64,000 nt of DNA from Sphingorhabdus sp. EL138 (GTDB lineage Bacteria > Pseudomonadota > Alphaproteobacteria > Sphingomonadales > Sphingomonadaceae): positions 62,001 to 126,000 of the forward strand of contig NZ_OGVD01000004.1 in assembly GCF_900258045.1 (NCBI RefSeq). Reading direction: 5' to 3'. The stretch's first letter is position 1. Each line of letters starts with the position of its first letter. The position numbers and the translations under genes were made by a program. A model generated the notes under the pieces. That model was given only the letters and a program-made list of their open reading frames with translations. It was not told the DNA's origin and searched no databases. Below, in pieces: positions 1 through 64,000 of this stretch.

Positions 1-531
1 CTGGAAGGCGTTGAGGAAGCACAAGCGCTTAATCTCTTTGGCTATACCGGTGTCGGCACGCTGGCTCTATCCGCGGCCGGCGCAAAGCTGGTTCATGTTG
101 ATGCATCCAAAAAATCGGTGTCAGCGGCGCGGGATAATGCGGCTCTTTCTGGCATGTCGGAACGTCCGGTGCGCTGGATTATCGATGATGCGGCGAAATT
201 TGCCGCAAGAGAAGTGCGGCGCGAGCGACGCTATGACGCGATCCTGCTCGACCCACCCAAATATGGCCGCGGGCCGGATGGTGAAATCTGGCGGCTCGAG
301 GAAGATTTGGCTCCGCTGATCGAGAGCTGCGGGCAGCTGCTGGATGAGAATAGCAAGTGCCTGTTCCTGACCGTCTACGCGGTACGTATGTCCGCTCTCG
401 CGCTCGGCTCGCTCCTTGAAGAGAAGCTAGCTCATTTGGGCGGCACGATAGAGGTTGGCGACCTTGCGGTAAGGGAAGAAGCACGCGGTCTGCTGCTGCC
501 AACAGCAATCTATGCGCGGTGGTCCAGATAG
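1..531 (+). CDS. Class I SAM-dependent RNA methyltransferase, C-terminal part (5' end outside window)
   Basis: The reading frame is open from base 1, so the gene begins upstream of the window; 176 codons are present. Near the new N-terminus is a SAM-binding motif I of the form NLFGYTGVGTLALSAAGA, followed by an acidic strand-2 end (VDASKKSVSAARDN) and a catalytic-loop type motif LLDPPKYGRG. This combination is typical of the RlmI/RlmK-like and related 23S rRNA cytosine methyltransferase families. The exact substrate cannot be told without the N-terminal PUA or other domain. There are 79 bases between its stop and the next gene. Confidence 0.75.
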   Translation: MEGVEEAQALNLFGYTGVGTLALSAAGAKLVHVDASKKSVSAARDNAALSGMSERPVRWIIDDAAKFAAREVRRERRYDAILLDPPKYGRGPDGEIWRLEEDLAPLIESCGQLLDENSKCLFLTVYAVRMSALALGSLLEEKLAHLGGTIEVGDLAVREEARGLLLPTAIYARWSR

Positions 532-610
532 AAGCTCTCAGCAGCCAGCCAGATTAAACAAAGCGGCTGCATGGCTTGCCAATAGGGCCGCAACATGGTG
601 AAGACATATT

Positions 611-982
611 ATGACAGATACACTTACATTAGAGGTCAATGATCTGGAGGTCGATGTCCTGACCGGCATCTATTCCGAAGAGACCCATTTGCCGCAACCT
701 TTGCGTATTTCCATCGCGGCAGATTTGAAAATTCAGGAACGCTATGAAGCGGACACACCGCTGGAAAGCTCCAAAAACTATATGGACCTGAAGGACGCCG
801 CCACGACCGCTTTGCCGGAAGGCGTGCATTTCAAGCTGATTGAAGCGGTGGCGGATCATATTATCGAAACCCTGTTTTTGCAGGACGAGAGCGTGTTGCG
901 GGTTACCGTGAAAATTGTGAAACTGCTGATCTCCGAAAAGGGAGAAGCAATCGGGATCACTTTGTCCCGGGCGCGTAAATGA
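611..982 (+). CDS. folB: Dihydroneopterin aldolase
   Basis: A 123-residue protein of normal FolB length. FolB splits 7,8-dihydroneopterin into 6-hydroxymethyl-dihydropterin and glycolaldehyde in cytosolic folate synthesis. The family pattern is visible: an N-terminal strand LEVNDLEVDVLTGIYSEE, the central segment NYMDLKD, and FKLIEAVADHI, which holds the conserved helix after the pterin site; the C-terminal strand VTVKIVKL follows. The stop overlaps the start of the next gene by four bases (ATGA), so the two are probably translationally coupled and act in one pterin pathway. Confidence 0.88.
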   Translation: MTDTLTLEVNDLEVDVLTGIYSEETHLPQPLRISIAADLKIQERYEADTPLESSKNYMDLKDAATTALPEGVHFKLIEAVADHIIETLFLQDESVLRVTVKIVKLLISEKGEAIGITLSRARK

Positions 983-1752
983 GTGACTGCGCGGTGAAGT
1001 TGGCACTGATCACTGGCGGTGTTCGCCGTCTGGGCGCCTATATTGCGGCTGAACTGGCGGATGCGGGCTATGCGCTTGCGCTTCATGGCCATAGCGATGC
1101 AAAACCGGATGAAGGGCTTAAGAAAGCACTTGAGCGCAATGATACCCGCTGGGAAGGCTTTGTTGCGGATTTCAGCGATGATGGTGCGGCGGCCGGGCTA
1201 CTGGGCGCCGTCGGCGAGAATTTCGGGCGGATGCCGGACTTGCTGGTGAACAATGCATCCCTGTTTGAATATGACGATGCCAGCAGCCTGAACGGTCAAT
1301 CGCTTGAAAGCCACATGAAGATCAACATGATGGCACCAACCATGCTGACCACCTTGCTGGCACGCCAAGTGCCAGAGGGAGAGCGGGCGGCGGTTGTCAA
1401 TATTGTCGATCAACGTGTTCGCAATCCCAATGGCGATCAGCTGAGCTATACATTGTCAAAACAGGCTTTGGCCGAATCTGTGCGAAGTCTGGCAGTCGCC
1501 TGTGCTGACAAATTGCGTGTAAATGGTGTGGCTCCCGGGTTGACGTTGGAGACTGAGGATTATAGCGAAGACCAGATGGACCGCTTGGCGACCAATATGC
1601 CGTTGCAACGGCTTTCCTCACCCGATGACATTGCTGCGGCAGTGCGTTATCTGGCCGGGGCGGGCAGTGTTACAGGTCAGATATTGTTTGTCGACGGCGG
1701 TGCGCATATGAAAAGTTTTGATCGCGATTTCATGTTCATGGAGCATCGTTAA
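979..1752 (+). CDS. SDR-family pteridine/dihydromonapterin reductase-like protein
   Basis: A 257-residue short-chain dehydrogenase. The cofactor loop reads TGGVRRLG (residues about 12-19), which matches the TGxxxRxG signature of pteridine reductases (PTR1, FolM) rather than the usual TGxxxGxG. The NNAS motif, the active-site SYTLSK (Tyr and Lys) and a VNGVAPG segment are present. The start overlaps folB by ATGA. Pterin-type loop plus folB coupling support reduction of a dihydropterin with NADPH; a plain SDR of other function is the alternative. Confidence 0.75.
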   Translation: MSDCAVKLALITGGVRRLGAYIAAELADAGYALALHGHSDAKPDEGLKKALERNDTRWEGFVADFSDDGAAAGLLGAVGENFGRMPDLLVNNASLFEYDDASSLNGQSLESHMKINMMAPTMLTTLLARQVPEGERAAVVNIVDQRVRNPNGDQLSYTLSKQALAESVRSLAVACADKLRVNGVAPGLTLETEDYSEDQMDRLATNMPLQRLSSPDDIAAAVRYLAGAGSVTGQILFVDGGAHMKSFDRDFMFMEHR

Positions 1753-1796
1753 GTCCCCAGTTAACACTCTACTCATCGATAAATACCTTACATGGC

Positions 1797-1846
1797 GGGG
1801 ATCTGTCCCCACCCTGCCGTGCGGGCTTTCAGCTAAAACGGGGGAC
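1797..1846 (+). promoter_or_regulatory. Overlapping alternative hairpins in the leader before the fasciclin gene
   Basis: GGGGATCTGTCCCC (1797-1810) can fold on itself. The same GTCCCC (1805-1810) can instead pair with GGGGAC at 1841-1846, enclosing a CCC/GGG inner stem. The two folds exclude each other. No U-run follows, so this is not a plain terminator. Function is unknown. Confidence 0.25.
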
Positions 1847-1866
1847 TTATTAGTGAAAGGACCATT

Positions 1867-2424
1867 GTGCGTAATATTTCTAAATTCCTCCTGGCTAGTG
1901 CAGCCTCCATTTCTCTAGTTGCTTGCGGCGAGCAGGCTGCGGAACCCGAAGAGGTCGCGGTAGTGGAACCTGCAGAACCGACCGATATTGTTGGTGTTGC
2001 ACAAAATAAATCAGATTTGTCGACCCTGGTAGTGGCGATGACGGCCGCTGAATTGGGCAAAACCCTGTCCGGAGAAGGCCCGTTCACGGTGTTCGCGCCA
2101 ACCAACGAAGCTTTTAACAAGGTTGATCCGGCAGAGTTGAGCGCTTTGCTATCCCCCGAAAAGAAAGACGATCTTGCAGCCTTGCTGAACTATCATGTCA
2201 TTTCCGGCAAGATGACCGCGGCCGATGTGACCAAGGCTATTGCAGACGGTGATGGCACCGCAACATTGACCACGGTTCAGGGCGCGAAGCTGAAAGCGCA
2301 TCTGGAAGGTCAGAAAGTCATTCTGGAAGACGCAACGGGCGGCAAATCAACCGTCACTCTGGCTGATGTTGATGCGACCAATGGCGTTATTCACGCGATC
2401 GACACGGTTGTGATGCCCGGTTAA
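1867..2424 (+). CDS. Fasciclin (FAS1) domain lipoprotein
   Basis: The start is a GTG at 1867, chosen because AAAGGA lies six bases upstream and a lipoprotein signal follows directly (hydrophobic run, lipobox LVAC with Cys at about residue 20). An acidic, Glu/Pro-rich linker leads to one FAS1 domain of about 135 residues: the H1 motif GEGPFTVFAPTNEAF, the YHV(I) strand NYHVISGK and the H2 motif NGVIHAIDTVVMP are all clear. FAS1 domains are adhesion or ligand-binding modules, here probably anchored to a membrane facing the periplasm or surface. A strong terminator follows, so it seems to be a single-gene unit. Confidence 0.87.
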   Translation: MRNISKFLLASAASISLVACGEQAAEPEEVAVVEPAEPTDIVGVAQNKSDLSTLVVAMTAAELGKTLSGEGPFTVFAPTNEAFNKVDPAELSALLSPEKKDDLAALLNYHVISGKMTAADVTKAIADGDGTATLTTVQGAKLKAHLEGQKVILEDATGGKSTVTLADVDATNGVIHAIDTVVMPG

Positions 2425-2448
2425 AATCAAACCGAACAAGTCTTGAAA

Positions 2449-2476
2449 GGCCTCGCCCTGCGGCGGGGCCTTTTTT
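2449..2476 (+). terminator. Rho-independent terminator after the fasciclin gene
   Basis: GGCCTCGCC and GGCGGGGCC form a 9-bp stem with one G-T pair and a short loop, followed by six T residues. Confidence 0.9.
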
Positions 2477-2529
2477 GTTGGCTTTGACAGGATTATTGAT
2501 AGGTTGGTTTTTGAACGAGGAGCCGATAC

Positions 2530-2937
2530 ATGGCACAATATTGGTTGATGAAATCAGAGCCCGATGAATATGGTTGGGATGACTTGATCGCGGAAAAAGA
2601 AGGCACCTGGGACGGCGTTAAAAATGCGCAGGCCAGCAACAATATGAAAAAGATGAAGATCGGGGATCAGGTCTTTTTCTATCACTCGCGCCAGGGGCTG
2701 GAAATTGTCGGGATCATGGAAGTCAGCGAAGAACAATTCCCCGATCCGTTCGACGATACCGGGCGCTGGATCGCGGTGAAGGTAAAGCCGGTGCGTAAAC
2801 TGGACAAAGCCGTGCCGCTGAAAGAAATGAAGCAAAATCCAAAGCTCGCCAATTTGGCGATTATTCGTCAGACGCGCCTGTCGGTAGCGCCCGTGACCGA
2901 GGCGGAATGGGATGCCATATTGGCGATGGCGACATGA
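2530..2937 (+). CDS. EVE domain protein
   Basis: A 135-residue protein made of a single EVE domain (PUA-like fold). It starts with the family hallmark YWLMKSEPDEYGWDDL, has WDGVKNAQASNNMKKM and FYHSR in the modified-base pocket region, and ends with the RLSVAPVT segment. EVE proteins of this type (thymocyte nuclear protein 1-like) bind modified bases in DNA or RNA; the natural ligand in bacteria is uncertain. The gene stands alone between the fasciclin terminator and the convergent VOC gene. Confidence 0.85.
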   Translation: MAQYWLMKSEPDEYGWDDLIAEKEGTWDGVKNAQASNNMKKMKIGDQVFFYHSRQGLEIVGIMEVSEEQFPDPFDDTGRWIAVKVKPVRKLDKAVPLKEMKQNPKLANLAIIRQTRLSVAPVTEAEWDAILAMAT

Positions 2938-3001
2938 ATCATTGCCGGCAAGACTGCGCAGACGCAATTTAACGCCGACGCCAACTTTTCGCCCAAAAAT
3001 C

Positions 3002-3505
3002 CTAGTCCTTTGGTTTGATCCGGCTCGCCGGAACAATAAATTCCAGCCGCAATCCGGATGGTTCGCGGATCATCATATGGGTTGTGGGGCCGTCGCCCAG
3101 AAATTCTGGTGCAAATTCAACGACCACATCCTCATGCGCAACAAATTTGCGATGCAGATCGTGCAGGGTTGGCAAATCGCGCACAGTGATCGCCATATGA
3201 TGCAGGCCGACATTATTCTTGCGGTCAAAGGTGACGGCCTTGGCCGGGTCATTGACCTGCCACAGGGTGACAAACATTTTTCCGTTAGTGACAAACTTTG
3301 CGGGATATTCCGGACGCCCGCCCGCCGGTTTCCATCCCAGCGTGTCGACAAAGAAGGACGCCGTATCGTCGAGCTTCGTCACAGCAAAACCGATATGATT
3401 GAGGTCAAGTGTCGCAGCTTCTTCCTGTGAAGCGGCTTCGGTCTGAGCCAGAGCAGGAGATGCAAACAACATGCCAGCGATCAGCAGCGGCGAAAGAGGT
3501 TTCAT
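3002..3505 (-). CDS. Secreted VOC (glyoxalase/bleomycin-resistance fold) protein
   Basis: A 167-residue protein with a clear Sec signal peptide (residues 1-20, ending PALAQ) and one VOC domain built of two beta-alpha-beta-beta-beta modules. Likely metal ligands are visible: His in LNHIGFAV, His in VGLHHMAITV and Glu in LRLEFIV. VOC enzymes include dioxygenases, isomerases and lyases; export makes a glyoxalase I role unlikely. The gene is 79 bases downstream of the TPP-enzyme stop on the same strand, so it may be the last gene of that unit. Its substrate is not evident. Confidence 0.75.
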   Translation of the reverse strand: MKPLSPLLIAGMLFASPALAQTEAASQEEAATLDLNHIGFAVTKLDDTASFFVDTLGWKPAGGRPEYPAKFVTNGKMFVTLWQVNDPAKAVTFDRKNNVGLHHMAITVRDLPTLHDLHRKFVAHEDVVVEFAPEFLGDGPTTHMMIREPSGLRLEFIVPASRIKPKD

Positions 3506-3584
3506 TTTATGATTCCTTTGATCAAATATCAGAGCGCTAACAGGTCATATTCGCTTTTGAAGCAGCCAATGTTACAGTCGGCCT

Positions 3585-5234
3585 CTATTTGTTTCGCAGT
3601 CCGCTGACCGTGGCGCCGGCGGCGGTCAGAAATTCCACTTCAGTCTTCAGATGCAGCAGGCGCAGGCCTTTGTGCTGCATGGCCTGTTCCAGAGCCGGGG
3701 CAAATTGGTCTGTACTCTCGACCGTCGCACTCCATCCGCCATAGGCTTCCGCGAGCATTGCAAAATCCGGGTTTTGCAGGGATGTGGCGGACAGCCTTGC
3801 GGGATATTCGCGTTCCTGGTGCAGGCGGATGGTACCGAAGCTGCCATTGTCGATGACCAGCACAAGCAGGTTGGCATCATATTGGACCGCTGTTGCGAGT
3901 TCCTGACCGTTCATCATGAAATCGCCGTCGCCTGCAATCACCACTGAGACACGCTCCGGGAAGCGAAGGGCTGCCGCGATTGAGGCGGGCACACCATAGC
4001 CCATTGCGCCGGATGTCGGAGCCAGCTGGCTGGGAAAATTGCCATAGGTCCAGTAGCGATGCCACCAACCGGAGAAATTGCCCGCGCCGTTGCAGATAAT
4101 CGCGTCGGCAGGCAGCATGTCCTGCATCGCCGCAACGCAGGGCCCGAGATCGAGTTTCGCATCGGTGGGTTTCACCGTTGTCCACTGCTGATAGTCGGCA
4201 TGGGCAGATTTGCCAGCGTCGAAACTCAGCAGGTCATCCTCCCAGAGCGCCGCCTGTTCGGCAAATTCGTGCATCTCCGCGCAGATCGGCAGATCGATGC
4301 GATAGACATGGTTGAGTTCGTCCGGATCGGGATGGATATGGACGAGTGTCTGATCGGGATGGTCCGGCGTGATCAGCGTATAACCATCGGTGGTTGCCTC
4401 GCCGAGCCGCGCACCGACTGCGATGACGAGATCAGCGGCCTTGACCCGCTCGACAAGTTTGGGATTGGGACCGTAGCCGAGGTTGCCGGCATAGACCGGG
4501 CTGGTATTGGGATAATTATCCTGCCGCCGGAATGCGCAGGCGACCGGCAATCCAATCCGCTCAGCATAGGCCGCAAAATTTTCGCGCGCACTCGCGCACC
4601 AGCCGGCCCCGCCAATAATGGCAATCGGGTCGGTGGCATCGCGCAGCAAATCGGTGAGTGTCGTCATCGCATTGGCGCACATGGGCTGTACCGGTGCGAC
4701 CACTTTCGGGCGGTCGAGTGTTTCGACAACATCGCGCAGCATATCTTCGGGCAGGCTCAGCACCACCGGGCCGGGGCGCCCGGAACTGGCCGTATCAAAG
4801 GCCCTCGCGATATATTCCGGGATCCGCGCGGCATTGTCGATCCGCGCCGCCCATTTAGCGAGCGGGGTGAACATGGCAGTGAAATCGACCTCCTGAAAGC
4901 CCTCTCGATCCCGATCATCGCGGGCGACATCGCCTATGAACAGGATCATCGGCGTGCTGTCCTGCATCGCGGTATGAACCCCGATGCTGGCATTGGTCGC
5001 CCCGGGGCCGCGGGTGACAAAGGCGATGCCAGGGCTTCCGGTCAGTTTGCCATCGGCTTCGGCCATGAACGCGGCGCTGCCATCCTGACGCGTGGAAACG
5101 GTTTCAATGGTGCCGCAATCATGCAGCGCGTCGAGAACGGAAAGGAAGCTTTCACCGGGGACGGTGAATATCCGGTCGGTGCCCTGTATCACCAGTTGAT
5201 CGACCAAAACCTGCGCGCCGGTACGTTTTTTCAT
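3585..5234 (-). CDS. Thiamine pyrophosphate-dependent enzyme (acetolactate synthase-like)
   Basis: A 549-residue protein with the three-domain plan of the acetolactate synthase/oxalyl-CoA/phenylpyruvate decarboxylase family: PYR domain (about 1-170), central FAD/ADP-like domain, and PP domain with the ThDP motif starting GDGDFMMNGQEL and ending IDN. I chose the ATG at 5234 because GAGGAC lies just upstream; a TTG at 5249 would overlap the preceding stop. The loop that normally carries the ThDP-activating Glu (R-x-E-Q-G) reads RQDGSAAFMAEA, so Asp51 may replace Glu. It follows the aldehyde dehydrogenase by 11 bases and probably shares its transcript; together they suggest 2-oxo-acid decarboxylation or carboligation linked to aldehyde oxidation. 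Confidence 0.82.
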   Translation of the reverse strand: MKKRTGAQVLVDQLVIQGTDRIFTVPGESFLSVLDALHDCGTIETVSTRQDGSAAFMAEADGKLTGSPGIAFVTRGPGATNASIGVHTAMQDSTPMILFIGDVARDDRDREGFQEVDFTAMFTPLAKWAARIDNAARIPEYIARAFDTASSGRPGPVVLSLPEDMLRDVVETLDRPKVVAPVQPMCANAMTTLTDLLRDATDPIAIIGGAGWCASARENFAAYAERIGLPVACAFRRQDNYPNTSPVYAGNLGYGPNPKLVERVKAADLVIAVGARLGEATTDGYTLITPDHPDQTLVHIHPDPDELNHVYRIDLPICAEMHEFAEQAALWEDDLLSFDAGKSAHADYQQWTTVKPTDAKLDLGPCVAAMQDMLPADAIICNGAGNFSGWWHRYWTYGNFPSQLAPTSGAMGYGVPASIAAALRFPERVSVVIAGDGDFMMNGQELATAVQYDANLLVLVIDNGSFGTIRLHQEREYPARLSATSLQNPDFAMLAEAYGGWSATVESTDQFAPALEQAMQHKGLRLLHLKTEVEFLTAAGATVSGLRNK

Positions 5235-5245
5235 CTTGCTTGTCC

Positions 5246-6682
5246 TCAACTCTGGTGAATGGCTTTGGTCACCATATAGGCTTTCAGGCCATCGGGGCCA
5301 TCCTCTGATCCGTGCCCGGATTGTTTCACGCCGCCAAAGGGTGCATCGCCTGGGCTGACGGTGAGATTATTAATCGCGACCATGCCCGCTTCCACCATGT
5401 CTCCGACAATATTCGCGGTACGCAGATTTTCGGTAAAGGCATAGGCGGCAAGGCCGAGCGGCAGGCGATTGGCCTGTTCAATCGCTTCATCCAGCGTGTC
5501 AAACGGGCGCATGGCGGCAACGGGACCAAAGGGTTCATTGCTCATAATATCAGCCTGCAACGGGACTTCGGTCAGCACAGTCGGCCGGTAAAAATAGCCG
5601 TCGCTGTCCATCGCTTCGCCGCCAAGACGCACGGTTGCGCCTTTGGCTTTGGCATCGCCGATAAGCTGTTCCATCGCCTCTGGGCGGCGCGGATTGGCAA
5701 GCGGACCCATGTCGATATTATCGCCAAAGCCGTCGCCGACCTGCACTTTTTCGGCGCGTTTGGTAAACTCCGTCGCGAATTTTTCATAGATGCCGGACTG
5801 GACATAGAAGCGGGTGGGGGAAACGCAGACCTGTCCCGCATTGCGATATTTCTGCATCGCCAGCAGGTCGAGCGCCTTGTCCATATCGCAATCGTCAAAG
5901 ACCAGTACCGGCGCGTGGCCACCCAGTTCCATGGTCGTGCGCTGCATATTTTCTGTCGCCAGTTTCATCAAATGCCTGCCAACTGGCACCGATCCGGTGA
6001 AGCTGATCTTGCGAATGATTTCAGACGCGATCAGATGCGACGACACTTCGGACGGATCGCCGAACACGACTTGCGCGGTGCCGGCGGGCAAGCCGGCGTC
6101 CAGCAGACAGCGGATCATCTCGATCGGGCTGGCCGGCGTTTCCTCGGCTGGCTTGAGAATGATCGAGCAACCGGCCGCCAGGGCAGGGGCCAATTTGCGG
6201 GCGGGTGTGTAGACCGGGAAATTCCACGGGCTAAATGCCGCCACGGGACCAACCGGCTGATATTTGACGAAGCTATTCTGTCCGGTCGGGCGGACCAGCA
6301 CGCGGCCATAACAGCGCTTGGCTTCCTCAGCCATGGTGTCGAACATTGCGGCCGATGCGGTGACTTCGCCGGTTGCCTGACCCACTGGTTTGCCTTGCTC
6401 GGCCGTCATCATCCGGCCGATTTCCGGTGCACGTTCGCGCATCAGGTCGGCGGCTTTGTGCAATATCGCGGCACGCGCTGCGACAGGCGTATCGCGCCAG
6501 ACCGGAAAGGCCCGATCCGCAGCATCCAGCGCGCGGTCAAGATCAGCCTTGCTCGCCTTGGGCAGATCGGAAATAGTTTTTCCAGTAGATGGATTGACGA
6601 CTTGATGGACATCACGGCCCTCAATATCGATCCATTCGCCATCGATATGGAGTTGCAGGGAAGGGGGGTAGTTGTTGGACAT
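5246..6682 (-). CDS. NAD(P)-dependent aldehyde dehydrogenase, succinate-semialdehyde dehydrogenase-like
   Basis: A 478-residue ALDH. The open frame extends upstream, but the ATG at 6682 has GGAG eight bases before it and gives the normal family start. Diagnostic segments: FSPWNFPVYTPARKLAPAL, the Rossmann turn SFTGSVPVGRHL, the general-base Glu in MELGGHAPVLVFDD and the catalytic Cys in NAGQVCVSPTRFYV. The pattern fits the GabD/SSADH branch that oxidises C4-C5 semialdehydes in the cytosol, but related hydroxy- and glycolaldehyde enzymes look alike. It is divergent from the SMP-30 gene with an 85-base shared promoter region and leads the TPP-enzyme gene. Confidence 0.85.
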   Translation of the reverse strand: MSNNYPPSLQLHIDGEWIDIEGRDVHQVVNPSTGKTISDLPKASKADLDRALDAADRAFPVWRDTPVAARAAILHKAADLMRERAPEIGRMMTAEQGKPVGQATGEVTASAAMFDTMAEEAKRCYGRVLVRPTGQNSFVKYQPVGPVAAFSPWNFPVYTPARKLAPALAAGCSIILKPAEETPASPIEMIRCLLDAGLPAGTAQVVFGDPSEVSSHLIASEIIRKISFTGSVPVGRHLMKLATENMQRTTMELGGHAPVLVFDDCDMDKALDLLAMQKYRNAGQVCVSPTRFYVQSGIYEKFATEFTKRAEKVQVGDGFGDNIDMGPLANPRRPEAMEQLIGDAKAKGATVRLGGEAMDSDGYFYRPTVLTEVPLQADIMSNEPFGPVAAMRPFDTLDEAIEQANRLPLGLAAYAFTENLRTANIVGDMVEAGMVAINNLTVSPGDAPFGGVKQSGHGSEDGPDGLKAYMVTKAIHQS

Positions 6683-6767
6683 GGTTGCTCCTGTAACCGG
6701 TTGAGACAGCACTAGACTTGTCGCTGCTTTCCCGCAATGACTGTGACAGCATTTTGAGAGGAAAAAG

Positions 6768-7688
6768 ATGGAACTTGTCGCCGATGGATTACGTTTCCCC
6801 GAAGGCCCGATTGCGATGCCGGATGGCAGCGTCATATTGGTCGAGATTGCGGCCGGGCAACTGACCCGCATTGCACCGGATGGCACAAAGGATGTGATTG
6901 CAAAGCCGGGTGGCGGCCCCAATGGAGCGGCGCTGGGACCAGACGGCAAAATCTATGTCTGCAATAATGGCGGTTTTGAATATCAGGAAGCGAACGGCTT
7001 TCTGACCCCGCACGGGATTGCAAATGACTATTCCGGCGGCCGGATCGAACGGATTGATCCGCAAACCGGTGCGGTGGAAGTGCTCTACAAAAGCGGTGAC
7101 TTTGACTGTGTCCTGCGCGGCCCCAATGATATTGTCTTTGATGAACATGGCGGCTTCTGGTTCACCGATCATGGCAAGATCGACTATGCCAAGCGTAGCC
7201 ACGATATAGTCGGGATATTCTATGCAAAAGCAGACGGCAGCCATCTGGAGGAAGTCATCTTCCCGTCGCAAAACCCCAATGGTGTCGGTCTGTCACCTGA
7301 TGGCAAGACGCTCTATGCTGCGGAAACCTATACCTGCCGCCTGATGAAATTTAACATTGCCGAACCGGGCAAAGTAGCGCCCGACGCAGGCCCTGGCGGT
7401 CCGGGCATCCCTGTTTACCGCCCCGCTGGCTATAAGTTTTTCGACAGCCTCGCGATTGAGGACAGCGGTAATATCTGTGTTGCCACCATCGGCGAATGCG
7501 GGATCAGCGTGATCTCGCCAACCGGTGAGCTGGTCGAATTTGTTGGCACCGATGATATCTTCACCACCAATATCTGTTTTGGCGGCGATGACATGATGGA
7601 TGCATGGCTCTGTCTGTCAGCATCGGGCCGCCTTGTCAAAACCCGCTGGAAACGCCCCGGCCTCAAACTGGAATATCTCAATAAATGA
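6768..7688 (+). CDS. SMP-30/gluconolactonase-family sugar lactonase
   Basis: A 306-residue six-bladed beta-propeller of the SMP-30/LRE family, cytosolic with no signal peptide. Repeated NG-type blades are seen (FPEGPIAMPDGSV, GPNGAALGPDGKIYV, NDIVFDEHGGFWFTDHG, NPNGVGLSPDGKTLYAAET). Likely metal ligands are the Glu of FPEGP and the Asn/Asp residues of the GPND and GLSPDG loops. These enzymes hydrolyse aldono-lactones. The ATG at 6768 follows GAGGAAAA at normal spacing. Its stop overlaps the HAD gene by ATGA. Confidence 0.83.
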   Translation: MELVADGLRFPEGPIAMPDGSVILVEIAAGQLTRIAPDGTKDVIAKPGGGPNGAALGPDGKIYVCNNGGFEYQEANGFLTPHGIANDYSGGRIERIDPQTGAVEVLYKSGDFDCVLRGPNDIVFDEHGGFWFTDHGKIDYAKRSHDIVGIFYAKADGSHLEEVIFPSQNPNGVGLSPDGKTLYAAETYTCRLMKFNIAEPGKVAPDAGPGGPGIPVYRPAGYKFFDSLAIEDSGNICVATIGECGISVISPTGELVEFVGTDDIFTTNICFGGDDMMDAWLCLSASGRLVKTRWKRPGLKLEYLNK

Positions 7689-8347
7689 ACACCAATGTTA
7701 TGAACTACGACACTGTAATTTTCGATTTCGGCGGGGTCATTACGTCCTCGCCCTTTGACGCGTTCAACCGGCTGGAGGCAGAACGCGGCGTACCGATTCA
7801 TAGCGTGCGCAAAATCAACAGCACCAATCCACATGATAATGCCTGGGCGAAATTTGAACGTTCGGAAATTGATGCGGCAGGCTTTGATGAACTGTTCGCT
7901 GAAGAAGCGCGGGCCATTGGTGTGGATCTGAAGGGCAGCGAAGTACTCGCCTGTCTGGCTGGCGATATCCGCCCGGCGATGGTGGCGATGCTGGATACGC
8001 TAAAGGCGAAGGATTTTACCATTGGCTGTATCACCAACAATGTTCCATCCGGCAAAGGTTCCGGCATGGCGCTGGATGACGAGAAGGCGGCCGCCATCGC
8101 GGCTATCATGGCGCGATTTGATCATATTATTGAAAGCAGCAAGGCCGGCATCCGAAAACCCGACCCACGGATCTATGAAATAATGTGCGAAGCTCTGGAC
8201 GTCCAGCCCAGTCAGTGCATCTATCTCGACGATCTCGGTATCAACTGCAAGCCAGCGGCGACTCTCGGCATGGCGGCTATCAAAGTTACCGGCGAGCAGC
8301 AGGCGCTGAAAGACCTGCATGAACTGCTGGATATGCCGCTCGGATAG
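7685..8347 (+). CDS. HAD superfamily (subfamily IA) hydrolase
   Basis: A 220-residue Rossmann-like HAD phosphatase or dehalogenase. All four motifs are present: the nucleophile Asp14 in FDFGGVIT, Thr in CITNN, Lys in SSKAGIRKPDPRIY and the acidic pair in IYLDDLGINCKPA. The DFGGV form and the insert between motif I and II resemble the N-terminal HAD domain of soluble epoxide hydrolase and ACAD10. It is translationally coupled to the SMP-30 gene and probably dephosphorylates an intermediate of the same sugar or acid pathway. An ATG six codons downstream (at 7700) is a possible alternative start. Confidence 0.8.
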   Translation: MNTNVMNYDTVIFDFGGVITSSPFDAFNRLEAERGVPIHSVRKINSTNPHDNAWAKFERSEIDAAGFDELFAEEARAIGVDLKGSEVLACLAGDIRPAMVAMLDTLKAKDFTIGCITNNVPSGKGSGMALDDEKAAAIAAIMARFDHIIESSKAGIRKPDPRIYEIMCEALDVQPSQCIYLDDLGINCKPAATLGMAAIKVTGEQQALKDLHELLDMPLG

Positions 8348-8532
8348 CAACAGGTTTCTACACGAGTTTACGGTTTTCTGCTGATCTTAACATACTGAAG
8401 TCAGATGATTTTCAGTAAAGACGGTGCTTGTCCGCCGTTCTTAGTGACTCTTAGATGACAAATTTATTACAGTTATGTTGCAGATAGAGTCATAAAAGTG
8501 TAATAAAGCGTCAAAGAAAAAGGAGAGTGAGT

Positions 8533-8907
8533 ATGAAAAACGCAAGGATTATTGCCGTTGCCATAGGCTTGACCATGGCAGCCCTACCCGCAGTAGCGCA
8601 GGCGCAAGAGGGTGAAATTGGCTATGATAAAGGTGCATTGGCCTATGATGCCCTGATGGCCGGCGACAATGAGGCGGCTGTAGCAAAGCTGGAAAGTGGA
8701 AAGCTTACTGATCCTGCTGTCATGATCAATTTGGGGCAGGCTTATGCTCGTACCGGACGTTCCGGCGATGCAGCGAAAATGTTCGTGGCCGCCATGAACA
8801 GCAATCGCAGTTTTGATCTTGTGCTTGCCGATGGCCAGGTGATTAATTCTCGCAAGGCGGCCGAGATGGCGTTGAACAATCTGAATGGACGGTTGGCTTC
8901 CCGCTAA
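8533..8907 (+). CDS. Small secreted TPR-like protein
   Basis: A 124-residue protein; the ATG at 8533 is preferred over a GTG six bases earlier because AGGAG lies seven bases upstream. It has a signal peptide (MKNARIIAVAIGLTMAALPAVAQAQ). The mature part holds two to three tetratricopeptide-like helix pairs: ALMAGDNEAAVAKLES, DPAVMINLGQAYARTGRSGDAAKMFVAAM. TPR domains bind proteins; this one should act in the periplasm. The 179 bases upstream are A+T rich and probably hold its promoter. A terminator follows. Confidence 0.75.
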   Translation: MKNARIIAVAIGLTMAALPAVAQAQEGEIGYDKGALAYDALMAGDNEAAVAKLESGKLTDPAVMINLGQAYARTGRSGDAAKMFVAAMNSNRSFDLVLADGQVINSRKAAEMALNNLNGRLASR

Positions 8908-8934
8908 ACGGGCATATCCTATCGTTATAGTGAG

Positions 8935-8960
8935 GCGGCCGTTCGCATGGCCGCTTTTTT
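8935..8960 (+). terminator. Rho-independent terminator after the TPR-like gene
   Basis: GCGGCC and GGCCGC form a 6-bp stem around an 8-base loop, followed by six T residues. Confidence 0.85.
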
Positions 8961-9206
8961 GTTCATTAATATTTACGCTGCAGCATTTTTGCATCGCAGC
9001 ATGAAAAGCAGAGCGCTTTTGCGGCTTCCAAAGCAACTGCAACAATCCTGAAATATTATTGTCTCCAAAGAGTCATGCAAACGGCATCGGCGGGTCATTT
9101 GCCGCGCCTAGTGCCCAAGTCCGAAGGCGATGGGGGCATCTATGATTCGTTTCCACATCATCTGATCTGAAATGTTTGAAATCAGTAATCTGCGGAGACT
9201 TTTTCC

Positions 9207-10727
9207 ATGTTAAATAAGCAAATTCGTTCAGTTCTCTTTGCTGGTGTTGCAGCAATGGCAGTAACGGCCTGTGGTGCCGATGATGTGGCTTCCCCCGGCG
9301 AAGGCACTATTGTCCTGCCAGCTCCGACCCCGACACCAACGCCTACTCCCACGCCAACACCCACCCCGCCAACTGGTGGTCCGGCAGCTGACTGTCCGAC
9401 AGGCACAGCCAACGTCGGAACAATAACGACCGGTAATGGTGAAGAAGTTCGCAATTGCCAGATATCTGGTGTGATAACCAGTAATCTGACCGTACCCAAT
9501 CGGAACGGCACGATCTATTCCTTTTCCGGCGCAGTCGAAGTTGGCGTTGATGGCGGAACTACCGGCATCATGACAATCGAACCCGGTGTTGTTATTTTTG
9601 GTTCATCCGGCGGTGATTTCTTGCTGGTGAACCGCGGCTCGCAGCTATTTGCGGAGGGTACTGCGGCAGAACCAATCATCATGACGTCGCGTCAGAATAT
9701 ATTGGGCACGACCGGCGTTAACAGCATTGGTCAGTGGGGCGGTGTTGTCATTTTGGGCCGTGCACCAATTTCTGACTGTGCGACAGGCGGTGCGTCCAAC
9801 CCGGGCGGTACTCGTACCGACTGTGAAGCCATCGTGGAGGGACCATCCAATGCGGTTTATGGCGGGACCTTGCCAGCCGATTCCAGCGGCCGGATGTCTT
9901 ACCTGCAGGTGCGTTACCCCGGTTTCGAAGTGTCGCCCGGCAACGAGCTTAACGGCATCACCCTGGCCGGTGTTGGTAGCGGAACATTCTTCCAGAATAT
10001 TCAGGTCCACAACAGCTCGGATGACGGCGTGGAATGGTTTGGTGGCCGCGTAAATGGTAAAAACCTCGTCATGACCGGTATCGACGATGACTCGGTCGAC
10101 TCTGATTCCGGCTACCAAGGTAATAACCAGTTCGTGCTCGCCGTACAGCGTGCAGGCGGCGGTGACCATGTCATGGAAGCGGATTCCAATGGCGATGAAG
10201 ATGCTGAACCACGTCAGCGTCACCGTTTGGCGAATGTTACCTTTGTTTCCAGCGGCCAAGACCATGTCATATTGCTGCGCGGTGGCGGTGACTATGAATT
10301 CTATAACAGCGTATTCAATAGTCCGGCAGCCTGTATCGATATCGACAGTGCAACCACCATTCAGGCAGCTGGTGCAGCGGCGGACGAAAATGGGCCGCCG
10401 GTATTCGAATCTCTGTTTATGAGCTGCGCAACGGCATTTGTGGATGATGGCAATATCACGGCTGCCCAGATCCAGACGCTGTTCAATGCCGGCAGCAACA
10501 ACACCGAATCAGGGACATCGACGCTGGCAAATTCCGCGGCGGCATTCCCGTTCATCAACGGTGCAACCGAAAATGCGGTTACCCCGTTTGCGGTCAGCGC
10601 TGTGGACGCTTTCTTTGAAGATGTCTCCTATATCGGTGCCGTGCAGGACGCGAATGATACTCGCTTCCAGGGTTGGACCTGCGGTCTCTACGCGGATGAT
10701 TGCGCGACCGCTCCCACAATTGGCTAA
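9207..10727 (+). CDS. Large surface-type lipoprotein with Pro-Thr linker
   Basis: A 506-residue protein with a lipoprotein signal (MLNKQIRSVLFAGVAAMAV, lipobox VTAC). Directly after the anchor comes a (Pro-Thr)n linker at about residues 39-55, which would hold the body away from the membrane. The body is Gly/Asn/Ser rich, without recognised catalytic motifs; its pattern (IEPGVVIFGSSGG, WGGVVILGRAP, DDGVEWFGGRVNGKNLV) suggests a parallel beta-helix. Similar lipoproteins are commonly found beside a TonB-dependent receptor, as here. An intergenic hairpin separates it from the receptor, and the gsp operon follows, so it may be a type II secretion substrate exposed on the cell surface; that is inference. 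Confidence 0.72.
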   Translation: MLNKQIRSVLFAGVAAMAVTACGADDVASPGEGTIVLPAPTPTPTPTPTPTPTPPTGGPAADCPTGTANVGTITTGNGEEVRNCQISGVITSNLTVPNRNGTIYSFSGAVEVGVDGGTTGIMTIEPGVVIFGSSGGDFLLVNRGSQLFAEGTAAEPIIMTSRQNILGTTGVNSIGQWGGVVILGRAPISDCATGGASNPGGTRTDCEAIVEGPSNAVYGGTLPADSSGRMSYLQVRYPGFEVSPGNELNGITLAGVGSGTFFQNIQVHNSSDDGVEWFGGRVNGKNLVMTGIDDDSVDSDSGYQGNNQFVLAVQRAGGGDHVMEADSNGDEDAEPRQRHRLANVTFVSSGQDHVILLRGGGDYEFYNSVFNSPAACIDIDSATTIQAAGAAADENGPPVFESLFMSCATAFVDDGNITAAQIQTLFNAGSNNTESGTSTLANSAAAFPFINGATENAVTPFAVSAVDAFFEDVSYIGAVQDANDTRFQGWTCGLYADDCATAPTIG

Positions 10728-10740
10728 TTTACGAAATGAC

Positions 10741-10780
10741 AAAGGGATGGCGGCTTTCATTGGTCGCCATCCCCTTTTTT
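10741..10780 (+). terminator. Hairpin with U-run between lipoprotein and receptor genes
   Basis: AAAGGGATGGCG pairs with CGCCATCCCCTTT across a 12-base loop and ends in a T-run. It can end transcription of the lipoprotein gene or lower read-through into the receptor gene, which starts 25 bases later. Confidence 0.82.
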
Positions 10781-10804
10781 GAGTTATAAAAAGGAAAAAT
10801 TCCG

Positions 10805-13501
10805 ATGACGAAGCGGGCATCTTTGGTCACCAGTCTATTTTTGAGCACGGCTTTGTTTTCGCCTGCTGCATTGGCACAAGCCACCTCAGAGGATACGGCC
10901 GCTCAGCCGGGCTCCGCGGATACTGCCCCGGAAAAAGATGTCGATATTTCTGCGCCTGGTGGTGATTTCAGCGGAGAGATTATCGTTCGCGGCAAGTTTA
11001 TTCCGAACCCGATCCGGGCGACGTCAGAGGTTGTTTCGGTTCTCGGTGAAGAGGAAATCGCCCGTGCGGCTGATGGCGATATTGCCGGCTCCCTGCAGCG
11101 CGTAACCGGCCTCAGTGTTGTTGGCGGGCGCTTCGTTTTTGTCCGCGGCCTGGGTGAACGCTATTCTCTGGCGTTGCTCAACGGTCTGCCACTGCCTTCT
11201 CCCGAACCGCTGCGCCGGGTTGTACCGCTCGACCTTTTTCCGACCAGCGTGATCGCTTCCACGGTTGTCCAGAAAAGCTACTCGGTAAATTATCCCGGTG
11301 AGTTTGGCGGCGGTGTGATCAATCTGACCACCAAGGCGACGCCGGATGAACCATTTTTGAAATTCAGTTTTGGCGTGAGCGGTGACAGCGAAACCACAGG
11401 GAAACTTGGTTACACCTATGATGGTTCCGACCTCGATATCCTCGGCTATGATAGCGGAGTTCGTGATATCCCAAATGGTCTGGGACAGGCCATTGCACAG
11501 AATGTACCTATTTCAGTTGGTGATAATTTTACCAGTCTGGATCTGCAGAATTTTGCGGCCAGCCTGAACAATGCGGAAACTTCTCTGATCCAGCGGAATA
11601 ATGATATTCCGGCCAATTTCTCAGCGGAAGTCACCGGTGGTACAACCATAGATGTCGGCAATGCCTTTGTCGGTATCATTGCGACTGCCGGTTTTGAGAA
11701 TAGTTGGCGCACGCGCGGCGGTGTGCAGCAAACATCGCAGGGTATCGTCAATATTGACGGCACACCGGGATTGCGGCCTGATCAGGATTTCAATTTCCTG
11801 ACCACGGAAAACCGCATCATCGTCAATGGTTTACTGGCCTTATCTGCGGAAGTTGGTGAACATAAATTTCGGTTCACCAATCTCTATATTCATGACACGG
11901 TCAAAGACGCTTCGATCAAGCAGGGCATTGATGCGATCAACGTCGATGAAGAAACCCTGCTCAATCAAGGCCGTACGAGCTGGTTTGAACGACAACTGTT
12001 CACAACGCAGTTTGTCGGGGAACTGAAATTTGACGAACTGTCTGTCGATCTGCGTGGTAGCTACGCGAACTCCAAGCGCGATGCGCCTTATCAGCGGACA
12101 TATAGCTATGCCTTTGATCGCCTTTTCGCCAATGATTTCGTCAATGATCTGACATCCCCAGGCGAGTCAGCGCGCATCCGCTTCAGCGACTTGAACGATG
12201 ATGTCTATGGTGCTGGTCTCGACATTGGGTATGAGACCAACATCGGCGTGCCCGTCAATTTCACTGCGGGTTACAGCTACTATCTCAATGACCGCGATGC
12301 ACAGCGCCGGGATTTCCGCTTCATACCTTCCAATGGACTGCCCAGCCCATTTGACCAGCAGCGGATCGATTTCCTGCTGTCCGACCTCAATGTCTTCACG
12401 CAGGAGATTGAACTGCGCGAAGTGGCTGCGCAGACCTCTGTACCGGCCTATACTGCAGAGCTGGAAATCCATGGCGGCTATGGTCAGGTGGACGCGGAGC
12501 TGGCTGACGGCCTGCGTCTCAATCTCGGTGTGCGTTATGAAGATGCACAGCAAGAAGTTCTCCCCATCACGCTGACAGGAGGGCAGGCTTCTGTCGCGAC
12601 CGGTCTCGACAATGACTATTGGTTGCCCGCCGGCACGTTGACCTGGAATTTTGCGGATGACATGCAATTTCGTCTCGCAGCTTCCAAAACCGTTGCCCGT
12701 CCTCAATTTCGTGAACTGGCGCCGCAACAGTTTCTTGACCTTGATACCGACCGGACCTTCATCGGTAACCCGTTGCTTGAGGATAGCGAGCTGGTCAATG
12801 TCGAGGGCCGTTTTGAATATTATATCGGCCGCGGCGAACGGATCACACTGGCCGGCTTTTACAAGGACATCGACAATCCGATTGAGAATGTTGCCTTTGT
12901 TCAGGGTGGCGGTACGCTATTCACCGGTTTCTCCAATGCGCCAAAGGCACGACTTTATGGAGCAGAAGTGGAGCTTGTGAAATATTTCCCGCTTTATGAC
13001 ATATTCGGCGGTAAATTCTTTGAAGACCGGCGGTTGTTGCTGGCGGCAAACTACACCTACACAAAGTCAGAAATCCAGGTCGCCGACGGCGATACTGCAA
13101 TCAATCCGGTGACGCTGCAACCTACTTCGGCCCTGAATCTGTTTGATGACGGTGACCGCCTCACTGGCCAGTCAAAACATGTCGCCAATCTGCAATTCGG
13201 GATGGAGGCCGAGGAAGGCCTTTCACAGCAGACCATTTTGCTGACCTACAATAGCCCGCGGGTTACCGCACGCGGGCCGCAGGATCAGCCTGATCTGATC
13301 GAACGAACCGGCTGGCAGATCGACTTCGTGATGCGGGAACAACTGAAAATTGCCGGACAGGAATTTGAGCTGAAATTTGAGGCGCGTAACCTGCTCGGCA
13401 CTGACTACCGCGAATCCCAGACGCTGAATGATACCCGGATCATAAACAATGGTTATGATGTGGGTACACGTCTGTCGATGAGCATCGGGATCAACTTCTG
13501 A
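10805..13501 (+). CDS. TonB-dependent outer-membrane receptor
   Basis: An 898-residue receptor with a signal peptide (to LAQA). The TonB box region is EIIVRGKF; the plug domain follows (VVSVLGEEEIARAADGDIAGSLQRVTGLSV, FVRGLGERYSLALLNGLPLPSPEP, EFGGGVINLTTK), then a 22-strand barrel ending in an aromatic SIGINF. The RGLGERYS type plug, with no obvious siderophore features, is frequent in sphingomonads for carbohydrate or unknown substrates. It lies between the surface lipoprotein and the gsp operon, which hints at a receptor-lipoprotein pair. Confidence 0.88.
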   Translation: MTKRASLVTSLFLSTALFSPAALAQATSEDTAAQPGSADTAPEKDVDISAPGGDFSGEIIVRGKFIPNPIRATSEVVSVLGEEEIARAADGDIAGSLQRVTGLSVVGGRFVFVRGLGERYSLALLNGLPLPSPEPLRRVVPLDLFPTSVIASTVVQKSYSVNYPGEFGGGVINLTTKATPDEPFLKFSFGVSGDSETTGKLGYTYDGSDLDILGYDSGVRDIPNGLGQAIAQNVPISVGDNFTSLDLQNFAASLNNAETSLIQRNNDIPANFSAEVTGGTTIDVGNAFVGIIATAGFENSWRTRGGVQQTSQGIVNIDGTPGLRPDQDFNFLTTENRIIVNGLLALSAEVGEHKFRFTNLYIHDTVKDASIKQGIDAINVDEETLLNQGRTSWFERQLFTTQFVGELKFDELSVDLRGSYANSKRDAPYQRTYSYAFDRLFANDFVNDLTSPGESARIRFSDLNDDVYGAGLDIGYETNIGVPVNFTAGYSYYLNDRDAQRRDFRFIPSNGLPSPFDQQRIDFLLSDLNVFTQEIELREVAAQTSVPAYTAELEIHGGYGQVDAELADGLRLNLGVRYEDAQQEVLPITLTGGQASVATGLDNDYWLPAGTLTWNFADDMQFRLAASKTVARPQFRELAPQQFLDLDTDRTFIGNPLLEDSELVNVEGRFEYYIGRGERITLAGFYKDIDNPIENVAFVQGGGTLFTGFSNAPKARLYGAEVELVKYFPLYDIFGGKFFEDRRLLLAANYTYTKSEIQVADGDTAINPVTLQPTSALNLFDDGDRLTGQSKHVANLQFGMEAEEGLSQQTILLTYNSPRVTARGPQDQPDLIERTGWQIDFVMREQLKIAGQEFELKFEARNLLGTDYRESQTLNDTRIINNGYDVGTRLSMSIGINF

Positions 13502-13526
13502 CGACTGGCTTTCGGGGTTCATGGCC

Positions 13527-13549
13527 GCAAACGGTTTGCTGTAATTTTT
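13527..13549 (+). terminator. Weak hairpin with T-run after the receptor gene
   Basis: GCAAA and TTTGC form a short stem, followed within three bases by a run of T. The stem is weak, so partial read-through into gspC is likely. Confidence 0.4.
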
Positions 13550-13608
13550 CTGTCATCAATGAGTCGCAGGTTGGTCACCAAAGCGTTATAGCCACTCTGG
13601 GAAGCAGA

Positions 13609-14460
13609 GTGCGGGGATTCGTGGATATTCAATCTTCTAACCAGTTTTTGGCAAAGGGCCGGAAGGTACCCGTGCCGGGTCTTTATTCGGTCTTGCTGGG
13701 CTTGCTGGCGGTTTTTGTGGTGGTTCAGGCGATACGGCTGATCTGGGTTGTCGTAACGCCACTGGGACCGATGGGAGATTGGCAGGCACGGGAAGTGCAG
13801 GTTTTATCGCCACAATCCCGGTTGACGCTGTTCAGCAGTTTCGATCCATTTTATCGTACTGGCCCGGCCGCAACAGCCAATGTCGTCACGTCGTTGCAGC
13901 TCACCCTATATGGTATCAGAATGAATGAGGGCTCCGGCCTCGGATCGGCGATATTGGCCGGACCGGACGGTGTGCAGGAAAACTATGCTGTGGGTGATGA
14001 AATCATGTCCGGTGTCAAACTGGATGTAGTCAATTTCGATCATGTTGTGATTGATCGCAGCGGTACGAAGGAAAGCCTGTATCTGGATCAGTCCGTCCCG
14101 GCAGAAACCGTGGGCGGCGAGTTTGATACGGATCAGGCTGCGATCTCTGGCTCGTCATCAGGCCCTGCTGGAACTACGCCAGCAGCCGAGGCAATCGCCA
14201 ATGCGGTTGATCTTGCGCCGCGCAGTGCAGATGGCAAAGTGACGGGTATCGTTGTGTCACCACGCGGTGATGGCGCCCTGTTCCGGGCTGCCGGTTTCCG
14301 GGACGGCGATATTATCGTCTCGGTCAATGGTCAGCAGGTCTCCTCGACCAGCGATATTGCGGCACTAAAACGCCGTATTGTACCGGGTGCACGACTCTCT
14401 GTAGAAGTAGAACGCGGCGCTGATACTGTTCCCCTGGCAATTAACATGGGGACACAATGA
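13609..14460 (+). CDS. gspC: Type II secretion inner-membrane protein C
   Basis: A 283-residue protein of GspC layout: short cytosolic N-terminus, one membrane segment (about 22-45, YSVLLGLLAVFVVVQAIRLI), a periplasmic HR domain (about 60-135) and a C-terminal PDZ domain (about 200-283, with GLFRAAGFRDGDIIVSVNGQ-like core and LSVEVERG). GspC links the inner-membrane platform to the secretin and helps choose substrates. Start codon GTG at 13609 is uncertain; a GTG at 13621 is also possible. The stop overlaps gspD. Confidence 0.85.
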   Translation: MRGFVDIQSSNQFLAKGRKVPVPGLYSVLLGLLAVFVVVQAIRLIWVVVTPLGPMGDWQAREVQVLSPQSRLTLFSSFDPFYRTGPAATANVVTSLQLTLYGIRMNEGSGLGSAILAGPDGVQENYAVGDEIMSGVKLDVVNFDHVVIDRSGTKESLYLDQSVPAETVGGEFDTDQAAISGSSSGPAGTTPAAEAIANAVDLAPRSADGKVTGIVVSPRGDGALFRAAGFRDGDIIVSVNGQQVSSTSDIAALKRRIVPGARLSVEVERGADTVPLAINMGTQ

Positions 14461-16664
14461 TGAACCACGCACTTACGAAAATGGCTGCCAGATGGGCAGT
14501 ATCCCTTGCTATATTGGGACCTGTGGCACTGACCCCGGCCTTTGCCCAGCATAGCCTGAACGTTCGTGATGCTGACATCAGAGCTTTCGTGCAGGATGCG
14601 GCGCGGGTTACTGGCCGCACATTCATTGTTGATAGCCGGGTGCAGGGCAAAGTGTCGGTGGTTACGGACCGGCCATTGTCCCGCTCCGAATATTTTGAGA
14701 TTTTTCTGTCGACATTGCGAGCAAATAATCTGGTCGCCATCCCGACCACGGGCGGTGCCTATCGTATCCAGCCGGCCGACGGGGCTGCGACCCAGCCAAC
14801 CCGGATTGGTACACGCCAATCGGCGGCGAACCAGTTTGTCACCGAAGTTGTCCGCCTGAAATCCATTGAAGCAACGGCAGCTTTGGAAACCCTGCGCCCG
14901 TTGATCAGCAAGCAGGGTGCAATTACTGCCAATCGCAACGCCAACAGCCTGGTGATTGTCGACTATGCCGACAATATCCGCCGGGTGCGGGCACTGGTCA
15001 GCCGGATTGATAAAGACAGTGCGGCTTCCACCATAGTGAACCTCAAAAATGCGGGTGCGCGGGAAATTGCGACATCGCTGCAAACACTGGCTCAACAAGG
15101 CGGCAATGGCACGGCTGCGCCGGTTACGGTTGTCGCGATTGACAGCAGTAACAGCATTGCGCTGCGCGGTGATCCCAGTGCGGTGGCCAAATTTGTGTCG
15201 ATGGCGCGGGAGCTTGACCAGCGTGCTGAATCCGGCACCGAAATCCGTGTCCATCAACTGGACTATGCCAATGCGGAACAATTGCTGCCAGTGATTGAGC
15301 AGTTAATGGGGCAGGGTAGCGCAGGCTCAACCGCCGCGGTCCCGTCATCTGTTGCACCGGCATCTGGGAGTAATGGAGGCGGTAACGGTGGTGCTGCGCC
15401 TGCGGTAATGCCGGTATCAACAAACGGCAGTTCCGGTGGCGGGATTGCCCGTCATGGTCCGGCGGTGGTCACACGCTATGAAGGTACAAACGCCATCATC
15501 GTTGCGGCCAATCCCGATGTGCAGCGCATGATTGGTGAATTGATCCGGCAGCTGGATACGCGTCAGGAACAGGTGTCGGTAGAAGCGATCATCGTTGAGA
15601 TTTCTGACTCACTGGCGCGTGAACTGGGCATCCAGTTTTTGATCGGCGGCAAAGACACACCTTTTGCAGTAACCAATTTCTCCAACGCCGGTCCCAACAT
15701 CGTCGATATCGCCGGTGGTTTACTCGCGGATCAGTTTGACACGACGACGACCACCACCACCGATACGGCCACGACAACCACGACAAATAGCGCGGTTGGC
15801 GACCAGCTGCTGGAAAATGCCGCCGATGCGATTTTGGGCGCGCGCGGCTCCTTCACCGGTTTCGCGACGACGCTGGGCGGTGATACGATTCTGGGTACGA
15901 TCATCAACGCGGTGCAACGGGATTCCGATTCCAACCTGCTTTCCACGCCGTCTCTGACGGTGAACAACAATCTCAAGGGCAGCATCTTGTTCGGGCAGGA
16001 AATTCCTGTTTCCACGGGCGAGGCTTTGTCCAATAATTTCGACAATGCATTTCGGACGATACAACGTCAAAATGTCGGTATCGAGCTGGAGGTCACACCG
16101 CAGATCAATGCCGGGGATGAAGTGCGGCTGGAACTGCGTCAGGAGGTCAGCTCGATTGCCGGACCGGTTTCGAATGACTTCAATGAACTGATCATCAACA
16201 AGCGTGAGATAAAAACCACGGTCACGGTGGGCGACGGAGAGATTATCGCATTGGGCGGCTTGTTGGACGATAACGAGCGTCGCACGATTGAGAAAATCCC
16301 GTTTCTGGGAGATATCCCGCTGATCGGCGAACTATTTAAATCGCGTGGCAAAGAACGGATAAAAACCAATTTGATGGTGTTCATCCGGCCGAAAATCCTG
16401 CGCGACCGTGCCGATGCCCGGGCGTTTTCGGCTCGCCGCTATGGCTATATCAGGGGGCGCCAATTGCGCCGCGATCCAGAGCTTGAACCGTCAATTGATG
16501 TGCTGGTTCGTGACTATATGGGAGCAGTGCCTCCGGTCGCGGAAACCCAGCCCGGTGATCAGATTATTTATGCGCCGGGTGCAGTTACGCAGTCCCAGAA
16601 TAATGAAGCTTTGCAGCAAGTTCCGGTTTTACCCAGCAATCCCGGTTCGGAGAAGGATGACTGA
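14457..16664 (+). CDS. gspD: Type II secretion outer-membrane secretin
   Basis: A 735-residue secretin with a signal peptide ending TPAFAQ. It has an N0 domain (LNVRDADIRAFVQDAARVTGRTFIVD), N1-N3 repeats with a Gly/Asn/Ser-rich linker in N3 (around residues 295-330), then the secretin core. The core has the signatures VEAIIVEISDSLARELGI, LLSTPSLTVNNN, VGIELEVTPQIN and the C-terminal LGGLLDD...KIPFLGDIPLIGELF. A Thr-only stretch near residues 427-445 is unusual and lies in the gate region. It forms the outer-membrane channel. The start overlaps gspC and the stop overlaps gspE (TGATG). Confidence 0.95.
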   Translation: MMNHALTKMAARWAVSLAILGPVALTPAFAQHSLNVRDADIRAFVQDAARVTGRTFIVDSRVQGKVSVVTDRPLSRSEYFEIFLSTLRANNLVAIPTTGGAYRIQPADGAATQPTRIGTRQSAANQFVTEVVRLKSIEATAALETLRPLISKQGAITANRNANSLVIVDYADNIRRVRALVSRIDKDSAASTIVNLKNAGAREIATSLQTLAQQGGNGTAAPVTVVAIDSSNSIALRGDPSAVAKFVSMARELDQRAESGTEIRVHQLDYANAEQLLPVIEQLMGQGSAGSTAAVPSSVAPASGSNGGGNGGAAPAVMPVSTNGSSGGGIARHGPAVVTRYEGTNAIIVAANPDVQRMIGELIRQLDTRQEQVSVEAIIVEISDSLARELGIQFLIGGKDTPFAVTNFSNAGPNIVDIAGGLLADQFDTTTTTTTDTATTTTTNSAVGDQLLENAADAILGARGSFTGFATTLGGDTILGTIINAVQRDSDSNLLSTPSLTVNNNLKGSILFGQEIPVSTGEALSNNFDNAFRTIQRQNVGIELEVTPQINAGDEVRLELRQEVSSIAGPVSNDFNELIINKREIKTTVTVGDGEIIALGGLLDDNERRTIEKIPFLGDIPLIGELFKSRGKERIKTNLMVFIRPKILRDRADARAFSARRYGYIRGRQLRRDPELEPSIDVLVRDYMGAVPPVAETQPGDQIIYAPGAVTQSQNNEALQQVPVLPSNPGSEKDD

Positions 16665-18229
16665 TGAAAATCGCGAAGGGAACAGATACAGACGTTTCCG
16701 GCGATGATGAAAAGCCTGTGGGTGAAGAACCCGCATCTCCGCCGCTTCTGGATATTCCCTATGCGTTCGCGCGTGATCAAGGCGTGCTGTTGAGGCGGAC
16801 AGATGGCAAACGGCTGTCAGTTGCGATGCGTGAAGGTGCTAATCCTCAGGCCTTGCTGGAACTGCGCCGCTATCTGGCCATGCCCTTTGATGTCGATCTG
16901 GTATCCCCCGACGCATTTGAGAAAATTCTGTCCGATCATTACGCCATGGATGGCAGCGCGGCCGCCATGGCCGGGGACATGAGCCTCAGCAACGATGCAC
17001 TGGACGATATTGCCGGAGATATTCCCAGCGCTGAGGATTTGCTGGACAGTGCCGACGATGCGCCAACCATCCGTTTGATCAACGGCATTATCGCAGAGGC
17101 GGCCCGGCAGGGCGCTTCCGATATTCATATCGAACCTTATGAGACAGGTCTGGTTGTCCGGATGCGTGTCGATGGCGTGTTGGAAGAAAAACTGCGCATG
17201 CCGCCGCATGTCGCGTCTGTTATTGTCAACCGGATAAAGGTCATGGCGCGGCTGGATATTGCCGAGCGCCGGATACCGCAAGACGGCCGGATTAGCTTGA
17301 CCCTTGGCGGGAAGCTGTTGGATGTGCGTGTCTCGACATTACCCAATCGCGCGAATGAACGTGTCGTTATGCGGATATTGGACAAGGAAAGCGCGGCGAT
17401 ATCGCTGGACCTGCTGGGTATGTCGAAAACAACCCACGAGATTTTGACCGAGGCCCTGTCGGAGCCCAATGGCATCATCCTGGTCACCGGGCCCACTGGT
17501 TCGGGTAAAACCACAACCCTATATGCCGGTCTGAAGCAGCTGAATGATGGCAGTCGCAATATCCTGACGGTCGAAGACCCGGTGGAATATGCTATTGAAG
17601 GCATAGGCCAGACACAGGTGAATGCCAAAGTCGGCCTGACCTTTGCCGCTGGTTTGCGCGCGATTCTGCGGCAGGACCCCGATGTTGTCATGGTGGGTGA
17701 GATCCGCGACCGGGAAACGGCGGAAATTGCCGTGCAGGCGTCTCTGACCGGTCATTTGGTACTCTCCACAGTCCATACCAATGATGCCGTTGGCGCGATT
17801 ACCCGGATGCGTGACATGAAGGTCGAGCCGTTTCTGCTGGCCTCTACATTGCGCGCTGTGATTGCCCAGCGGCTGGTGCGCAAGCTGTGCCCGCATTGCC
17901 GCGTTCCGATCCAGGCAGATGGCAGCCTGGCCTCCCTGCTTGGCTTTGACAACGGCACTGTGGTGTACCGTGAAGTCGGCTGTGATAAATGCAACCATAC
18001 CGGTTTTCAGGGACGCATTGGGGTTTTTGAAGCGATCCGCGTCGATGAAACCATCCGCAAACTGATCAATGATGGCGGTGATGAAGCACGTATCGCGGCT
18101 CATGCTTTCCTCAAAAAGCCGAATCTGGGTTCGGCTGCGCGGGCCCTCGTCCGTGAAGGGCTGACGACGGCAGAAGAGGGAATCCGCATATCGCGCCGTG
18201 ACGCGCTGGATGAGCAGGTTGATGCCTGA
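16664..18229 (+). CDS. gspE: Type II secretion ATPase
   Basis: A 521-residue GspE/PulE ATPase that powers pseudopilus assembly from the cytosol. The N-terminal N1E domain precedes the ATPase, with Walker A GPTGSGKTTT, Asp box (EDPVEY), Walker B MVGEIRD and a His box (LSTVHTNDA). The zinc tetra-cysteine motif is present as KLCPHCR and GCDKCNHTG. It overlaps gspD by TGATG and gspF by eight bases. Confidence 0.95.
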   Translation: MKIAKGTDTDVSGDDEKPVGEEPASPPLLDIPYAFARDQGVLLRRTDGKRLSVAMREGANPQALLELRRYLAMPFDVDLVSPDAFEKILSDHYAMDGSAAAMAGDMSLSNDALDDIAGDIPSAEDLLDSADDAPTIRLINGIIAEAARQGASDIHIEPYETGLVVRMRVDGVLEEKLRMPPHVASVIVNRIKVMARLDIAERRIPQDGRISLTLGGKLLDVRVSTLPNRANERVVMRILDKESAAISLDLLGMSKTTHEILTEALSEPNGIILVTGPTGSGKTTTLYAGLKQLNDGSRNILTVEDPVEYAIEGIGQTQVNAKVGLTFAAGLRAILRQDPDVVMVGEIRDRETAEIAVQASLTGHLVLSTVHTNDAVGAITRMRDMKVEPFLLASTLRAVIAQRLVRKLCPHCRVPIQADGSLASLLGFDNGTVVYREVGCDKCNHTGFQGRIGVFEAIRVDETIRKLINDGGDEARIAAHAFLKKPNLGSAARALVREGLTTAEEGIRISRRDALDEQVDA

Positions 18230-19436
18230 CTTTTCCTACACGGCAATCGATCCGAAGGGCCGGGAGAAAACCGGCAGGCTGGCGGCGGAAAGCAACGATG
18301 CCGCCCGTGCCAAACTGGCGGAGCGCAATTTGTATGTCGTGAAGGTGGAAACCGCGCAGGGCGTGGAAGCAAAGCCTACCCGTTCGCTTTTTGGCCCCAA
18401 AAAACTCCGTGCCAAGGAATTGACCCTGTTCACCCGGCAATTGTCGTCCCTTGTTCAGGTCAGTCCGCTTGAAGAAGCACTGCGGACCATTGGCAGCCAG
18501 AATGAAAAAGAACATGTCCGCGCGCGCATCGGTTCGGTCCATGCCGGTGTCATGGAAGGGCAACGGCTGGCCGAGGCCATGCGCCGCGAGCCGGCGAGCT
18601 TTCCGCCGCTTTACCGCGCTATGATATCAGCTGGGGAAAGCTCGGGAACATTGCCAGACATTACCGAAAGGCTCGCCAGCCTGCTGGAGCGTCAGGCAGA
18701 GATGCGCGGCAAGCTGATCAGTGCGCTGGCCTATCCCATTGTACTGGCACTGGTGGCGATTGTGGTGGTCGCGCTTTTGATGATTGCCGTCGTGCCCAAA
18801 GTCGTCGAGCAATTTGACGACGTGAATCAACAGCTTCCCTTTGTCACGCGGCTGGTCATCGGCATATCCGATTTTCTCGCCAACTGGTGGGGCGCAATTT
18901 TAGGTGTGATCTTGATTATCGGCTTTGCCGGTTGGCGGGCGTTGAAAGAACCAAAGGTCAAATACCGCTTTGACGGTTTTCTGCTGCGGATTCCCTTTTT
19001 GGGCAGATTGCTGCGCGACTTAAACGCGGCACGGTTGGCGAGGACCTTGTCCACCATGGTTGCAAGTCGCTTACCGATATTGGAAGGGCTGCGGCTGACG
19101 ACCAACACGATCGGCAATAGCGTGCTGCGCAAAGCGTGTGAGGACATGACGGAAGCCATCAGAGGTGGCGGAAGCTTGTCCAAGGCGCTCAAAAATACGG
19201 GGGTTTTCCCGCCGATGCTGGTCTATCTGACCGCCAGTGGGGAAGCATCGGGGCAGCTTGACGAGATGCTGGCCCGGGCCGCCGATTATCTCGAACGCGA
19301 ATTTGACAATTTCAGTTCCACCGCTTTGTCATTGCTGGAACCGCTGATCATTGTTTTGCTGGGCGGTGTTGTTGCGGTGGTGATTTTGGCTATATTATTG
19401 CCGATATTGCAGCTTCAGAATCTGGCCGGACTGTAA
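18222..19436 (+). CDS. gspF: Type II secretion inner-membrane platform protein F
   Basis: A 404-residue GspF with two T2SSF domains (about 70-195 and 270-395) and three membrane segments (near 168-190, 218-240 and 375-397). The ATG at 18222 gives the standard family start MPDFSYTAIDPKG; in-frame GTG 18198 and ATG 18210 lie further upstream. The start lies inside the end of gspE, so coupling is likely. GspF is the membrane platform on which the ATPase acts. Confidence 0.93.
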   Translation: MPDFSYTAIDPKGREKTGRLAAESNDAARAKLAERNLYVVKVETAQGVEAKPTRSLFGPKKLRAKELTLFTRQLSSLVQVSPLEEALRTIGSQNEKEHVRARIGSVHAGVMEGQRLAEAMRREPASFPPLYRAMISAGESSGTLPDITERLASLLERQAEMRGKLISALAYPIVLALVAIVVVALLMIAVVPKVVEQFDDVNQQLPFVTRLVIGISDFLANWWGAILGVILIIGFAGWRALKEPKVKYRFDGFLLRIPFLGRLLRDLNAARLARTLSTMVASRLPILEGLRLTTNTIGNSVLRKACEDMTEAIRGGGSLSKALKNTGVFPPMLVYLTASGEASGQLDEMLARAADYLEREFDNFSSTALSLLEPLIIVLLGGVVAVVILAILLPILQLQNLAGL

Positions 19437-19446
19437 GGCGGGATCG

Positions 19447-19944
19447 ATGGGAAAACATATGTTCAAGATTTCACACAATCTCTTCACCGACATGGGGCGC
19501 CCAACTGCACGTGGTGACAAGAAGAAACCGAAACCCAATGGCTTCACACTGGTCGAATTGATGGTGGTCATTTTCATTCTCGGCCTTCTGACCACGGTGG
19601 TCGTCATCAACGTGTTGCCGAGTCAGGACCGTGCGATGGTTGAAAAGGCGCGGGCTGATATCGCCACTTTGGGGCAGGCGCTGGAAATGTACCGGCTTGA
19701 TAATCTCTCCTATCCCGCTTCATCCGACGGTTTGGCGGCGTTGACGAGCGCGCCTGCATCGCTGCCGCCATCGGCGCGCTATCGGCAGGGCGGTTACATC
19801 AAGAAGCTTCCCGATGATCCGTGGGGGCGGCCGTATCAATATGACAATCCGGGACGCAATGGGCCGGGTTTTGATCTCTATTCACTGGGCGCGGACGGTG
19901 CTCCGGGCGGCGAAGACGACAATGCGGACATTTACGCGGAATAG
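19447..19944 (+). CDS. gspG: Type II secretion major pseudopilin
   Basis: A pre-pseudopilin with the cleavage and methylation motif KPNG/FTLVELMVVIFILG, Glu5 included, followed by the GspG fold. The C-terminal calcium-site region is present (DDPWGRPYQYDNPGRNG, SLGADGAPGGEDDNADI). The leader is unusually long if the ATG at 19447 is used (32 residues); ATG 19459 or 19492 would give 28 or 17. GspG is processed by the prepilin peptidase, which is not encoded in this window. The usual gspH-I-J-K genes do not follow. Confidence 0.93.
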   Translation: MGKHMFKISHNLFTDMGRPTARGDKKKPKPNGFTLVELMVVIFILGLLTTVVVINVLPSQDRAMVEKARADIATLGQALEMYRLDNLSYPASSDGLAALTSAPASLPPSARYRQGGYIKKLPDDPWGRPYQYDNPGRNGPGFDLYSLGADGAPGGEDDNADIYAE

Positions 19945-20032
19945 CCAAACTGCCAAAGGTGACATTGCGGCCAAAATTGACTAGCTAACCGCTAAAGACG
20001 CAATAAAGTTTTTCAGCCGAGTCGGGGAGGTC

Positions 20033-20098
20033 ATGTTGGAACAAAATCCGTTGCTGTCTCTTTCCATTCGTCGATCGATCCGGGCCATGGGCGGCTAA
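20033..20098 (+). CDS. 21-codon ORF between gspG and gspL, coupled to gspL
   Basis: The ATG at 20033 is preceded by GGGGAGG at 20024-20030, the best ribosome binding site in the operon. The ORF codes for a 21-residue, basic peptide (MLEQNPLLSLSIRRSIRAMGG) whose stop overlaps the gspL start in TAATG. No stronger SD exists for gspL, so translation of the short ORF probably feeds gspL. It sits where gspH-I-J-K lie in complete operons; it could be a leader, the rebuilt end of a deletion, or a real small protein. I see no homology with a pseudopilin. Confidence 0.5.
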   Translation: MLEQNPLLSLSIRRSIRAMGG

Positions 20099-21225
20099 TG
20101 TCGGCATCCAAGCTCTTTGTGACAGTTTTTCCGGATGCAGAGGCGCAAGCCCTGCAATGGTGGCTTGTGATGGACGGCGTACTGAAGGCCAAAGGCTGTG
20201 ATACTGACCCTCTGCTCGCTGCTGGACTAAAGCTGCCTTCGGCCGAAAACGAACCGATTGTCCATATCGCGCTGCTGTCCACAGCGCTTGGCATCGTACG
20301 CTGGCATGATCCGCTTGATGATATAACCGAACAGCAGGCATTGGCGGCAGCCCGCCTGGTTGCGCAGGAAAACAGCCTCGATGTGGAAAACCTCCATATA
20401 GCGGCTGTTGCCGATGACGCGGGGCAGGTGGCGACCGCATCGGTTGGCAAGGATGTGATCGCCAGTGGACTGGTCCGACTGCAAGCCCTTGGCATTGATT
20501 CCGATGTAATTGTCCCGGCTGGATGGCTGATCGCGCCCGAAGAAGACACCGTCGTGGAGGCCGATTTCGGCTTTGAAAAATTGCTGCGGGCACAGCAGAT
20601 GATCATTCCCGATGAGCCATCCTTGCGCGCGCATCTTGTTGGTGACGGCAGCGTCACTATTTTGCCAGAAGCATCGGTTGATCAGGCGCTCGTCAATGCC
20701 GCGGACAGCGGCACGCTGAACTTGCGTTCCGGTGCTTTCGCCAAAAAAGCCGAAAGGTCGATGACTGCGCCGCAAAGGCGGCTACTGGGCTGGCTGGCCG
20801 TGGCTGCTCTGGTCATCTCTTTGCTGATTCCGGTTGTTCAATTGGTGAAGTATCACTGGGCTATAGCGGATGCGGAAACGGCAGCGCTGGCTGCGGCTAA
20901 ACCGGTGATTGGACCCGCGGAAAGCGTGGATGAAGCAGACCGGCTGCTCAACGAACGGCTGATCCGTGAAAATCGCGGCAACATCGCCTTTTCGGTGCCA
21001 GCATCTGCGCTGTTCTCGGCCGTTCAGCAGACCCAGGGCGTTTCGATAGAGCGGATCAGCTATCGTAAGGACGGCACTGTTCTGGCAGGTCTGACGGCGG
21101 TGAGGAATGAAGACATAAACCCGGCTCTGATCGCGCTTCAAAATGCGGGATTCCTGATAACCGCGACGCCCCGGACCGATGCGACAGGATCATCCAAGGC
21201 TGACATTACGGTGCGCGCACCATGA
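20098..21225 (+). CDS. gspL: Type II secretion inner-membrane protein L
   Basis: A 375-residue GspL-like protein: a cytosolic actin-like domain that docks GspE (about 1-215), one membrane segment (about 227-247, LGWLAVAALVISLLIPVVQLV) and a periplasmic ferredoxin-like domain (about 290-375). The sequence is divergent, as usual for GspL, and the call rests on size, topology and place in the operon. The start shares one base with the short upstream ORF; the stop overlaps gspM by ATGA. Confidence 0.85.
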   Translation: MSASKLFVTVFPDAEAQALQWWLVMDGVLKAKGCDTDPLLAAGLKLPSAENEPIVHIALLSTALGIVRWHDPLDDITEQQALAAARLVAQENSLDVENLHIAAVADDAGQVATASVGKDVIASGLVRLQALGIDSDVIVPAGWLIAPEEDTVVEADFGFEKLLRAQQMIIPDEPSLRAHLVGDGSVTILPEASVDQALVNAADSGTLNLRSGAFAKKAERSMTAPQRRLLGWLAVAALVISLLIPVVQLVKYHWAIADAETAALAAAKPVIGPAESVDEADRLLNERLIRENRGNIAFSVPASALFSAVQQTQGVSIERISYRKDGTVLAGLTAVRNEDINPALIALQNAGFLITATPRTDATGSSKADITVRAP

Positions 21226-21704
21226 TCGCTGCCCTGAAAGAATGGTTCCAGGCGCTTAGTCAGCGCGAGAAGGTAATGATCGGGATATTGGGCGTTCTGG
21301 TTGCTTTGGTTGTCGGATATTACGCAATCGTCGCGCCTTTCATCAACGCCTATGTGTCGGCTGAAAAAAGCTATGCGGATGCCATTGAAAGTCAGGCGCG
21401 GATTGAATCCAAGGTGGCGGCATTGACCGCACCGGCAGACAAGACGGTAACGCCCGTAGCTGGCCCGTTGGACGTTTTTATCAGCCAAAATGCCGGGGAA
21501 GCAGGCTTTGCAGTCGGACGGCTGGATCCGCAGACCAACGGTATGGTCAGATTGGCGATTGATTCCGCCAAGCCGACGGCCCTGTTTGGTTGGCTGGCAA
21601 CGCTGGAAGCCCGCGGCATATCTGTCGAGGAACTCGCGGTTAATCCCGCAGGCAACGAAACCGTTACTGCAACAATATTGCTACGATCTACAAAACCGGA
21701 TTAG
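21222..21704 (+). CDS. gspM: Type II secretion inner-membrane protein M
   Basis: A 160-residue GspM: short cytosolic start, one membrane segment (about 18-39, VMIGILGVLVALVVGYYAIV) and a periplasmic coiled and ferredoxin-like region (LDVFISQNAGEAGF, LFGWLATLEARGISVEEL). It pairs with GspL in the platform. It ends the operon; no gspN or gspO follows, and the next gene is convergent with four bases between stops. Confidence 0.87.
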   Translation: MIAALKEWFQALSQREKVMIGILGVLVALVVGYYAIVAPFINAYVSAEKSYADAIESQARIESKVAALTAPADKTVTPVAGPLDVFISQNAGEAGFAVGRLDPQTNGMVRLAIDSAKPTALFGWLATLEARGISVEELAVNPAGNETVTATILLRSTKPD

Positions 21705-21708
21705 GTGT

Positions 21709-22806
21709 TCAGACTGCCTCGGCGGTCGTCTTGGATTTGTCAGCTTTCGCGTCTTCGCTGAACATCAGGCCGCCATCATCTTCAGACATGGCTTCCGGAC
21801 TTGTCTGTTGATCTTCCACGTTCAGCTTTTTCTCCTGCACCCAGTTGCCGTCGGCATCGCGGATATATTTCGGTGCGCGCTGAACGTTCCAGACCAGACC
21901 CATTTTTTCCCAGAGCGAGATGATATAGCCGTTCACGTCCACTTCCCACCACATCATGCCGGCATAGGCGGAACGAGGATGCTGGTGATGGTTGTTGTGC
22001 CATCCGTCGCCAAAGGTCATCCAGGCCATGAACCAGTTATTGCGGGATCCGTCCTTGGTCTTGAAGCGTTGTGATCCGAAGACATGGCCGACGCTGTTTA
22101 CGCCCATGACGAAGTTGAGGAAGAAGAAATTGCGGAAAAACCCGCCGATCAGGATCGTACCGATAATATGTTCCGGTCCGCCAAAGGCTAGCGCCCATAG
22201 TGCGGGGAATACAACACTGGAAAAAATTGCAATGGACCAGCGGTGCCGGTGACACCACAGGACTTGCGGATCATCGATCAGGCCCTTGCCGTAAACTTTC
22301 ATATCCGACGTGGTGTTGTCGAACAGCCAGCCAAAATGAGCGATGCCGAGGCCCTTCCACTTCGACATTTTCTTGCCATGGCCATCAATATAGGGGCTGT
22401 GCAGGTCGCCAACCCGGTCGGAAAAGGCATGATGCCGCCGGTGATCGGCCGCCCATTTCAGGACCGAAGCCTGACAGGCCATTTGCGCCATAATGCCAAT
22501 GGCAAGACGCATTTTCGGACCGGCTTCAAAAGCGCGATGCGTATAAAAGCGGTGATAGCCGATACCAACACCCATGTTGATCAGGACATAGCCAAACAGG
22601 AAAGCAGACCATTCGACCCAGCCAGTGGCATGGGTCAGCGTCCAGTAAAGTGCGCCAAGTGATCCGATAACCATAGAGGACAGCAGGATGCCATATTCGA
22701 TGCGTTTGGCCCGCGCGGCGGGTCCGCCGATGATTACACCATGTTGTGGATGCGATTCTGAAGGTTCAAACCGGTCTGGTTGAATGTCACTATACGCGGT
22801 AGCCAT
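21709..22806 (-). CDS. Acyl-CoA/acyl-lipid delta-9-type fatty acid desaturase
   Basis: A 365-residue membrane desaturase with the three His boxes of the stearoyl-CoA desaturase class: HRFYTH (HxxxxH), HRRHH (HxxHH) and HNNHH (HxxHH). Four membrane segments flank them. It inserts a double bond into a fatty acyl chain using oxygen and an electron donor, so it probably tunes membrane fluidity. An extra acidic C-terminal tail of about 60 residues follows the catalytic region. The 255 bases upstream include an A+T rich stretch that likely holds its promoter. Confidence 0.87.
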   Translation of the reverse strand: MATAYSDIQPDRFEPSESHPQHGVIIGGPAARAKRIEYGILLSSMVIGSLGALYWTLTHATGWVEWSAFLFGYVLINMGVGIGYHRFYTHRAFEAGPKMRLAIGIMAQMACQASVLKWAADHRRHHAFSDRVGDLHSPYIDGHGKKMSKWKGLGIAHFGWLFDNTTSDMKVYGKGLIDDPQVLWCHRHRWSIAIFSSVVFPALWALAFGGPEHIIGTILIGGFFRNFFFLNFVMGVNSVGHVFGSQRFKTKDGSRNNWFMAWMTFGDGWHNNHHQHPRSAYAGMMWWEVDVNGYIISLWEKMGLVWNVQRAPKYIRDADGNWVQEKKLNVEDQQTSPEAMSEDDGGLMFSEDAKADKSKTTAEAV

Positions 22807-23061
22807 AGATATGCCCCTGATACTATTTACATCAGTGAAATTAGCGGTTTTGGGAAAAGATTACAATTCTCTTAACTATTATTCGAACCGATATGGAGGC
22901 GATTGGCCAAAATCGAAAAAGTTTCGTTTGGAATCAAGTTAGTGCTGCCACTGTGGCCATGACCTCGTCGCATCATCCGTCCGTCTCGTTCGGGGATATC
23001 ATATGTTCATGAAAGGAAAGTCGCCTTTCGGGGGATTCGCAATCCGCCATGCTCATGCCTG

Positions 23062-23487
23062 TCACCGGAAAGTTTCGGTCAATCTCTCCAGATAGTCAGC
23101 CAGATTCTCTATCTCGGTGTCATCCAGCACGGATTCTATGCGGTTATTTATCTTTTTGAACGGCGGGCGGGTGTTTTGGTGGATTGCATGCCCGTCGTCG
23201 GTAAGGTTCAGGAGCTTGGCCCTGCCATCATGCTCGCTTTTCTGACGCTCAACATATCCAAGGCCAATGAGCCGCCTGACCATTGCGGTAATGGCCGATT
23301 CGTTCAGGCCGAGGGCTACAGCCACGTCCTTTTGGGTCACATCTGTGCCATTACCAATGACTGCAATCACGCCAAGCTGCGCCGTGGTCACATTACCGCT
23401 TTCCAGAAGGTCCCGATCCGCGCGTTTTTGCAGGAAATGCGCAGCCAGTTGCAAGCGCCAGTATAGCTTCAGTTTCGATGCAGACAT
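23062..23487 (-). CDS. MarR-family transcriptional regulator
   Basis: A 141-residue MarR protein with a winged helix: VTQKDVAVALGLNESAITAMVRRLIGLGYVERQ, then the wing KSEHDGRAKLLNLTDDG. N- and C-terminal helices make the dimer interface. It is divergent from an alcohol dehydrogenase with 79 bases between starts, and that gap holds a perfect 18-bp inverted repeat, so it most likely represses the dehydrogenase and perhaps itself. Confidence 0.87.
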   Translation of the reverse strand: MSASKLKLYWRLQLAAHFLQKRADRDLLESGNVTTAQLGVIAVIGNGTDVTQKDVAVALGLNESAITAMVRRLIGLGYVERQKSEHDGRAKLLNLTDDGHAIHQNTRPPFKKINNRIESVLDDTEIENLADYLERLTETFR

Positions 23488-23517
23488 GGGCTTTCTCTAG
23501 CCCCCTTGAAAATTTCT

Positions 23518-23561
23518 GTCCTCTGGAATATACTTTAGGAGTGAAGTATATTCCAGAGGAC
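23518..23561. promoter_or_regulatory. Perfect 18-bp inverted repeat, candidate MarR operator
   Basis: The left arm GTCCTCTGGAATATACTT (23518-23535) is repeated exactly in inverted form at 23544-23561, with an 8-base spacer. The right arm contains AGAGGA, the ribosome binding site of the dehydrogenase at 23567. A bound repressor would cover the promoter, and in RNA the hairpin would also hide the ribosome binding site. Confidence 0.8.
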
Positions 23562-23566
23562 GTTCG

Positions 23567-24616
23567 ATGATAGATAGCAGCATGCAACAGTTTACCTTTT
23601 TGGCAGCCAGGCAATTCGAATGGCGCGAAGTCCCCACGCCGAAAATAGAAAGCCCGGGGCAGGCCATTGTCAGACCATTGGCGGTCACCCGCTGCGACCT
23701 CGACCTCTATATAGCGAACGGCATTGTTCCCATGCGGAACGAAGCGTTTGCCTTTGGTCATGAAATTGCCGGCGAAGTTGTCGAAATTGGCGATGATGTA
23801 AATGGATTTGTTCCCGGTGACAGGGTCATTGTTCCATTCCAGATTAACTGTGGGACATGCAAAAATTGCCAACTTGGCTTTCCTAACGCCTGCACCAGTG
23901 TTCCGGCCTTTTCAGCTTATGGCCTGGCGCAAAGTAGCGGCAAGGACTGGGGCGGTGGATTGAGCGATTATGTGCTGGTCCCCTATGCAGATGCAATGCT
24001 GGTCAAAATTCCCGATCAGATATCGCTGCCGGTGGCGGCGGCCATTTCTGACAATGCCAGTGACGGATATCGGACGGTTGCAGGCCCCCTGGAAAAACAG
24101 CCCGGAGAAGATGTTCTGATTGTCGGTGGTCTTGCTCAAAGTGTCGGGCTGTTTGCTGCTCAGGCGGCGTTAGCTCTGGGGGCAGGACGCGTCGTTTATA
24201 CAGACTTTGACAGCGACAGGTTGAGCCGGGCAAAAAAGATCGGCGCACAGGTACTGGAGAGGCAATATCATGCCGACATGCCTGTTGATGGACAGTTTTC
24301 CATCGTCGTCGATGCATCCAATATGCCGGATGGTCTGATCTATGCGCTGAATTCCACTGCGGCTTGTGGCCATTGCACCGGCGTATCTGCGCCCGGGAGA
24401 AAGATGGACAATATCCCGTTGGGATCAATGTACATGAAGGGTATCACCTATGACATAAGCCGGGCCCAAGCGCGGGCGACGATGCCGGGTGTCATCAAAT
24501 GCGCCTGCGACGGACGCATAAAGCACGAAGAGGTGATTTCAAAATCAGTGCCTTTTGCGCAGGCCGAAGAGATGATCACAGATCCCGACATCAAAGTCGT
24601 TTTTGTCAAAGACTGA
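23567..24616 (+). CDS. Zinc-dependent medium-chain alcohol dehydrogenase
   Basis: A 349-residue MDR protein. The GroES-like part has catalytic zinc ligands Cys (TRCDLDLY) and the GHE motif (FGHEIAGEVVEIG) and the four structural zinc cysteines in CGTCKNCQLGFPNAC. The Rossmann part has a degenerate dinucleotide loop, VGGLAQSVG. The substrate is unknown. AGAGGA lies six bases before the ATG, within the right arm of the inverted repeat, so expression is probably under the divergent MarR regulator. Confidence 0.83.
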   Translation: MIDSSMQQFTFLAARQFEWREVPTPKIESPGQAIVRPLAVTRCDLDLYIANGIVPMRNEAFAFGHEIAGEVVEIGDDVNGFVPGDRVIVPFQINCGTCKNCQLGFPNACTSVPAFSAYGLAQSSGKDWGGGLSDYVLVPYADAMLVKIPDQISLPVAAAISDNASDGYRTVAGPLEKQPGEDVLIVGGLAQSVGLFAAQAALALGAGRVVYTDFDSDRLSRAKKIGAQVLERQYHADMPVDGQFSIVVDASNMPDGLIYALNSTAACGHCTGVSAPGRKMDNIPLGSMYMKGITYDISRAQARATMPGVIKCACDGRIKHEEVISKSVPFAQAEEMITDPDIKVVFVKD

Positions 24617-24636
24617 ACCTGCCTTTCAAGGCTCCA

Positions 24637-25440
24637 TCAATCGATATTGACGTTGTTGCGAGAAGATCGCGGAGTTGACCGGACCCTCGGCGCAGTACGA
24701 GGCGTCGATCTTGACCTTGTCTTTGGCCTGGCTTGCTGGCGCCGCTGCTGTGCTGCGGCTGGCCGCGCACGGCGTTCGGACCGGGCGTTGTCGCTTCGGC
24801 GGTTGGCGCGCCGGTTTTGCCTGGTCTCGCCGCTGCGCTGACCACGGATTGCGCCATCACGCAAGGCTGCCCGGCCTGTACGGGCACCACTATCGGTTCT
24901 GCGTTCCCGTCTTTCCGCTCTCCGCTCGCGGCGCTCGGCGCGCTGTTCCGGGGTTAGGTTGCGGAGTCTTTCTTCTCTGCGTTCCCGGCGTTCTGCTCGT
25001 TGCTCGGGTGTGAGGTTGCGACGCCGTTCGGCACGGCGGTCTCGGCGCTCGGCGCGTTGCTCCGGTGTCAGGTTGCGCCACCTTTCCCCTCGGCGACCGC
25101 CTTTGCGCCAACCATATTCAGCGCGCTTTCTGGCCCAGTGGCGCCGGTGATGGCGCTTCATCGCATAGCGGGATCCGCGCCGGTCGAAAATATAGATGCC
25201 GTAACCGGGATAGTAGAAACTGTCATACCAGCCGCCGCCAAATCCGATATTGGCATAGCCATAACCATTGTCGCAAGCATAATAATCATCGAAGGGCGCA
25301 TAGGGATCGCAGCCATAGCCTACGCCGTTCACATAGCCGTCACCATATGAGCCGCCGCCATAGGCGCAGGCGCTGAGACCGAGCATTGCTCCGCCAAGCA
25401 AGGCCGGTTTTGCAAGCTTGTTGATCCAGTTATGAGCCAT
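24637..25440 (-). CDS. Arg-rich repeat lipoprotein
   Basis: The start at 25440 is preferred over ATG 25446, because AGAGGGG lies at good spacing only from the second ATG. The product (267 residues) has a lipoprotein signal (lipobox LSAC), a Gly/Tyr/Asp-rich segment (about 28-85) and then a strongly basic part. The basic part has three copies of a unit RNLTPEQRAERRxRR of about 20-22 residues, and a low-complexity Arg/Ser/Thr tail. Similar NLTPEQRAERR repeats occur in small periplasmic proteins. No enzymatic motif is seen; binding to acidic polymers is a guess. Confidence 0.65.
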   Translation of the reverse strand: MAHNWINKLAKPALLGGAMLGLSACAYGGGSYGDGYVNGVGYGCDPYAPFDDYYACDNGYGYANIGFGGGWYDSFYYPGYGIYIFDRRGSRYAMKRHHRRHWARKRAEYGWRKGGRRGERWRNLTPEQRAERRDRRAERRRNLTPEQRAERRERREERLRNLTPEQRAERRERRAERRERRTDSGARTGRAALRDGAIRGQRSGETRQNRRANRRSDNARSERRARPAAAQQRRQQARPKTRSRSTPRTAPRVRSTPRSSRNNVNID

Positions 25441-25659
25441 GTTCATTCCCCTCTTTGCACCGGCCGCGCAGCATCGAGTGCTGCCGTTCCGATATTAGTT
25501 GCTTTAGACTGGCTTGGCCCCGCGAGTCCGACTTGTTTTCCTGTTGCCCTATTTTGTAACATTGACGGATTGAATTGGAAATGAACACAGATGCTTGCTG
25601 ACATTAATGAAAGTAGTTAGTATGATCCGGCAAAACTGAGTATTTTCGGAGAGATTATT

Positions 25660-27054
25660 TTGGCCAGCGCAGCACAAGCCCACGGATATCCCTATACCGA
25701 GACCGCCAACCCGCATTGGGTGAAACCCCCGAGCAAGGAAGCCCTTGAGCATATTCCAGGTGAGGAAGGTATACCCATATTCGGTTCGACGCTGAGACTT
25801 ATCAAGGATCCCATCGCGTTCGGGCGTCAAATGTTCGAAAAATATGGCTCGGTTTATCGGACTTATAATTTTGGCAAGCATAATGTCACGCTGCTCGGTG
25901 CCGATGCCACTGAACTGGTGATGTTCAACAAGGACAAGATTTTTTCCAGCGAGCAGGGCTGGGGACCGGTGCTCAACAATCTCTTTCCGCGCGGGTTGAT
26001 GCTGATGGATTTTGAACGTCACCGGGCGGATCGCAAAGCGCTATCGGTTGCGTTTAAGCCGGGGCCGATGAAACATCACTGCAAGGTTCTGAACGAAGGG
26101 ATAGCGGAGCGCGTGGCCGAGTGGAGCGGAACCGCATTTGAATTTTATCCGGCGATCAAATCCCTGTCACTGGACACAGCGGCGAGCGCGATTCTCGGCA
26201 TTCCCTGGGGTCCGGAAGCGGACAAGATCAACAAGGCTTTTGTCGATGAGGTGCAGGCCTCCGTCGGCGTTGCCCGCAAACCTATTCCGTTCACCAAGAT
26301 GTGGCGCGGCGTAAAGGCGCGCGAATATCTTCTGAGCTATTTCACACCGCAGGTGAAGGAACGGCGGCAAAAAGGCGGCGAGGATATTTTTACGCAAATC
26401 TGCCTGGCGACCCATGAAAATGGTGAGCTTCTGACCGAAGATGAAGTTGTCGATCACATGAACTTCCTGATGATGGCGGCGCATGACACCATCACGTCTT
26501 CGGCCACAAGCATGACCTATTTGCTCGCCAAGCACCCGGAATGGCAGGACAAGCTGCGCGAGGAATGCCTGTCTGTAGCTCCTGCCGGGCAGCCGCTGGC
26601 TTATGAAGATCTCGGCAAACTGGAATTGACCGAAATGGCATTCAAGGAATCCCTGCGCCTGATCCCGCCGGTGCCGAGCATACCGCGCCGGGCAGTCAAG
26701 GAATTCACTTTCCGCAACTATACCATCCCGGCCGGCACCAATATCGGCATCAGCCCGCAATTTGTTCACAAGATGGAAAAGCACTGGCCGAATCCGAGCA
26801 AATTTGACCCGATGCGCTTCACGCCGGAAAACAGCGCCGGTCGGCACAAATATGCCTGGGTGCCTTTTGGCGGCGGTGCCCATATGTGTCTGGGGCTGCA
26901 TTTCGCCTATATGCAGATCAAGATCTTGATGCATGCGATGCTGACACAGAATCGTATCGTCCTCAGCGGTGGACCGGATTACGAACCCAAATGGCAGGTT
27001 TTCCCGATCCCACAGCCACGCGATGGTCTGCCGGTCCAGCTAGAAGCGCTGTAA
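25660..27054 (+). CDS. Cytochrome P450
   Basis: A 464-residue soluble P450. Start is TTG at 25660 with GGAGAG six bases upstream. The I-helix motif is AAHDTITS, the K-helix ExxR is ESLR, and the heme loop is FGGGAHMCLG with Cys as the fifth heme ligand. It is a monooxygenase needing a ferredoxin partner that is not encoded nearby. The sequence is close to the CYP class seen in marine sphingomonads for alkyl or terpenoid substrates, but the substrate is unknown. The TetR gene is convergent, 16 bases downstream. Confidence 0.9.
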   Translation: MASAAQAHGYPYTETANPHWVKPPSKEALEHIPGEEGIPIFGSTLRLIKDPIAFGRQMFEKYGSVYRTYNFGKHNVTLLGADATELVMFNKDKIFSSEQGWGPVLNNLFPRGLMLMDFERHRADRKALSVAFKPGPMKHHCKVLNEGIAERVAEWSGTAFEFYPAIKSLSLDTAASAILGIPWGPEADKINKAFVDEVQASVGVARKPIPFTKMWRGVKAREYLLSYFTPQVKERRQKGGEDIFTQICLATHENGELLTEDEVVDHMNFLMMAAHDTITSSATSMTYLLAKHPEWQDKLREECLSVAPAGQPLAYEDLGKLELTEMAFKESLRLIPPVPSIPRRAVKEFTFRNYTIPAGTNIGISPQFVHKMEKHWPNPSKFDPMRFTPENSAGRHKYAWVPFGGGAHMCLGLHFAYMQIKILMHAMLTQNRIVLSGGPDYEPKWQVFPIPQPRDGLPVQLEAL

Positions 27055-27070
27055 AACGCGAAAGTGGCTG

Positions 27071-27685
27071 CTAGGAATCCCGGTTTTCGGCCGCTGTTTC
27101 ATTTATCAATTGTGATATCATAGTGGCGGTATCGAAAATTGTCGCTTCTGTATCCAGGACAGCATTGTCGACCAGCATCTCTACAATGGCGTAGCCGGTC
27201 TCTACGATAATTTGAGACCGTCTTTCCATCTTGTCGCGATCCTGATCCTGGCCTTGGACCATCTGGATCGCAATAAAGCGCTCAACCATCTTCTCATGAG
27301 ATGATCGGCGAACGTCTACCAGTTGCGGGGTGGCGTGGAGCGCTCGCATGATCCAGGAAGCGCCTTTCTGGGCGATGGTGACTTCATATTGCCCACGCAA
27401 CTGGTCGGCAATTTGCTGGACGGTCGGAGCAGGGCCTGATTCTTCAAGCGCTTCATAAAGCGCTTCGTTCTGCACCCGCATCAGACGTTCCCCCAATTGC
27501 TTGAGCACGGAATATTTGTTGGGAAAATAGCGATAGAGAGCAGGCGGCGTTAACCCGGCGCGTTCGCAGATCAGATTGGTGTTGAGTTTGTCGAAACCGA
27601 GTTCCTCCAGCAGTTCCGCAGTGGCATCCAAAATGCGGTCGATAGTGCCCTCACTCCGCTTCTGTCTCGGTTTTCTGCGTGTCAT
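27071..27685 (-). CDS. TetR/AcrR-family transcriptional regulator
   Basis: A 204-residue TetR protein. The frame extends upstream to a TTG, but the ATG at 27685 gives the normal start. The N-terminal HTH reads ILDATAELLEELGFDKLNTNLICERAGLTPPALYRYFPNKYSVLKQL; the remaining helices form the ligand domain. It is divergent from the cytochrome c gene and convergent with the P450, so either could be its target. Confidence 0.87.
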   Translation of the reverse strand: MTRRKPRQKRSEGTIDRILDATAELLEELGFDKLNTNLICERAGLTPPALYRYFPNKYSVLKQLGERLMRVQNEALYEALEESGPAPTVQQIADQLRGQYEVTIAQKGASWIMRALHATPQLVDVRRSSHEKMVERFIAIQMVQGQDQDRDKMERRSQIIVETGYAIVEMLVDNAVLDTEATIFDTATMISQLINETAAENRDS

Positions 27686-27700
27686 GGCAACATCTTGACC

Positions 27701-27729
27701 TGTCTCATTACTAATGATAGTTATAACTA
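27701..27729. promoter_or_regulatory. Candidate TetR operator between divergent genes
   Basis: CATTACTAATG (5-bp arms around one base) and the perfect 12-bp palindrome TAGTTATAACTA (27718-27729) lie in the gap between the TetR gene and the cytochrome gene. CTAATGATAGT here (27711-27721) resembles TTAATGAAAGT at 25604-25614 in front of the P450, 9 of 11 identical. Confidence 0.4.
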
Positions 27730-27758
27730 CCGTTTTGGAGATTGGCAAGGATCAAATC

Positions 27759-28154
27759 ATGAAAAAACTGATGGCTTTCGGGTTTTTAACTCTGGTCGCC
27801 TGTGGGCAGCAAAATGATGGAGCGACAGCGGATGGTCAGGCAGATACCGTGGTCGATCTTGCGCCAACCGAATTGGATATTTCAAAGGCGGCCGAGACAG
27901 TGCCTACCGATTTACAGCTCGCGGCGAAATATGATCGCAGCTGCCGGTCTTGCCATTCAACACCGGATGCCGGTGCACCTTTAACAGCACATAAAGTGGC
28001 CTGGGATGAGCGCTTCAAGGCCAAGGACGCGAACGCCTTGCTCACCTCCACCAAAAATGGACTGAACGCCATGCCTGCCATGGGGCTTTGCAATGACTGC
28101 ACGGACGATGAGCTTATGGAACTTACAGCCTTTATGGCCGGGAGGACGATCTGA
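27759..28154 (+). CDS. Lipoprotein c-type cytochrome (c5-like)
   Basis: A 131-residue protein; ATG 27759 has AAGGA eight bases upstream. It has a lipoprotein signal (MKKLMAFGFLTLVAC) and one heme-binding motif CRSCH. Axial Met is probably in NAMPAMG, followed by the second cysteine pair CNDC that is typical of cytochrome c5. It should be a membrane-anchored periplasmic electron carrier. The stop overlaps the next gene in TGATG, so it probably takes electrons from the FAD oxidase that follows. Confidence 0.8.
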   Translation: MKKLMAFGFLTLVACGQQNDGATADGQADTVVDLAPTELDISKAAETVPTDLQLAAKYDRSCRSCHSTPDAGAPLTAHKVAWDERFKAKDANALLTSTKNGLNAMPAMGLCNDCTDDELMELTAFMAGRTI

Positions 28155-29566
28155 TGGCTGTATCACGAAGAACCCTGTTGCTCGGCGGCGCGGCTGCTGC
28201 GGTCGCGATACCGGTTGGCAGTCAGCTTTGGTGGTCATCCAAGGATTTTGTTCGAGAAGGTTTTGATCCTGCACTGCCCAAGGCACCGGCCGGTGAACGC
28301 GCGTGGGTGAACTGGTCAGGCATTCAAAAGGCGACTCCAAAATCGCTTTTGGCACCAGCCAATGCGAAGGAGCTGGCGGCTCAAATCCGAACCACGCCTG
28401 CACCTGTTCGGCCGGTTGGTAGCGGTCATAGCTTTACCCCGCTTTGTCCGTCTGAAGGCACCATGATTGACGTCAGTGCGATGTCCGGGCTCGTGTCTCA
28501 TGACATAGCAGCGGGCATCGCTAGAATGGGAGCAGGAACACGATTGCAGCAAGCCGCACGTCTGCTCCACGAACAGGGGCTGGCCTTCGCCAACCTGCCC
28601 GATATTGATGTACAAACACTTGCTGGTGGATTTGGAACAGCAACCCACGGTACCGGTCGAAATCTGACCGCAATTCACGACTATGTGCGCGGTTTCGAAA
28701 TGGTCACCCCAGCAGGAGAAACTCTTGAAGTCAGCGCAGATCAACAGCCAGAACTGTTTCAGGCAGGCAAGGTTTCGCTTGGCGTTCTTGGCATAATTGC
28801 GCGCTATGATCTGGCGGTTGAGCCGGCCTTCAACCTGCACCGGCGGGTCAAGCTGGTCAAAACGGAAGAGATACTTGATCAATATCTGGCGCTATCCGAA
28901 AAGCACCGCAATTTTGAAGCGTTGTTTTTCCCGGGAACCGGTCATGGCGCTACGCTGATCCATGACAAATATGACGGAGCTGTAGAAGGCGAAGAACCCA
29001 ATCAGGATGAAGACTTTCTAGCCGATCTGCGGCAATTGCGTGACTATTTTGGCTGGTGGCCATGGCTGCGGCGAAAAATCTTCGAAACTTCTACCGACCC
29101 TGACACCGGTGAAGACATGACCGATGCGGGCTGGAAATTGCTGGCAACCAGCCGCCCCACCAAGTTCAATGAAATGGAATATCATATTCCTCTGGACAAT
29201 GGGATGGAGACACTTCGCAAGGTGCTCTCTAAAATGGAAAGTCGCAAGGATGCCTTTTTCCCGATCGAGGCACGTGTAACGGCACCCGATGATGCTTGGC
29301 TATCTCCCTTTAACGACGGCCGGCGCCTTTCCATCGCCATTCACGCGCAGGCGGATGAAAACTATGAATTCTTCTTCTCAGAATTTGAACCGATATTTCG
29401 TGCCGCGGGCGGACGGCCCCACTGGGGAAAGCTGCATAGCCTGACGGCCAAGGACCTGGCGGCGCTTTATCCGCAATTCGGGGCGTTTAATGACCTGCGC
29501 CAACAGCTTGATCCAGATGGGAAAATGCTAAACCCCTATATGGCAAAATTGCTGGGAGCAGGATAG
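28154..29566 (+). CDS. Tat-exported FAD-dependent D-arabinono-1,4-lactone oxidase family protein
   Basis: A 470-residue flavoprotein of the VAO/ALO family. The N-terminus carries a Tat signal (SRRTLLLGGAAAAVAIPVGS). The FAD-binding PCMH domain has RPVGSGHSF and GTATHGTGRN; the C-terminal ALO domain ends with the hallmark HWGKLHSLTAKDLAALYP. These enzymes oxidise aldonolactones or sugar alcohols at C1/C2. Export and coupling to a cytochrome c suggest a periplasmic dehydrogenase passing electrons to the cytochrome rather than to oxygen. Confidence 0.82.
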   Translation: MAVSRRTLLLGGAAAAVAIPVGSQLWWSSKDFVREGFDPALPKAPAGERAWVNWSGIQKATPKSLLAPANAKELAAQIRTTPAPVRPVGSGHSFTPLCPSEGTMIDVSAMSGLVSHDIAAGIARMGAGTRLQQAARLLHEQGLAFANLPDIDVQTLAGGFGTATHGTGRNLTAIHDYVRGFEMVTPAGETLEVSADQQPELFQAGKVSLGVLGIIARYDLAVEPAFNLHRRVKLVKTEEILDQYLALSEKHRNFEALFFPGTGHGATLIHDKYDGAVEGEEPNQDEDFLADLRQLRDYFGWWPWLRRKIFETSTDPDTGEDMTDAGWKLLATSRPTKFNEMEYHIPLDNGMETLRKVLSKMESRKDAFFPIEARVTAPDDAWLSPFNDGRRLSIAIHAQADENYEFFFSEFEPIFRAAGGRPHWGKLHSLTAKDLAALYPQFGAFNDLRQQLDPDGKMLNPYMAKLLGAG

Positions 29567-29567
29567 G

Positions 29568-30851
29568 ATGGCAAAACTCAGCCGCAGAAAAATCCTGATT
29601 GGCGGCGCAGTTGTTGCGGGAGGAACAGCGTTGGCAATCGGAAGATCATCGGATGAAAGTGGGCCGCGCAAGCCCTATTTTCTGGACATGCAAAAGGCGT
29701 TGAAGGCGGCCAATATTGCGCAACCAACATTGGTAATCGATCGCGCGCGCCTGAATACCAATATCGACCAGCTTATGTCGGACCTGCCTGATGGAATGGG
29801 CTACCGCATCGTTGCAAAGTCGCTGCCTTCGCTGGACCTGATCGGCCATGTCCGTGCGCGCAGCGGTACTGATCGTTTGATGACGTTCAACCTCCCGATG
29901 TTGTTGGCGCTTTCAGAAGCTATGCCGGAGGCGAGTCAATTGCTCGGCAAACCGTTACCTGCCCAAGCGGCGAAAAATTATTTCAATGCTTTATCACCGG
30001 ACAAAGCCGAAGCGGGAGCACGGATTGAGTGGCTGGTCGATACGCCGGCGCGGCTTGATCAATATGCGGCAATTGCGGATGCGCAAGGAGCAGACATGGC
30101 GATCAATATCGAACTGGATGTCGGTCTGCACCGCGGCGGTATGGAGCCAGGCGATGCGCTATCGGGGATGATGGAGACAATTCGCCAATCCAACCGTCTC
30201 AGCTTTGCCGGAATGATGGGTTATGAGCCCCATCTTTCGAAACTGCCCATAGCTTTGGGTTGGCAGGAAAGAGCCAAAGAAGGTGCCTGGGCGATATATC
30301 GGGAGGCTCTTAGTACAGCTGACGATGTTTTTGGTGAGAGCAACGTCAGGGCTTCGACTCGCAATGCAGCCGGCAGTCCGACATATCGGCTTTATGAAGA
30401 CACTGAAATTGCCAACGAATTGTCGATTGGGTCGGCGCTCGTCAAACCAACTGATTTCGATACGGACTTGCTTGAAGCGTTTCAGCCAGCTGCCTTTATT
30501 GCGACGCCGGCAATCAAGGTACTCGACGAAACCCGCTTGCCGGCACTTGAGTTTGCTGATGGCGCCAAGCGAATGATCGACCCAAATCTCGACAAGACGA
30601 TATTCATGTACGGTGGTAAATGGATGGCTCTTCCCGAAGATCCGCCGGGCTTGCGTTACAACAGCACTTTTGGTCATTCCAGTAATCAGGAAATGCTAAA
30701 TGGAGGCCCTAATACCGACCTAAAGCCTGATGATTTCGTCTTCCTGCGTCCGACCCAAAGTGAGGCTGTTTTTTTGCAATTTGGAGATATTGCCGTTTAC
30801 GAGAACGGAGCCATTGTTGATAGCTGGTCGGTATTTCCGGCGTCTGCATGA
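29568..30851 (+). CDS. Tat-exported PLP enzyme of the DSD1/alanine-racemase-fold family
   Basis: A 427-residue protein with a Tat-type signal (LSRRKILIGGAVVAGG). The fold-type III barrel has the PLP Lys in YRIVAKSLPS and the phosphate loop region; the C-terminal beta domain follows. D-threonine aldolases and D-serine dehydratases carry a His-x-Cys or His-x-Asp metal site near the end, but here the place reads RPTQSEAVFLQFGD, so that metal site appears to be missing. The gene starts two bases after the oxidase stop. It may act on a D-amino or amino-alcohol compound in the periplasm. It is the last gene left of the transposon. Confidence 0.72.
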   Translation: MAKLSRRKILIGGAVVAGGTALAIGRSSDESGPRKPYFLDMQKALKAANIAQPTLVIDRARLNTNIDQLMSDLPDGMGYRIVAKSLPSLDLIGHVRARSGTDRLMTFNLPMLLALSEAMPEASQLLGKPLPAQAAKNYFNALSPDKAEAGARIEWLVDTPARLDQYAAIADAQGADMAINIELDVGLHRGGMEPGDALSGMMETIRQSNRLSFAGMMGYEPHLSKLPIALGWQERAKEGAWAIYREALSTADDVFGESNVRASTRNAAGSPTYRLYEDTEIANELSIGSALVKPTDFDTDLLEAFQPAAFIATPAIKVLDETRLPALEFADGAKRMIDPNLDKTIFMYGGKWMALPEDPPGLRYNSTFGHSSNQEMLNGGPNTDLKPDDFVFLRPTQSEAVFLQFGDIAVYENGAIVDSWSVFPASA

Positions 30852-30930
30852 TTGCGTGCGCTTTCCCGGATCAAGCGAACGCCTCCAACTTTCAGTCTAT
30901 TCAGGAAAGGACCAATAGATGTGATCTTAC

Positions 30931-30999
30931 ATTCTGTCGTTACCATTAGGATTTGTCGCGGGATAAAGCGAGATTATCCGGGATAATGTGGGACAGAAT
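30931..30999. repeat. Left-end inverted repeat region of the transposon
   Basis: TGTC motifs start at 30935 and 30954, 19 bases apart. The second is part of the 22-base match to the right end. ATTCTGTC (30931-30938) also has an exact inverted copy GACAGAAT at 30992-30999, with GGATAA/TTATCC between. These look like transposase or regulator sites. Confidence 0.55.
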
Positions 31000-31125
31000 A
31001 GATTTTTTGGGAGAACTGATATCCTATGCCGGTGAGGATGTTCTTCATTTGTGATTATCAATGCCATCGCCATTGAGAACGAATGATCAAATTCCTGATA
31101 TTGCAGTTTGGGACTTTGGCCGTTG

Positions 31126-32040
31126 TCAGGGTGCGTCCTGATAGAGCGTTTCACATACGGTTCTAATGATCTCGATCATGTTTCTTGCCGGCGGGGACAG
31201 GGGGCTGCGGCGACGATGGGTTATATAGGCTGAGCGTGGCGTAAATAGAGAGGCGTGGGTTATGCCAGTTAAGATGCCGCTTTTTTCCTCTAGAGCAAAT
31301 ATGTCCTTGTTGAGCCCGCAAACATAATTGTCCTGTTCTATCAAAGCTTTGGTGAGGGTATCGGACGTTGTTTCGACAGCTATTTTGGGTGGCTCCAATC
31401 CGGCCATCAAAAAGGCGCTACTGATTCTATCCCAATTACCTAGCCCGCGAGCAACGACCCACGGATATTTTGCCAGATGCTCAAGATCAATATCATCGGT
31501 TCTGCTGAGCGGATGATCCCGGCGCATGACCAGCCGCCGTTCATGTTTATACTTTAACTCAATGCTGGTCAGTTCGTTGTGTAGCAGTCGCGCTGGTGGC
31601 AGCGACACGATGAAATCAAATTCGCCACGTTCCAGTGCCGGGAAAAGCGCTGGTGATAGGCCATGTTCGACATGGATATGGATGTCAGGCCAGCGTCTGC
31701 GAAACAGATGCAAGGCTTCGGGCAATATTCTGGGCAGGAATGGAGGCGCACCGCCTATCACTAGCTGGCCTTTGTGGGAATCACGTAGCGCTTCAACTTC
31801 TGCTTGAATCAATCGGCTTTCTGTCAGCAGCAGCTTTGCCCGCCGTTCAATGGCCTCTGCAAATTTGGTTGGTTCGGCCCCGTGGCGCCCACGTTCGAAC
31901 AGTTTTACATCCAGTTGATCCTCAAGCCTTTTTATATTCTTGCTGATCGCGGGTTGTGACATGCCCATAGCATCTGCTGCCCGCGCGAAGTTGCGAGAAT
32001 CCATCACAGCTAGAAAGACTTGTAGGCGTGAAAGTTCCAT
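31126..32040 (-). CDS. LysR-family transcriptional regulator (copy 1)
   Basis: A 304-residue LysR protein with N-terminal HTH (FARAADAMGMSQPAISKNIKRLEDQLDVKLFERGRHG) and a periplasmic-binding-like effector domain. It is a close paralogue of the LysR gene at 43255-44196. The two agree over nearly the full length, and the similarity goes on past the stop of this copy: another frame reads NGQSPKLQ, matching NGQSPRLQ at the end of copy 2. So this copy lost its original C-terminus by a frameshift. It is divergent from the adhesin gene with 705 bases between, and may control it. Confidence 0.85.
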   Translation of the reverse strand: MELSRLQVFLAVMDSRNFARAADAMGMSQPAISKNIKRLEDQLDVKLFERGRHGAEPTKFAEAIERRAKLLLTESRLIQAEVEALRDSHKGQLVIGGAPPFLPRILPEALHLFRRRWPDIHIHVEHGLSPALFPALERGEFDFIVSLPPARLLHNELTSIELKYKHERRLVMRRDHPLSRTDDIDLEHLAKYPWVVARGLGNWDRISSAFLMAGLEPPKIAVETTSDTLTKALIEQDNYVCGLNKDIFALEEKSGILTGITHASLFTPRSAYITHRRRSPLSPPARNMIEIIRTVCETLYQDAP

Positions 32041-32745
32041 TGGTTACCAGTCAATCGCTCGGCAAAATTGCCGGGCAGTTTGGGAGATGAGTGATATTTG
32101 ACGAAGCAGCCCGTTACTCAGGAAAGCCCGTCAAACAATGACCTGAGGTTTGGATAACAGCCTAATCTGCCCCGGTATTGGCCAATGGTTTTGTTGTGGA
32201 GTTAATGGAGGCTGCCCCATTTCCACCCTCAAGTTTCCTGAGTTTGCTGGCGATTGGCCGCTTGCGACCTTTCAAGTTAATCTGTGTCATTGGTAAAGTC
32301 CCTGTTTCCCGCAATGGTAAAAAATACCAAATTATAGATAAGATATCGGTAAAAATGCCTATTCCGATAAGTTATAGAAGTGGCTCTTGATGGAATTATA
32401 TTCCACTGACAATTGCTATTTTTAATATATTCCATTTGGTTATTGATTTTTTACTTCGTGGAATTGTTCAATACTATCTGATCATTGCTAATCCAGCTCC
32501 CGTAACAGGGAGTTAGCAATGATATTTTCTGAATCGGCTGGTTTCACACCCTGTCTCGCGTTTCTGCGGGCTACAGCGTTGATACCAGCTTCGATCATCC
32601 GTTTTTTGCGATCATTCGATTCGGCTCAGGGCGATTCGGCTCAAGTCGGCAGCCTGCCCGAACGGGTTAGGCCGGTGGCGCAAGCTCCTCATCCAATTCC
32701 ATAATATTCCAGCATCTATTTTTTGAAGTTCAGGGAGAATTTTCA
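32041..32745. promoter_or_regulatory. Long regulatory gap between LysR copy 1 and the adhesin gene
   Basis: 705 bases without a supported gene. The middle (about 32290-32480) is strongly A+T rich. It holds TGGAATTATATTCCA (32391-32405, 6-bp arms) and two more ATATTCCA-like copies near 32427 and 32702. An 11-bp inverted repeat ATCATTGCTAA/TTAGCAATGAT (32481-32491 and 32513-32523) encloses CTCCC/GGGAG. A direct repeat GATTCGGCTCA occurs near 32620-32645. These are candidate LysR operators or leader structures. Confidence 0.45.
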
Positions 32746-35700
32746 GTGACTGTATCAACCATCAAATCCGACGATTTCGGCGCCAATGATTTCCGTGAGA
32801 GCATCTTTCACCAGAGCCACGGTGGTCGCGTTGTAAAAGTCGATGGCGGTGCAGGCAGCTACGCGCCTTCTTCGCGCTTATTTGGCAGCCTGTTTGCGGG
32901 CACCAGTGCGGCAGCGATGGCGCTGTCCACCATGTTTGCGGGCACGATGCTGGTCGTGCCCACCGATACGGCGATGGCGGGGGCGACTTGTGCCACTGTT
33001 GACGACGGTAGTGGTTCGGGTGGCGCGGGAGTCCCAGATGACGGTGCGGAGGCTGATGGTGATAGGTCTTTTGCCTGTGGTACCGCTGCAACAGCAACCG
33101 GCACGGAGGCTCTAGCCCTCGGCCATACCGCTCAAGCTAGTGCGGAAAATGCCGTGGCAATAGGGAGAAATGCTGTTGCGAGTGGTTTCGAGAGCCTGGC
33201 AATTGGTAGAAATGTTCAGGCGATAGGCGCTAGATCTGCCGCAATCGGATTCGATGCGCGGGCGGAAAATGCTGGTACCGCCATTGGGACCAGTGCAAGG
33301 GCTACCGGACAGGCATCGAACGCATTGGGCCGACTAGCTCAGGCTACCGCTACTCGGGCTACCGCCGTCGGACTATTGGCTGAGGCAAATGCCGAGAATG
33401 CAGTCGCGCTTGGTCAAACTTCGATGGCCACTATTTTGGACGGAACGGCACTTGGCAGCACCGCAAATGCCAGTGGCACTGCGGGTAATGTCGCCCTTGG
33501 CGCTGCGGCAACCAATGCTGCCCCGGTCGCTGCGACGGCTTATGGTGTCGGTGGTGCGACGGTGCAGACTCAAGTATCGGTCGGCGGCGGTGCCTATCCT
33601 GTTCGGCGCATCACAAATGTTGCGCCGGGCGCAGATGGCAATGATGCGGTCAATGTTTCGCAACTTACCGACCAGGTCACGGTCATCGACAATCTGCTAA
33701 GTTCAGGCGACTTGGTTGATGCCGCCGGCAATGCTGTCGCCAATCCCTTTACCTATGAAGGCGCGCGTTCAGATGTTCAGGCGGTGTTTGACGCGATTGA
33801 TACCGATATTGATGCGCTTCAGGCCGCCGGACCGGGCGCAGGTGATTTTGTCTCCGATCAAACCGCGCCCTATGTCGCGCCGGTTGCGTCCGGAAATAAC
33901 GCCTCTGCTGGTGGCGATGGAGCGGTAGCTTCGGGGGATAGCGCACTGGCTTTGGGCAATGCCGCACAGGCGACGACGGGTGTTGCCGTGGCCGTCGGCT
34001 CCAGTTCCATGGCAACTGGCAATCTTTCAACGGCAGTTGGGGCTGGAAGTAGAGCGGAGAGTGAGGAAGCTGTTGCGGTTGGTCATCAAACGGTAGCCTT
34101 TGCGGAGAACGCTTCGGCTTTTGGTTCTAACAGTGGAGCGCGCCGCTTGGGTGGCACCGCCATAGGTGCGAGTGCCGATGCTCAAAATGACTTTGATGTG
34201 GCGCTGGGTGCGTTATCGGTCACAGGTGTGGCTGGCGGTGTGGCTTATGGTACACAGGCCGCGGCACCAGGCTCGGTCGTTTCCATTGGTACGGCGGGTA
34301 ATGAGCGGCGCATTCAAAATCTATCAGGCGGTGTAAATGCTACTGATGCGGTCAATGTTGCGCAGCTTTCTGATCAGGCGGATCAGATTGACGCATTGAT
34401 TGGCAGCAACAATTTGGTCGACGCCAATGGTAACTTGACCAATGCTACAGTCGCGACGGTGGGTGGAACAAACTACACCACCGTTCAATCGGCGATTGAG
34501 GCTGCTGCCGGGCTTGCCGGTTCGGGCGGCGGTGATTTTGCAACCAGCGTGGTGTCGACTACGGTTGCCGCTGCAGCTTCCGGTGACGATGCATCGGCTG
34601 GTGGTGATGGCGCTGTTGCGTCTGGCGTTCGTTCGTTGGCACTTGGTGCTGGTGCGACCGCAAGTGCGAACAATAGCGTGGCACTGGGTTCCGGTTCGAT
34701 AACTGCTGCAATAGGCGGCGCGGCCTATGGTACAGGAACTGCAGCCCCGGCAAGCGTTCTGGCTATCGGTAACCGCCGGATCCAGGGTGTTTCTGGTGGT
34801 GTGAATGGCACTGATGCCGTTAACGTGGCGCAGCTGACGGATCAGGCGGACCAGATTGATGCGCTGATCGGCAGCAACAATCTGATCGACGCCAATGGTA
34901 ACCGGACCAATGCTACAGTCGCCACTGTTGGCGGCACAGCCTACACGACGGTTCAGGAAGCGATTGAAGCAGCGGCCATGACCGGAGGATCCGGTGGTGG
35001 TGATTTCCTGAGCGATCCTCTCAGTGGCGGTGCACCCACTGTAGCGGCTGGTACCGGGGCTTCGGCAGGCGGAGAGGGGGCGGTTGCCTCAGCTAGTCGT
35101 TCACTGGCGCTTGGTGCATTTGCAGAGGCAACATCTCAAGCTGCGACGGCGATTGGTCTTCGTGCAGAAGCCAGCGGTGCTTTCTCCATAGCGGCAGGTT
35201 TTGACTCAACGGCTTCGGGCGACAATGCGGTTGCAATTGGTCGGGATGCGACCGCCACGGCTGCGGGTGATGTGGCCCTTGGCCAAGGTTCGACAACCGG
35301 CGCGATCGGCGGTCTGGCTTATGGTACGCAGGCAGCAGCGCCAGCCAGTGCGTTTGCGATTGGCAATCGCCGCATCCAGGGTGTTTCGGGCGGTGTAAAT
35401 GCCACCGACGCCGTCAATGTTGCGCAGCTTTCCGATCAAGCAGACCAGATTGACGCGTTGCTTGGCAGCAACAATCTGATCGATGCCAATGGTAACCAGA
35501 CCGGCGGTACAGTCGCGACGGTTGGTGGTACGGCATATACAACGGTTCAAGAGGCGATTGAGGCGGCTGCGATGACCGGCGGCTCTGGCGGCGGTGATTT
35601 TACCACCGATGGAACAACTGGTACGGCCGCGCAGTCCAATGGTGCGGACTCTTCGGCAGGCGGTAACGCGGCTGTGGCAACAGGCGACAGCGCGCTCGCA

Positions 35701-38700
35701 CTGGGCGATGGCGCGACTGCATTTGACAATGGCACGATTGCAATTGGCCAAGGCGCGGCGGCTGGTGATGCTGATGCTGCGACAACAACGGCACCAAATG
35801 CGATCGCAATAGGTACCGGTGCCCGTGCTTTCGGCTCTACCGCCCTGGGCACCGGTGCATTGGCAGCCGGTGGCGGAACGGCCGTAGGTGACGGCGCGCT
35901 GGCGGGTGTCGTTGGCGGTGCCCCTGATGGGACGAATAACAACAATGCTTTTGGCAACACAGCTGTTGCCACAGGTGGAAACGCGACAGCGATCGGTTTT
36001 GGTGCATCTGCTAGCACCAATGTCGGCGATGTTGCGCTGGGTGCGGGGTCGGTCACCGGCGCTGTCGGCGGTGCGGCTTACGGTACACAAACCGCCGCTC
36101 CTGCTAGCGTGGTCGCCGTCGGTGACCGCCGCATTCAAGGCGTATCGGGCGGCGTAAACGCCACCGATGCGGTCAATGTTGCGCAGCTTTCGGATCAGGC
36201 GGATCAGCTTGATGCGCTGATAGGCAGTAACAATCTAATTGATGCCAATGGTAATCTTACAAATGGCACGGTCGCGACGGTAGGTGGTACCGCTTACACA
36301 ACGGTTCAAGAGGCAATAGAAGCCACAGCAGGGTTAGCGAGCGCGGGAGGTGATTTCGTTACGAGCAACGTTTCAGCCACAGTCGCACCCTTGGCCTCCG
36401 GAGATAAGGCGTCTGCTGGCGGTGATTCTGCGGTGGCTTCGGGCGACCTATCGCTTGCATTGGGGAATATTGCTAACGCTTCTGGTGTCGCTTCTGTTGC
36501 ACTCGGTAATCGATCAAGCGCAGCGGCTGATACTACAATCGCCATTGGCTCTGTCGCCAGTGCTACCGGCGTAAATGGCATAGCAATCGGCCAAGGCGCA
36601 AATTCCACTAATGGCGTAGCGCTGGGTGCTTCTGCAATGTCCACTGGCGACAGCGCTGTATCTTTGGGAAGCAATTCGGTAGCCAGCGCCCTAAGTGCCA
36701 CTGCATTGGGGGAGAATGCCGGTGCAACCGCCGACTTTGGTATCGCTCTGGGTAATGGCGCGAGGGCAACCGAGTTGTTTAGCGTTGCTATTGGTGCCGG
36801 CTCGGTAACTCAAGCATCCGCTAACAATGCTTATGGAACCGGGAGCGGTACGCCAGCAAGTGGTGTTGTAGCATTCGGTGACCGCCGGCTTCAAGGTGTC
36901 GCCGCCGGTGCCGAGGCTGATGAAGCGGTGAATGTGGCGCAACTTTCTGATCAGGCAGATCAGTTTGACGCGCTGTTGGGGGCGGCTGACCTGATTGATG
37001 CCGCTGGCAACGCGACGGGCGCAACCATTGCGACCGTTGGTACGGTTGCGCAAACCAATGTTGGCGGCGCGCTCAATGCGCAAGACACGATTGTCACGAA
37101 CCAGGGTAATACTACCGCCTCTGTTTTGGGCGGTACAAGTGCCTACAACGCGGCGACTGGTGCAGTGACGGGCGGCTTTACCTATGACAGCAATGCTCAA
37201 ACAACTGTTCAGGCTGTGTTTGACGAGATTTCCACAGACATCACCAACATTAACAACGGCGGTGCGGGATTGGTACGGCAGGCAACGCCCGGTGCACCGA
37301 TTACGGTTGCAGCGGCAAATAATGGTACAGAGGTACAATTTGATGGTACCGCCGGTACACGCGTGTTGTCAGGCGTATCTGATGGTGCGGTAACGGCAGC
37401 CTCAGATGAAGCGATTAACGGATCGCAGCTTGCCAGTGTGACCAATAACATCGATGCCTTGGTTGGTAGCGGCAATGTGCTGGCTGGAACTCTGCCAAGC
37501 TTCACAACACCCAATGGTGGTACCGCCGATGATGTGACCGAGGCTTTTCAGGAAGTCACGACGCAGGTTGACACGAACACGACCAATATTACGAACATAA
37601 ACAACGGTAATGTCGGACTCGTTCGGCAGGCCGGTGTTCCAGGCGCAGGCAACGCGGCGGCGATCACCGTGGGTGCTCAGACCAACGGTACAGTGGCTGA
37701 CTTCACCAATCTGGCGGGCAATGAACGCAGGTTGACTGGTGTGGCAGACGGGATAATCTCTGCAACATCAACCGATGCTATCAACGCTCGCCAGCTCATC
37801 GCGGCAAGCAATCTGGCTGACACCTTGATCGGGCAGAATTACTTCAACGACGATGGTTCGACCAATGCGATTAGCTTTGCAACACCCAATGGTGGCACTG
37901 CGAACAATATCACTGACGCGTTTCAGGAGGTGACGACCGGGGTCGATACCAACACAACCAATATTACGAACATAACCAATGGCGCGACCGGTGCCTTCCG
38001 TGCTGAGAATGCGGCGGTGGACGCCGATCCATCGAACACGGGCACCGATTCAGTGGCTGGTGGTTTCGGAGCGCAGGCCAATGCTCTTCAAGCAACTGCG
38101 GTCGGTAATGATAGCCGTGCCAATGCGGAGAATGCAGCTGCATTCGGCTTCAACGCTCGTGCCTTTGCCAATCGGTCGACAGCCATTGGTGCGAACTCGC
38201 AAATCTTTGGTGAAAACGGTTCTGCTTTTGGCTTTGACGCCCAATCCAATGGACCTAATTCGACAGCTTTAGGTTCGTCTTCGCGGGCGCTGGGCGAAAA
38301 CTCTGTCGCAACTGGTACTGGTGCACAATCGGTTGGAACCAATGCCACCGCGTTAGGTACGCAAAGCCGTGCCAATGACACAAATGCAGTGGCAATCGGT
38401 TTCGGGACACAGGCTAATGCGGTTGATGCGACCGGAGTAGGTACGCAAAGCCGTGCCAATGGACTTCGGGCTACAGCGTTGGGTGCAACGGCAACGGCCA
38501 ATGCGGAAGACGCCACAGCGATTGGCTTCGGTTCGACAGCTGGCGCTGACAATGTCGCGCTGGGTGCCGGTTCGGACGCTACTGCGGTTGCCACCAGCAC
38601 TGCAGACTTTACCGGTGTCAACGGTACAGTCTTTGGGCCTTTTGCCGGTGGTACGGCAGCCGGGCTTGTATCGGTCGGCAGCGCGGGTAATGAGCGCGTG

Positions 38701-41280
38701 ATTGCTAATGTCGCGGCGGGCAGTGTTGCAGCATCGTCAACTGATGCGGTCAACGGTTCGCAGCTATTTGCTGTGGCTGAGATTGTCGATCAGGTCGCAA
38801 CTGGTACGACCGGTGCTTTCCAATCGGAAAATGCGGCATCGGATGCTGATCCATCTAATGCGGGTACGGACGCTGTGGCAGGCGGCTTTGGTTCGCAAGC
38901 CAATGCTTCGCAGGCAACAGCAATCGGTAATGATGCGTTGGCCAATGGCAGCAATGCGACGGCTCTCGGTTTTGGTGCACAGGCCAGTGCTGCCAATGCG
39001 GCTGCCATCGGGTCTGATGCAAGGGCCAATGCGGCAAACGCCACGGCATTGGGTTTCCGCGCTTCGGCGACCAATGTGGGTGATGTAGCACTTGGTTTTG
39101 GTACGATAACATCTGCCTCAACAGATGCTGCCTATGCCACGGCAACAGCGGCTCCTGCTAACGGCGTAGTAGGTGTGGGAAATCGCAGAATCCAGGGCGT
39201 GGCAGCCGGGGCTGAAGCTGATGAAGCCGTGAATGTTGCGCAGCTGAACGCTGTTGCGCAGGCTGGCGCAACGGCCTTTGGCGGCGGTGCAGCGGTTGAT
39301 CCTGTTACCGGTGCCTTTACGGCTCCGACCTATACGGTTGGTACCGCAAACTATGATAATGTTGGCGCGGCAATTGCGGCGCAGGACAACATCACCACTA
39401 TGCAAGGTAATACAACGGCGTCCACATTGGGCGGCACGAGTGCTTATGATCCGGCAACGGGTGTAGTGTCGGGTGGTTTCACCTATGATGCGGCTCCACA
39501 GACGACCGTACAGTCGGTGTTTGATGAAATCGATGCTGATATTACCAATATTACCAACGGTAATGTCGGACTGGTTCAGCAAGCCGGTGTTCCCGGTGCC
39601 GCCAATGTCGCTCCTATCACGGTAGGTGCAACAACCAATGGCACCGAGGTGCTGTTCAGTAACCTTGCTGGTGCTAATCGTAGGCTAATTGGTGTGGCCA
39701 ATGGTGCGGTGACGGCATCGTCCAACGAAGCGCTAAATGGTTCACAGCTCTTTGGTGTGACAACCAATATTGATGCTCTGGTGGGTAGTGGTGATGTGCT
39801 GGCAGGAACTTTGCCATCGTTCACAACGCCTAGTGGCGGAACTGCTGACAACGTGACCGACGCATTTCAAGAGGTGACGGACCAGGTCGATATCAACACA
39901 ACCAATATCGCAAACAACACAACTAATATAACAAATCTCGACAATCGGGTGACCACGAACGAGACGAATATTGCGAATAATCGTACGGATATCGATCAGA
40001 ACAGGACGGATATTGACAACCTCGACAACCGCGTGACGGTGAACGAGACGAATATCGCAAACAACCGTACTGATATCGATACGAACACAACCAACATCGC
40101 AAACAACCGTACCGATATCGATACGAACACAACCAACATTGCGGGCAACCGTACCGATATTGATACAAATACGACCAATATTGCCGACAACCGGACCGAT
40201 ATTGACAGCAATACGACCGCGATCACGAATATCAATAATGGCGGTGGTATTAAATATTTCCGGGCTGACAATACGGATCCGGCCGACGCTGTTGCGTCGG
40301 GAGAAAATTCGGTAGCTGTGGGCCAGAATGCCCAAGCGCTTGGTACAGACTCCGCTGCCTTCGGTCACAATGCCTCTGCGCAGGGTGACAATACGACGGC
40401 TGTAGGTGCCGGGGCGACCGCCTTTGCCTCAACTGCCGTGGGGGCAGGGTCAGCTGCGGCTGGAGGCGGTACGGCCGTGGGTGACAATTCTCGCGCCGGT
40501 GTTGACGCAAACAACATGCCCGACGGTACCAGCAACAATAATGCCTTTGGTAATGAATCGGTTGCGACTGGCGGCAATGCAACAGCGCTTGGTTACAACA
40601 CGCAGGCTACCGGGGAAAACTCTACTGCTGTGGGTAATGGTGCTCAGGCAACATTTTCCAATTCCACGGCGGTCGGTGCAGGCGCTCAAACCCGGATGGT
40701 CGATCAAGTGGTGCTGGGCACGGCAACATCTACCATCACTGCTCAAGGCGTATTGCAAAACGGTGACGTAACCAGCGATCGGATCGTCAGTATCAATGCT
40801 GAAGGTGATATGCGTTCGGTTACTGTTGCTGATCTTACCGGGCAAGTGGCGGGTAACATTACGGTTGTTGGAGGGTCTGACACCAATGTGAACGGTCCCA
40901 ATGTCATCAACATAAGGGATGGTTCTATCACTTCAGTCGATATTGCTGACGGCGCTATCAATACCCGAAACATCGCTGACGGTGCTGTGACTTACAACAA
41001 GCTTGGTGCTGATGTCCGGAACCGTTTCAACGAACTGAACGACAGGGATAACCGAAACACCGCTGGTGTTGCGCTGGCCACTGCAATTGCCAACATCCCT
41101 CAACTTTCTGAGGAAGGTAAATTCTCAATCGGCGGTGCCTTCGGCGCGTTTAACGGCGAAGGCGGCTGGGCATTTGGTGCTAATGGCCGGTTTAGTGAGA
41201 ATGTCGTCGGACGGACCAGTGTCGGTATTACATCACAGGGTGATGTGGCCGTCGGTGCCGGAATAGCGATGGAATTCTAA
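32746..41280 (+). CDS. Giant trimeric autotransporter adhesin (YadA-like)
   Basis: A 2844-residue protein. Start GTG at 32746 follows GGGAGA. An extended N-terminal signal (hydrophobic part about 46-75) is followed by long YadA-type head repeats (AxAxG, xxSxAxG pattern such as SLALGNAAQATTG). About eleven neck motifs of the type TDAVNVAQL or DEAINGSQL lie between head blocks. A coiled-coil stalk of NTTNI/NRTDID units (coded by about 39880-40240), a last small head and a C-terminal YadA anchor (GVALATAIANIPQL to VGAGIAMEF) complete it. Three chains should form one fibre with a 12-strand barrel in the outer membrane. It is one uninterrupted frame, so probably functional. Function is attachment to surfaces or other cells. 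Confidence 0.95.
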   Translation: MTVSTIKSDDFGANDFRESIFHQSHGGRVVKVDGGAGSYAPSSRLFGSLFAGTSAAAMALSTMFAGTMLVVPTDTAMAGATCATVDDGSGSGGAGVPDDGAEADGDRSFACGTAATATGTEALALGHTAQASAENAVAIGRNAVASGFESLAIGRNVQAIGARSAAIGFDARAENAGTAIGTSARATGQASNALGRLAQATATRATAVGLLAEANAENAVALGQTSMATILDGTALGSTANASGTAGNVALGAAATNAAPVAATAYGVGGATVQTQVSVGGGAYPVRRITNVAPGADGNDAVNVSQLTDQVTVIDNLLSSGDLVDAAGNAVANPFTYEGARSDVQAVFDAIDTDIDALQAAGPGAGDFVSDQTAPYVAPVASGNNASAGGDGAVASGDSALALGNAAQATTGVAVAVGSSSMATGNLSTAVGAGSRAESEEAVAVGHQTVAFAENASAFGSNSGARRLGGTAIGASADAQNDFDVALGALSVTGVAGGVAYGTQAAAPGSVVSIGTAGNERRIQNLSGGVNATDAVNVAQLSDQADQIDALIGSNNLVDANGNLTNATVATVGGTNYTTVQSAIEAAAGLAGSGGGDFATSVVSTTVAAAASGDDASAGGDGAVASGVRSLALGAGATASANNSVALGSGSITAAIGGAAYGTGTAAPASVLAIGNRRIQGVSGGVNGTDAVNVAQLTDQADQIDALIGSNNLIDANGNRTNATVATVGGTAYTTVQEAIEAAAMTGGSGGGDFLSDPLSGGAPTVAAGTGASAGGEGAVASASRSLALGAFAEATSQAATAIGLRAEASGAFSIAAGFDSTASGDNAVAIGRDATATAAGDVALGQGSTTGAIGGLAYGTQAAAPASAFAIGNRRIQGVSGGVNATDAVNVAQLSDQADQIDALLGSNNLIDANGNQTGGTVATVGGTAYTTVQEAIEAAAMTGGSGGGDFTTDGTTGTAAQSNGADSSAGGNAAVATGDSALALGDGATAFDNGTIAIGQGAAAGDADAATTTAPNAIAIGTGARAFGSTALGTGALAAGGGTAVGDGALAGVVGGAPDGTNNNNAFGNTAVATGGNATAIGFGASASTNVGDVALGAGSVTGAVGGAAYGTQTAAPASVVAVGDRRIQGVSGGVNATDAVNVAQLSDQADQLDALIGSNNLIDANGNLTNGTVATVGGTAYTTVQEAIEATAGLASAGGDFVTSNVSATVAPLASGDKASAGGDSAVASGDLSLALGNIANASGVASVALGNRSSAAADTTIAIGSVASATGVNGIAIGQGANSTNGVALGASAMSTGDSAVSLGSNSVASALSATALGENAGATADFGIALGNGARATELFSVAIGAGSVTQASANNAYGTGSGTPASGVVAFGDRRLQGVAAGAEADEAVNVAQLSDQADQFDALLGAADLIDAAGNATGATIATVGTVAQTNVGGALNAQDTIVTNQGNTTASVLGGTSAYNAATGAVTGGFTYDSNAQTTVQAVFDEISTDITNINNGGAGLVRQATPGAPITVAAANNGTEVQFDGTAGTRVLSGVSDGAVTAASDEAINGSQLASVTNNIDALVGSGNVLAGTLPSFTTPNGGTADDVTEAFQEVTTQVDTNTTNITNINNGNVGLVRQAGVPGAGNAAAITVGAQTNGTVADFTNLAGNERRLTGVADGIISATSTDAINARQLIAASNLADTLIGQNYFNDDGSTNAISFATPNGGTANNITDAFQEVTTGVDTNTTNITNITNGATGAFRAENAAVDADPSNTGTDSVAGGFGAQANALQATAVGNDSRANAENAAAFGFNARAFANRSTAIGANSQIFGENGSAFGFDAQSNGPNSTALGSSSRALGENSVATGTGAQSVGTNATALGTQSRANDTNAVAIGFGTQANAVDATGVGTQSRANGLRATALGATATANAEDATAIGFGSTAGADNVALGAGSDATAVATSTADFTGVNGTVFGPFAGGTAAGLVSVGSAGNERVIANVAAGSVAASSTDAVNGSQLFAVAEIVDQVATGTTGAFQSENAASDADPSNAGTDAVAGGFGSQANASQATAIGNDALANGSNATALGFGAQASAANAAAIGSDARANAANATALGFRASATNVGDVALGFGTITSASTDAAYATATAAPANGVVGVGNRRIQGVAAGAEADEAVNVAQLNAVAQAGATAFGGGAAVDPVTGAFTAPTYTVGTANYDNVGAAIAAQDNITTMQGNTTASTLGGTSAYDPATGVVSGGFTYDAAPQTTVQSVFDEIDADITNITNGNVGLVQQAGVPGAANVAPITVGATTNGTEVLFSNLAGANRRLIGVANGAVTASSNEALNGSQLFGVTTNIDALVGSGDVLAGTLPSFTTPSGGTADNVTDAFQEVTDQVDINTTNIANNTTNITNLDNRVTTNETNIANNRTDIDQNRTDIDNLDNRVTVNETNIANNRTDIDTNTTNIANNRTDIDTNTTNIAGNRTDIDTNTTNIADNRTDIDSNTTAITNINNGGGIKYFRADNTDPADAVASGENSVAVGQNAQALGTDSAAFGHNASAQGDNTTAVGAGATAFASTAVGAGSAAAGGGTAVGDNSRAGVDANNMPDGTSNNNAFGNESVATGGNATALGYNTQATGENSTAVGNGAQATFSNSTAVGAGAQTRMVDQVVLGTATSTITAQGVLQNGDVTSDRIVSINAEGDMRSVTVADLTGQVAGNITVVGGSDTNVNGPNVINIRDGSITSVDIADGAINTRNIADGAVTYNKLGADVRNRFNELNDRDNRNTAGVALATAIANIPQLSEEGKFSIGGAFGAFNGEGGWAFGANGRFSENVVGRTSVGITSQGDVAVGAGIAMEF
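33640..36990 (+). repeat. Repeated head-neck blocks in the adhesin gene
   Basis: Blocks of about 500-750 bases end in the neck sequence around 33650, 34340, 34810, 35410, 36170 and 36910. The DNA after each neck (GATCAGGCGGATCAGATTGA and close variants) is highly conserved, so the blocks arose by duplication and could recombine to change fibre length. Confidence 0.8.
40057..40224 (+). repeat. Four 42-bp tandem repeats coding the adhesin stalk
   Basis: Units start at 40057, 40099, 40141 and 40183. Each codes for 14 residues (ANNRTDIDTNTTNI and variants), that is two heptads with Ile at core positions and Asn/Thr inside, as in trimeric coiled coils of this adhesin class. Confidence 0.88.
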
Positions 41281-41314
41281 TTGTAAATTCGATGAAAGAA
41301 AACAGAGTAAGACA

Positions 41315-41608
41315 ATGATCAAACCAGTCAAAAATACTCGCTATTGCATAGCCCTATCGGCCCTGATTACAGGGCTATGCATTACGGTCCAGGCGAACGC
41401 GCAAACATCTTCCAATGAAGATGCCCCTACACCCCAGACGCAATCGCCTGGACCGGCTATGTCGGCACTGATTGGTGCCGGCTTTGAGATTAAGGCAATG
41501 CAATATTTGCCTCAGTCGATGGTTTTCGTGCTCCAAAGGCAAACCCAAGCTTTTATTTGCGACACCGATCTTGCGGGTCGCAGTAAGCTTTGTATCCGGA
41601 TCGGGTAG
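41315..41608 (+). CDS. Small secreted protein of unknown function
   Basis: A 97-residue protein with a signal peptide ending VQANAQ, a short Pro/Gln/Thr-rich linker and a compact domain with two cysteines (FICDTDLAGRSKLC) likely to form a disulfide. No known function is recognised. It starts 34 bases after the adhesin stop and is followed within 16 bases by the IalB-like gene, so it probably belongs to the adhesin operon and might help export or fibre display; that is inference. Confidence 0.65.
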   Translation: MIKPVKNTRYCIALSALITGLCITVQANAQTSSNEDAPTPQTQSPGPAMSALIGAGFEIKAMQYLPQSMVFVLQRQTQAFICDTDLAGRSKLCIRIG

Positions 41609-41624
41609 GCAGCGCGTATTGGCC

Positions 41625-42101
41625 ATGATGATATCTCGGATCCTTGTGTTTGCTGTTCTGCTACTTGCCTTTCAGGCCATCCCCACTGCGGCGCAGCAAA
41701 CACTGCCATCGGATTGGCAAGTCTCATGTCGCAAAGGTGATTGCAACATGAGCAACACCATCAACAACGGTCAAGGGATAGTGACTAATCTGAATATCTA
41801 TATGGTCGGGCGCACACCAGTGTTGGAATATCTGATCCCGCTCGGCATGGGGCTTGAACGTGGCGTGGTTCTGCAAATTGATGGGCAGCAGGCGTTCCGG
41901 ACGAGCCTGCTAACCTGTCGTGCGAATGGATGCAGTGGTTTTGTGAAGTTGGAAAAACGATTGCTGGACCGCTTGCTGGGCGGCGGCGTACTTCGTGTTG
42001 CGTTTCAAAATTTTGCCGACAGAAAATATTATTCGTTCAATTTCGATCTACAGGATTTTGCCTCCCGATATACTGCTTTCCGGCAGGGATCGGCTAGATA
42101 G
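41625..42101 (+). CDS. Invasion-associated locus B (IalB)-like secreted protein
   Basis: A 158-residue protein. The open frame extends upstream, but a signal peptide starts at ATG 41625/41628 (MMISRILVFAVLLLAFQAIPTAAQ). The mature part has the IalB pattern: DWQVSCRKGDC, LEYLIPLGMGLERGVVLQID, and a cysteine pair TCRANGCSGFVKL. IalB proteins are periplasmic or outer-membrane-linked factors first described in Bartonella invasion; molecular action is unknown. Lying between an adhesin and an EAL protein supports a role in surface attachment. Confidence 0.75.
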   Translation: MMISRILVFAVLLLAFQAIPTAAQQTLPSDWQVSCRKGDCNMSNTINNGQGIVTNLNIYMVGRTPVLEYLIPLGMGLERGVVLQIDGQQAFRTSLLTCRANGCSGFVKLEKRLLDRLLGGGVLRVAFQNFADRKYYSFNFDLQDFASRYTAFRQGSAR

Positions 42102-42102
42102 A

Positions 42103-42912
42103 GTGAAGGAAGATCGGATCTTGAAGTTGACCGAAGCTTTTCAGGAATCCTATCAGCCGGTGGCAGTCTTGGATGATGACGCTATCTATAACCATTGCAG
42201 CGACATATTTTATCATGAGTGTTTAGCGGTGTTCCATGACGCCGATGGATCTGTCGTAGAAACCGACGAATATCTGAAGAACAATAATATAGCTCAAATC
42301 GGACAAAGATTTGATCAACACATCGTGGGAGTCGTTCTAGAACTGCTGGCCACCCCTGCTACGCCCGCTTTGGGTTGTAGTATTTCAGCACGTTCGTTTT
42401 TAAAAGATGGTTGGTGGAAAGAGCAACTCAATATGCTTGCTGGCCGTCCTGATATCGCGGGCCGACTGATACTGGAAATTCATGATGTTGAAGAATTCCG
42501 CAAAGCGCCATCAACTATGCTGTTGCTCAAAAAGCTGCGCAACGCCGGATGCCTCCTGGCGCTGGAGGATTTTGGCGTAGGGCATTCCTCTTTTCATGCG
42601 ATGATGACAATGGAACCCGATATCATCAAGATAAATAAGTCTTTCCTGTGGCGTGCAGATAGTGGCCTTCGTTATCGCGATACCTATCATCATCTGGTGG
42701 GTCTTGCCCGAACAATCGCTCCTATTGTGGTTGCAGAAGGTGTCGAATCTTACAGTCATCTCAAAGCGGCATTGAAAGCTGGGGCAACCCATGGACAAGG
42801 CAATGTGCTTGGTGTCGCGCAGGTTGCCCGCCCACAGCAATCAATAAGGTGGGACAAGGACAAACAAAAACAGCGTGATCTGTGTTTGAAAGCTTTGGGT
42901 GCAGAGGATTGA
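42103..42912 (+). CDS. EAL-domain protein with degenerate catalytic motifs
   Basis: The frame is open upstream inside the IalB gene; GTG at 42103 (one base after the IalB stop) is the likeliest start, TTG 42121 an alternative. The 269-residue product is one EAL domain. Counting from the GTG: ECL at 39-41 replaces EAL, GCSISAR (91-97) lacks the Asn of VNLS, LEIHD keeps Glu125, EDFGVG (155-160) replaces DDFGTG, while Lys176, Glu212 and Gln232 remain. Phosphodiesterase activity on cyclic di-GMP is therefore doubtful; a binding or signalling role is more likely. No membrane segment. Confidence 0.75.
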   Translation: MKEDRILKLTEAFQESYQPVAVLDDDAIYNHCSDIFYHECLAVFHDADGSVVETDEYLKNNNIAQIGQRFDQHIVGVVLELLATPATPALGCSISARSFLKDGWWKEQLNMLAGRPDIAGRLILEIHDVEEFRKAPSTMLLLKKLRNAGCLLALEDFGVGHSSFHAMMTMEPDIIKINKSFLWRADSGLRYRDTYHHLVGLARTIAPIVVAEGVESYSHLKAALKAGATHGQGNVLGVAQVARPQQSIRWDKDKQKQRDLCLKALGAED

Positions 42913-42916
42913 GATT

Positions 42917-43096
42917 ATGGTTGATTTATCACTGGATGTGAATCCAAAACCAAACAAATCGCAAACTCGTGACCTTACGTATGCGGATGATGTTGGCTCC
43001 GAATGGAGATTTAGCGTCCGGAAGAGCGCTGCAATAATATTTGTGAGTTCTCTGGCTCTTTGGGCCGTTCCGGTCGTTTTTTGGTTGCTGATGTAG
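42917..43096 (+). CDS. Small membrane-anchored protein of unknown function
   Basis: A 59-residue protein starting at ATG 42917, with AGAGGA ten bases upstream inside the end of the EAL gene. The N-terminal 37 residues are polar; the C-terminus is one membrane segment (IIFVSSLALWAVPVVFWLLM). This tail-anchor layout and its place four bases after the EAL gene suggest a partner of the EAL protein, but nothing more can be said. Confidence 0.5.
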   Translation: MVDLSLDVNPKPNKSQTRDLTYADDVGSEWRFSVRKSAAIIFVSSLALWAVPVVFWLLM

Positions 43097-43254
43097 GGCT
43101 ATTCAAAACGTATGCAACGTCAGCAAAAGTTAAAAAGATATTTGGGCAATAGTTAGGAAGGTTAGGATCGAGCAGGCCGGTGCTGACGAGTGATCAACAG
43201 GAGAGTGGTTCGATTCGATCGGCGTGGATGAAGGAGATTTCCTTGGCACATATA

Positions 43255-44196
43255 CTATTGCAGTCTCGGGCTTTGACCATTTTTGGAATCATCTCCAATG
43301 GACTGTTTGATAGAGTTTTTAATGATCTCGATCATGTTTCGTGCTGGAGCGGACAGGGGGCTACGGCGCCGATATGTTATGTAGGCTTGGCGCGGTTCAA
43401 ACAGCGAAGGATGGGATATTCCGATCAAAATGCCGTTTTTCTCTTCCAACGCAAAAATGTTATTGTTGAGCGCGCAGATGTAGTTGTCTTGTGTAATCAT
43501 TGCTTTGGTGAGAGTGTCAGAGCTGGTTTCCGCAGCTATTTTGGGTGGCTCCAACCCGGCCATCAGAAAGGCGCTGCTGATTTTCTTCCAGTTACCAAGA
43601 CCGCGTGTGACGATCCATGGATATTCTGCAAGCTGTTCAAGACTGATGTGATCGGTCTCGCTGAGGGGGTGATCCCTGCGTATCACTAGTCGTTGTTCAT
43701 GCTTATACATTAACTCTATGCTGGTTAGCTCGCTATGCAACAATTGTGCAGGCGGTAGCGAAACAATAAAATCAAACTCGCCGCGCTCTAATGCCGGAAA
43801 CAGGTTCGGGGACAGCCCGTGGTCAATGTTGATATGGACATCGGGCCAGCGTCTGCGAAACAGATATAGTGCTTCGGGTAATATTTTGGGCATGAATGGA
43901 GGAGCTCCGCCTATCATCAACTGCCCTTTGTGTGAGTCTCGCAGTGCTTCGACTTCTCCCTGTATCAGGCGACTTTCTGTCAGCAGCAGTTTTGCACGCT
44001 GTTCAATCGCCTGTGCATATTTGGTTGGTTCAGCCCCATGGCGACCGCGTTCGAACAGTTTTACATCCAGATGGTCCTCAAGCTTTTTGATATTTTTGCT
44101 AATGGCCGGTTGTGAGATGCCCACTAAGTCAGCAGCCCTCGCAAAGTTGCGAGAATCCATGACAGCCAGAAAGACCTGAAGACGTGAAAGTTCCAT
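43255..44196 (-). CDS. LysR-family transcriptional regulator (copy 2)
   Basis: A 313-residue LysR protein with HTH (FARAADLVGISQPAISKNIKKLEDHLDVKLFERGRHG) and an effector-binding domain. It is a close paralogue of the gene at 31126-32040 and is nine residues longer, ending NGQSPRLQ. The promoter side also matches copy 1 for about 20 bases (CCATTGGTTACC, then GTCAATC). It is divergent from the MalT-like regulator with 407 bases between, and convergent with the adhesin operon. Confidence 0.85.
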   Translation of the reverse strand: MELSRLQVFLAVMDSRNFARAADLVGISQPAISKNIKKLEDHLDVKLFERGRHGAEPTKYAQAIEQRAKLLLTESRLIQGEVEALRDSHKGQLMIGGAPPFMPKILPEALYLFRRRWPDVHINIDHGLSPNLFPALERGEFDFIVSLPPAQLLHSELTSIELMYKHEQRLVIRRDHPLSETDHISLEQLAEYPWIVTRGLGNWKKISSAFLMAGLEPPKIAAETSSDTLTKAMITQDNYICALNNNIFALEEKNGILIGISHPSLFEPRQAYITYRRRSPLSAPARNMIEIIKNSIKQSIGDDSKNGQSPRLQ

Positions 44197-44603
44197 TGGT
44201 TACCCGTCAATCCCGATTTCGTTCCGGTCTTTTCCGATGCGTACGGAAAAAATGCAAAGCTCATTACGGGTAGTTTCTGAAGGAAATAGGGTAGGTATGG
44301 TTAGGTTATAACTTCTAAAGGAGCCAATGCATTAGTGTAACGGACAAGTGATGAAGCCGGTTCGATTTCCCCTCTTGTTAATGCAAGATACACAAATATA
44401 ATGGAATTTACATTACTCATCCCGAGCGTTCAATCTGGCCTGTTAGAGTATTTTGGATCAATCCAATTTTATGACTGAACGCGTCTGTTACATATTCGCT
44501 GTCGCATGACTGCAAAAATCAAAATGCGATTTCAACTATGGCGGGACGGCTAAATGGCAGTGGCCGAGAAATAGGAACGTTACAAAGAGATTGCGATAGC
44601 TAA
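44197..44603. promoter_or_regulatory. Regulatory gap between LysR copy 2 and the MalT-like regulator
   Basis: 407 bases without a supported gene. Inverted repeats: TTTTCCG/CGGAAAA (44230-44250, 7-base spacer) and TTGGATCAATCCAA (44453-44466). ACGGGTAGTT at 44266-44275 is found again at 47504-47513 before the pepsin-like gene. The sequence is A+T rich and should hold divergent promoters. Confidence 0.4.
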
Positions 44604-47282
44604 ATGAAACCTCCTCAACTCAATCGTCATTGGCTTGTTAAGTCAAAGTTGGAGATTCCTCGCAGTAAAGTACCGTTGGTCCCTCGTTCTCGACTAACTT
44701 CGCAAATGGATGACTGGTTAAAGTTCAATTTATGCATCGTTGTCGCTCCGGCAGGTTATGCCAAATCGTCCACTATCTCGCAGTGGAGCAGGCGGGAAAG
44801 CGGACCCAAAAAAGCCGTAGCCTGGTTAACTTTGGATGAGGCTGATAGCGAGCCGACGCAGTTCATTTCGTATTTCATAGCTTCGCTATCTTCAGCCAGC
44901 ATCCCGTTGAAAGGGCTTGAGATGAGTGCGGAGGAAGGTTTCGCTGCGGGTGGGATTTTAAACGCGCTATCATCTATCCTGGAGATGATCGAAGAATTTG
45001 ATTCATCAGTGGTCGTTGTACTGGACGATTACCACCGGGTCGGCTCTCCTGAGGTCGATGAGCTTGTGGTCGAAATGCTCAGCGCAGCACCTGATAATCT
45101 TACCATTGTCATATCATCTCGCACGGTTCCGGCATTTCAAATGTCACATCTATTTGCGGAAGGTCGGGCCTGCGAATTGAGCAGCGATGATTTAAGATTT
45201 TCCAAGGATGAACTGGGAGAGGTTTTTAACCACCACATAAGCGATGAAATACATACAGCATTGTTTCACCGAACAGAAGGATGGCCAGTAGCCGTTCAAC
45301 TTGCAAAGCTGTTAGTTAAGGGTAATTCTGACAACACCGCCTTAGGAAGTTTCAAAGGCAGCAGCGGGCATATCGCATCATATTTGGCTGAGCAGATTGT
45401 CGGTAAACTTGATGCAGATCTGCAAATGTTTTTAATGCAAACATCCCAGCTAGAAAATTATACGTCACCGCTGGCCGCCGCTGTTACAAATCGAGCAGAC
45501 TGCGATTCCATGATTGCGCAATTAGAGCTGCTGAATGCATTGATTGTTCCCGTCAACGAAGAAGAGGAAAGTTATAGATATCACCATCTTTTCAATGAAT
45601 ATCTGCGCAAAGAACTTCATCGAAGACACGGAAGTCAAGGCGTTCTTGAGGTTCATCGCAGAGCTTCACGCTGGTACGAAGAGAACGGATATATCGCAGA
45701 AGCAGTGCGCCATGCTCGATTGTCCCACGACATTGATCGTTGTGCAGAACTGATTGCGGAAGCCGGTGGATGGGAACTTATCCTTTTTGGAGGCATTGGA
45801 TATCTGCGAGGTTTGTTACAGCAAGTGCCGCCAGAGGAGATAAAGCGTTATCCCCGGCTCTTATTGGCTCAAGCATATCTTCACATGAAAGACGGTCTCC
45901 TTCAAAAAGCACGCGCTTTGTTTGACATGGCTGCGAACAACGACAGACATTCCTGTGATTTGAAACATCAAAATCAGCTAGAAAGAGACCTACTCAATGT
46001 GGAAACACTCTTATCTGTTTATGAAGATATTCATATAACCGCTGACACAATAGAGAATATTCAAACTTCGATAGATCAGATTCCCGCCTCCGATCCTGTC
46101 ACGAAGTCGATCATAACATCCCGACTGATAGCAAGTGAGCTTGCCATAGGGCAATTTTTTGAAGCTGAGGATCAGACACAATCCGCGATCCGGGGCATGC
46201 GTGAGGCGGGATCTGTTTTGGGCGCTAATTATATGTTTCTGCATGCCGGCATTGCTGCAATGTACCAGGGACGGTTACGAGCTGCCGAGGCCCATTTTAG
46301 TCTAGCAACAAAAAATGCGGAAGAAAATTTTGCGTATGACCCGGGTCCGCGGGCGATATCCAGGATTCTGGCAGCTTATTTAAATTACTGGACAGGGAGA
46401 CCACAAAATAACCCCGATGAACAAATTGATCGGGATATTGATCAAGTCGAGCGATACGATGGTTGGTTGGACGTATACCACACGGCGCTAATAGTCGAAA
46501 ATGTGGTTCTTAATAAAGCGACTCGTTCCATAGAAAGGTTTAATGGTGTTGCAAAGGAGCGAGGTTTGGTTCGCCTGGCGCATCTAACGAACGCCGCTGC
46601 CCTTAAGCTCAAAGATTCGATAGATAAGGGCTCGCTGGCATTGAGAATTCAGGAGAGTTTTCCAATAGGCCGTTGGGAAGAGGATCCGTTTTGTTGGCTT
46701 CCCTATCTGGAGTCTCGTCTTGCTCTTGCTCATTATTTCTCATCTATTGATCGCTCGCTTGCCATTGAACAGCTTGATGACGGGCTTGAATGTGCTCGAT
46801 CAATTGGCGCAAATCTGCATTTGGTGGCGCTATTTATCAATCGATCAAAATTGTTTTTTATTGCTGGGCAGCGGGAAGCTGCAGTCATTGATTTGGTCGA
46901 GGCATTGACGATTGCGGCTCCAGAATCGATGCGTGGGCCCTTTATACATGATCACAGCATCTTGCCTCTTTTGAGAGCTGTTTTAAGACATGCTCATGAC
47001 GCTCTCATTGATATCTTGGTAATTGATTTTACCCAGTCCCTCATCACCGAGCTATCCAAGATGAACATCTCTCAATCAGAATTCGAAGATTTACTATTGA
47101 GCCGCAGAGAGCAGGAAGTTTTGGCGGAACTTGTCCATGGCCGCTCAAACAAAGAAATAGCTCGCATACTTGATATGACCGAGCACACTGTCAAATTTCA
47201 TTTGAAGAATATCTATGCAAAGTTAAAAACGAACACCCGGACGAAAGCAGTCATTGAGGCAAAGAGACTTGGCCTTGCCTGA
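44604..47282 (+). CDS. MalT-type (LAL-like) transcriptional activator with LuxR HTH
   Basis: An 892-residue STAND-type regulator. N-terminal: arm and nucleotide-binding domain with a variant Walker A, APAGYAKSSTISQW (about 48-61; MalT has GYGKTT), and Walker B VVVVLDDYHRV. Middle: TPR-like superhelix that senses an inducer (about 380-800). C-terminal: LuxR helix-turn-helix LSRREQEVLAELVHGRSNKEIARILDMTEHTVKFHLKNIYAKL. It should activate promoters when a small ligand and ATP are bound. It lies upstream of and parallel to the pepsin/avidin/receptor/hydantoinase genes, its probable targets. The gene is more A+T rich than the core genes. Confidence 0.87.
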   Translation: MKPPQLNRHWLVKSKLEIPRSKVPLVPRSRLTSQMDDWLKFNLCIVVAPAGYAKSSTISQWSRRESGPKKAVAWLTLDEADSEPTQFISYFIASLSSASIPLKGLEMSAEEGFAAGGILNALSSILEMIEEFDSSVVVVLDDYHRVGSPEVDELVVEMLSAAPDNLTIVISSRTVPAFQMSHLFAEGRACELSSDDLRFSKDELGEVFNHHISDEIHTALFHRTEGWPVAVQLAKLLVKGNSDNTALGSFKGSSGHIASYLAEQIVGKLDADLQMFLMQTSQLENYTSPLAAAVTNRADCDSMIAQLELLNALIVPVNEEEESYRYHHLFNEYLRKELHRRHGSQGVLEVHRRASRWYEENGYIAEAVRHARLSHDIDRCAELIAEAGGWELILFGGIGYLRGLLQQVPPEEIKRYPRLLLAQAYLHMKDGLLQKARALFDMAANNDRHSCDLKHQNQLERDLLNVETLLSVYEDIHITADTIENIQTSIDQIPASDPVTKSIITSRLIASELAIGQFFEAEDQTQSAIRGMREAGSVLGANYMFLHAGIAAMYQGRLRAAEAHFSLATKNAEENFAYDPGPRAISRILAAYLNYWTGRPQNNPDEQIDRDIDQVERYDGWLDVYHTALIVENVVLNKATRSIERFNGVAKERGLVRLAHLTNAAALKLKDSIDKGSLALRIQESFPIGRWEEDPFCWLPYLESRLALAHYFSSIDRSLAIEQLDDGLECARSIGANLHLVALFINRSKLFFIAGQREAAVIDLVEALTIAAPESMRGPFIHDHSILPLLRAVLRHAHDALIDILVIDFTQSLITELSKMNISQSEFEDLLLSRREQEVLAELVHGRSNKEIARILDMTEHTVKFHLKNIYAKLKTNTRTKAVIEAKRLGLA

Positions 47283-47360
47283 CGCAGATATGCTATATGT
47301 CAGTCGATTGGCGGCAGTTTGAAGTTGCCATAAGTGAAAGCTCTTCAAATAATCTGTGTT

Positions 47361-47387
47361 CCAAAGTCAGCTGATTTGGCTTTTTTT
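47361..47387 (+). terminator. Hairpin with T-run after the MalT-like gene
   Basis: CCAAA and TTTGG enclose a nine-base loop that itself contains TCAGCTGA; seven T residues follow. The stem is short, so strength is moderate. Confidence 0.55.
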
Positions 47388-47621
47388 GGTGAGCCATAAA
47401 ATATGGTTTCTTTTGGAGGTTGCGTACCAATAATCCGAGCTGTTTTACCTGTGTTTTTCAATATTATTATTTAAAATCATAAACTTAAATGAAACCTGCT
47501 CGAACGGGTAGTTGACAGAATTGCTCTTTCCATGAGATTTTTATTTCGAATTTAAATGCGAGTTCAGAAGGTTATCTATGTGATATTCTGATGTACTCTT
47601 TCTAATTTCATAGGGTGTCAG
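47388..47621. promoter_or_regulatory. A+T rich promoter region of the pepsin-like gene
   Basis: With the preceding terminator this makes a 339-base gap. It contains ACGGGTAGTT (47504-47513), the same decamer as in front of the MalT-like gene, and long A/T runs. No other gene is seen. Confidence 0.35.
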
Positions 47622-49049
47622 ATGGGGTATGTAATGGTCAAATATTGTTCAAATTTCTCGTATATAAAAACTTATAAATATTCATGTATAGCTTCCATTT
47701 TATATATCTCAGCTTTAGCGTCTGGATCAGTCAGTGCAGCTGAAGCGCAAGAAGAAAGCCATGCCGAGCGCCAAACGAGTTATATCGAACTCCCGCTGCA
47801 ACGAGGCGGATTGTCAGGCAATGGTGCCGTGCCTTGGTTTACCGATGCCCTCAGCATTGGGGAAAGCAAAATGCATGTTGCCTTGGATAATGGGTCGCAT
47901 TTCAATTGGGCGACCTCTGATAGATGTACGACGCCGGCCTGTAATGCTCATAGAAAAGTTAACACGCGCACTGGTGATATTGCTTGGATTGATGAGTCTC
48001 CCATGGACATCAGTTGGGGCCCATGGGGAACAATGGCCGTAGGTGTTGGCAAGGGAACCTACAATCTTGCTGATAGTAACGGCTCATATCTCAGCTATGA
48101 TCAAAACCTAACCCTGTCTTTGAACTATTCTGGCCCGAAATTTGAATATTTGCCGTGGGGTGGTGGCATTACCTTGCCTGCGGACTCACGATGCGTATGG
48201 GCGGTTCCAGCAAACCCGCTTTGTCCTACCTTTGACGGAACAGTTAAAAAATCCAAAGATTCAAGGAGATCGAGTGGTCTGTCGTCCAGCTTCCTACTCT
48301 ATGATCTCTACTTTAACACGGACAAACTTCAGTCCCCCCAATATTCATTCTTTACTGACCGCCCAACCCGGTCTGGAAGCTTCTATATGGGAGGCGATAA
48401 TTACAAAGTTTTCGACCAGTCGACAGCTGTAAACCTTCCACCGCGTCTAACACCTTTTGGTTATCTGTGGGGCACAAAGCTGCACGAAATGAAGGTCGGG
48501 TCAAACTCTCTAGGTGCTTTTGAAAGTGCCACGATTGTTCTGGATACAGGATCATCCCGCTTTAAAGGCGATGCGGCTCATATCATTCCTATTTTGAACC
48601 AGCTTTTAAGCATTCGCGATGGCAACGGTATGCCTGTATTTGAAAGAATCTTTGAAGGAACGCCACAGAAATGGACGGGCCTGAAATATCGCAAAGGGGG
48701 ACCAAAAGATCATCCGAATCTGCCCCCGATTTCAATTGAAATTGGCCAAAGCTGTAACGGTGTGGATGGTCAGCATCTGATCTTGACCCTTGCTCCCGAT
48801 CAATATTCTTACCTGATCGAAGCAGGTGATCAAAAGGGCACATGGGCAGTTTCCGCTCATGTCCTTGACGGTATTCCATTCCTGTTGGTTGGCTCAACCG
48901 TTCTGGACCTTGTGTATAGCCGTTACAGTTACAACGTGCTTCAGACGAAAGATAAGCCCGAGCTTATCCAAGGCGATATGACTGTTTTTCGAAAGGCAAC
49001 GGGCGAACAGCCTGCGGGATATCAATGTGTAAAGCCCGGGTCGGCCTAA
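47622..49049 (+). CDS. Secreted pepsin-like (family A1) aspartic protease homologue
   Basis: A 475-residue protein with a signal peptide (h-region about 22-40, cleavage near SAAEAQ). It has the two-lobed pepsin plan: first active-site motif MHVALDNGSHFNWATSDRC at about 84-102 (DNGS instead of DTGS, then a Cys pair CTTPAC), second motif ATIVLDTGSSRFKG with Asp308, preceded by SGSFYMGGDN, which matches the GSVVIFGGID strand of pepsins. Near the end FLLVGSTVLDLVYSRYSYN matches the ILGDVFLRxYYxVFD module. Pepsin homologues are rare in bacteria. The Thr-to-Asn change may lower or change activity. ATG 47634 is an alternative start. Confidence 0.78.
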   Translation: MGYVMVKYCSNFSYIKTYKYSCIASILYISALASGSVSAAEAQEESHAERQTSYIELPLQRGGLSGNGAVPWFTDALSIGESKMHVALDNGSHFNWATSDRCTTPACNAHRKVNTRTGDIAWIDESPMDISWGPWGTMAVGVGKGTYNLADSNGSYLSYDQNLTLSLNYSGPKFEYLPWGGGITLPADSRCVWAVPANPLCPTFDGTVKKSKDSRRSSGLSSSFLLYDLYFNTDKLQSPQYSFFTDRPTRSGSFYMGGDNYKVFDQSTAVNLPPRLTPFGYLWGTKLHEMKVGSNSLGAFESATIVLDTGSSRFKGDAAHIIPILNQLLSIRDGNGMPVFERIFEGTPQKWTGLKYRKGGPKDHPNLPPISIEIGQSCNGVDGQHLILTLAPDQYSYLIEAGDQKGTWAVSAHVLDGIPFLLVGSTVLDLVYSRYSYNVLQTKDKPELIQGDMTVFRKATGEQPAGYQCVKPGSA

Positions 49050-49113
49050 TCCCAGCCAGCAATCAAGCAATCATCAACAGAAGCAGACTTTGCATCCAAA
49101 TTAGGAGATCGTC

Positions 49114-50064
49114 ATGAAGGTAAAGGCATTTCTAAGTTCCGTCGTTATATTCGGATTGACCGCACCGGCTAGTGTTGCAGCCGCTCAAAGCGGGAAATCG
49201 GATAATGGATCCATTGCTGGCACATGGTATAACTCATATTGTTCTCAAGTTGCACTCACCACTGGTCCTGGAAACTTGGTCCAGGGAACCTACACGTCGC
49301 ATACCGGATCTACTGGTTCGTTTAAAATTACCGGTTATGTGGGGGTAGCAGCAAACGACCCTCAAAAAACGAACGGAACTCCGGTTGCGCTGAGTCTCCA
49401 TTGGCGGGCAATCAACGTGGACCCATCCAAGGGCGATGGGTCATGGCATTGGGTATCGAATTTTGGCGGTCAGTATCATCCGGCACAGACTGTTTCCGTT
49501 CCGGGACAAAAGCCTTACTCTGTTGAAGAAACACTAGAAATTATGAATATGATAATTGCAACATCTACGGTGCCTGGCTTCAACAGCAAGGCTCCGCTCA
49601 TGTGGCCGGAAACAATTCAATTTCACAAAACCCCACCAAGCTATTGTGAACCTATTACGCCTCCCCCGCCCATATCTTACAAAAGTGAAGCTTCTGACTT
49701 AGTGTCCGGTAAATGGCGCACCAGTGCCGGAGATACCTTGAATTTATACGCTAATATTGAGGATGGGACTGTCAGTGGCCTGTTTTATAGAGCCTCGGGT
49801 GAAACCTACAGCGTTAAGGGGCTGGTGGATAACTTCTCAAACTATGTACCCGGTGTGACCATCGAAGAACAAGGTGTCAGTTTATCACTATATCAGACAA
49901 ATGGAGCGGCGAGCGGCTTGATCACGATGGGGGGAGGGGTCCCGTACTCAAACAAAACTTCATTGAGCTTGTTCACAAATGATTTGTCGTCCACGGATTG
50001 GAACAGTCGCTTCCTCGAATCTACAGTGGACAAGATTAATTTTCAGCGCGTCGGTCCAAACTAG
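49114..50064 (+). CDS. Secreted tandem avidin-fold protein
   Basis: A 316-residue protein with a signal peptide ending SVAAAQ. Domain 1 (about 32-170) matches streptavidin: IAGTWYNSYCSQVALTTG against GITGTWYNQLGS, then GTYTS, a GY strand, LSLHWRAIN and GGQYHP. Asn, Ser, Tyr and Ser at the biotin-ureido positions (N23, S27, Y43, S45 of streptavidin) are kept. A Pro-rich linker (ITPPPPIS) leads to domain 2 (about 195-313): GKWRTSAGDTLNLYANIEDG, LFYRASG, then SLSLFTN, DWNSRFLES and INFQRV. Domain 2 lacks several ligand residues. A single chain with two barrels is unusual; natural avidins are tetramers of one-domain chains. The ligand may be biotin or another cyclic ureide. Confidence 0.75.
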   Translation: MKVKAFLSSVVIFGLTAPASVAAAQSGKSDNGSIAGTWYNSYCSQVALTTGPGNLVQGTYTSHTGSTGSFKITGYVGVAANDPQKTNGTPVALSLHWRAINVDPSKGDGSWHWVSNFGGQYHPAQTVSVPGQKPYSVEETLEIMNMIIATSTVPGFNSKAPLMWPETIQFHKTPPSYCEPITPPPPISYKSEASDLVSGKWRTSAGDTLNLYANIEDGTVSGLFYRASGETYSVKGLVDNFSNYVPGVTIEEQGVSLSLYQTNGAASGLITMGGGVPYSNKTSLSLFTNDLSSTDWNSRFLESTVDKINFQRVGPN

Positions 50065-50096
50065 TTTGATTCCAGAAAAAATATAGCGCTTGTCCA

Positions 50097-50621
50097 GTGG
50101 TGCAAAACTGTATCGTAGAGTTTGAAACCGATTATGGTCTGTTCTCAATGGAGTTGATGCTTGACGTCGCTCCGGTGACTGCCGGCTATTTCAAAGCCTT
50201 GATTGAAGCAGGTGCTTTGGATGGTAGTTCGATTTTCCGTATCGTGGGAAAGGATAATGCTGAACATAGGCCGGACTATCCTATTGAGGTCGTGCAAGGC
50301 GGTTTGAAGGCGGAAGATCCACAACCCATCGCGCCCATTGCGCATGAGCCGACATCGAAGACGGGAATTCGGCATATAAAGTGGACTGTCTCGGCGGCGC
50401 GTTTCGGTCCTGGTGAAACTTACGGTAGTTTCTTTGTTTGTATGGCAGATACACCGAACCTTGACGAAGGTGGCCAACGACATCCCGATGGTCTTGGCTT
50501 TGCGGGTTTTGGGAGAGTGATCAGCGGTTTCTCTGTGTTAGGCGCCATGTTTGTGCATAGGGAAACATTAGAAATGCTCGAGGTTGAGATACCGATTCAT
50601 CGTGCGCGAATTCGAAAATGA
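50097..50621 (+). CDS. Cyclophilin-type peptidyl-prolyl isomerase
   Basis: A 174-residue cyclophilin domain: IVEFETDYGLFSMELMLDVAPVTAGYFKALIEAG, DGSSIFRIV, then GSFFVCMADTPNLDEGG and GFAGFGRVISGFSVL. The family Arg in FHRI is kept as FRIV. No signal peptide is visible, so it seems cytosolic, unlike its secreted neighbours; start codons GTG 50097 and 50100 have no clear ribosome binding site. It sits 32 bases after the avidin-fold gene and probably shares its transcript. Confidence 0.78.
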   Translation: MVQNCIVEFETDYGLFSMELMLDVAPVTAGYFKALIEAGALDGSSIFRIVGKDNAEHRPDYPIEVVQGGLKAEDPQPIAPIAHEPTSKTGIRHIKWTVSAARFGPGETYGSFFVCMADTPNLDEGGQRHPDGLGFAGFGRVISGFSVLGAMFVHRETLEMLEVEIPIHRARIRK

Positions 50622-50788
50622 AATCCAAATCAAAGCGCAGGGCGCTACCTAACTGAAAGGATAGGCCGCAGTATCAAAGCCCATCCCAAAAATGAGATGA
50701 CCTATACTTTTCCGCGATTGCCGGATGATTTTCCAAAGGTCTATTTTAATCGCTCAGATAAGCCAATTGATGGTCTTCGGGAGGAAAA

Positions 50789-53035
50789 ATGACAACAGCA
50801 ACAATGAAAATCGCGGTTGCCGCCTTTATGGCAACAACATCTCTTTCTTCATTTAGCTCTGCAGCTTATGCTCAGAATGGGGAGCAAGCAGATGATGATA
50901 ATGTCATTATCGTAACTGCACGTGGCCGTGAAGAAACGCTTGTAGAAGTTCCCCTCTCGACAACGGTATTCAATGGGGAAGATATCGAGGCTGCTGGGAT
51001 AGACCGGGTCGATGACTTTTTGGGTCTGACGCCAGGGGTCTCCATTGCAAATTCACAGGATTCAGGGACTAATTTCATTACCATTCGCGGTGTGTCTCAA
51101 ACGCGTAACGGGCAGCCGCCCGTAGCCGTTTTGATTGACGGCGTGTTGCAGGTGAACTCACGGAGTTTTGACCAACCACTTTATGAGATAGAGAGCATAG
51201 AGGTGCTACGTGGGCCGCAGGGCGCACTTTATGGCCGCAATGCTACCAACGGCGCCATCATTATCAATACCAAGGATCCAAGTGAGAAGCTGAGCGGATA
51301 TGTAAAAGGCGGTTATGGAACTGGCGAGGAATATCTCATTGAAGGGACGGTTTCGGGGCCCTTAGTCGAAGATAGATTGGGGCTTCGGGTCTCTGGGCGC
51401 TATTATAGCAGGGATGGCTATTTCACCAACGTGGCGTTGAATGACGAGGTCGGCTTTTATGATGAATTCAATGTCAAAGGCCACTTGCACTTCACGCCAA
51501 GCGATGAGCTTACGGTTGATTTGCGCGCCACCTATACAGAAAATGATGGTGATTCCCTCAATTATACCTTTCAGGGTGTCACAACCGATCCTGTGACTGG
51601 TGAAGTTAATGGTTTTGCAAGTGTAGCGGATGCCAATGTCGTGCAGCGCCGTTTTTCAGCTAATAACAGAGGTTTTGATGATCGCAAGGTTGGCCAGATA
51701 TCTCTCCTGATCAATTATGATCTGGGCTTTGCGAATTTGTCATCGGCAACAGCTTGGGACAAGCTTCGCCAATCGATCGGCGGTGATCAGTTTCCCTATA
51801 GTGCGAATACGACTGTCAATCCCGGGTTGTCTTTCTTTGATGGTACGCAAACACAATTTGTAGATGTTGAAGCTATTAGTCAGGAAATCCGGCTGACATC
51901 CCATGATGATTCTGCCTTTCGCTGGATGGTTGGCGGCTACTATCTAGCTACTGACCGGTTTATCTCAACTTCTACGGGTGATGATTTGGAACTAGGTCTG
52001 TTGCCTGTTTCTCGGTCGCCGCTCCTTGGTAATGCTGTCAACCCAACTAATGGATTTACCGCGGATGACAATGACAATACGGCGTGGGCCTTTTTCTTCA
52101 ATGCTGCCTATGACGTAACCGAACAGCTGGAAATTGCCGTTGCTGGTCGATACGATGAGGATCGGCGCAAACAGACGGTTAGTTTGCAGAACGGGTTCTT
52201 TGATGCTGCGGGGAATCTGCTTGCACCTCAAGGTACACCCGGTGCGGTCAATCGTCGTACTTTTTCGCGTTTTCAGCCCAAAGTTAGCGCGCGTTATCTG
52301 GCCACTGATAACTTCTCTATCTATGCGTCTTGGGGCCGAGGTTTTCGAAGCGGCCAATTCAACCAGAACGGTGTTGCAGCTGCGGCCGCTGGCGCAGGAC
52401 TGGTAGGCGTGACGGATATCTATGATCAGGAGAATACCGAAACTTTCGAAGCTGGCCTGAAGTTCAACCTACCCGGTCGTCTCTCCATCTCCGCTGCCGC
52501 TTACCATACCACGGTCGAGAATGCCCCTTACTTTGTCTTTGTCGGTGCCGTTGGCGCGCAGATATTGGTGGGTATTGACGAAGTCGAAATTCAGGGCGGA
52601 GAATTGGAGGTTTCCGCTAATTTGGCTGATGGTCTGGATCTCGATCTCGGGCTTGCGATAAGCGATAGTGAAATCAAAGCCTATTCGCTTGATCCCATGC
52701 TAGTTGGCAACAAGGCGCCCTATGTGCCTAACGCCTCATTCAATGCTGGTTTGCAATATCGTACACCGATTATTGGTTCAGTAGGCTTCTTTGGCCGTAT
52801 GGACTATGAAGTGCGCGGCCAGCAGTTCTGGGATCCTGAAAATTCGACTGCCCGCCATTCGCTTGATTTGGTCGGTTTGCGGGCGGGTATCGAGGATATT
52901 GAAGGCAAATGGTCGCTGATCGGTTCCGTGGAAAACGTGACTGATGTGGTTTATAACTCTGAATATGTGACCGGCGGATTTGCGCATGCTGCAAGTCCGC
53001 GCATCTGGCGCATTGAAGGCCGTATCAACTTCTAA
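50789..53035 (+). CDS. TonB-dependent outer-membrane receptor (cargo module B)
   Basis: A 748-residue receptor; ATG 50789 follows GGGAGG. Signal peptide ends SAAYAQ. The TonB box region is NVIIVTARGREETL; the plug has FLGLTPGVSIANSQ, ITIRGVSQ, VAVLIDGVLQ and IEVLRGPQGALYGRNATNGAI. A 22-strand barrel ends with WRIEGRINF. The plug type is the one common in sphingomonads for hydrophobic or aromatic compounds. It should import the substrate handled by the hydantoinase genes that follow. Confidence 0.9.
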   Translation: MTTATMKIAVAAFMATTSLSSFSSAAYAQNGEQADDDNVIIVTARGREETLVEVPLSTTVFNGEDIEAAGIDRVDDFLGLTPGVSIANSQDSGTNFITIRGVSQTRNGQPPVAVLIDGVLQVNSRSFDQPLYEIESIEVLRGPQGALYGRNATNGAIIINTKDPSEKLSGYVKGGYGTGEEYLIEGTVSGPLVEDRLGLRVSGRYYSRDGYFTNVALNDEVGFYDEFNVKGHLHFTPSDELTVDLRATYTENDGDSLNYTFQGVTTDPVTGEVNGFASVADANVVQRRFSANNRGFDDRKVGQISLLINYDLGFANLSSATAWDKLRQSIGGDQFPYSANTTVNPGLSFFDGTQTQFVDVEAISQEIRLTSHDDSAFRWMVGGYYLATDRFISTSTGDDLELGLLPVSRSPLLGNAVNPTNGFTADDNDNTAWAFFFNAAYDVTEQLEIAVAGRYDEDRRKQTVSLQNGFFDAAGNLLAPQGTPGAVNRRTFSRFQPKVSARYLATDNFSIYASWGRGFRSGQFNQNGVAAAAAGAGLVGVTDIYDQENTETFEAGLKFNLPGRLSISAAAYHTTVENAPYFVFVGAVGAQILVGIDEVEIQGGELEVSANLADGLDLDLGLAISDSEIKAYSLDPMLVGNKAPYVPNASFNAGLQYRTPIIGSVGFFGRMDYEVRGQQFWDPENSTARHSLDLVGLRAGIEDIEGKWSLIGSVENVTDVVYNSEYVTGGFAHAASPRIWRIEGRINF

Positions 53036-53043
53036 AGATAGTC

Positions 53044-53077
53044 AATGAGGGGCCCTGCTTGGCAGGTCTCCCTCATT
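53044..53077 (+). promoter_or_regulatory. Large hairpin between receptor and hydantoinase genes
   Basis: AATGAGGG pairs exactly with CCCTCATT, and inside CCTGC pairs with GCAGG. No T-run follows, so it is more likely an mRNA processing or stability element, or a weak attenuator, than a terminator. Confidence 0.5.
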
Positions 53078-53127
53078 CATATCAGCTCATGCGTTGCATG
53101 CCGCGGTACATTTATGGGATTAGGTAT

Positions 53128-55188
53128 ATGAAGATTAGGGCAGCTTCCGACGTGGGCGGGACTTTTACCGATTTGGTATATTGCGAGTTGAATGACCAAA
53201 CGGGGGCTATTGAATCCATCCAGACTGAAAAAGCGCATACTACCCCTCCCGATTTTGAGAAAGGCGTTCTTAGTACGCTGAAAAAGGCGGACATCTCCTT
53301 CGCAGAAATGATATTTTTTGCTCACGGTTCAACCGTTGTCATCAATGCGTTGACCGAACGCAAAGGTGTGAAGACCGGACTGATAATGACTCGTGGTTTT
53401 CGTGATATACTGGAAATCGCACGCGGCAACCGGCCGGATTTCTTCAACCTGCGATATGAAAAGCCGGAAGCTTTCATCCCTCGTTATCTGCGCAGAGAAA
53501 TTACCGAGCGTTTGGACTATAAGGGCCAGGTGATAGAAAATCTGACTTTGAAAGAACTATCGCCCATTTTGGAAGACTTCAAGAAGGAAGGAGTAGAAGC
53601 GATTGCGGTCTGCTTGCTTCATTCCTACGCTAATCCTGATCATGAGCAGGAACTGGTCGGGAAGATTAAATCGCTCTGGCCAGATGTCGCGATTGTCGCG
53701 TCACACCAGGTATCACGAGAATGGCGTGAGTATGAAAGAAGCAATACAGCGGCTCTATGTGCATATGTGCAACCTATCGCCGAAAAATATCTCTCCAATA
53801 TGGAGGACGCGCTGCATAATAACGGCTTTGACGGTTCGTTTTATGTCATGCGATCTAATGGCGGCATAGACACTGTAAAATCGGTGAAGGAAATTCCGAT
53901 CACCGTGGTGGAATCCGGGCCAGCTAGTGGTGTGCTGGGGGCCGAAGCACTCGGCAAGCTGCTGGGCATCGAAAATATCATTGCCTTTGATATTGGTGGG
54001 ACAACGGCGAAATGCTCGTTAATTGATCAAGGCCGCGTTTCGGTAACTAGCCAGTATATGATCGAGAAAACCCCACTATCTTCGGGTTATCCAATCATGA
54101 CGCCCGTGGTCGATATTGTTGAAATAGGCAATGGCGGCGGTTCCGTCGCTTGGCTCGACGATCATGGAAAAATGCATGTCGGACCGCAAAGCGCGGGCGC
54201 GCTGCCTGGACCTGTGGCCTATGGCAAGGGTGGAATTGAGCCGACCACTACCGATGCCAATTTGATGCTTAACCGTATCAATCCCAATTATTTCATTGGC
54301 GGAGAAATTCAGGCGGACATGGAAAAAGTCCGTTCGGCCTTTGAAAAACTGGGTGATCCGGTGAATTTAGGGCCGCAGGAGGCCGCCCGCGGCGTTATTC
54401 GCATTGCTAATCACAATATGGCCAATGCTTTGAAGTTGGTTTCAATCAACCGTGGTTATGATCCGCGTGATTTTACATTGGTTGCCTTTGGCGGCGGCGG
54501 CGCAATGCATGCGACTGCGCTGGCCAAGGACTTGAATATCCCGAAAGTTGTCGTGCCTGCGCATAGTGCAGTATTTTCTGCTTTGGGAATGCTGCTATCT
54601 GACCTGCGCCGTGATTACATCCGCACAAGCCCAATGCCGCTTGATATATTGCAAGCCGCAGCCATTGGTAAGACTATTTCGGAAATGGAAGATGAGGCTC
54701 TGGCTTCCTTCGCTGAGGAGGGCTTCAGCAATGATGATATCTATTTCGAGCGCTTTTTGGATATGCGCTACGAAGGACAGGAACATTCGATGCGCGTGCC
54801 AATCGCATCTTCGAAAATCGCTGAAAAAAACGTGGATCTACTGCACCGTGATTTTGGCAATGCCTATGAACGTGAATATACATATCGGCTGGATAGCGAT
54901 GTAGAAATTGTGAGTTTCCATCTTGCCGCCTATGCGCAGATCGAGAAGCCCGAACTTTCTCCCATTGCAGAAGACAAGGATGTCGCAAACGCCATTAAGG
55001 AAAAGCGCGATGTTGATTTTGATGAATCAGGTGTTGCCGAGGCGGTAATCTATGATCGCGATAAATTGGGCGCTGGAGCAGAGATCCAAGGCCCAGCTGT
55101 TATTGAGGAATCAGGCTCGACTACCGTCATTTTTCCTGACCAGTCAGCCACAGTCGATAGATTTGGTAACCTGCATATTGCAATATAG
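53128..55188 (+). CDS. Hydantoinase/oxoprolinase family protein, HyuA-type subunit
   Basis: A 686-residue protein. The open frame begins earlier, but the family start is ATG 53128 (MKIRAASDVGGTFTD). The N-terminal Hydant_A_N domain has DVGGTFTD; the ASKHA ATPase domain has AFDIGGTTAKCSLI and GNGGGSVAWLD; a C-terminal domain follows. Family members (5-oxoprolinase, N-methylhydantoinase, acetone/acetophenone carboxylase, caprolactamase) use ATP to activate a carbonyl for hydrolysis or carboxylation. The next gene codes for the B subunit. It is cytosolic; the substrate is probably brought in by the preceding receptor. Confidence 0.87.
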   Translation: MKIRAASDVGGTFTDLVYCELNDQTGAIESIQTEKAHTTPPDFEKGVLSTLKKADISFAEMIFFAHGSTVVINALTERKGVKTGLIMTRGFRDILEIARGNRPDFFNLRYEKPEAFIPRYLRREITERLDYKGQVIENLTLKELSPILEDFKKEGVEAIAVCLLHSYANPDHEQELVGKIKSLWPDVAIVASHQVSREWREYERSNTAALCAYVQPIAEKYLSNMEDALHNNGFDGSFYVMRSNGGIDTVKSVKEIPITVVESGPASGVLGAEALGKLLGIENIIAFDIGGTTAKCSLIDQGRVSVTSQYMIEKTPLSSGYPIMTPVVDIVEIGNGGGSVAWLDDHGKMHVGPQSAGALPGPVAYGKGGIEPTTTDANLMLNRINPNYFIGGEIQADMEKVRSAFEKLGDPVNLGPQEAARGVIRIANHNMANALKLVSINRGYDPRDFTLVAFGGGGAMHATALAKDLNIPKVVVPAHSAVFSALGMLLSDLRRDYIRTSPMPLDILQAAAIGKTISEMEDEALASFAEEGFSNDDIYFERFLDMRYEGQEHSMRVPIASSKIAEKNVDLLHRDFGNAYEREYTYRLDSDVEIVSFHLAAYAQIEKPELSPIAEDKDVANAIKEKRDVDFDESGVAEAVIYDRDKLGAGAEIQGPAVIEESGSTTVIFPDQSATVDRFGNLHIAI

Positions 55189-55200
55189 GAAAGGTTCAAC

Positions 55201-56886
55201 ATGGCTAAAGAAGACTTAGCGCCAAAGGTGGCGGAACATGACCCTATAACGATTGAGATCATACAAAGCTCGCTGCGCTCTATCACCGATGAGATGTTCG
55301 CTACTATGCGCAAGACGGCGATGAGTTCCGTCATTTACGAAGTACTCGATTTCGGTGTCGCGATGATGGACGCTGATGGTGAACTGGCCAGTTCGGGGTC
55401 CGGTATTCCCAGCTTTGTCGGTATGCTGGCGCCAGGTATTAAATCGGTAAGGCGGAAATTCACAAAGCCTGATGACATCAAGCCAGGTGATGTTTTTGCG
55501 ACCAATATCCCGCACCATGGCGGCGTTAGCCATCTAAATGATGTCGTGTTGATGCAGCCTGTATTCTTCAATGGCCAAATTATAAGCTGGCTCGCCAACA
55601 AGGCCCATTGGGTTGACGTTGGTGGCACCTTTCCGGGCAGTATCAGCGTAGATGCGCTGGATATCTATCAAGAAGGTCTGCAACTGCCGTGCATAAAGGT
55701 GATTGATCAAGGAAAAGAAAACCAGGCAGTTATTGACATTATGGCGGGCAACTCCCGTGTGCCGGATATCACTGTTGGAGATTTTTGGGCAGGCATTGCC
55801 TCTATGCGTTCAGGCGAAAAACGTTTGCAGGCGCTCATTGAGAAATATGGTGATGAAACGGTGCGTTATGCGATAGCGGACTATATTGCTCTAGGCGAAG
55901 CTATGGCTCGCACTGAGCTCAAAAAGCTGCCGATGGGTGTCTATTCGGCGACCGAAAAGCTGGAGGATGGCCGTGTTGTGAAGGCGGTTGTGACAATCAC
56001 CACAGATGCTTTTACGGTCGATTTGCGTGGTAATCCCAAACAGGGTAAAAATGCGCTGAATTCATCCTTGGATGCTACTATTGTCGATGCTCAAATGGTG
56101 TTCAAAGCACTGACGGACCCCCAATCTTTTGCCAATGCAGGGTCGTTTCGACCGGTTGAAGTTTTAACTGATGAGGGGTCTATTTTCAATGCGCAATATC
56201 CCACCGCGATGGGGGTATATTATGAAACCGGTATGATCCTGTTTGACCTTATCTGGAAAGCTTTGGCACCATTCATGGAGCAGCATCTCACAGCTGGCCA
56301 CTATGGTTCAATCTGCGGAACATTTCTGGGCGGTAAACATCCTGATACTGGAAAGGAACATTCGATTGTCGAGCCACAATTGGGCGGCTGGGGCGCAAGT
56401 TTGGATCGTGACGGCGTGAACGCACTTTATACTGGACAGCATGGCGAAACCTTTAACGTACCTGTCGAGGTCGCTGAACAGCGCAACGGACTGATGATTG
56501 ATCGCTTGTGCTTGAATGATGCACCGGGCGGTGAGGGTCAATATATTGGCGGTAAGGGAATAAATCTCGACTACCGTATCCTCGGCGATGATTGGTGGAT
56601 TTCGATGACCTATGTCCGCTCCGAAAGTGGTCCATGGGCCCTGGAAGGGGGAAGGCCGGGTAGCACCAACTATATCAATGTGGTCCGCAAGGATGGCAGT
56701 GAAAAACGCTATTCGTCTTGCACTGCCTTGCCGCTTGAAAAAGGTGATGTCGTGCAAGTGGTGACGGCCAATGGCGGCGGCTATGGGCCACCACAAAAAC
56801 GCGCGAAAGACAGCGTTTTTTCTGACATCAAAAATGGTTACATAACAGCAGAACGCGCGCGCTATATTTATGGTACAGAAGCCTGA
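55201..56886 (+). CDS. Hydantoinase/oxoprolinase family protein, HyuB-type subunit
   Basis: A 561-residue Hydantoinase_B protein; AGGAAAGG precedes the ATG. Conserved features: DPITIEIIQSSLRSITDEM at the start, ATNIPHHGGVSHLNDVVLMQPVF and NKAHWVDVGG with probable metal-binding His and Asp residues, and a C-terminal VTANGGGYGPPQKR. It forms a complex with the HyuA-type protein coded 12 bases upstream. The lack of a third small subunit and of biotin-carboxylase genes argues for amidohydrolase rather than carboxylase action; this is inference. Confidence 0.87.
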   Translation: MAKEDLAPKVAEHDPITIEIIQSSLRSITDEMFATMRKTAMSSVIYEVLDFGVAMMDADGELASSGSGIPSFVGMLAPGIKSVRRKFTKPDDIKPGDVFATNIPHHGGVSHLNDVVLMQPVFFNGQIISWLANKAHWVDVGGTFPGSISVDALDIYQEGLQLPCIKVIDQGKENQAVIDIMAGNSRVPDITVGDFWAGIASMRSGEKRLQALIEKYGDETVRYAIADYIALGEAMARTELKKLPMGVYSATEKLEDGRVVKAVVTITTDAFTVDLRGNPKQGKNALNSSLDATIVDAQMVFKALTDPQSFANAGSFRPVEVLTDEGSIFNAQYPTAMGVYYETGMILFDLIWKALAPFMEQHLTAGHYGSICGTFLGGKHPDTGKEHSIVEPQLGGWGASLDRDGVNALYTGQHGETFNVPVEVAEQRNGLMIDRLCLNDAPGGEGQYIGGKGINLDYRILGDDWWISMTYVRSESGPWALEGGRPGSTNYINVVRKDGSEKRYSSCTALPLEKGDVVQVVTANGGGYGPPQKRAKDSVFSDIKNGYITAERARYIYGTEA

Positions 56887-57049
56887 GTTACAGTGAGATC
56901 GAACGAGCATCCCAGAAACATGTTAAATATGAAACACCGGTAGAACGCTTCGGTGCATGTGCTGCGATCGCCCGTTGAAACCGCAGGACAAAGATGACAC
57001 TGGTCCACACTAACCCTTATATTTTTTGGTATGCTGATCTGATGTCCGA

Positions 57050-57883
57050 TCAGGGGTTCAAAACATGTCTCACTGTTTCTACCGTAGTTGGTGCACCACC
57101 GGTATATCTCTCGCAGTTCAATATCACGCGCTCCATTTGTCGGAGGTCGCGCTTCACTCTCGGCTGGTTAAAAAAGCCAACTAGGGTTTTGATGGCGGCT
57201 TTGTCGGTTATGCCTTTTGCCTCTGCGATCATTGCCAAATCATCGTTAGATAGATTGGCATAGGTCAACTGCTCTTCGTATAGCAGTCGGCTCCTAACCG
57301 CTCCTGCAATCACACTGTCGCGGCCAAGACTTTCATCAAGTGCAAATTCATTATTGCCGATAAAAATTAAGCCGAGTGGAATTGGTCCAGTTGTTCTGTC
57401 CCTATCATTAAAATCGCGCAGCATTTCGATGGCTTCGCGAGAAAGCCTCTGCGCTTCATCAAAGATGATCGTTATCGGATAGTGAACGTCCAAATCGTCA
57501 AGGTCGTTTGGATCGCAACGCTTATAGACAAGATTGAAAACCATCTGTCGAAGCTGCCAAAGGGAACCGCTTAGCTGCATTCCGCCACGCTCTCCGTTTT
57601 CCATACGCATGGTTTCAGCGATACGTTGCAAGATCGACCGGGCCGTGGAACCTTGTTTGTTTGTCCCGTTTTCAACTTTCACAACTATGAATTCACCGAA
57701 TCTGTCTTCTGTTTTTCTCGTTAATTCGTTGATTGTCGTTGTTTTACCAATTCCCCACGGTCCGGAAATGACAGATATCCCGCGCCGTTCATGCGTATCC
57801 TGCATCACTCTCATCAACAGACGGACTACAGAAGTTCCAACGATTTTGCTTTCTGTCCTAGGTTTTAGTTGAACGAGGCCCAC
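57050..57883 (-). CDS. MuB/TniB-type AAA+ transposition ATPase
   Basis: A 277-residue AAA+ protein; GTG start at 57883, overlapping the transposase gene by 26 bases. Walker A GPWGIGKTTTINEL, Walker B ITIIFDEAQRLS, sensor 1 FIGNNEF and an arginine-finger region VRSRLLYEE. Such ATPases select target DNA and activate the DDE transposase. The length is near that of TniB and MuB. It is the last gene of the minus-strand transposition operon. Confidence 0.87.
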   Translation of the reverse strand: MGLVQLKPRTESKIVGTSVVRLLMRVMQDTHERRGISVISGPWGIGKTTTINELTRKTEDRFGEFIVVKVENGTNKQGSTARSILQRIAETMRMENGERGGMQLSGSLWQLRQMVFNLVYKRCDPNDLDDLDVHYPITIIFDEAQRLSREAIEMLRDFNDRDRTTGPIPLGLIFIGNNEFALDESLGRDSVIAGAVRSRLLYEEQLTYANLSNDDLAMIAEAKGITDKAAIKTLVGFFNQPRVKRDLRQMERVILNCERYTGGAPTTVETVRHVLNP

Positions 57884-59852
57884 GCGCTTTCTCCCATCTC
57901 TCTGTTTCTTCCATCTGTCGCGCTATGCGCCGCTCTTCGACCGTTGGTTGTGCCTTGCGTTTCGTTTCCCTATCAAACCGGGCATCCGCTAACTGCCTTG
58001 CTCGTTCGGATTGAGAGAGTTCGATTAAAGGAGCGGGTGCAGCTTTGCTTGGAATATTGATGATGCGGCGTGCCATAGTGGCTTTGGCGTTGATATTCAC
58101 TGCTGCCTGTTTTGATCGTTTGACGGCTTTCTCGTTTTTCGACTGCAATCGACTTGTTTCAATAGCGCCCGAAATATTGCCAGGGAGGTGCAAAATTTCT
58201 GGCTCAGTGGCAACCCATCCATGGTCTGGGATTTTGGCCAATGGATAAGAACCGCGCCGATAAGGAATCGCGACTGGGATGGTTTGACGATTTGGTAATT
58301 CTGGATGCCGGTATCTTCCGCCGCCGTAGGAAATGACGCCGCGATCAACCTTTCGTGTGGAAAATTCACAAAAGGCAGCATCGAGCGTGAGCGTATCAAC
58401 ATTGACTGGACGCCAGCCATTATCAAGATGATCATGGTAGCATTGTGTTGGGCTAACGCCTGCAAAAGGACCGCTGCGTATTTCCCAGCTTTCAAAATCG
58501 GCAATCCGTTCCAAGGCTTCTTGCACAAACTGATCAAATGAGCCGGAATAAGGCTTTGTTGACTTGCCAACATTTTGGGTTTTCTTATTCATCCGATCGC
58601 CACCGGCCCAGCCTTCCATTTGCGAAAATACTGCACGGTCCAGTTTCGCAAATTTGCTTTCAATGGGCTTGGATGCCCCGGAATATGGCTTGGCATTGAT
58701 AATCGTGCGAATACCTTCGTCAGCGATCATCGCTAGTGCCGACCGGATTTTGTCGAACATTTTGTATTCAGAGCCATTATCGCGATAGACTTGCTGCGGA
58801 AAACCCCAATGAGGGTCGCTTACCATTCGCAAAAAGCCATCCAGAACATGTTCTTGCCGAATGCCTTCGCCCTTATTTAGGGTAACAAAATGGCAGAATA
58901 TTCGGTGGGTTCCAGTGTCCATGAAACCGATAAGCTTTGGCCAAGTCTCGCTGCCATCGGCTCGGCGAACAATGCAGTCTAGCGGTTTCACGTCCATGAC
59001 GATTTGTTCCATTGGCTGGAACGTTCGGTTATCGCGACGGATGCGGGGTTTCATGTCATCAAAGAGCTTGCGATCATTCTGGTAAATGTCGACGATCCGC
59101 TGGCTTTCCGATTGCATGATGCGCCGCCTTGATAGTTTGCATGCGGACTTGGGCAGAGGACAGCCGCGTTTTTCACATTCCATTTGAAGGGCCGTCTGTG
59201 ATTCTAACTGGACACGCCACCATCCATGTCGCTGCGAGGGGCTTTGCCAGTATGCAGCTATAGTGCCGTCAATCCAGTTCGATAGTTCTGGGAGTTCACT
59301 AGCAAGATACCCGGCTTCCACAAAAGCTTTGTCGAAAACGCGCGATACATGCACTCGCCGTTGGCCAGCATTGGACGGGCGTTTGTGCGCGAGAGCATTT
59401 ACATCACCGCCACTGTCCGTCAGTTCCTTACAATAGCGTTGCAGGGTACGAACGGTCTTTCTGTATTTTTTTGCGGCGCGCTGAAGTTCAAATGTGCGTT
59501 CTGGCGTGCCGGGCGGATAATCTAGCGCCTCGTTTATCATTTCCAGCCGGCGTTCAATTATCGAGCCCTGGTTTGCAGCTGGAATAGGGCGATAATATTC
59601 GACGATCTTAGAAGGCTCTGAGCGATCGATAAGAAGCTTCTGATAGGTCCATGGAAGACTGCTAAGCAGAACTTCATATCGTTTTCCTGCTGCACCGCCG
59701 CGCCCGTTAACAATTCGGACTACCAGCCTTGCTTCCTTCCAAAGTCTGCCAGATTTTGCATTACGCAATATACGATTTGCAGATTGCCGTCGAAATCCTA
59801 CTAAATCAGCAAATTCGGGACTCGAGAGCCATTGACCATCTTTCTGGATCAT
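57858..59852 (-). CDS. MuA-type DDE transposase
   Basis: A 664-residue protein, the same size as phage Mu MuA. The N-terminus is a winged helix of the Mu type (LSSPEFADLVGFRRQSANRILRNAKSGRLW, AGKRYEVLLSSLPW), next a HTH region (YRKTVRTLQRYCKEL), then the catalytic core. The DDE residues are Asp in MEQIVMDVKPLD, Asp in QVYRDNGSEY and Glu in GASKPIESKFAKLD. A Mu-type beta-barrel and a basic C-terminal tail follow; the tail should contact the ATPase. The frame is intact. Confidence 0.9.
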   Translation of the reverse strand: MIQKDGQWLSSPEFADLVGFRRQSANRILRNAKSGRLWKEARLVVRIVNGRGGAAGKRYEVLLSSLPWTYQKLLIDRSEPSKIVEYYRPIPAANQGSIIERRLEMINEALDYPPGTPERTFELQRAAKKYRKTVRTLQRYCKELTDSGGDVNALAHKRPSNAGQRRVHVSRVFDKAFVEAGYLASELPELSNWIDGTIAAYWQSPSQRHGWWRVQLESQTALQMECEKRGCPLPKSACKLSRRRIMQSESQRIVDIYQNDRKLFDDMKPRIRRDNRTFQPMEQIVMDVKPLDCIVRRADGSETWPKLIGFMDTGTHRIFCHFVTLNKGEGIRQEHVLDGFLRMVSDPHWGFPQQVYRDNGSEYKMFDKIRSALAMIADEGIRTIINAKPYSGASKPIESKFAKLDRAVFSQMEGWAGGDRMNKKTQNVGKSTKPYSGSFDQFVQEALERIADFESWEIRSGPFAGVSPTQCYHDHLDNGWRPVNVDTLTLDAAFCEFSTRKVDRGVISYGGGRYRHPELPNRQTIPVAIPYRRGSYPLAKIPDHGWVATEPEILHLPGNISGAIETSRLQSKNEKAVKRSKQAAVNINAKATMARRIINIPSKAAPAPLIELSQSERARQLADARFDRETKRKAQPTVEERRIARQMEETERWEKARGPRSTKT

Positions 59853-60058
59853 GAGGTAATTAACCTAAACTCCAATCTCTTCTTTGCACTTTCGGGAACC
59901 GAACGCCTTCGCCGCCATTGTGATTCGGTTGATTGATTTTTCCCCAGAAATCGAGCAAGTTGAGCGTCGGTTTCGCATTGCGCCTTTTGCTTCATATCCA
60001 CAATTTCTGCATCCACTTGTTTTGAACGAGTGTTGCTTTTGGTCATAAATACACCCAT
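59849..60058 (-). CDS. Small CI-type HTH protein, first gene of the transposition operon
   Basis: A 69-residue protein (ATG 60058; ATG 60046 also possible) with a CI-repressor type helix-turn-helix, TDAQLARFLGKNQSTESQWRRRRSVPE. The stop overlaps the transposase start by four bases, so it is in one operon with it. By position it resembles the Ner-like negative regulator of Mu-type elements. Confidence 0.7.
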   Translation of the reverse strand: MGVFMTKSNTRSKQVDAEIVDMKQKAQCETDAQLARFLGKNQSTESQWRRRRSVPESAKKRLEFRLITS

Positions 60059-60090
60059 CAGAGATTACTAAACACGACAGGCAATGACAT

Positions 60091-60124
60091 GAATGACACC
60101 AATATTCAATCTTTAATGTCATTC
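60091..60124. promoter_or_regulatory. Inverted repeat between the divergent element regulators
   Basis: GAATGACA (60091-60098) and TGTCATTC (60117-60124) are exact inverted copies 18 bases apart, and a further ATGACA precedes. They lie between the two divergent HTH genes if the right-hand gene starts at 60155, and are good operator candidates. Confidence 0.5.
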
Positions 60125-60154
60125 CTCTGCCCTCATGAAGATGAGGGAGTTCCA

Positions 60155-60601
60155 ATGTTTATTGGATGTGTTGCAAAAGCCCTAGGATCAGCAAAGGATA
60201 GGACGGTTGCACTTACCATTGGAGTTTCATCAGCCACCATTGCAAACTGGAAACGCCGTAATCGCATACCTGACGACTACCAAGTTTGGCTCAATACCAC
60301 TCTAATTAAAAAAATTGTTGGCTATAATAGACAATACCCAAAAACCGAACTTGAAGCTCGAATTGCACTTTTGAGGCTTTTAAAGGAAACGGATGGAGAT
60401 CCTTATAAACTTGGTATCAAAGGAGAGGTCGCCGTTGCAAATTCTATGCCCGGATTGCTTGCGCTCTCTCAGTTTCTACTAGACAGAATGTATGTTACTT
60501 GCCGAGATGAGAGCGAAGTTACTGTTGAACGGTTATGTGATCTTTTAAAGACTGCCATGTTTTTTGCTCGGCGTGCCGATCATATCAGGGCGTTCCACTA
60601 A
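60155..60601 (+). CDS. CI-like HTH repressor of the mobile element
   Basis: ATG 60155 is chosen over 60089 because AGGGAG lies five bases upstream and the HTH begins at once; the product has 148 residues. HTH: DRTVALTIGVSSATIANWKRRNRIPDDYQVWL. The C-terminal part is helical and of unknown fold, perhaps for oligomerisation. It is divergent from the transposition operon, like the repressor of a temperate transposing phage, and likely keeps the element silent. Confidence 0.68.
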   Translation: MFIGCVAKALGSAKDRTVALTIGVSSATIANWKRRNRIPDDYQVWLNTTLIKKIVGYNRQYPKTELEARIALLRLLKETDGDPYKLGIKGEVAVANSMPGLLALSQFLLDRMYVTCRDESEVTVERLCDLLKTAMFFARRADHIRAFH

Positions 60602-60715
60602 TTCGGCGTTCCCAAAAGGTTCCCAATACGACAAACTATAGGAACAATTTTCAGGATTTCCGCTATTTCCGATTGGGAACACCAATAGTTTGCTTTTGGT
60701 TCCCATTGTCCCAGC

Positions 60716-60779
60716 GACAGATTGATCTTTAGAGACAATTCTGAGTCCGACGACAAATCATAATGGTTCACCGATGACA
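60716..60779. repeat. Right-end array of GACA/TGTC motifs of the transposon
   Basis: GACA starts at 60716, 60734, 60752 and 60776, spaced 18, 18 and 24 bases. The last two read CCGACGACAAAT and CCGATGACAAAT. On the minus strand, running into the element, these are TTTGTC(G/A)TCGG sites. A further ACGACAAACT is at 60628. The 60746-60767 part matches the left end. They look like transposase-binding sites. The 247 bases from 60602 to 60848 hold no gene I can support. Confidence 0.6.
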
Positions 60780-60848
60780 AATTGAAAAAGCGCTTCCATC
60801 GAAGTTCGCGGATCACCATTGTCAGCCGCTCGATATTCACTTACATGA

Positions 60849-62549
60849 ATGTCAATGACTGACACCCCCGAAACACAGCCGTCCGCCGATTCCACTCCTA
60901 TCTGGAAATCGCGTTATAATCACCCCACGGACTGGGATCAGTTTTTCCCGCCGTTGTCGATGCCGGGCATGTTCTTTCGCTCGGCCGGACGGCGGGGAGA
61001 TGCCAATCTGCTCGACTTTATGGGGCGGAAATATAGCTATGCCGAAGTTGCTGCCGGTGTTATCCGTGTGGCTAAAGGGTTGCAGGATCTGGGAGTTCAA
61101 AAGGGTGACCGGGTCGGTCTGTTCCTGCCTAATGTTCCTCACTATGTAACTGCCTATTACGGCGCGATGGCAATCGGCGCGACGGTGGTCAACTTTTCGC
61201 CGCTTTATACTGTGGATGAACTCAATCATCAGGTGGAAGATAGCGGCACAAAAATTCTTTTCACGCTCTCGGCCAGTGCCGTGTTCCCGACCGCTTATGA
61301 AGTGTTGCAGCAATCGAGCCTCGAACGACTGGTCGTTGGCAGTGTCGCTGGCGCGCTGCCCGGTGCCAAGGCGCTGTTTTACCGCCTGTTCCGGCGCAAG
61401 GAAAACTCGCCGCAGCCAAAGGATGACCGGATCACGCCCTTTGCCGACCTGACCGATAATGACGGCAAATATGTTGCGCCCAATATCCATCCGGAAAAGG
61501 ATATTGCCCTGCTGCAATATACTGGCGGCACCACGGGTACGCCGAAAGGCGCGATGCTCAGTCACCAGAACCTGACCGCCAATGCGCGGCAAATTAACGG
61601 CATTGATCCGTTTATTGACGATGATGACCGGTTGATGGGTGTGCTGCCCTTCTTTCACGTGTTTGCCAACAGCGCGGTGCTCAACCGGACCGTGCAAAGG
61701 GGCGGCGAGATTGTCATGCTACCGCGCTTTGATGCGAAACAGACATTGAAAGCGATTACCCGCAACCAGATTACCGCCATGCCGGGCGTACCGACCATGT
61801 ATCAGGCATTGCTTGACCATCCTGATATCGACAAGACCAATTTCTCGTCGCTGAAAGTCTGTGTATCGGGTGGCGCACCGCTGCCGCTGGAGCTCAAGAA
61901 GAAATTTGAAGCGAAGACCGGAGCCAAGCTGGTCGAAGGCTATGGTCTTACCGAAAGCTCCGGCGTTGTCAGCGCCAATCCCTATTCGGGTTTGAACAAG
62001 TCGGGCACCATCGGACAGCCGGTGCCGGGAACATTGGTCAGGCTGGTCGACAAGGAAGATCCGACCAAGGACGTTCCCGAAGGGGAACCGGGCGAACTGA
62101 TCTTTTCAGGGCCGCAGGTGATGCAGGGGTACTGGAACCGGCCAGATGCGGATGACGACGTGTTTGTCGACGGTTTTCTGCGCACCGGTGACGTCGCGGA
62201 GATTGATGACGATGGCTATGTCAAAATTGTAGACCGGTTAAAGGATATGATCGCGGTTGGCGGTTTCAAGGTCTTTCCGAGCCAGGTCGAGGAAGTGCTT
62301 TACAAGCATGATGCGGTCAAGGAAGCGCTCGTCATCGGGGTGCCGGACGATTACCGCGGTGAAAGCCCGAAAGCCTTTGTGGCTTTGGAAGAAGGCATGG
62401 ATGTCGACGGCGCTGCGCTGAAAGACTGGCTGAACCCGCAGCTTGGAAAGCATGAGCGGGTTGAGGATGTCGTGGTAAGAGAGAGCCTGCCCAAAACGAT
62501 GATCGGGAAACTCGACCGCAAAGCATTGCGTGCAGAGGAATTGGGCTAG
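60849..62549 (+). CDS. Long-chain acyl-CoA synthetase (AMP-forming)
   Basis: A 566-residue AMP-binding enzyme. Motif A8/P-loop LLQYTGGTTGTPKGAMLSH, LVEGYGLTESSG, FLRTGDVAEID and the C-terminal catalytic Lys in PKTMIGKLDRKAL are present, as in FadD. It activates fatty acids to acyl-CoA for beta-oxidation or lipid synthesis. No ribosome binding site is visible before ATG 60849 or the in-frame ATG 60855. A good one (AGGAAAGGA and ATG, 30903-30921) lies at the far left edge of the transposon, as if the insertion had cut the gene from its leader. The stop overlaps the convergent MFS gene by four bases. Confidence 0.88.
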   Translation: MSMTDTPETQPSADSTPIWKSRYNHPTDWDQFFPPLSMPGMFFRSAGRRGDANLLDFMGRKYSYAEVAAGVIRVAKGLQDLGVQKGDRVGLFLPNVPHYVTAYYGAMAIGATVVNFSPLYTVDELNHQVEDSGTKILFTLSASAVFPTAYEVLQQSSLERLVVGSVAGALPGAKALFYRLFRRKENSPQPKDDRITPFADLTDNDGKYVAPNIHPEKDIALLQYTGGTTGTPKGAMLSHQNLTANARQINGIDPFIDDDDRLMGVLPFFHVFANSAVLNRTVQRGGEIVMLPRFDAKQTLKAITRNQITAMPGVPTMYQALLDHPDIDKTNFSSLKVCVSGGAPLPLELKKKFEAKTGAKLVEGYGLTESSGVVSANPYSGLNKSGTIGQPVPGTLVRLVDKEDPTKDVPEGEPGELIFSGPQVMQGYWNRPDADDDVFVDGFLRTGDVAEIDDDGYVKIVDRLKDMIAVGGFKVFPSQVEEVLYKHDAVKEALVIGVPDDYRGESPKAFVALEEGMDVDGAALKDWLNPQLGKHERVEDVVVRESLPKTMIGKLDRKALRAEELG

Positions 62550-63823
62550 GCGGTTTCCTCGACCCATTCCCGTTGCAAGGGCTTTGCCGCCAGCGCCATG
62601 AAGCCCGCGGCGATCACATAGAATACCAGCGATATCAGCATGGAATAGCGCAGGCTGTCCTCGCCATAAATCGGGACGAGGCTGTCAGAGAGCGCACCGA
62701 GAAAGAATATCCCGCCACCAATGCCCACGAGATTATTGATCAGCAGGAACAGCGCCGACGCGGTGGCCCGGGTTTCGGCGGTGACCAGATGCTGCACTGC
62801 TGACAAAACCGGTCCCAGCCAGATATAGGCCAGACCCTGCGGGATCAGGAACAGGATGAAGGCGAGGGTAGCCGAACCGCTCATGATGCCTGCGGCAAAC
62901 AGAGGAACAGCGAGCAGGAAGGCAGCCGCCGGGACCAGTCCGTATGCGCCCTTGTTCTTGCTGCCGAGCCAGTCTCCCAACATCCCGCCGCCAATGACAC
63001 CGGCTACGCCGCCGATCAGCAATATTGATCCAAAGAACAGGGAGGTTTCAATAAGATCCAGGCCAAAGCTGCGCTGCAACAGGCTGGGCAGCCAGAAGGC
63101 AATGCCATAGCCGAGCATCGAACTGGAGGCCGCGCCAAAGGCGAGAAACCAGAAAGCGCGTTTTTTGGCCAGAATTTTGACGATATCGACAAAGCGGGCT
63201 TGTGGAGATGCAGCTTCCGCGATCACCGGTTTCTTGACTGGATCGCGCACAAGATATTTAAACAATGGCGCGATCAAAACCCCGGACAGCCCGACGACAA
63301 TAAAGGCGAGGCGCCAGTCTACAGTGGCGGCAATATAGCCGCCTGCGATCACGCCTGTTGCCGATCCCAAGGGGATGCCCAGCGAATAGATAGACAGAGC
63401 ACGGGCACGCTTTTCGCTGGGGAAATAATCCGCGATTAGCGCGTAAGAGGGCGCAACACCGCCCGCCTCGCCGATGCCAACGCCGAGGCGCGCGAGGAAG
63501 ATCGACCAGAAACCTTGGGCGAAACCGCAAAGCGCAGTAAATCCGCTCCATACGCCCAGGGAAATGGTGATGACCCAGCTGCGGCTGGTCTTGTCGGCTA
63601 TCCAGCCAAGCGGCACCGCCAGGGTAGAATAGAGCAGGGCGAAGGCAATACCGCCGAGCAATCCCATCTGCGTGTCGCTGAGGTCCAGATCGGCCTGAAT
63701 CGGGCCAGCGAGTATCGCCAATATCTGCCGGTCAATGAAGTTGAATATGTAAACGACCAGCAACATGCCCAGCGCAACATTGGGGGAGGTGGCGCGTGCA
63801 GGGATCCGGGCATTGCTCGCCAT
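62546..63823 (-). CDS. MFS transporter (spinster-like)
   Basis: A 425-residue membrane protein with 12 predicted segments and MFS signatures: FIDRQILAILAGPIQADL in segment 1, GWIADKTSR in loop 2-3, FLARLGVGIGEAGGVAPSYALIADYFPSEKRARALS, and GGMLGDWLGSKNK in loop 8-9. This branch, common in sphingomonads, is often found near catabolic or lipid genes; the substrate is unknown. Its start meets the stop of the next gene as TGAATG, so the two are coupled. Confidence 0.87.
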   Translation of the reverse strand: MASNARIPARATSPNVALGMLLVVYIFNFIDRQILAILAGPIQADLDLSDTQMGLLGGIAFALLYSTLAVPLGWIADKTSRSWVITISLGVWSGFTALCGFAQGFWSIFLARLGVGIGEAGGVAPSYALIADYFPSEKRARALSIYSLGIPLGSATGVIAGGYIAATVDWRLAFIVVGLSGVLIAPLFKYLVRDPVKKPVIAEAASPQARFVDIVKILAKKRAFWFLAFGAASSSMLGYGIAFWLPSLLQRSFGLDLIETSLFFGSILLIGGVAGVIGGGMLGDWLGSKNKGAYGLVPAAAFLLAVPLFAAGIMSGSATLAFILFLIPQGLAYIWLGPVLSAVQHLVTAETRATASALFLLINNLVGIGGGIFFLGALSDSLVPIYGEDSLRYSMLISLVFYVIAAGFMALAAKPLQREWVEETA

Positions 63824-64000
63824 TCAGGATTCCAGGCTTTGCAGGAAACCGTCAATTGCCGAGATTGCGGCCGGTTCGTCCAGCATTGGGGCGTGACCGC
63901 GATCTGCAATCTCGACTGCGCTAATTGGTCCGGAATGGCGATCTTGCATTTCCGCCACAGTGGTCGGGGAGATTATGTCTGTCAACGCACCATGGATAAT
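63824..64000 (-). CDS. Alpha/beta hydrolase, C-terminal part (5' end outside window)
   Basis: The last 58 codons of a minus-strand gene. The translation has HGALTDIISP, with the triad Asp after strand 7, and ADRGHAPMLDEPAAISAIDG, with the catalytic His. This is the normal end of an alpha/beta hydrolase such as an esterase or lipase. It ends directly before the MFS start (TGAATG). The N-terminal part with the nucleophile elbow is not in the window. Confidence 0.82.
   Translation of the reverse strand: MIHGALTDIISPTTVAEMQDRHSGPISAVEIADRGHAPMLDEPAAISAIDGFLQSLES

Follow-up and report, generated by a model that had tools for sequence, protein, structure and literature searches.

Recurrent association of a tandem avidin and a pepsin homologue with HyuAB genes, a candidate ring-amide cluster of Sphingorhabdus sp. 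EL138

The window analysed here, a stretch of 64,000 nucleotides of contig NZ_OGVD01000004.1 from Sphingorhabdus sp. EL138, contains a gene for a MalT-like activator followed on the plus strand by genes for a pepsin homologue, a tandem avidin, a cyclophilin, a TonB-dependent receptor, HyuA and HyuB (Table 1). All seven lie where an earlier note, which described six same-strand genes behind one activator, had placed them. The activator and pepsin genes are 339 bp apart, followed by gaps of 64 bp (pepsin-avidin), 32 bp (avidin-cyclophilin), 167 bp (cyclophilin-receptor) and 12 bp (HyuA-HyuB). From the receptor gene to HyuA the distance is 23 bp to the listed TTG start and 92 bp to an ATG at 53128, which seems the likelier start. 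Promoter and terminator scans returned counts of promoter-like and terminator-like sequences in the cluster below the shuffled expectation. A comparison of three intergenic stretches for a shared DNA motif yielded two overlapping 14-mers (12 matches), between two of the stretches only, and these we judged to be chance. The cluster sits in a low-GC island, and a transposase adjoins it. There is no evidence that the divergent LysR-type gene belongs to the set; among the annotated stretches of relatives, a LysR gene is found in locus L018 only (43 bits, 5 kb from the avidin).

Table 1. Genes of the cluster and the divergent regulator, with the evidence for each assignment
Feature	Position in window	Strand	Evidence
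LysR-type regulator, divergent	43255..44196	-	PF03466/PF00126
MalT-like STAND/LuxR-type regulator, 892 aa	44604..47282	+	GerE PF00196, NCBIfam MalT
A1 pepsin-like protein, 475 aa	47622..49049	+	PF00026, AlphaFold2, Foldseek
Tandem avidin, 316 aa	49114..50064	+	PF01382, AlphaFold2, Foldseek
Cyclophilin-type peptidyl-prolyl isomerase, 174 aa	50097..50621	+	PF00160
TonB-dependent outer-membrane receptor, 748 aa	50789..53035	+	PF00593, PF07715
HyuA, ATPase subunit of ATP-dependent ring-amide hydrolase	53059..55188 (TTG start)	+	PF01968
HyuB, hydrolase subunit	55201..56886	+	PF02538

The regulator appears to be MalT-like in architecture only, with a GerE match in Pfam (67.2 bits) and a score of 298.8 bits against the NCBIfam MalT model, which is under the equivalog cut-off of 537. 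The cyclophilin (54.9 bits in Pfam) has no apparent signal peptide; its residues R48 and Q67 are invariant in six of six HyuAB-linked homologues and, equated by eye, are taken by us as the counterparts of CypA Arg55 and Gln63, both of which the protein would thus keep. The receptor matches both the plug (76.5 bits) and the barrel (130 bits). HyuA (324.3 bits in Pfam, with PF05378 also matched) carries two DxGGT phosphate motifs, the first being DVGGTFTD, and HyuB scores 494.5 bits in Pfam, so that, judged from sequence, both subunits and both phosphate motifs of HyuAB are present. The HyuAB family comprises hydrolases that open ring amides with ATP, and also related carboxylases. The earlier note spoke of a hydantoinase; the genes are there, but the word holds as a family name and not as a demonstrated substrate. 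Against the NCBIfam caprolactamase models, HyuA (alpha, 530.8 bits) and HyuB (beta, 247 bits) both score under the cut-off of 1000. According to the accessible text of the caprolactamase paper, the hydrolases of the HyuAB family all act on cyclic amides (PMC8453981).

The pairing of two rare folds, pepsin A1 and avidin, also proposed in the earlier note, is upheld by Pfam scores over the cut-offs and by structure models. The pepsin homologue scores 32.5 bits (Pfam cut-off 19.9) and has catalytic-type aspartates in DNG and DTGS motifs, both invariant in 12 of 12 aligned homologues. Its AlphaFold2 model (mean pLDDT 80.8) has pepsin-type proteases as top Foldseek matches (E 4.5e-20), and the protein is accordingly predicted to have the two-lobe A1 fold with both catalytic aspartates. 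The flap tyrosine of pepsin A1 (Tyr75) is not kept: the aligned site before GPWG is Phe in the homologues and Trp in the window.

For the avidin, Pfam (29.9 bits, cut-off 24) covers domain 1 only. Comparison of the two halves, profile against profile, gave an hhalign probability of 89.7 (E 1.8e-6), the AlphaFold2 model (mean pLDDT 80.3, pTM 0.83) shows two eight-stranded barrels, and the best Foldseek matches of that model are the engineered single-chain dimeric streptavidins 6s4q and 6s50 (TM 0.68-0.70 by query and 0.79-0.81 by target, with identity of about 19% over the structural alignment). These three lines support a second avidin barrel in the C-terminal half, and with it the tandem avidin of the earlier note. 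Like 6s4q and 6s50, the protein has two barrels in one chain; unlike them it is natural, and its second barrel is without ligand residues. In domain 1, equivalents of streptavidin N23, S27, Y43, S45 and W79 are found in 16 of 16 rows, the first four of which contact the ring carbonyl and NH of biotin. W108, W120 and D128, which also bind biotin in streptavidin, occur at the aligned positions in 0 of 16. Slightly upstream of the D128 position, by two residues, lies an acid (Asp in 14 rows, Glu in two) that may substitute for D128, and at the W92 position one alignment places a conserved Trp and another does not. Domain 2 is, as modelled, a degenerate partner barrel, which makes this avidin a natural single-chain dimer, probably with one site.

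Export was judged by a simple hydrophobicity check of N termini. By this check the pepsin and the avidin of the window each start with a signal-peptide-like stretch, in keeping with the secretion assigned to them in the earlier note, and the window appears unusual in this respect: 17 of 19 avidins are without a clear export signal, and in most relatives both proteins look cytoplasmic. Proteolytic release followed by extracellular binding, the logic first suggested for the cluster, is therefore not general, and since the signal differs between the window and its relatives, the capture step would sit differently in different hosts.

The co-occurrence proposed as a check on the cluster was found. 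HyuAB genes lie near the avidin in 16 of 19 avidin genomes, across distant genera; a pepsin is present in 13 of the 19, fused to the avidin in four (G477, G580, G751 and G287); and a MalT-like regulator occurs in all 15 readable avidin-HyuAB loci, the contig of G580 ending just upstream of HyuA with the regulator outside reach. Left out of the 19 are L019, whose label 'Bacillus subtilis SK6B4' is likely wrong, as its genes are near-identical to those of Pseudochrobactrum L018 and L020, and L024, in which the pepsin is intact and the avidin reading frame broken. Counts were taken over loci; EMRT-2 and several relatives form one lineage, so the loci are not independent events. A chance neighbourhood can be rejected, as the set recurs in other genomes, and recurrence of avidin, pepsin, HyuAB and MalT-like genes across distant genera makes a functional link likely. 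In the family sample, a close HyuA was present in four of four other avidin genomes and in seven of the 244 remaining (Fisher 2e-6). No pepsin of this kind was found without an avidin in either of two genome samples (0/398 and 0/249, E up to 1e-10). Profile A3, with which these pepsins were sought, drew in part on pepsins lying beside avidins in genomes that the searches went on to cover. The positive results of the phylum and family tests are therefore not independent, but the negative ones are.

The set is nevertheless not fixed. Of 14 related HyuA loci in the family sample, nine are without both avidin and pepsin, which bears out the first half of what the earlier note, adding separate transcription, had named as refuting its system; the two halves can thus separate, and a fixed six-gene system is rejected, while the recurrence of pepsin, avidin, HyuAB and MalT stands. 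Among these is L059, which has the closest MalT homologue of the loci examined (54%). Conversely, three of the 19 avidin genomes (L023, L032 and L033) have pepsin-avidin pairs with no HyuAB in the stretch read. The cyclophilin occurs in only two of 16 avidin-HyuAB loci, the window and L012 of Sphingomonas flavalba (there on the opposite strand and 34% identical), against four of nine avidin-less HyuAB loci (L057, L058, L060 and L064), and so goes with receptor-HyuAB rather than with avidin. Its profile matched 126 of 199 genomes, too many for the search to be decisive, and the three top matches are sequences from which it was built. Among plasmids, the cytoplasmic-type pepsin of L012 as query found nothing and the L012 avidin one record. 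The cyclophilin was found in seven records; four were examined (H32, H33, H37 and H38), and within 8 kb of the cyclophilin their incomplete annotation has no HyuAB, which argues against a general cyclophilin-HyuAB rule. The remaining three are from Ketogulonicigenium, as is H33.

Other neighbours vary, as do gene orders and orientations. An M24 peptidase is found in five of the six avidin-HyuAB loci without a pepsin, the sixth (L020) ending 1.3 kb after HyuB; some neighbours are Xaa-Pro-type or dipeptidase-type, and all M24 and M20 names rest on scores under the curated cut-offs. A PF01177-type racemase occurs in eight of 16 loci, including L016, and an NCS1 permease lies beside two relatives' loci. 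A TonB receptor is present in nine of 16 and a different exported protein family, without a Pfam match, in the other seven, making an outer-membrane route likely in all 16.

The classical hydantoin operon includes the carbamoylase HyuC, the racemase hyuE and a hydantoin permease. HyuAB is common to the window and the hyuABC operon with which Pseudomonas sp. NS671 uses hydantoins, as given in the accessible part of PMC8453981, and some relatives of the window add an M20 peptidase, a racemase or a permease. The cluster of the window has neither HyuC nor a racemase or permease (its scanned genes gave no Pfam match to M20 or PF01177), and the peptidase of relatives is mostly M24 or pepsin. CapAB, as described in the same accessible text (PMC8453981), is likewise a two-subunit ATP-dependent ring-amide hydrolase with motifs DxGGTxTD and DxGGT; the window HyuAB is far under the caprolactamase cut-offs and has genes for avidin, pepsin and a MalT-like regulator as neighbours. 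Literature searches found no report of a HyuAB/MalT link to avidin-pepsin, the nearest being the survey of Laitinen et al. 2021, the accessible text of which describes 'extended'-clade avidins, lengthened at the C terminus by about 150 residues and in some cases fused to a pepsin-like domain (PMC8033661). The window avidin and these extended avidins appear to be the same kinds of protein, and the list there includes Cupriavidus pinatubonensis and Burkholderia oxyphila, here L022 and L016. Avidin-A1 peptidase fusions are therefore already published. The extension, in which the accessible survey text gives no recognised domain, is here modelled as the second barrel. The main text of the survey is without the word hydantoin, and its accessible passages name no HyuAB, MalT-like or receptor neighbours (PMC8033661).

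We read the cluster, at slightly less than even confidence, as horizontally acquired and serving to take up a ring amide, capture it and open it with ATP, with a peptidase processing the product. The substrate would be a small ring amide (-NH-CO- inside the ring), with a cyclic dipeptide or a hydantoin-like ureide as the lead; the ring opening proposed earlier remains the best guess, its cyclic amide substrate a presumption. Going by their families, the MalT-like STAND activator would switch the cluster on, the TonB receptor would carry the compound into the periplasm and HyuAB would open the ring with ATP. In between, the avidin would capture the ring amide: domain 1 keeps the residues for the ring carbonyl and one NH, but lacks those for the tail and for the second NH. 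The ligand would accordingly share the ring head of biotin and not its tail. The opened, peptide-like product would be taken by a peptidase, pepsin in the window and an M24 Xaa-Pro-type enzyme in most relatives without pepsin. The racemase of some relatives would epimerise the ring, and the cyclophilin would convert the cis X-Pro bond left when a proline-containing cyclic dipeptide is opened. A literature search found no direct precedent for this route; the accessible part of a paper on cyclic-dipeptide degradation reports that peptidases did not cleave the ring and that none of the strains degraded cyclo(Pro-Tyr).

That two separate modules have been joined in the window, one of pepsin and avidin and one catabolic, of TonB receptor and HyuAB with or without cyclophilin, each with a substrate of its own, is unlikely. 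The four avidin-less receptor-HyuAB-cyclophilin units, the three pairs without HyuAB and the 167 bp between the halves in the window speak for it, but chance joining fails to explain 16 of 19 genomes with differing orders and orientations. About as unlikely is that the avidin, with or without the pepsin, recognises the ligand on behalf of a STAND-type switch, MalT-like in the window, and signals the ring amide instead of passing it to HyuAB. Of the three HyuAB-less loci, two have such an ATPase next to the avidin (L023, a TIR-AAA16 protein with weak TPR, and L033, AAA16-TPR), a hybrid histidine kinase gene lies just downstream of the avidin in L032, and the regulator is constant in readable avidin-HyuAB loci. 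Against this, a MalT-like gene also lies near three of nine avidin-less HyuAB loci of the family sample (adjoining in L059, 5-6 kb away in L062 and L063) versus five of five with avidin, a contrast (Fisher 0.03) that is weak and not independent, and the window pepsin and avidin look exported and so would not touch a cytoplasmic regulator directly. Similarly unlikely, or slightly more so, is a trap in which the avidin binds biotin against competitors or grazers, with a peptidase helper and HyuAB as a mere neighbour: the five domain 1 equivalents are kept, a TIR protein stands beside the pair in L023 and about 7 kb from the pepsin in L024, and the accessible survey text describes extended avidins as apparently potent biotin binders and tentatively connects the peptidase domain with defence (PMC8033661), but W108, W120 and D128 are not kept at aligned positions, unexported avidins would be awkward inside a biotin-dependent cell, HyuAB accompanies most avidins, and PADLOC models match none of the four pepsins and avidins tried, the sole matches being TIR proteins, in L023 and L024. 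The survey itself, in its accessible text, proposes defence and holds that avidin function cannot be judged without experiments (PMC8033661).

Returning to ring amides as the ligand, it is possible, though we would not call it probable, that the tandem avidin clade left biotin and became a dedicated recogniser of such compounds, feeding HyuAB or informing a STAND switch, as a one-site single-chain dimer working with, and sometimes fused to, a pepsin-like protein. We know of no earlier metabolic or sensory role for an avidin, and this, if true, would be the first. Through its recurrent link with HyuAB, a peptidase and a MalT-like regulator, the avidin offers candidate ligands, and an assay, for bacterial avidins and suggests a job beyond holding biotin. 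Should cyclic dipeptides or hydantoins prove to be its ligands, the cluster would point to genes for breaking these compounds down and to a natural avidin scaffold of one chain and probably one site that would be of practical use.

All seven genes of the cluster lie on one strand in the order that the earlier note had proposed, as gene calls and Pfam and NCBIfam matches confirm. GC content, in 2-kb windows, is 44-50% across 42-62 kb and 51-60% in the remaining window, marking a low-GC island that encloses the cluster. Within this stretch, a transposase-like gene (integrase-core (rve) and Mu-type matches at 17.3 and 16.2 bits, neither reaching its cut-off) and its AAA ATPase partner likely constitute a mobile element. 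None of the four further members of the genus in the family sample contains an avidin or pepsin of the window's type or a close HyuA, and the cluster was probably acquired by its 3.66 Mb host genome. Elsewhere in the window, a 2844-aa repetitive open frame resembles, by eye, trimeric autotransporter adhesins.

Coordinates of the features discussed, in the window and in three related loci
Feature	Sequence	Coordinates	Strand	Position or content
Low-GC island	window	42000-62000		encloses the cluster
MalT-like regulator	window	44604-47282	+	first gene of the set
Pepsin homologue	window	47622-49049	+	directly after MalT-like regulator
Tandem avidin	window	49114-50064	+	after pepsin homologue
Cyclophilin	window	50097-50621	+	after tandem avidin
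TonB-dependent receptor	window	50789-53035	+	after cyclophilin
HyuA	window	53059-55188	+	probable ATG start 53128
HyuB	window	55201-56886	+	last gene of the set
AAA ATPase	window	57050-57883	-	just past HyuB
Transposase-like gene	window	57858-59852	-	partner of AAA ATPase
Likely mobile element	window	57050-59852		the two preceding genes
Adhesin-like open frame	window	32746-41280		2844 aa
Pepsin and avidin	L017 (Euryhalocaulis)	10010-12140
Pepsin and two avidins	L014 (Sphingomonadales MAG)	7886-10816
Pepsin, avidin, TIR-AAA16	L023 (proteobacterial MAG)	3473-8574

The avidin occurs in 5 of 249 genomes of the window's family and 5 of 398 in the phylum sample, the window's own counted in both, as well as in 3/158 and 1/61 genomes of the families of G477 and G287, respectively. 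Scanning genome contigs yielded 13 avidin loci, and one plasmid record matched the avidin of Sphingomonas flavalba (L012). Pooling the searches, merging duplicates and leaving out L019 and L024 yields 19 genomes: the window, G083=L012, G090=L013, G011=L021, G052=L010/L109, L014, L015, L016 (Burkholderia oxyphila), L017, L018, L020, L022 (Cupriavidus pinatubonensis), L023, G477=L030/L108, G580=L031/L111, G751=L107/L110, G401=L032, G287=L033 and L065 (Novosphingobium sp. EMRT-2). The excluded L019, on a contig labelled Bacillus subtilis SK6B4, is nearly identical to the Pseudochrobactrum clusters L018 and L020, and its assembly is probably mislabelled or contaminated. The co-occurrence of avidin with HyuAB, part of the combination that the earlier note had proposed to look for, holds at 16 of the 19 (all except L023, L032 and L033). 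A MalT-like regulator is present in 15 of these 16, about 6 kb from the avidin in B. oxyphila; the G580 contig stops too early to be read. Gene order and orientation vary among the loci (in L109, pepsin and avidin diverge from MalT, receptor and HyuAB), which rules out a single operon passed on intact.

HyuA itself retains both phosphate motifs; its nearest curated model is caprolactamase alpha, although the score falls far below that model's cut-off. Close HyuA homologs (E up to 1e-150) occur in 12 of 249 family genomes at 14 loci, five of them avidin loci; avidin and pepsin are absent from the other nine (L056-L064). Four of these (L057, L058, L060, L064) combine a TonB receptor and HyuAB with a cyclophilin 42-47% identical to that of the window. 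In L059, HyuAB is accompanied by a racemase, a receptor and a MalT-like regulator (54%), and in L056 (HyuA 64%) by a racemase. L061-L063 are remoter relatives, their HyuA at about 40%, and in L062 and L063 a MalT-like regulator lies 5-6 kb away. An avidin-less plasmid cluster of Ketogulonicigenium shares the base plan of transporters, HyuAB, Xaa-Pro peptidase and racemase. Receptor-HyuAB is therefore a unit in its own right, as the nine loci indicate, and the idea of one joint system, although favored by HyuAB at 16/19 avidin loci, stands only in part.

Thirteen of the 19 genomes have the pepsin next to the avidin, with a single open frame for both in four (G477, 718 aa; G580 and G751, 643 aa each; G287, 752 aa); such A1 peptidase-avidin fusions are already known (Laitinen et al. 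2021, PMC8033661). The pepsin profile, for which some of the source sequences come from these very loci, picked out exactly the five avidin genomes of the phylum sample; among the family genomes it found four of the five with avidin and none without (Fisher tests excluding the window genome: 1e-9 for the phylum, 2e-6 for the family). With the general A1 profile PF00026, the one match in 35 family genomes was that of the window genome. Both catalytic aspartates are conserved in 12/12 aligned sequences, the flap tyrosine is replaced by Phe or Trp, and the model resembles pepsin-type proteases (best Foldseek E 4.5e-20). All six pepsin-less avidin genomes have HyuAB, and five (L021, L016, L018, L022, L065) have an M24 peptidase; in the sixth, L020, the sequence ends 1.3 kb past HyuB. 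G580 and G751 have both peptidases. In L017, an export-like pepsin with a Cys after its hydrophobic stretch, a possible lipoprotein, adjoins an avidin without export signal, so that the two may be split between compartments. One pepsin gene is flanked by two avidin genes in L014; pepsin, avidin and a TIR-AAA16 protein are consecutive in L023, without HyuAB; and L024 pairs an intact pepsin of the secreted type with an avidin whose reading frame is broken, a TIR-NB-ARC-WD40 gene lying some 7 kb off.

Pfam recognises only the N-terminal barrel (domain 1) of the avidin, yet a profile-profile alignment relates its two halves (probability 89.7, E 1.8e-6). AlphaFold2 predicts a pair of eight-stranded barrels (mean pLDDT 80.3, pTM 0.83), for which the closest solved structures are 6s4q and 6s50, single-chain dimeric streptavidins obtained by engineering (TM 0.68-0.70 by query). 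Domain 1 preserves the counterparts of streptavidin N23, S27, Y43, S45 and W79 in 16/16 rows, whereas W108, W120 and D128 are not conserved; every row has an acidic residue (Asp 14, Glu 2) two positions ahead of the D128 place, and conservation of W92 depends on the alignment. In streptavidin, N23, S27 and Y43 hold the ring carbonyl of biotin and S45 one NH. Domain 2, read by eye, lacks these ligand residues. A clear signal-peptide-like start is limited to the window and G287 avidins, which makes the window unusual; most others begin straight at the first strand. The avidin would serve as a capture protein, periplasmic in the window and cytoplasmic in most relatives.

At the outer membrane, a TonB receptor is encoded in nine of the 16 avidin-HyuAB loci (window, L012, L013, L014, L015, L017, L021, L065, L109). 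In the remaining seven (L016, L018, L020, L022, G477, G580, G751) its place is taken by a gene from one family whose products, roughly 300 residues long, begin like signal peptides and match nothing in Pfam; we infer that these could be an alternative route. HyuAB would open a ring amide, the reaction described for its family in PMC8453981, and the peptidases at the loci suggest a peptide-like product. Because of these peptidases and the cyclophilin, we lean slightly to cyclic dipeptides over hydantoins. Opening a cyclic dipeptide would leave the remaining bond in cis form, slow to relax with proline; this would give the cyclophilin its task and would agree with Xaa-Pro peptidases, the nearest curated models for the three M24s compared; for the L057 amidohydrolase the nearest is an Xaa-Pro dipeptidase, and all these scores fall below cut-off. 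Against this, cyclophilin occurs in just 2 of 16 avidin-HyuAB loci. A hydantoin would agree with the racemase of eight loci (L016, L018, L020, L021, L065, G477, G580, G751; PF01177 by Pfam match in L018, extended to the other seven), the NCS1 permease of L017 and L020 and the M20 peptidase of L016, and the avidin pocket would be compatible with its ring -NH-CO-.

In a serious competing reading, avidin and pepsin would work for the STAND regulator, since STAND-type ATPases also adjoin them in two of the three HyuAB-less loci. MalT-like regulators, however, also stand near 3/9 avidin-less HyuAB loci, so that the association with avidin (5/5 versus 3/9, Fisher 0.03) is weakly significant. In the literature searched, the HyuAB/MalT association, tandem fold and ligand-site pattern of the avidin are unreported; the main text of the avidin survey (PMC8033661), its supplementary tables aside, recognises no domain in the C-terminal extension and does not contain the word hydantoin. 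We propose to regard the set as a cluster for ring-amide catabolism that has a surprising partner.
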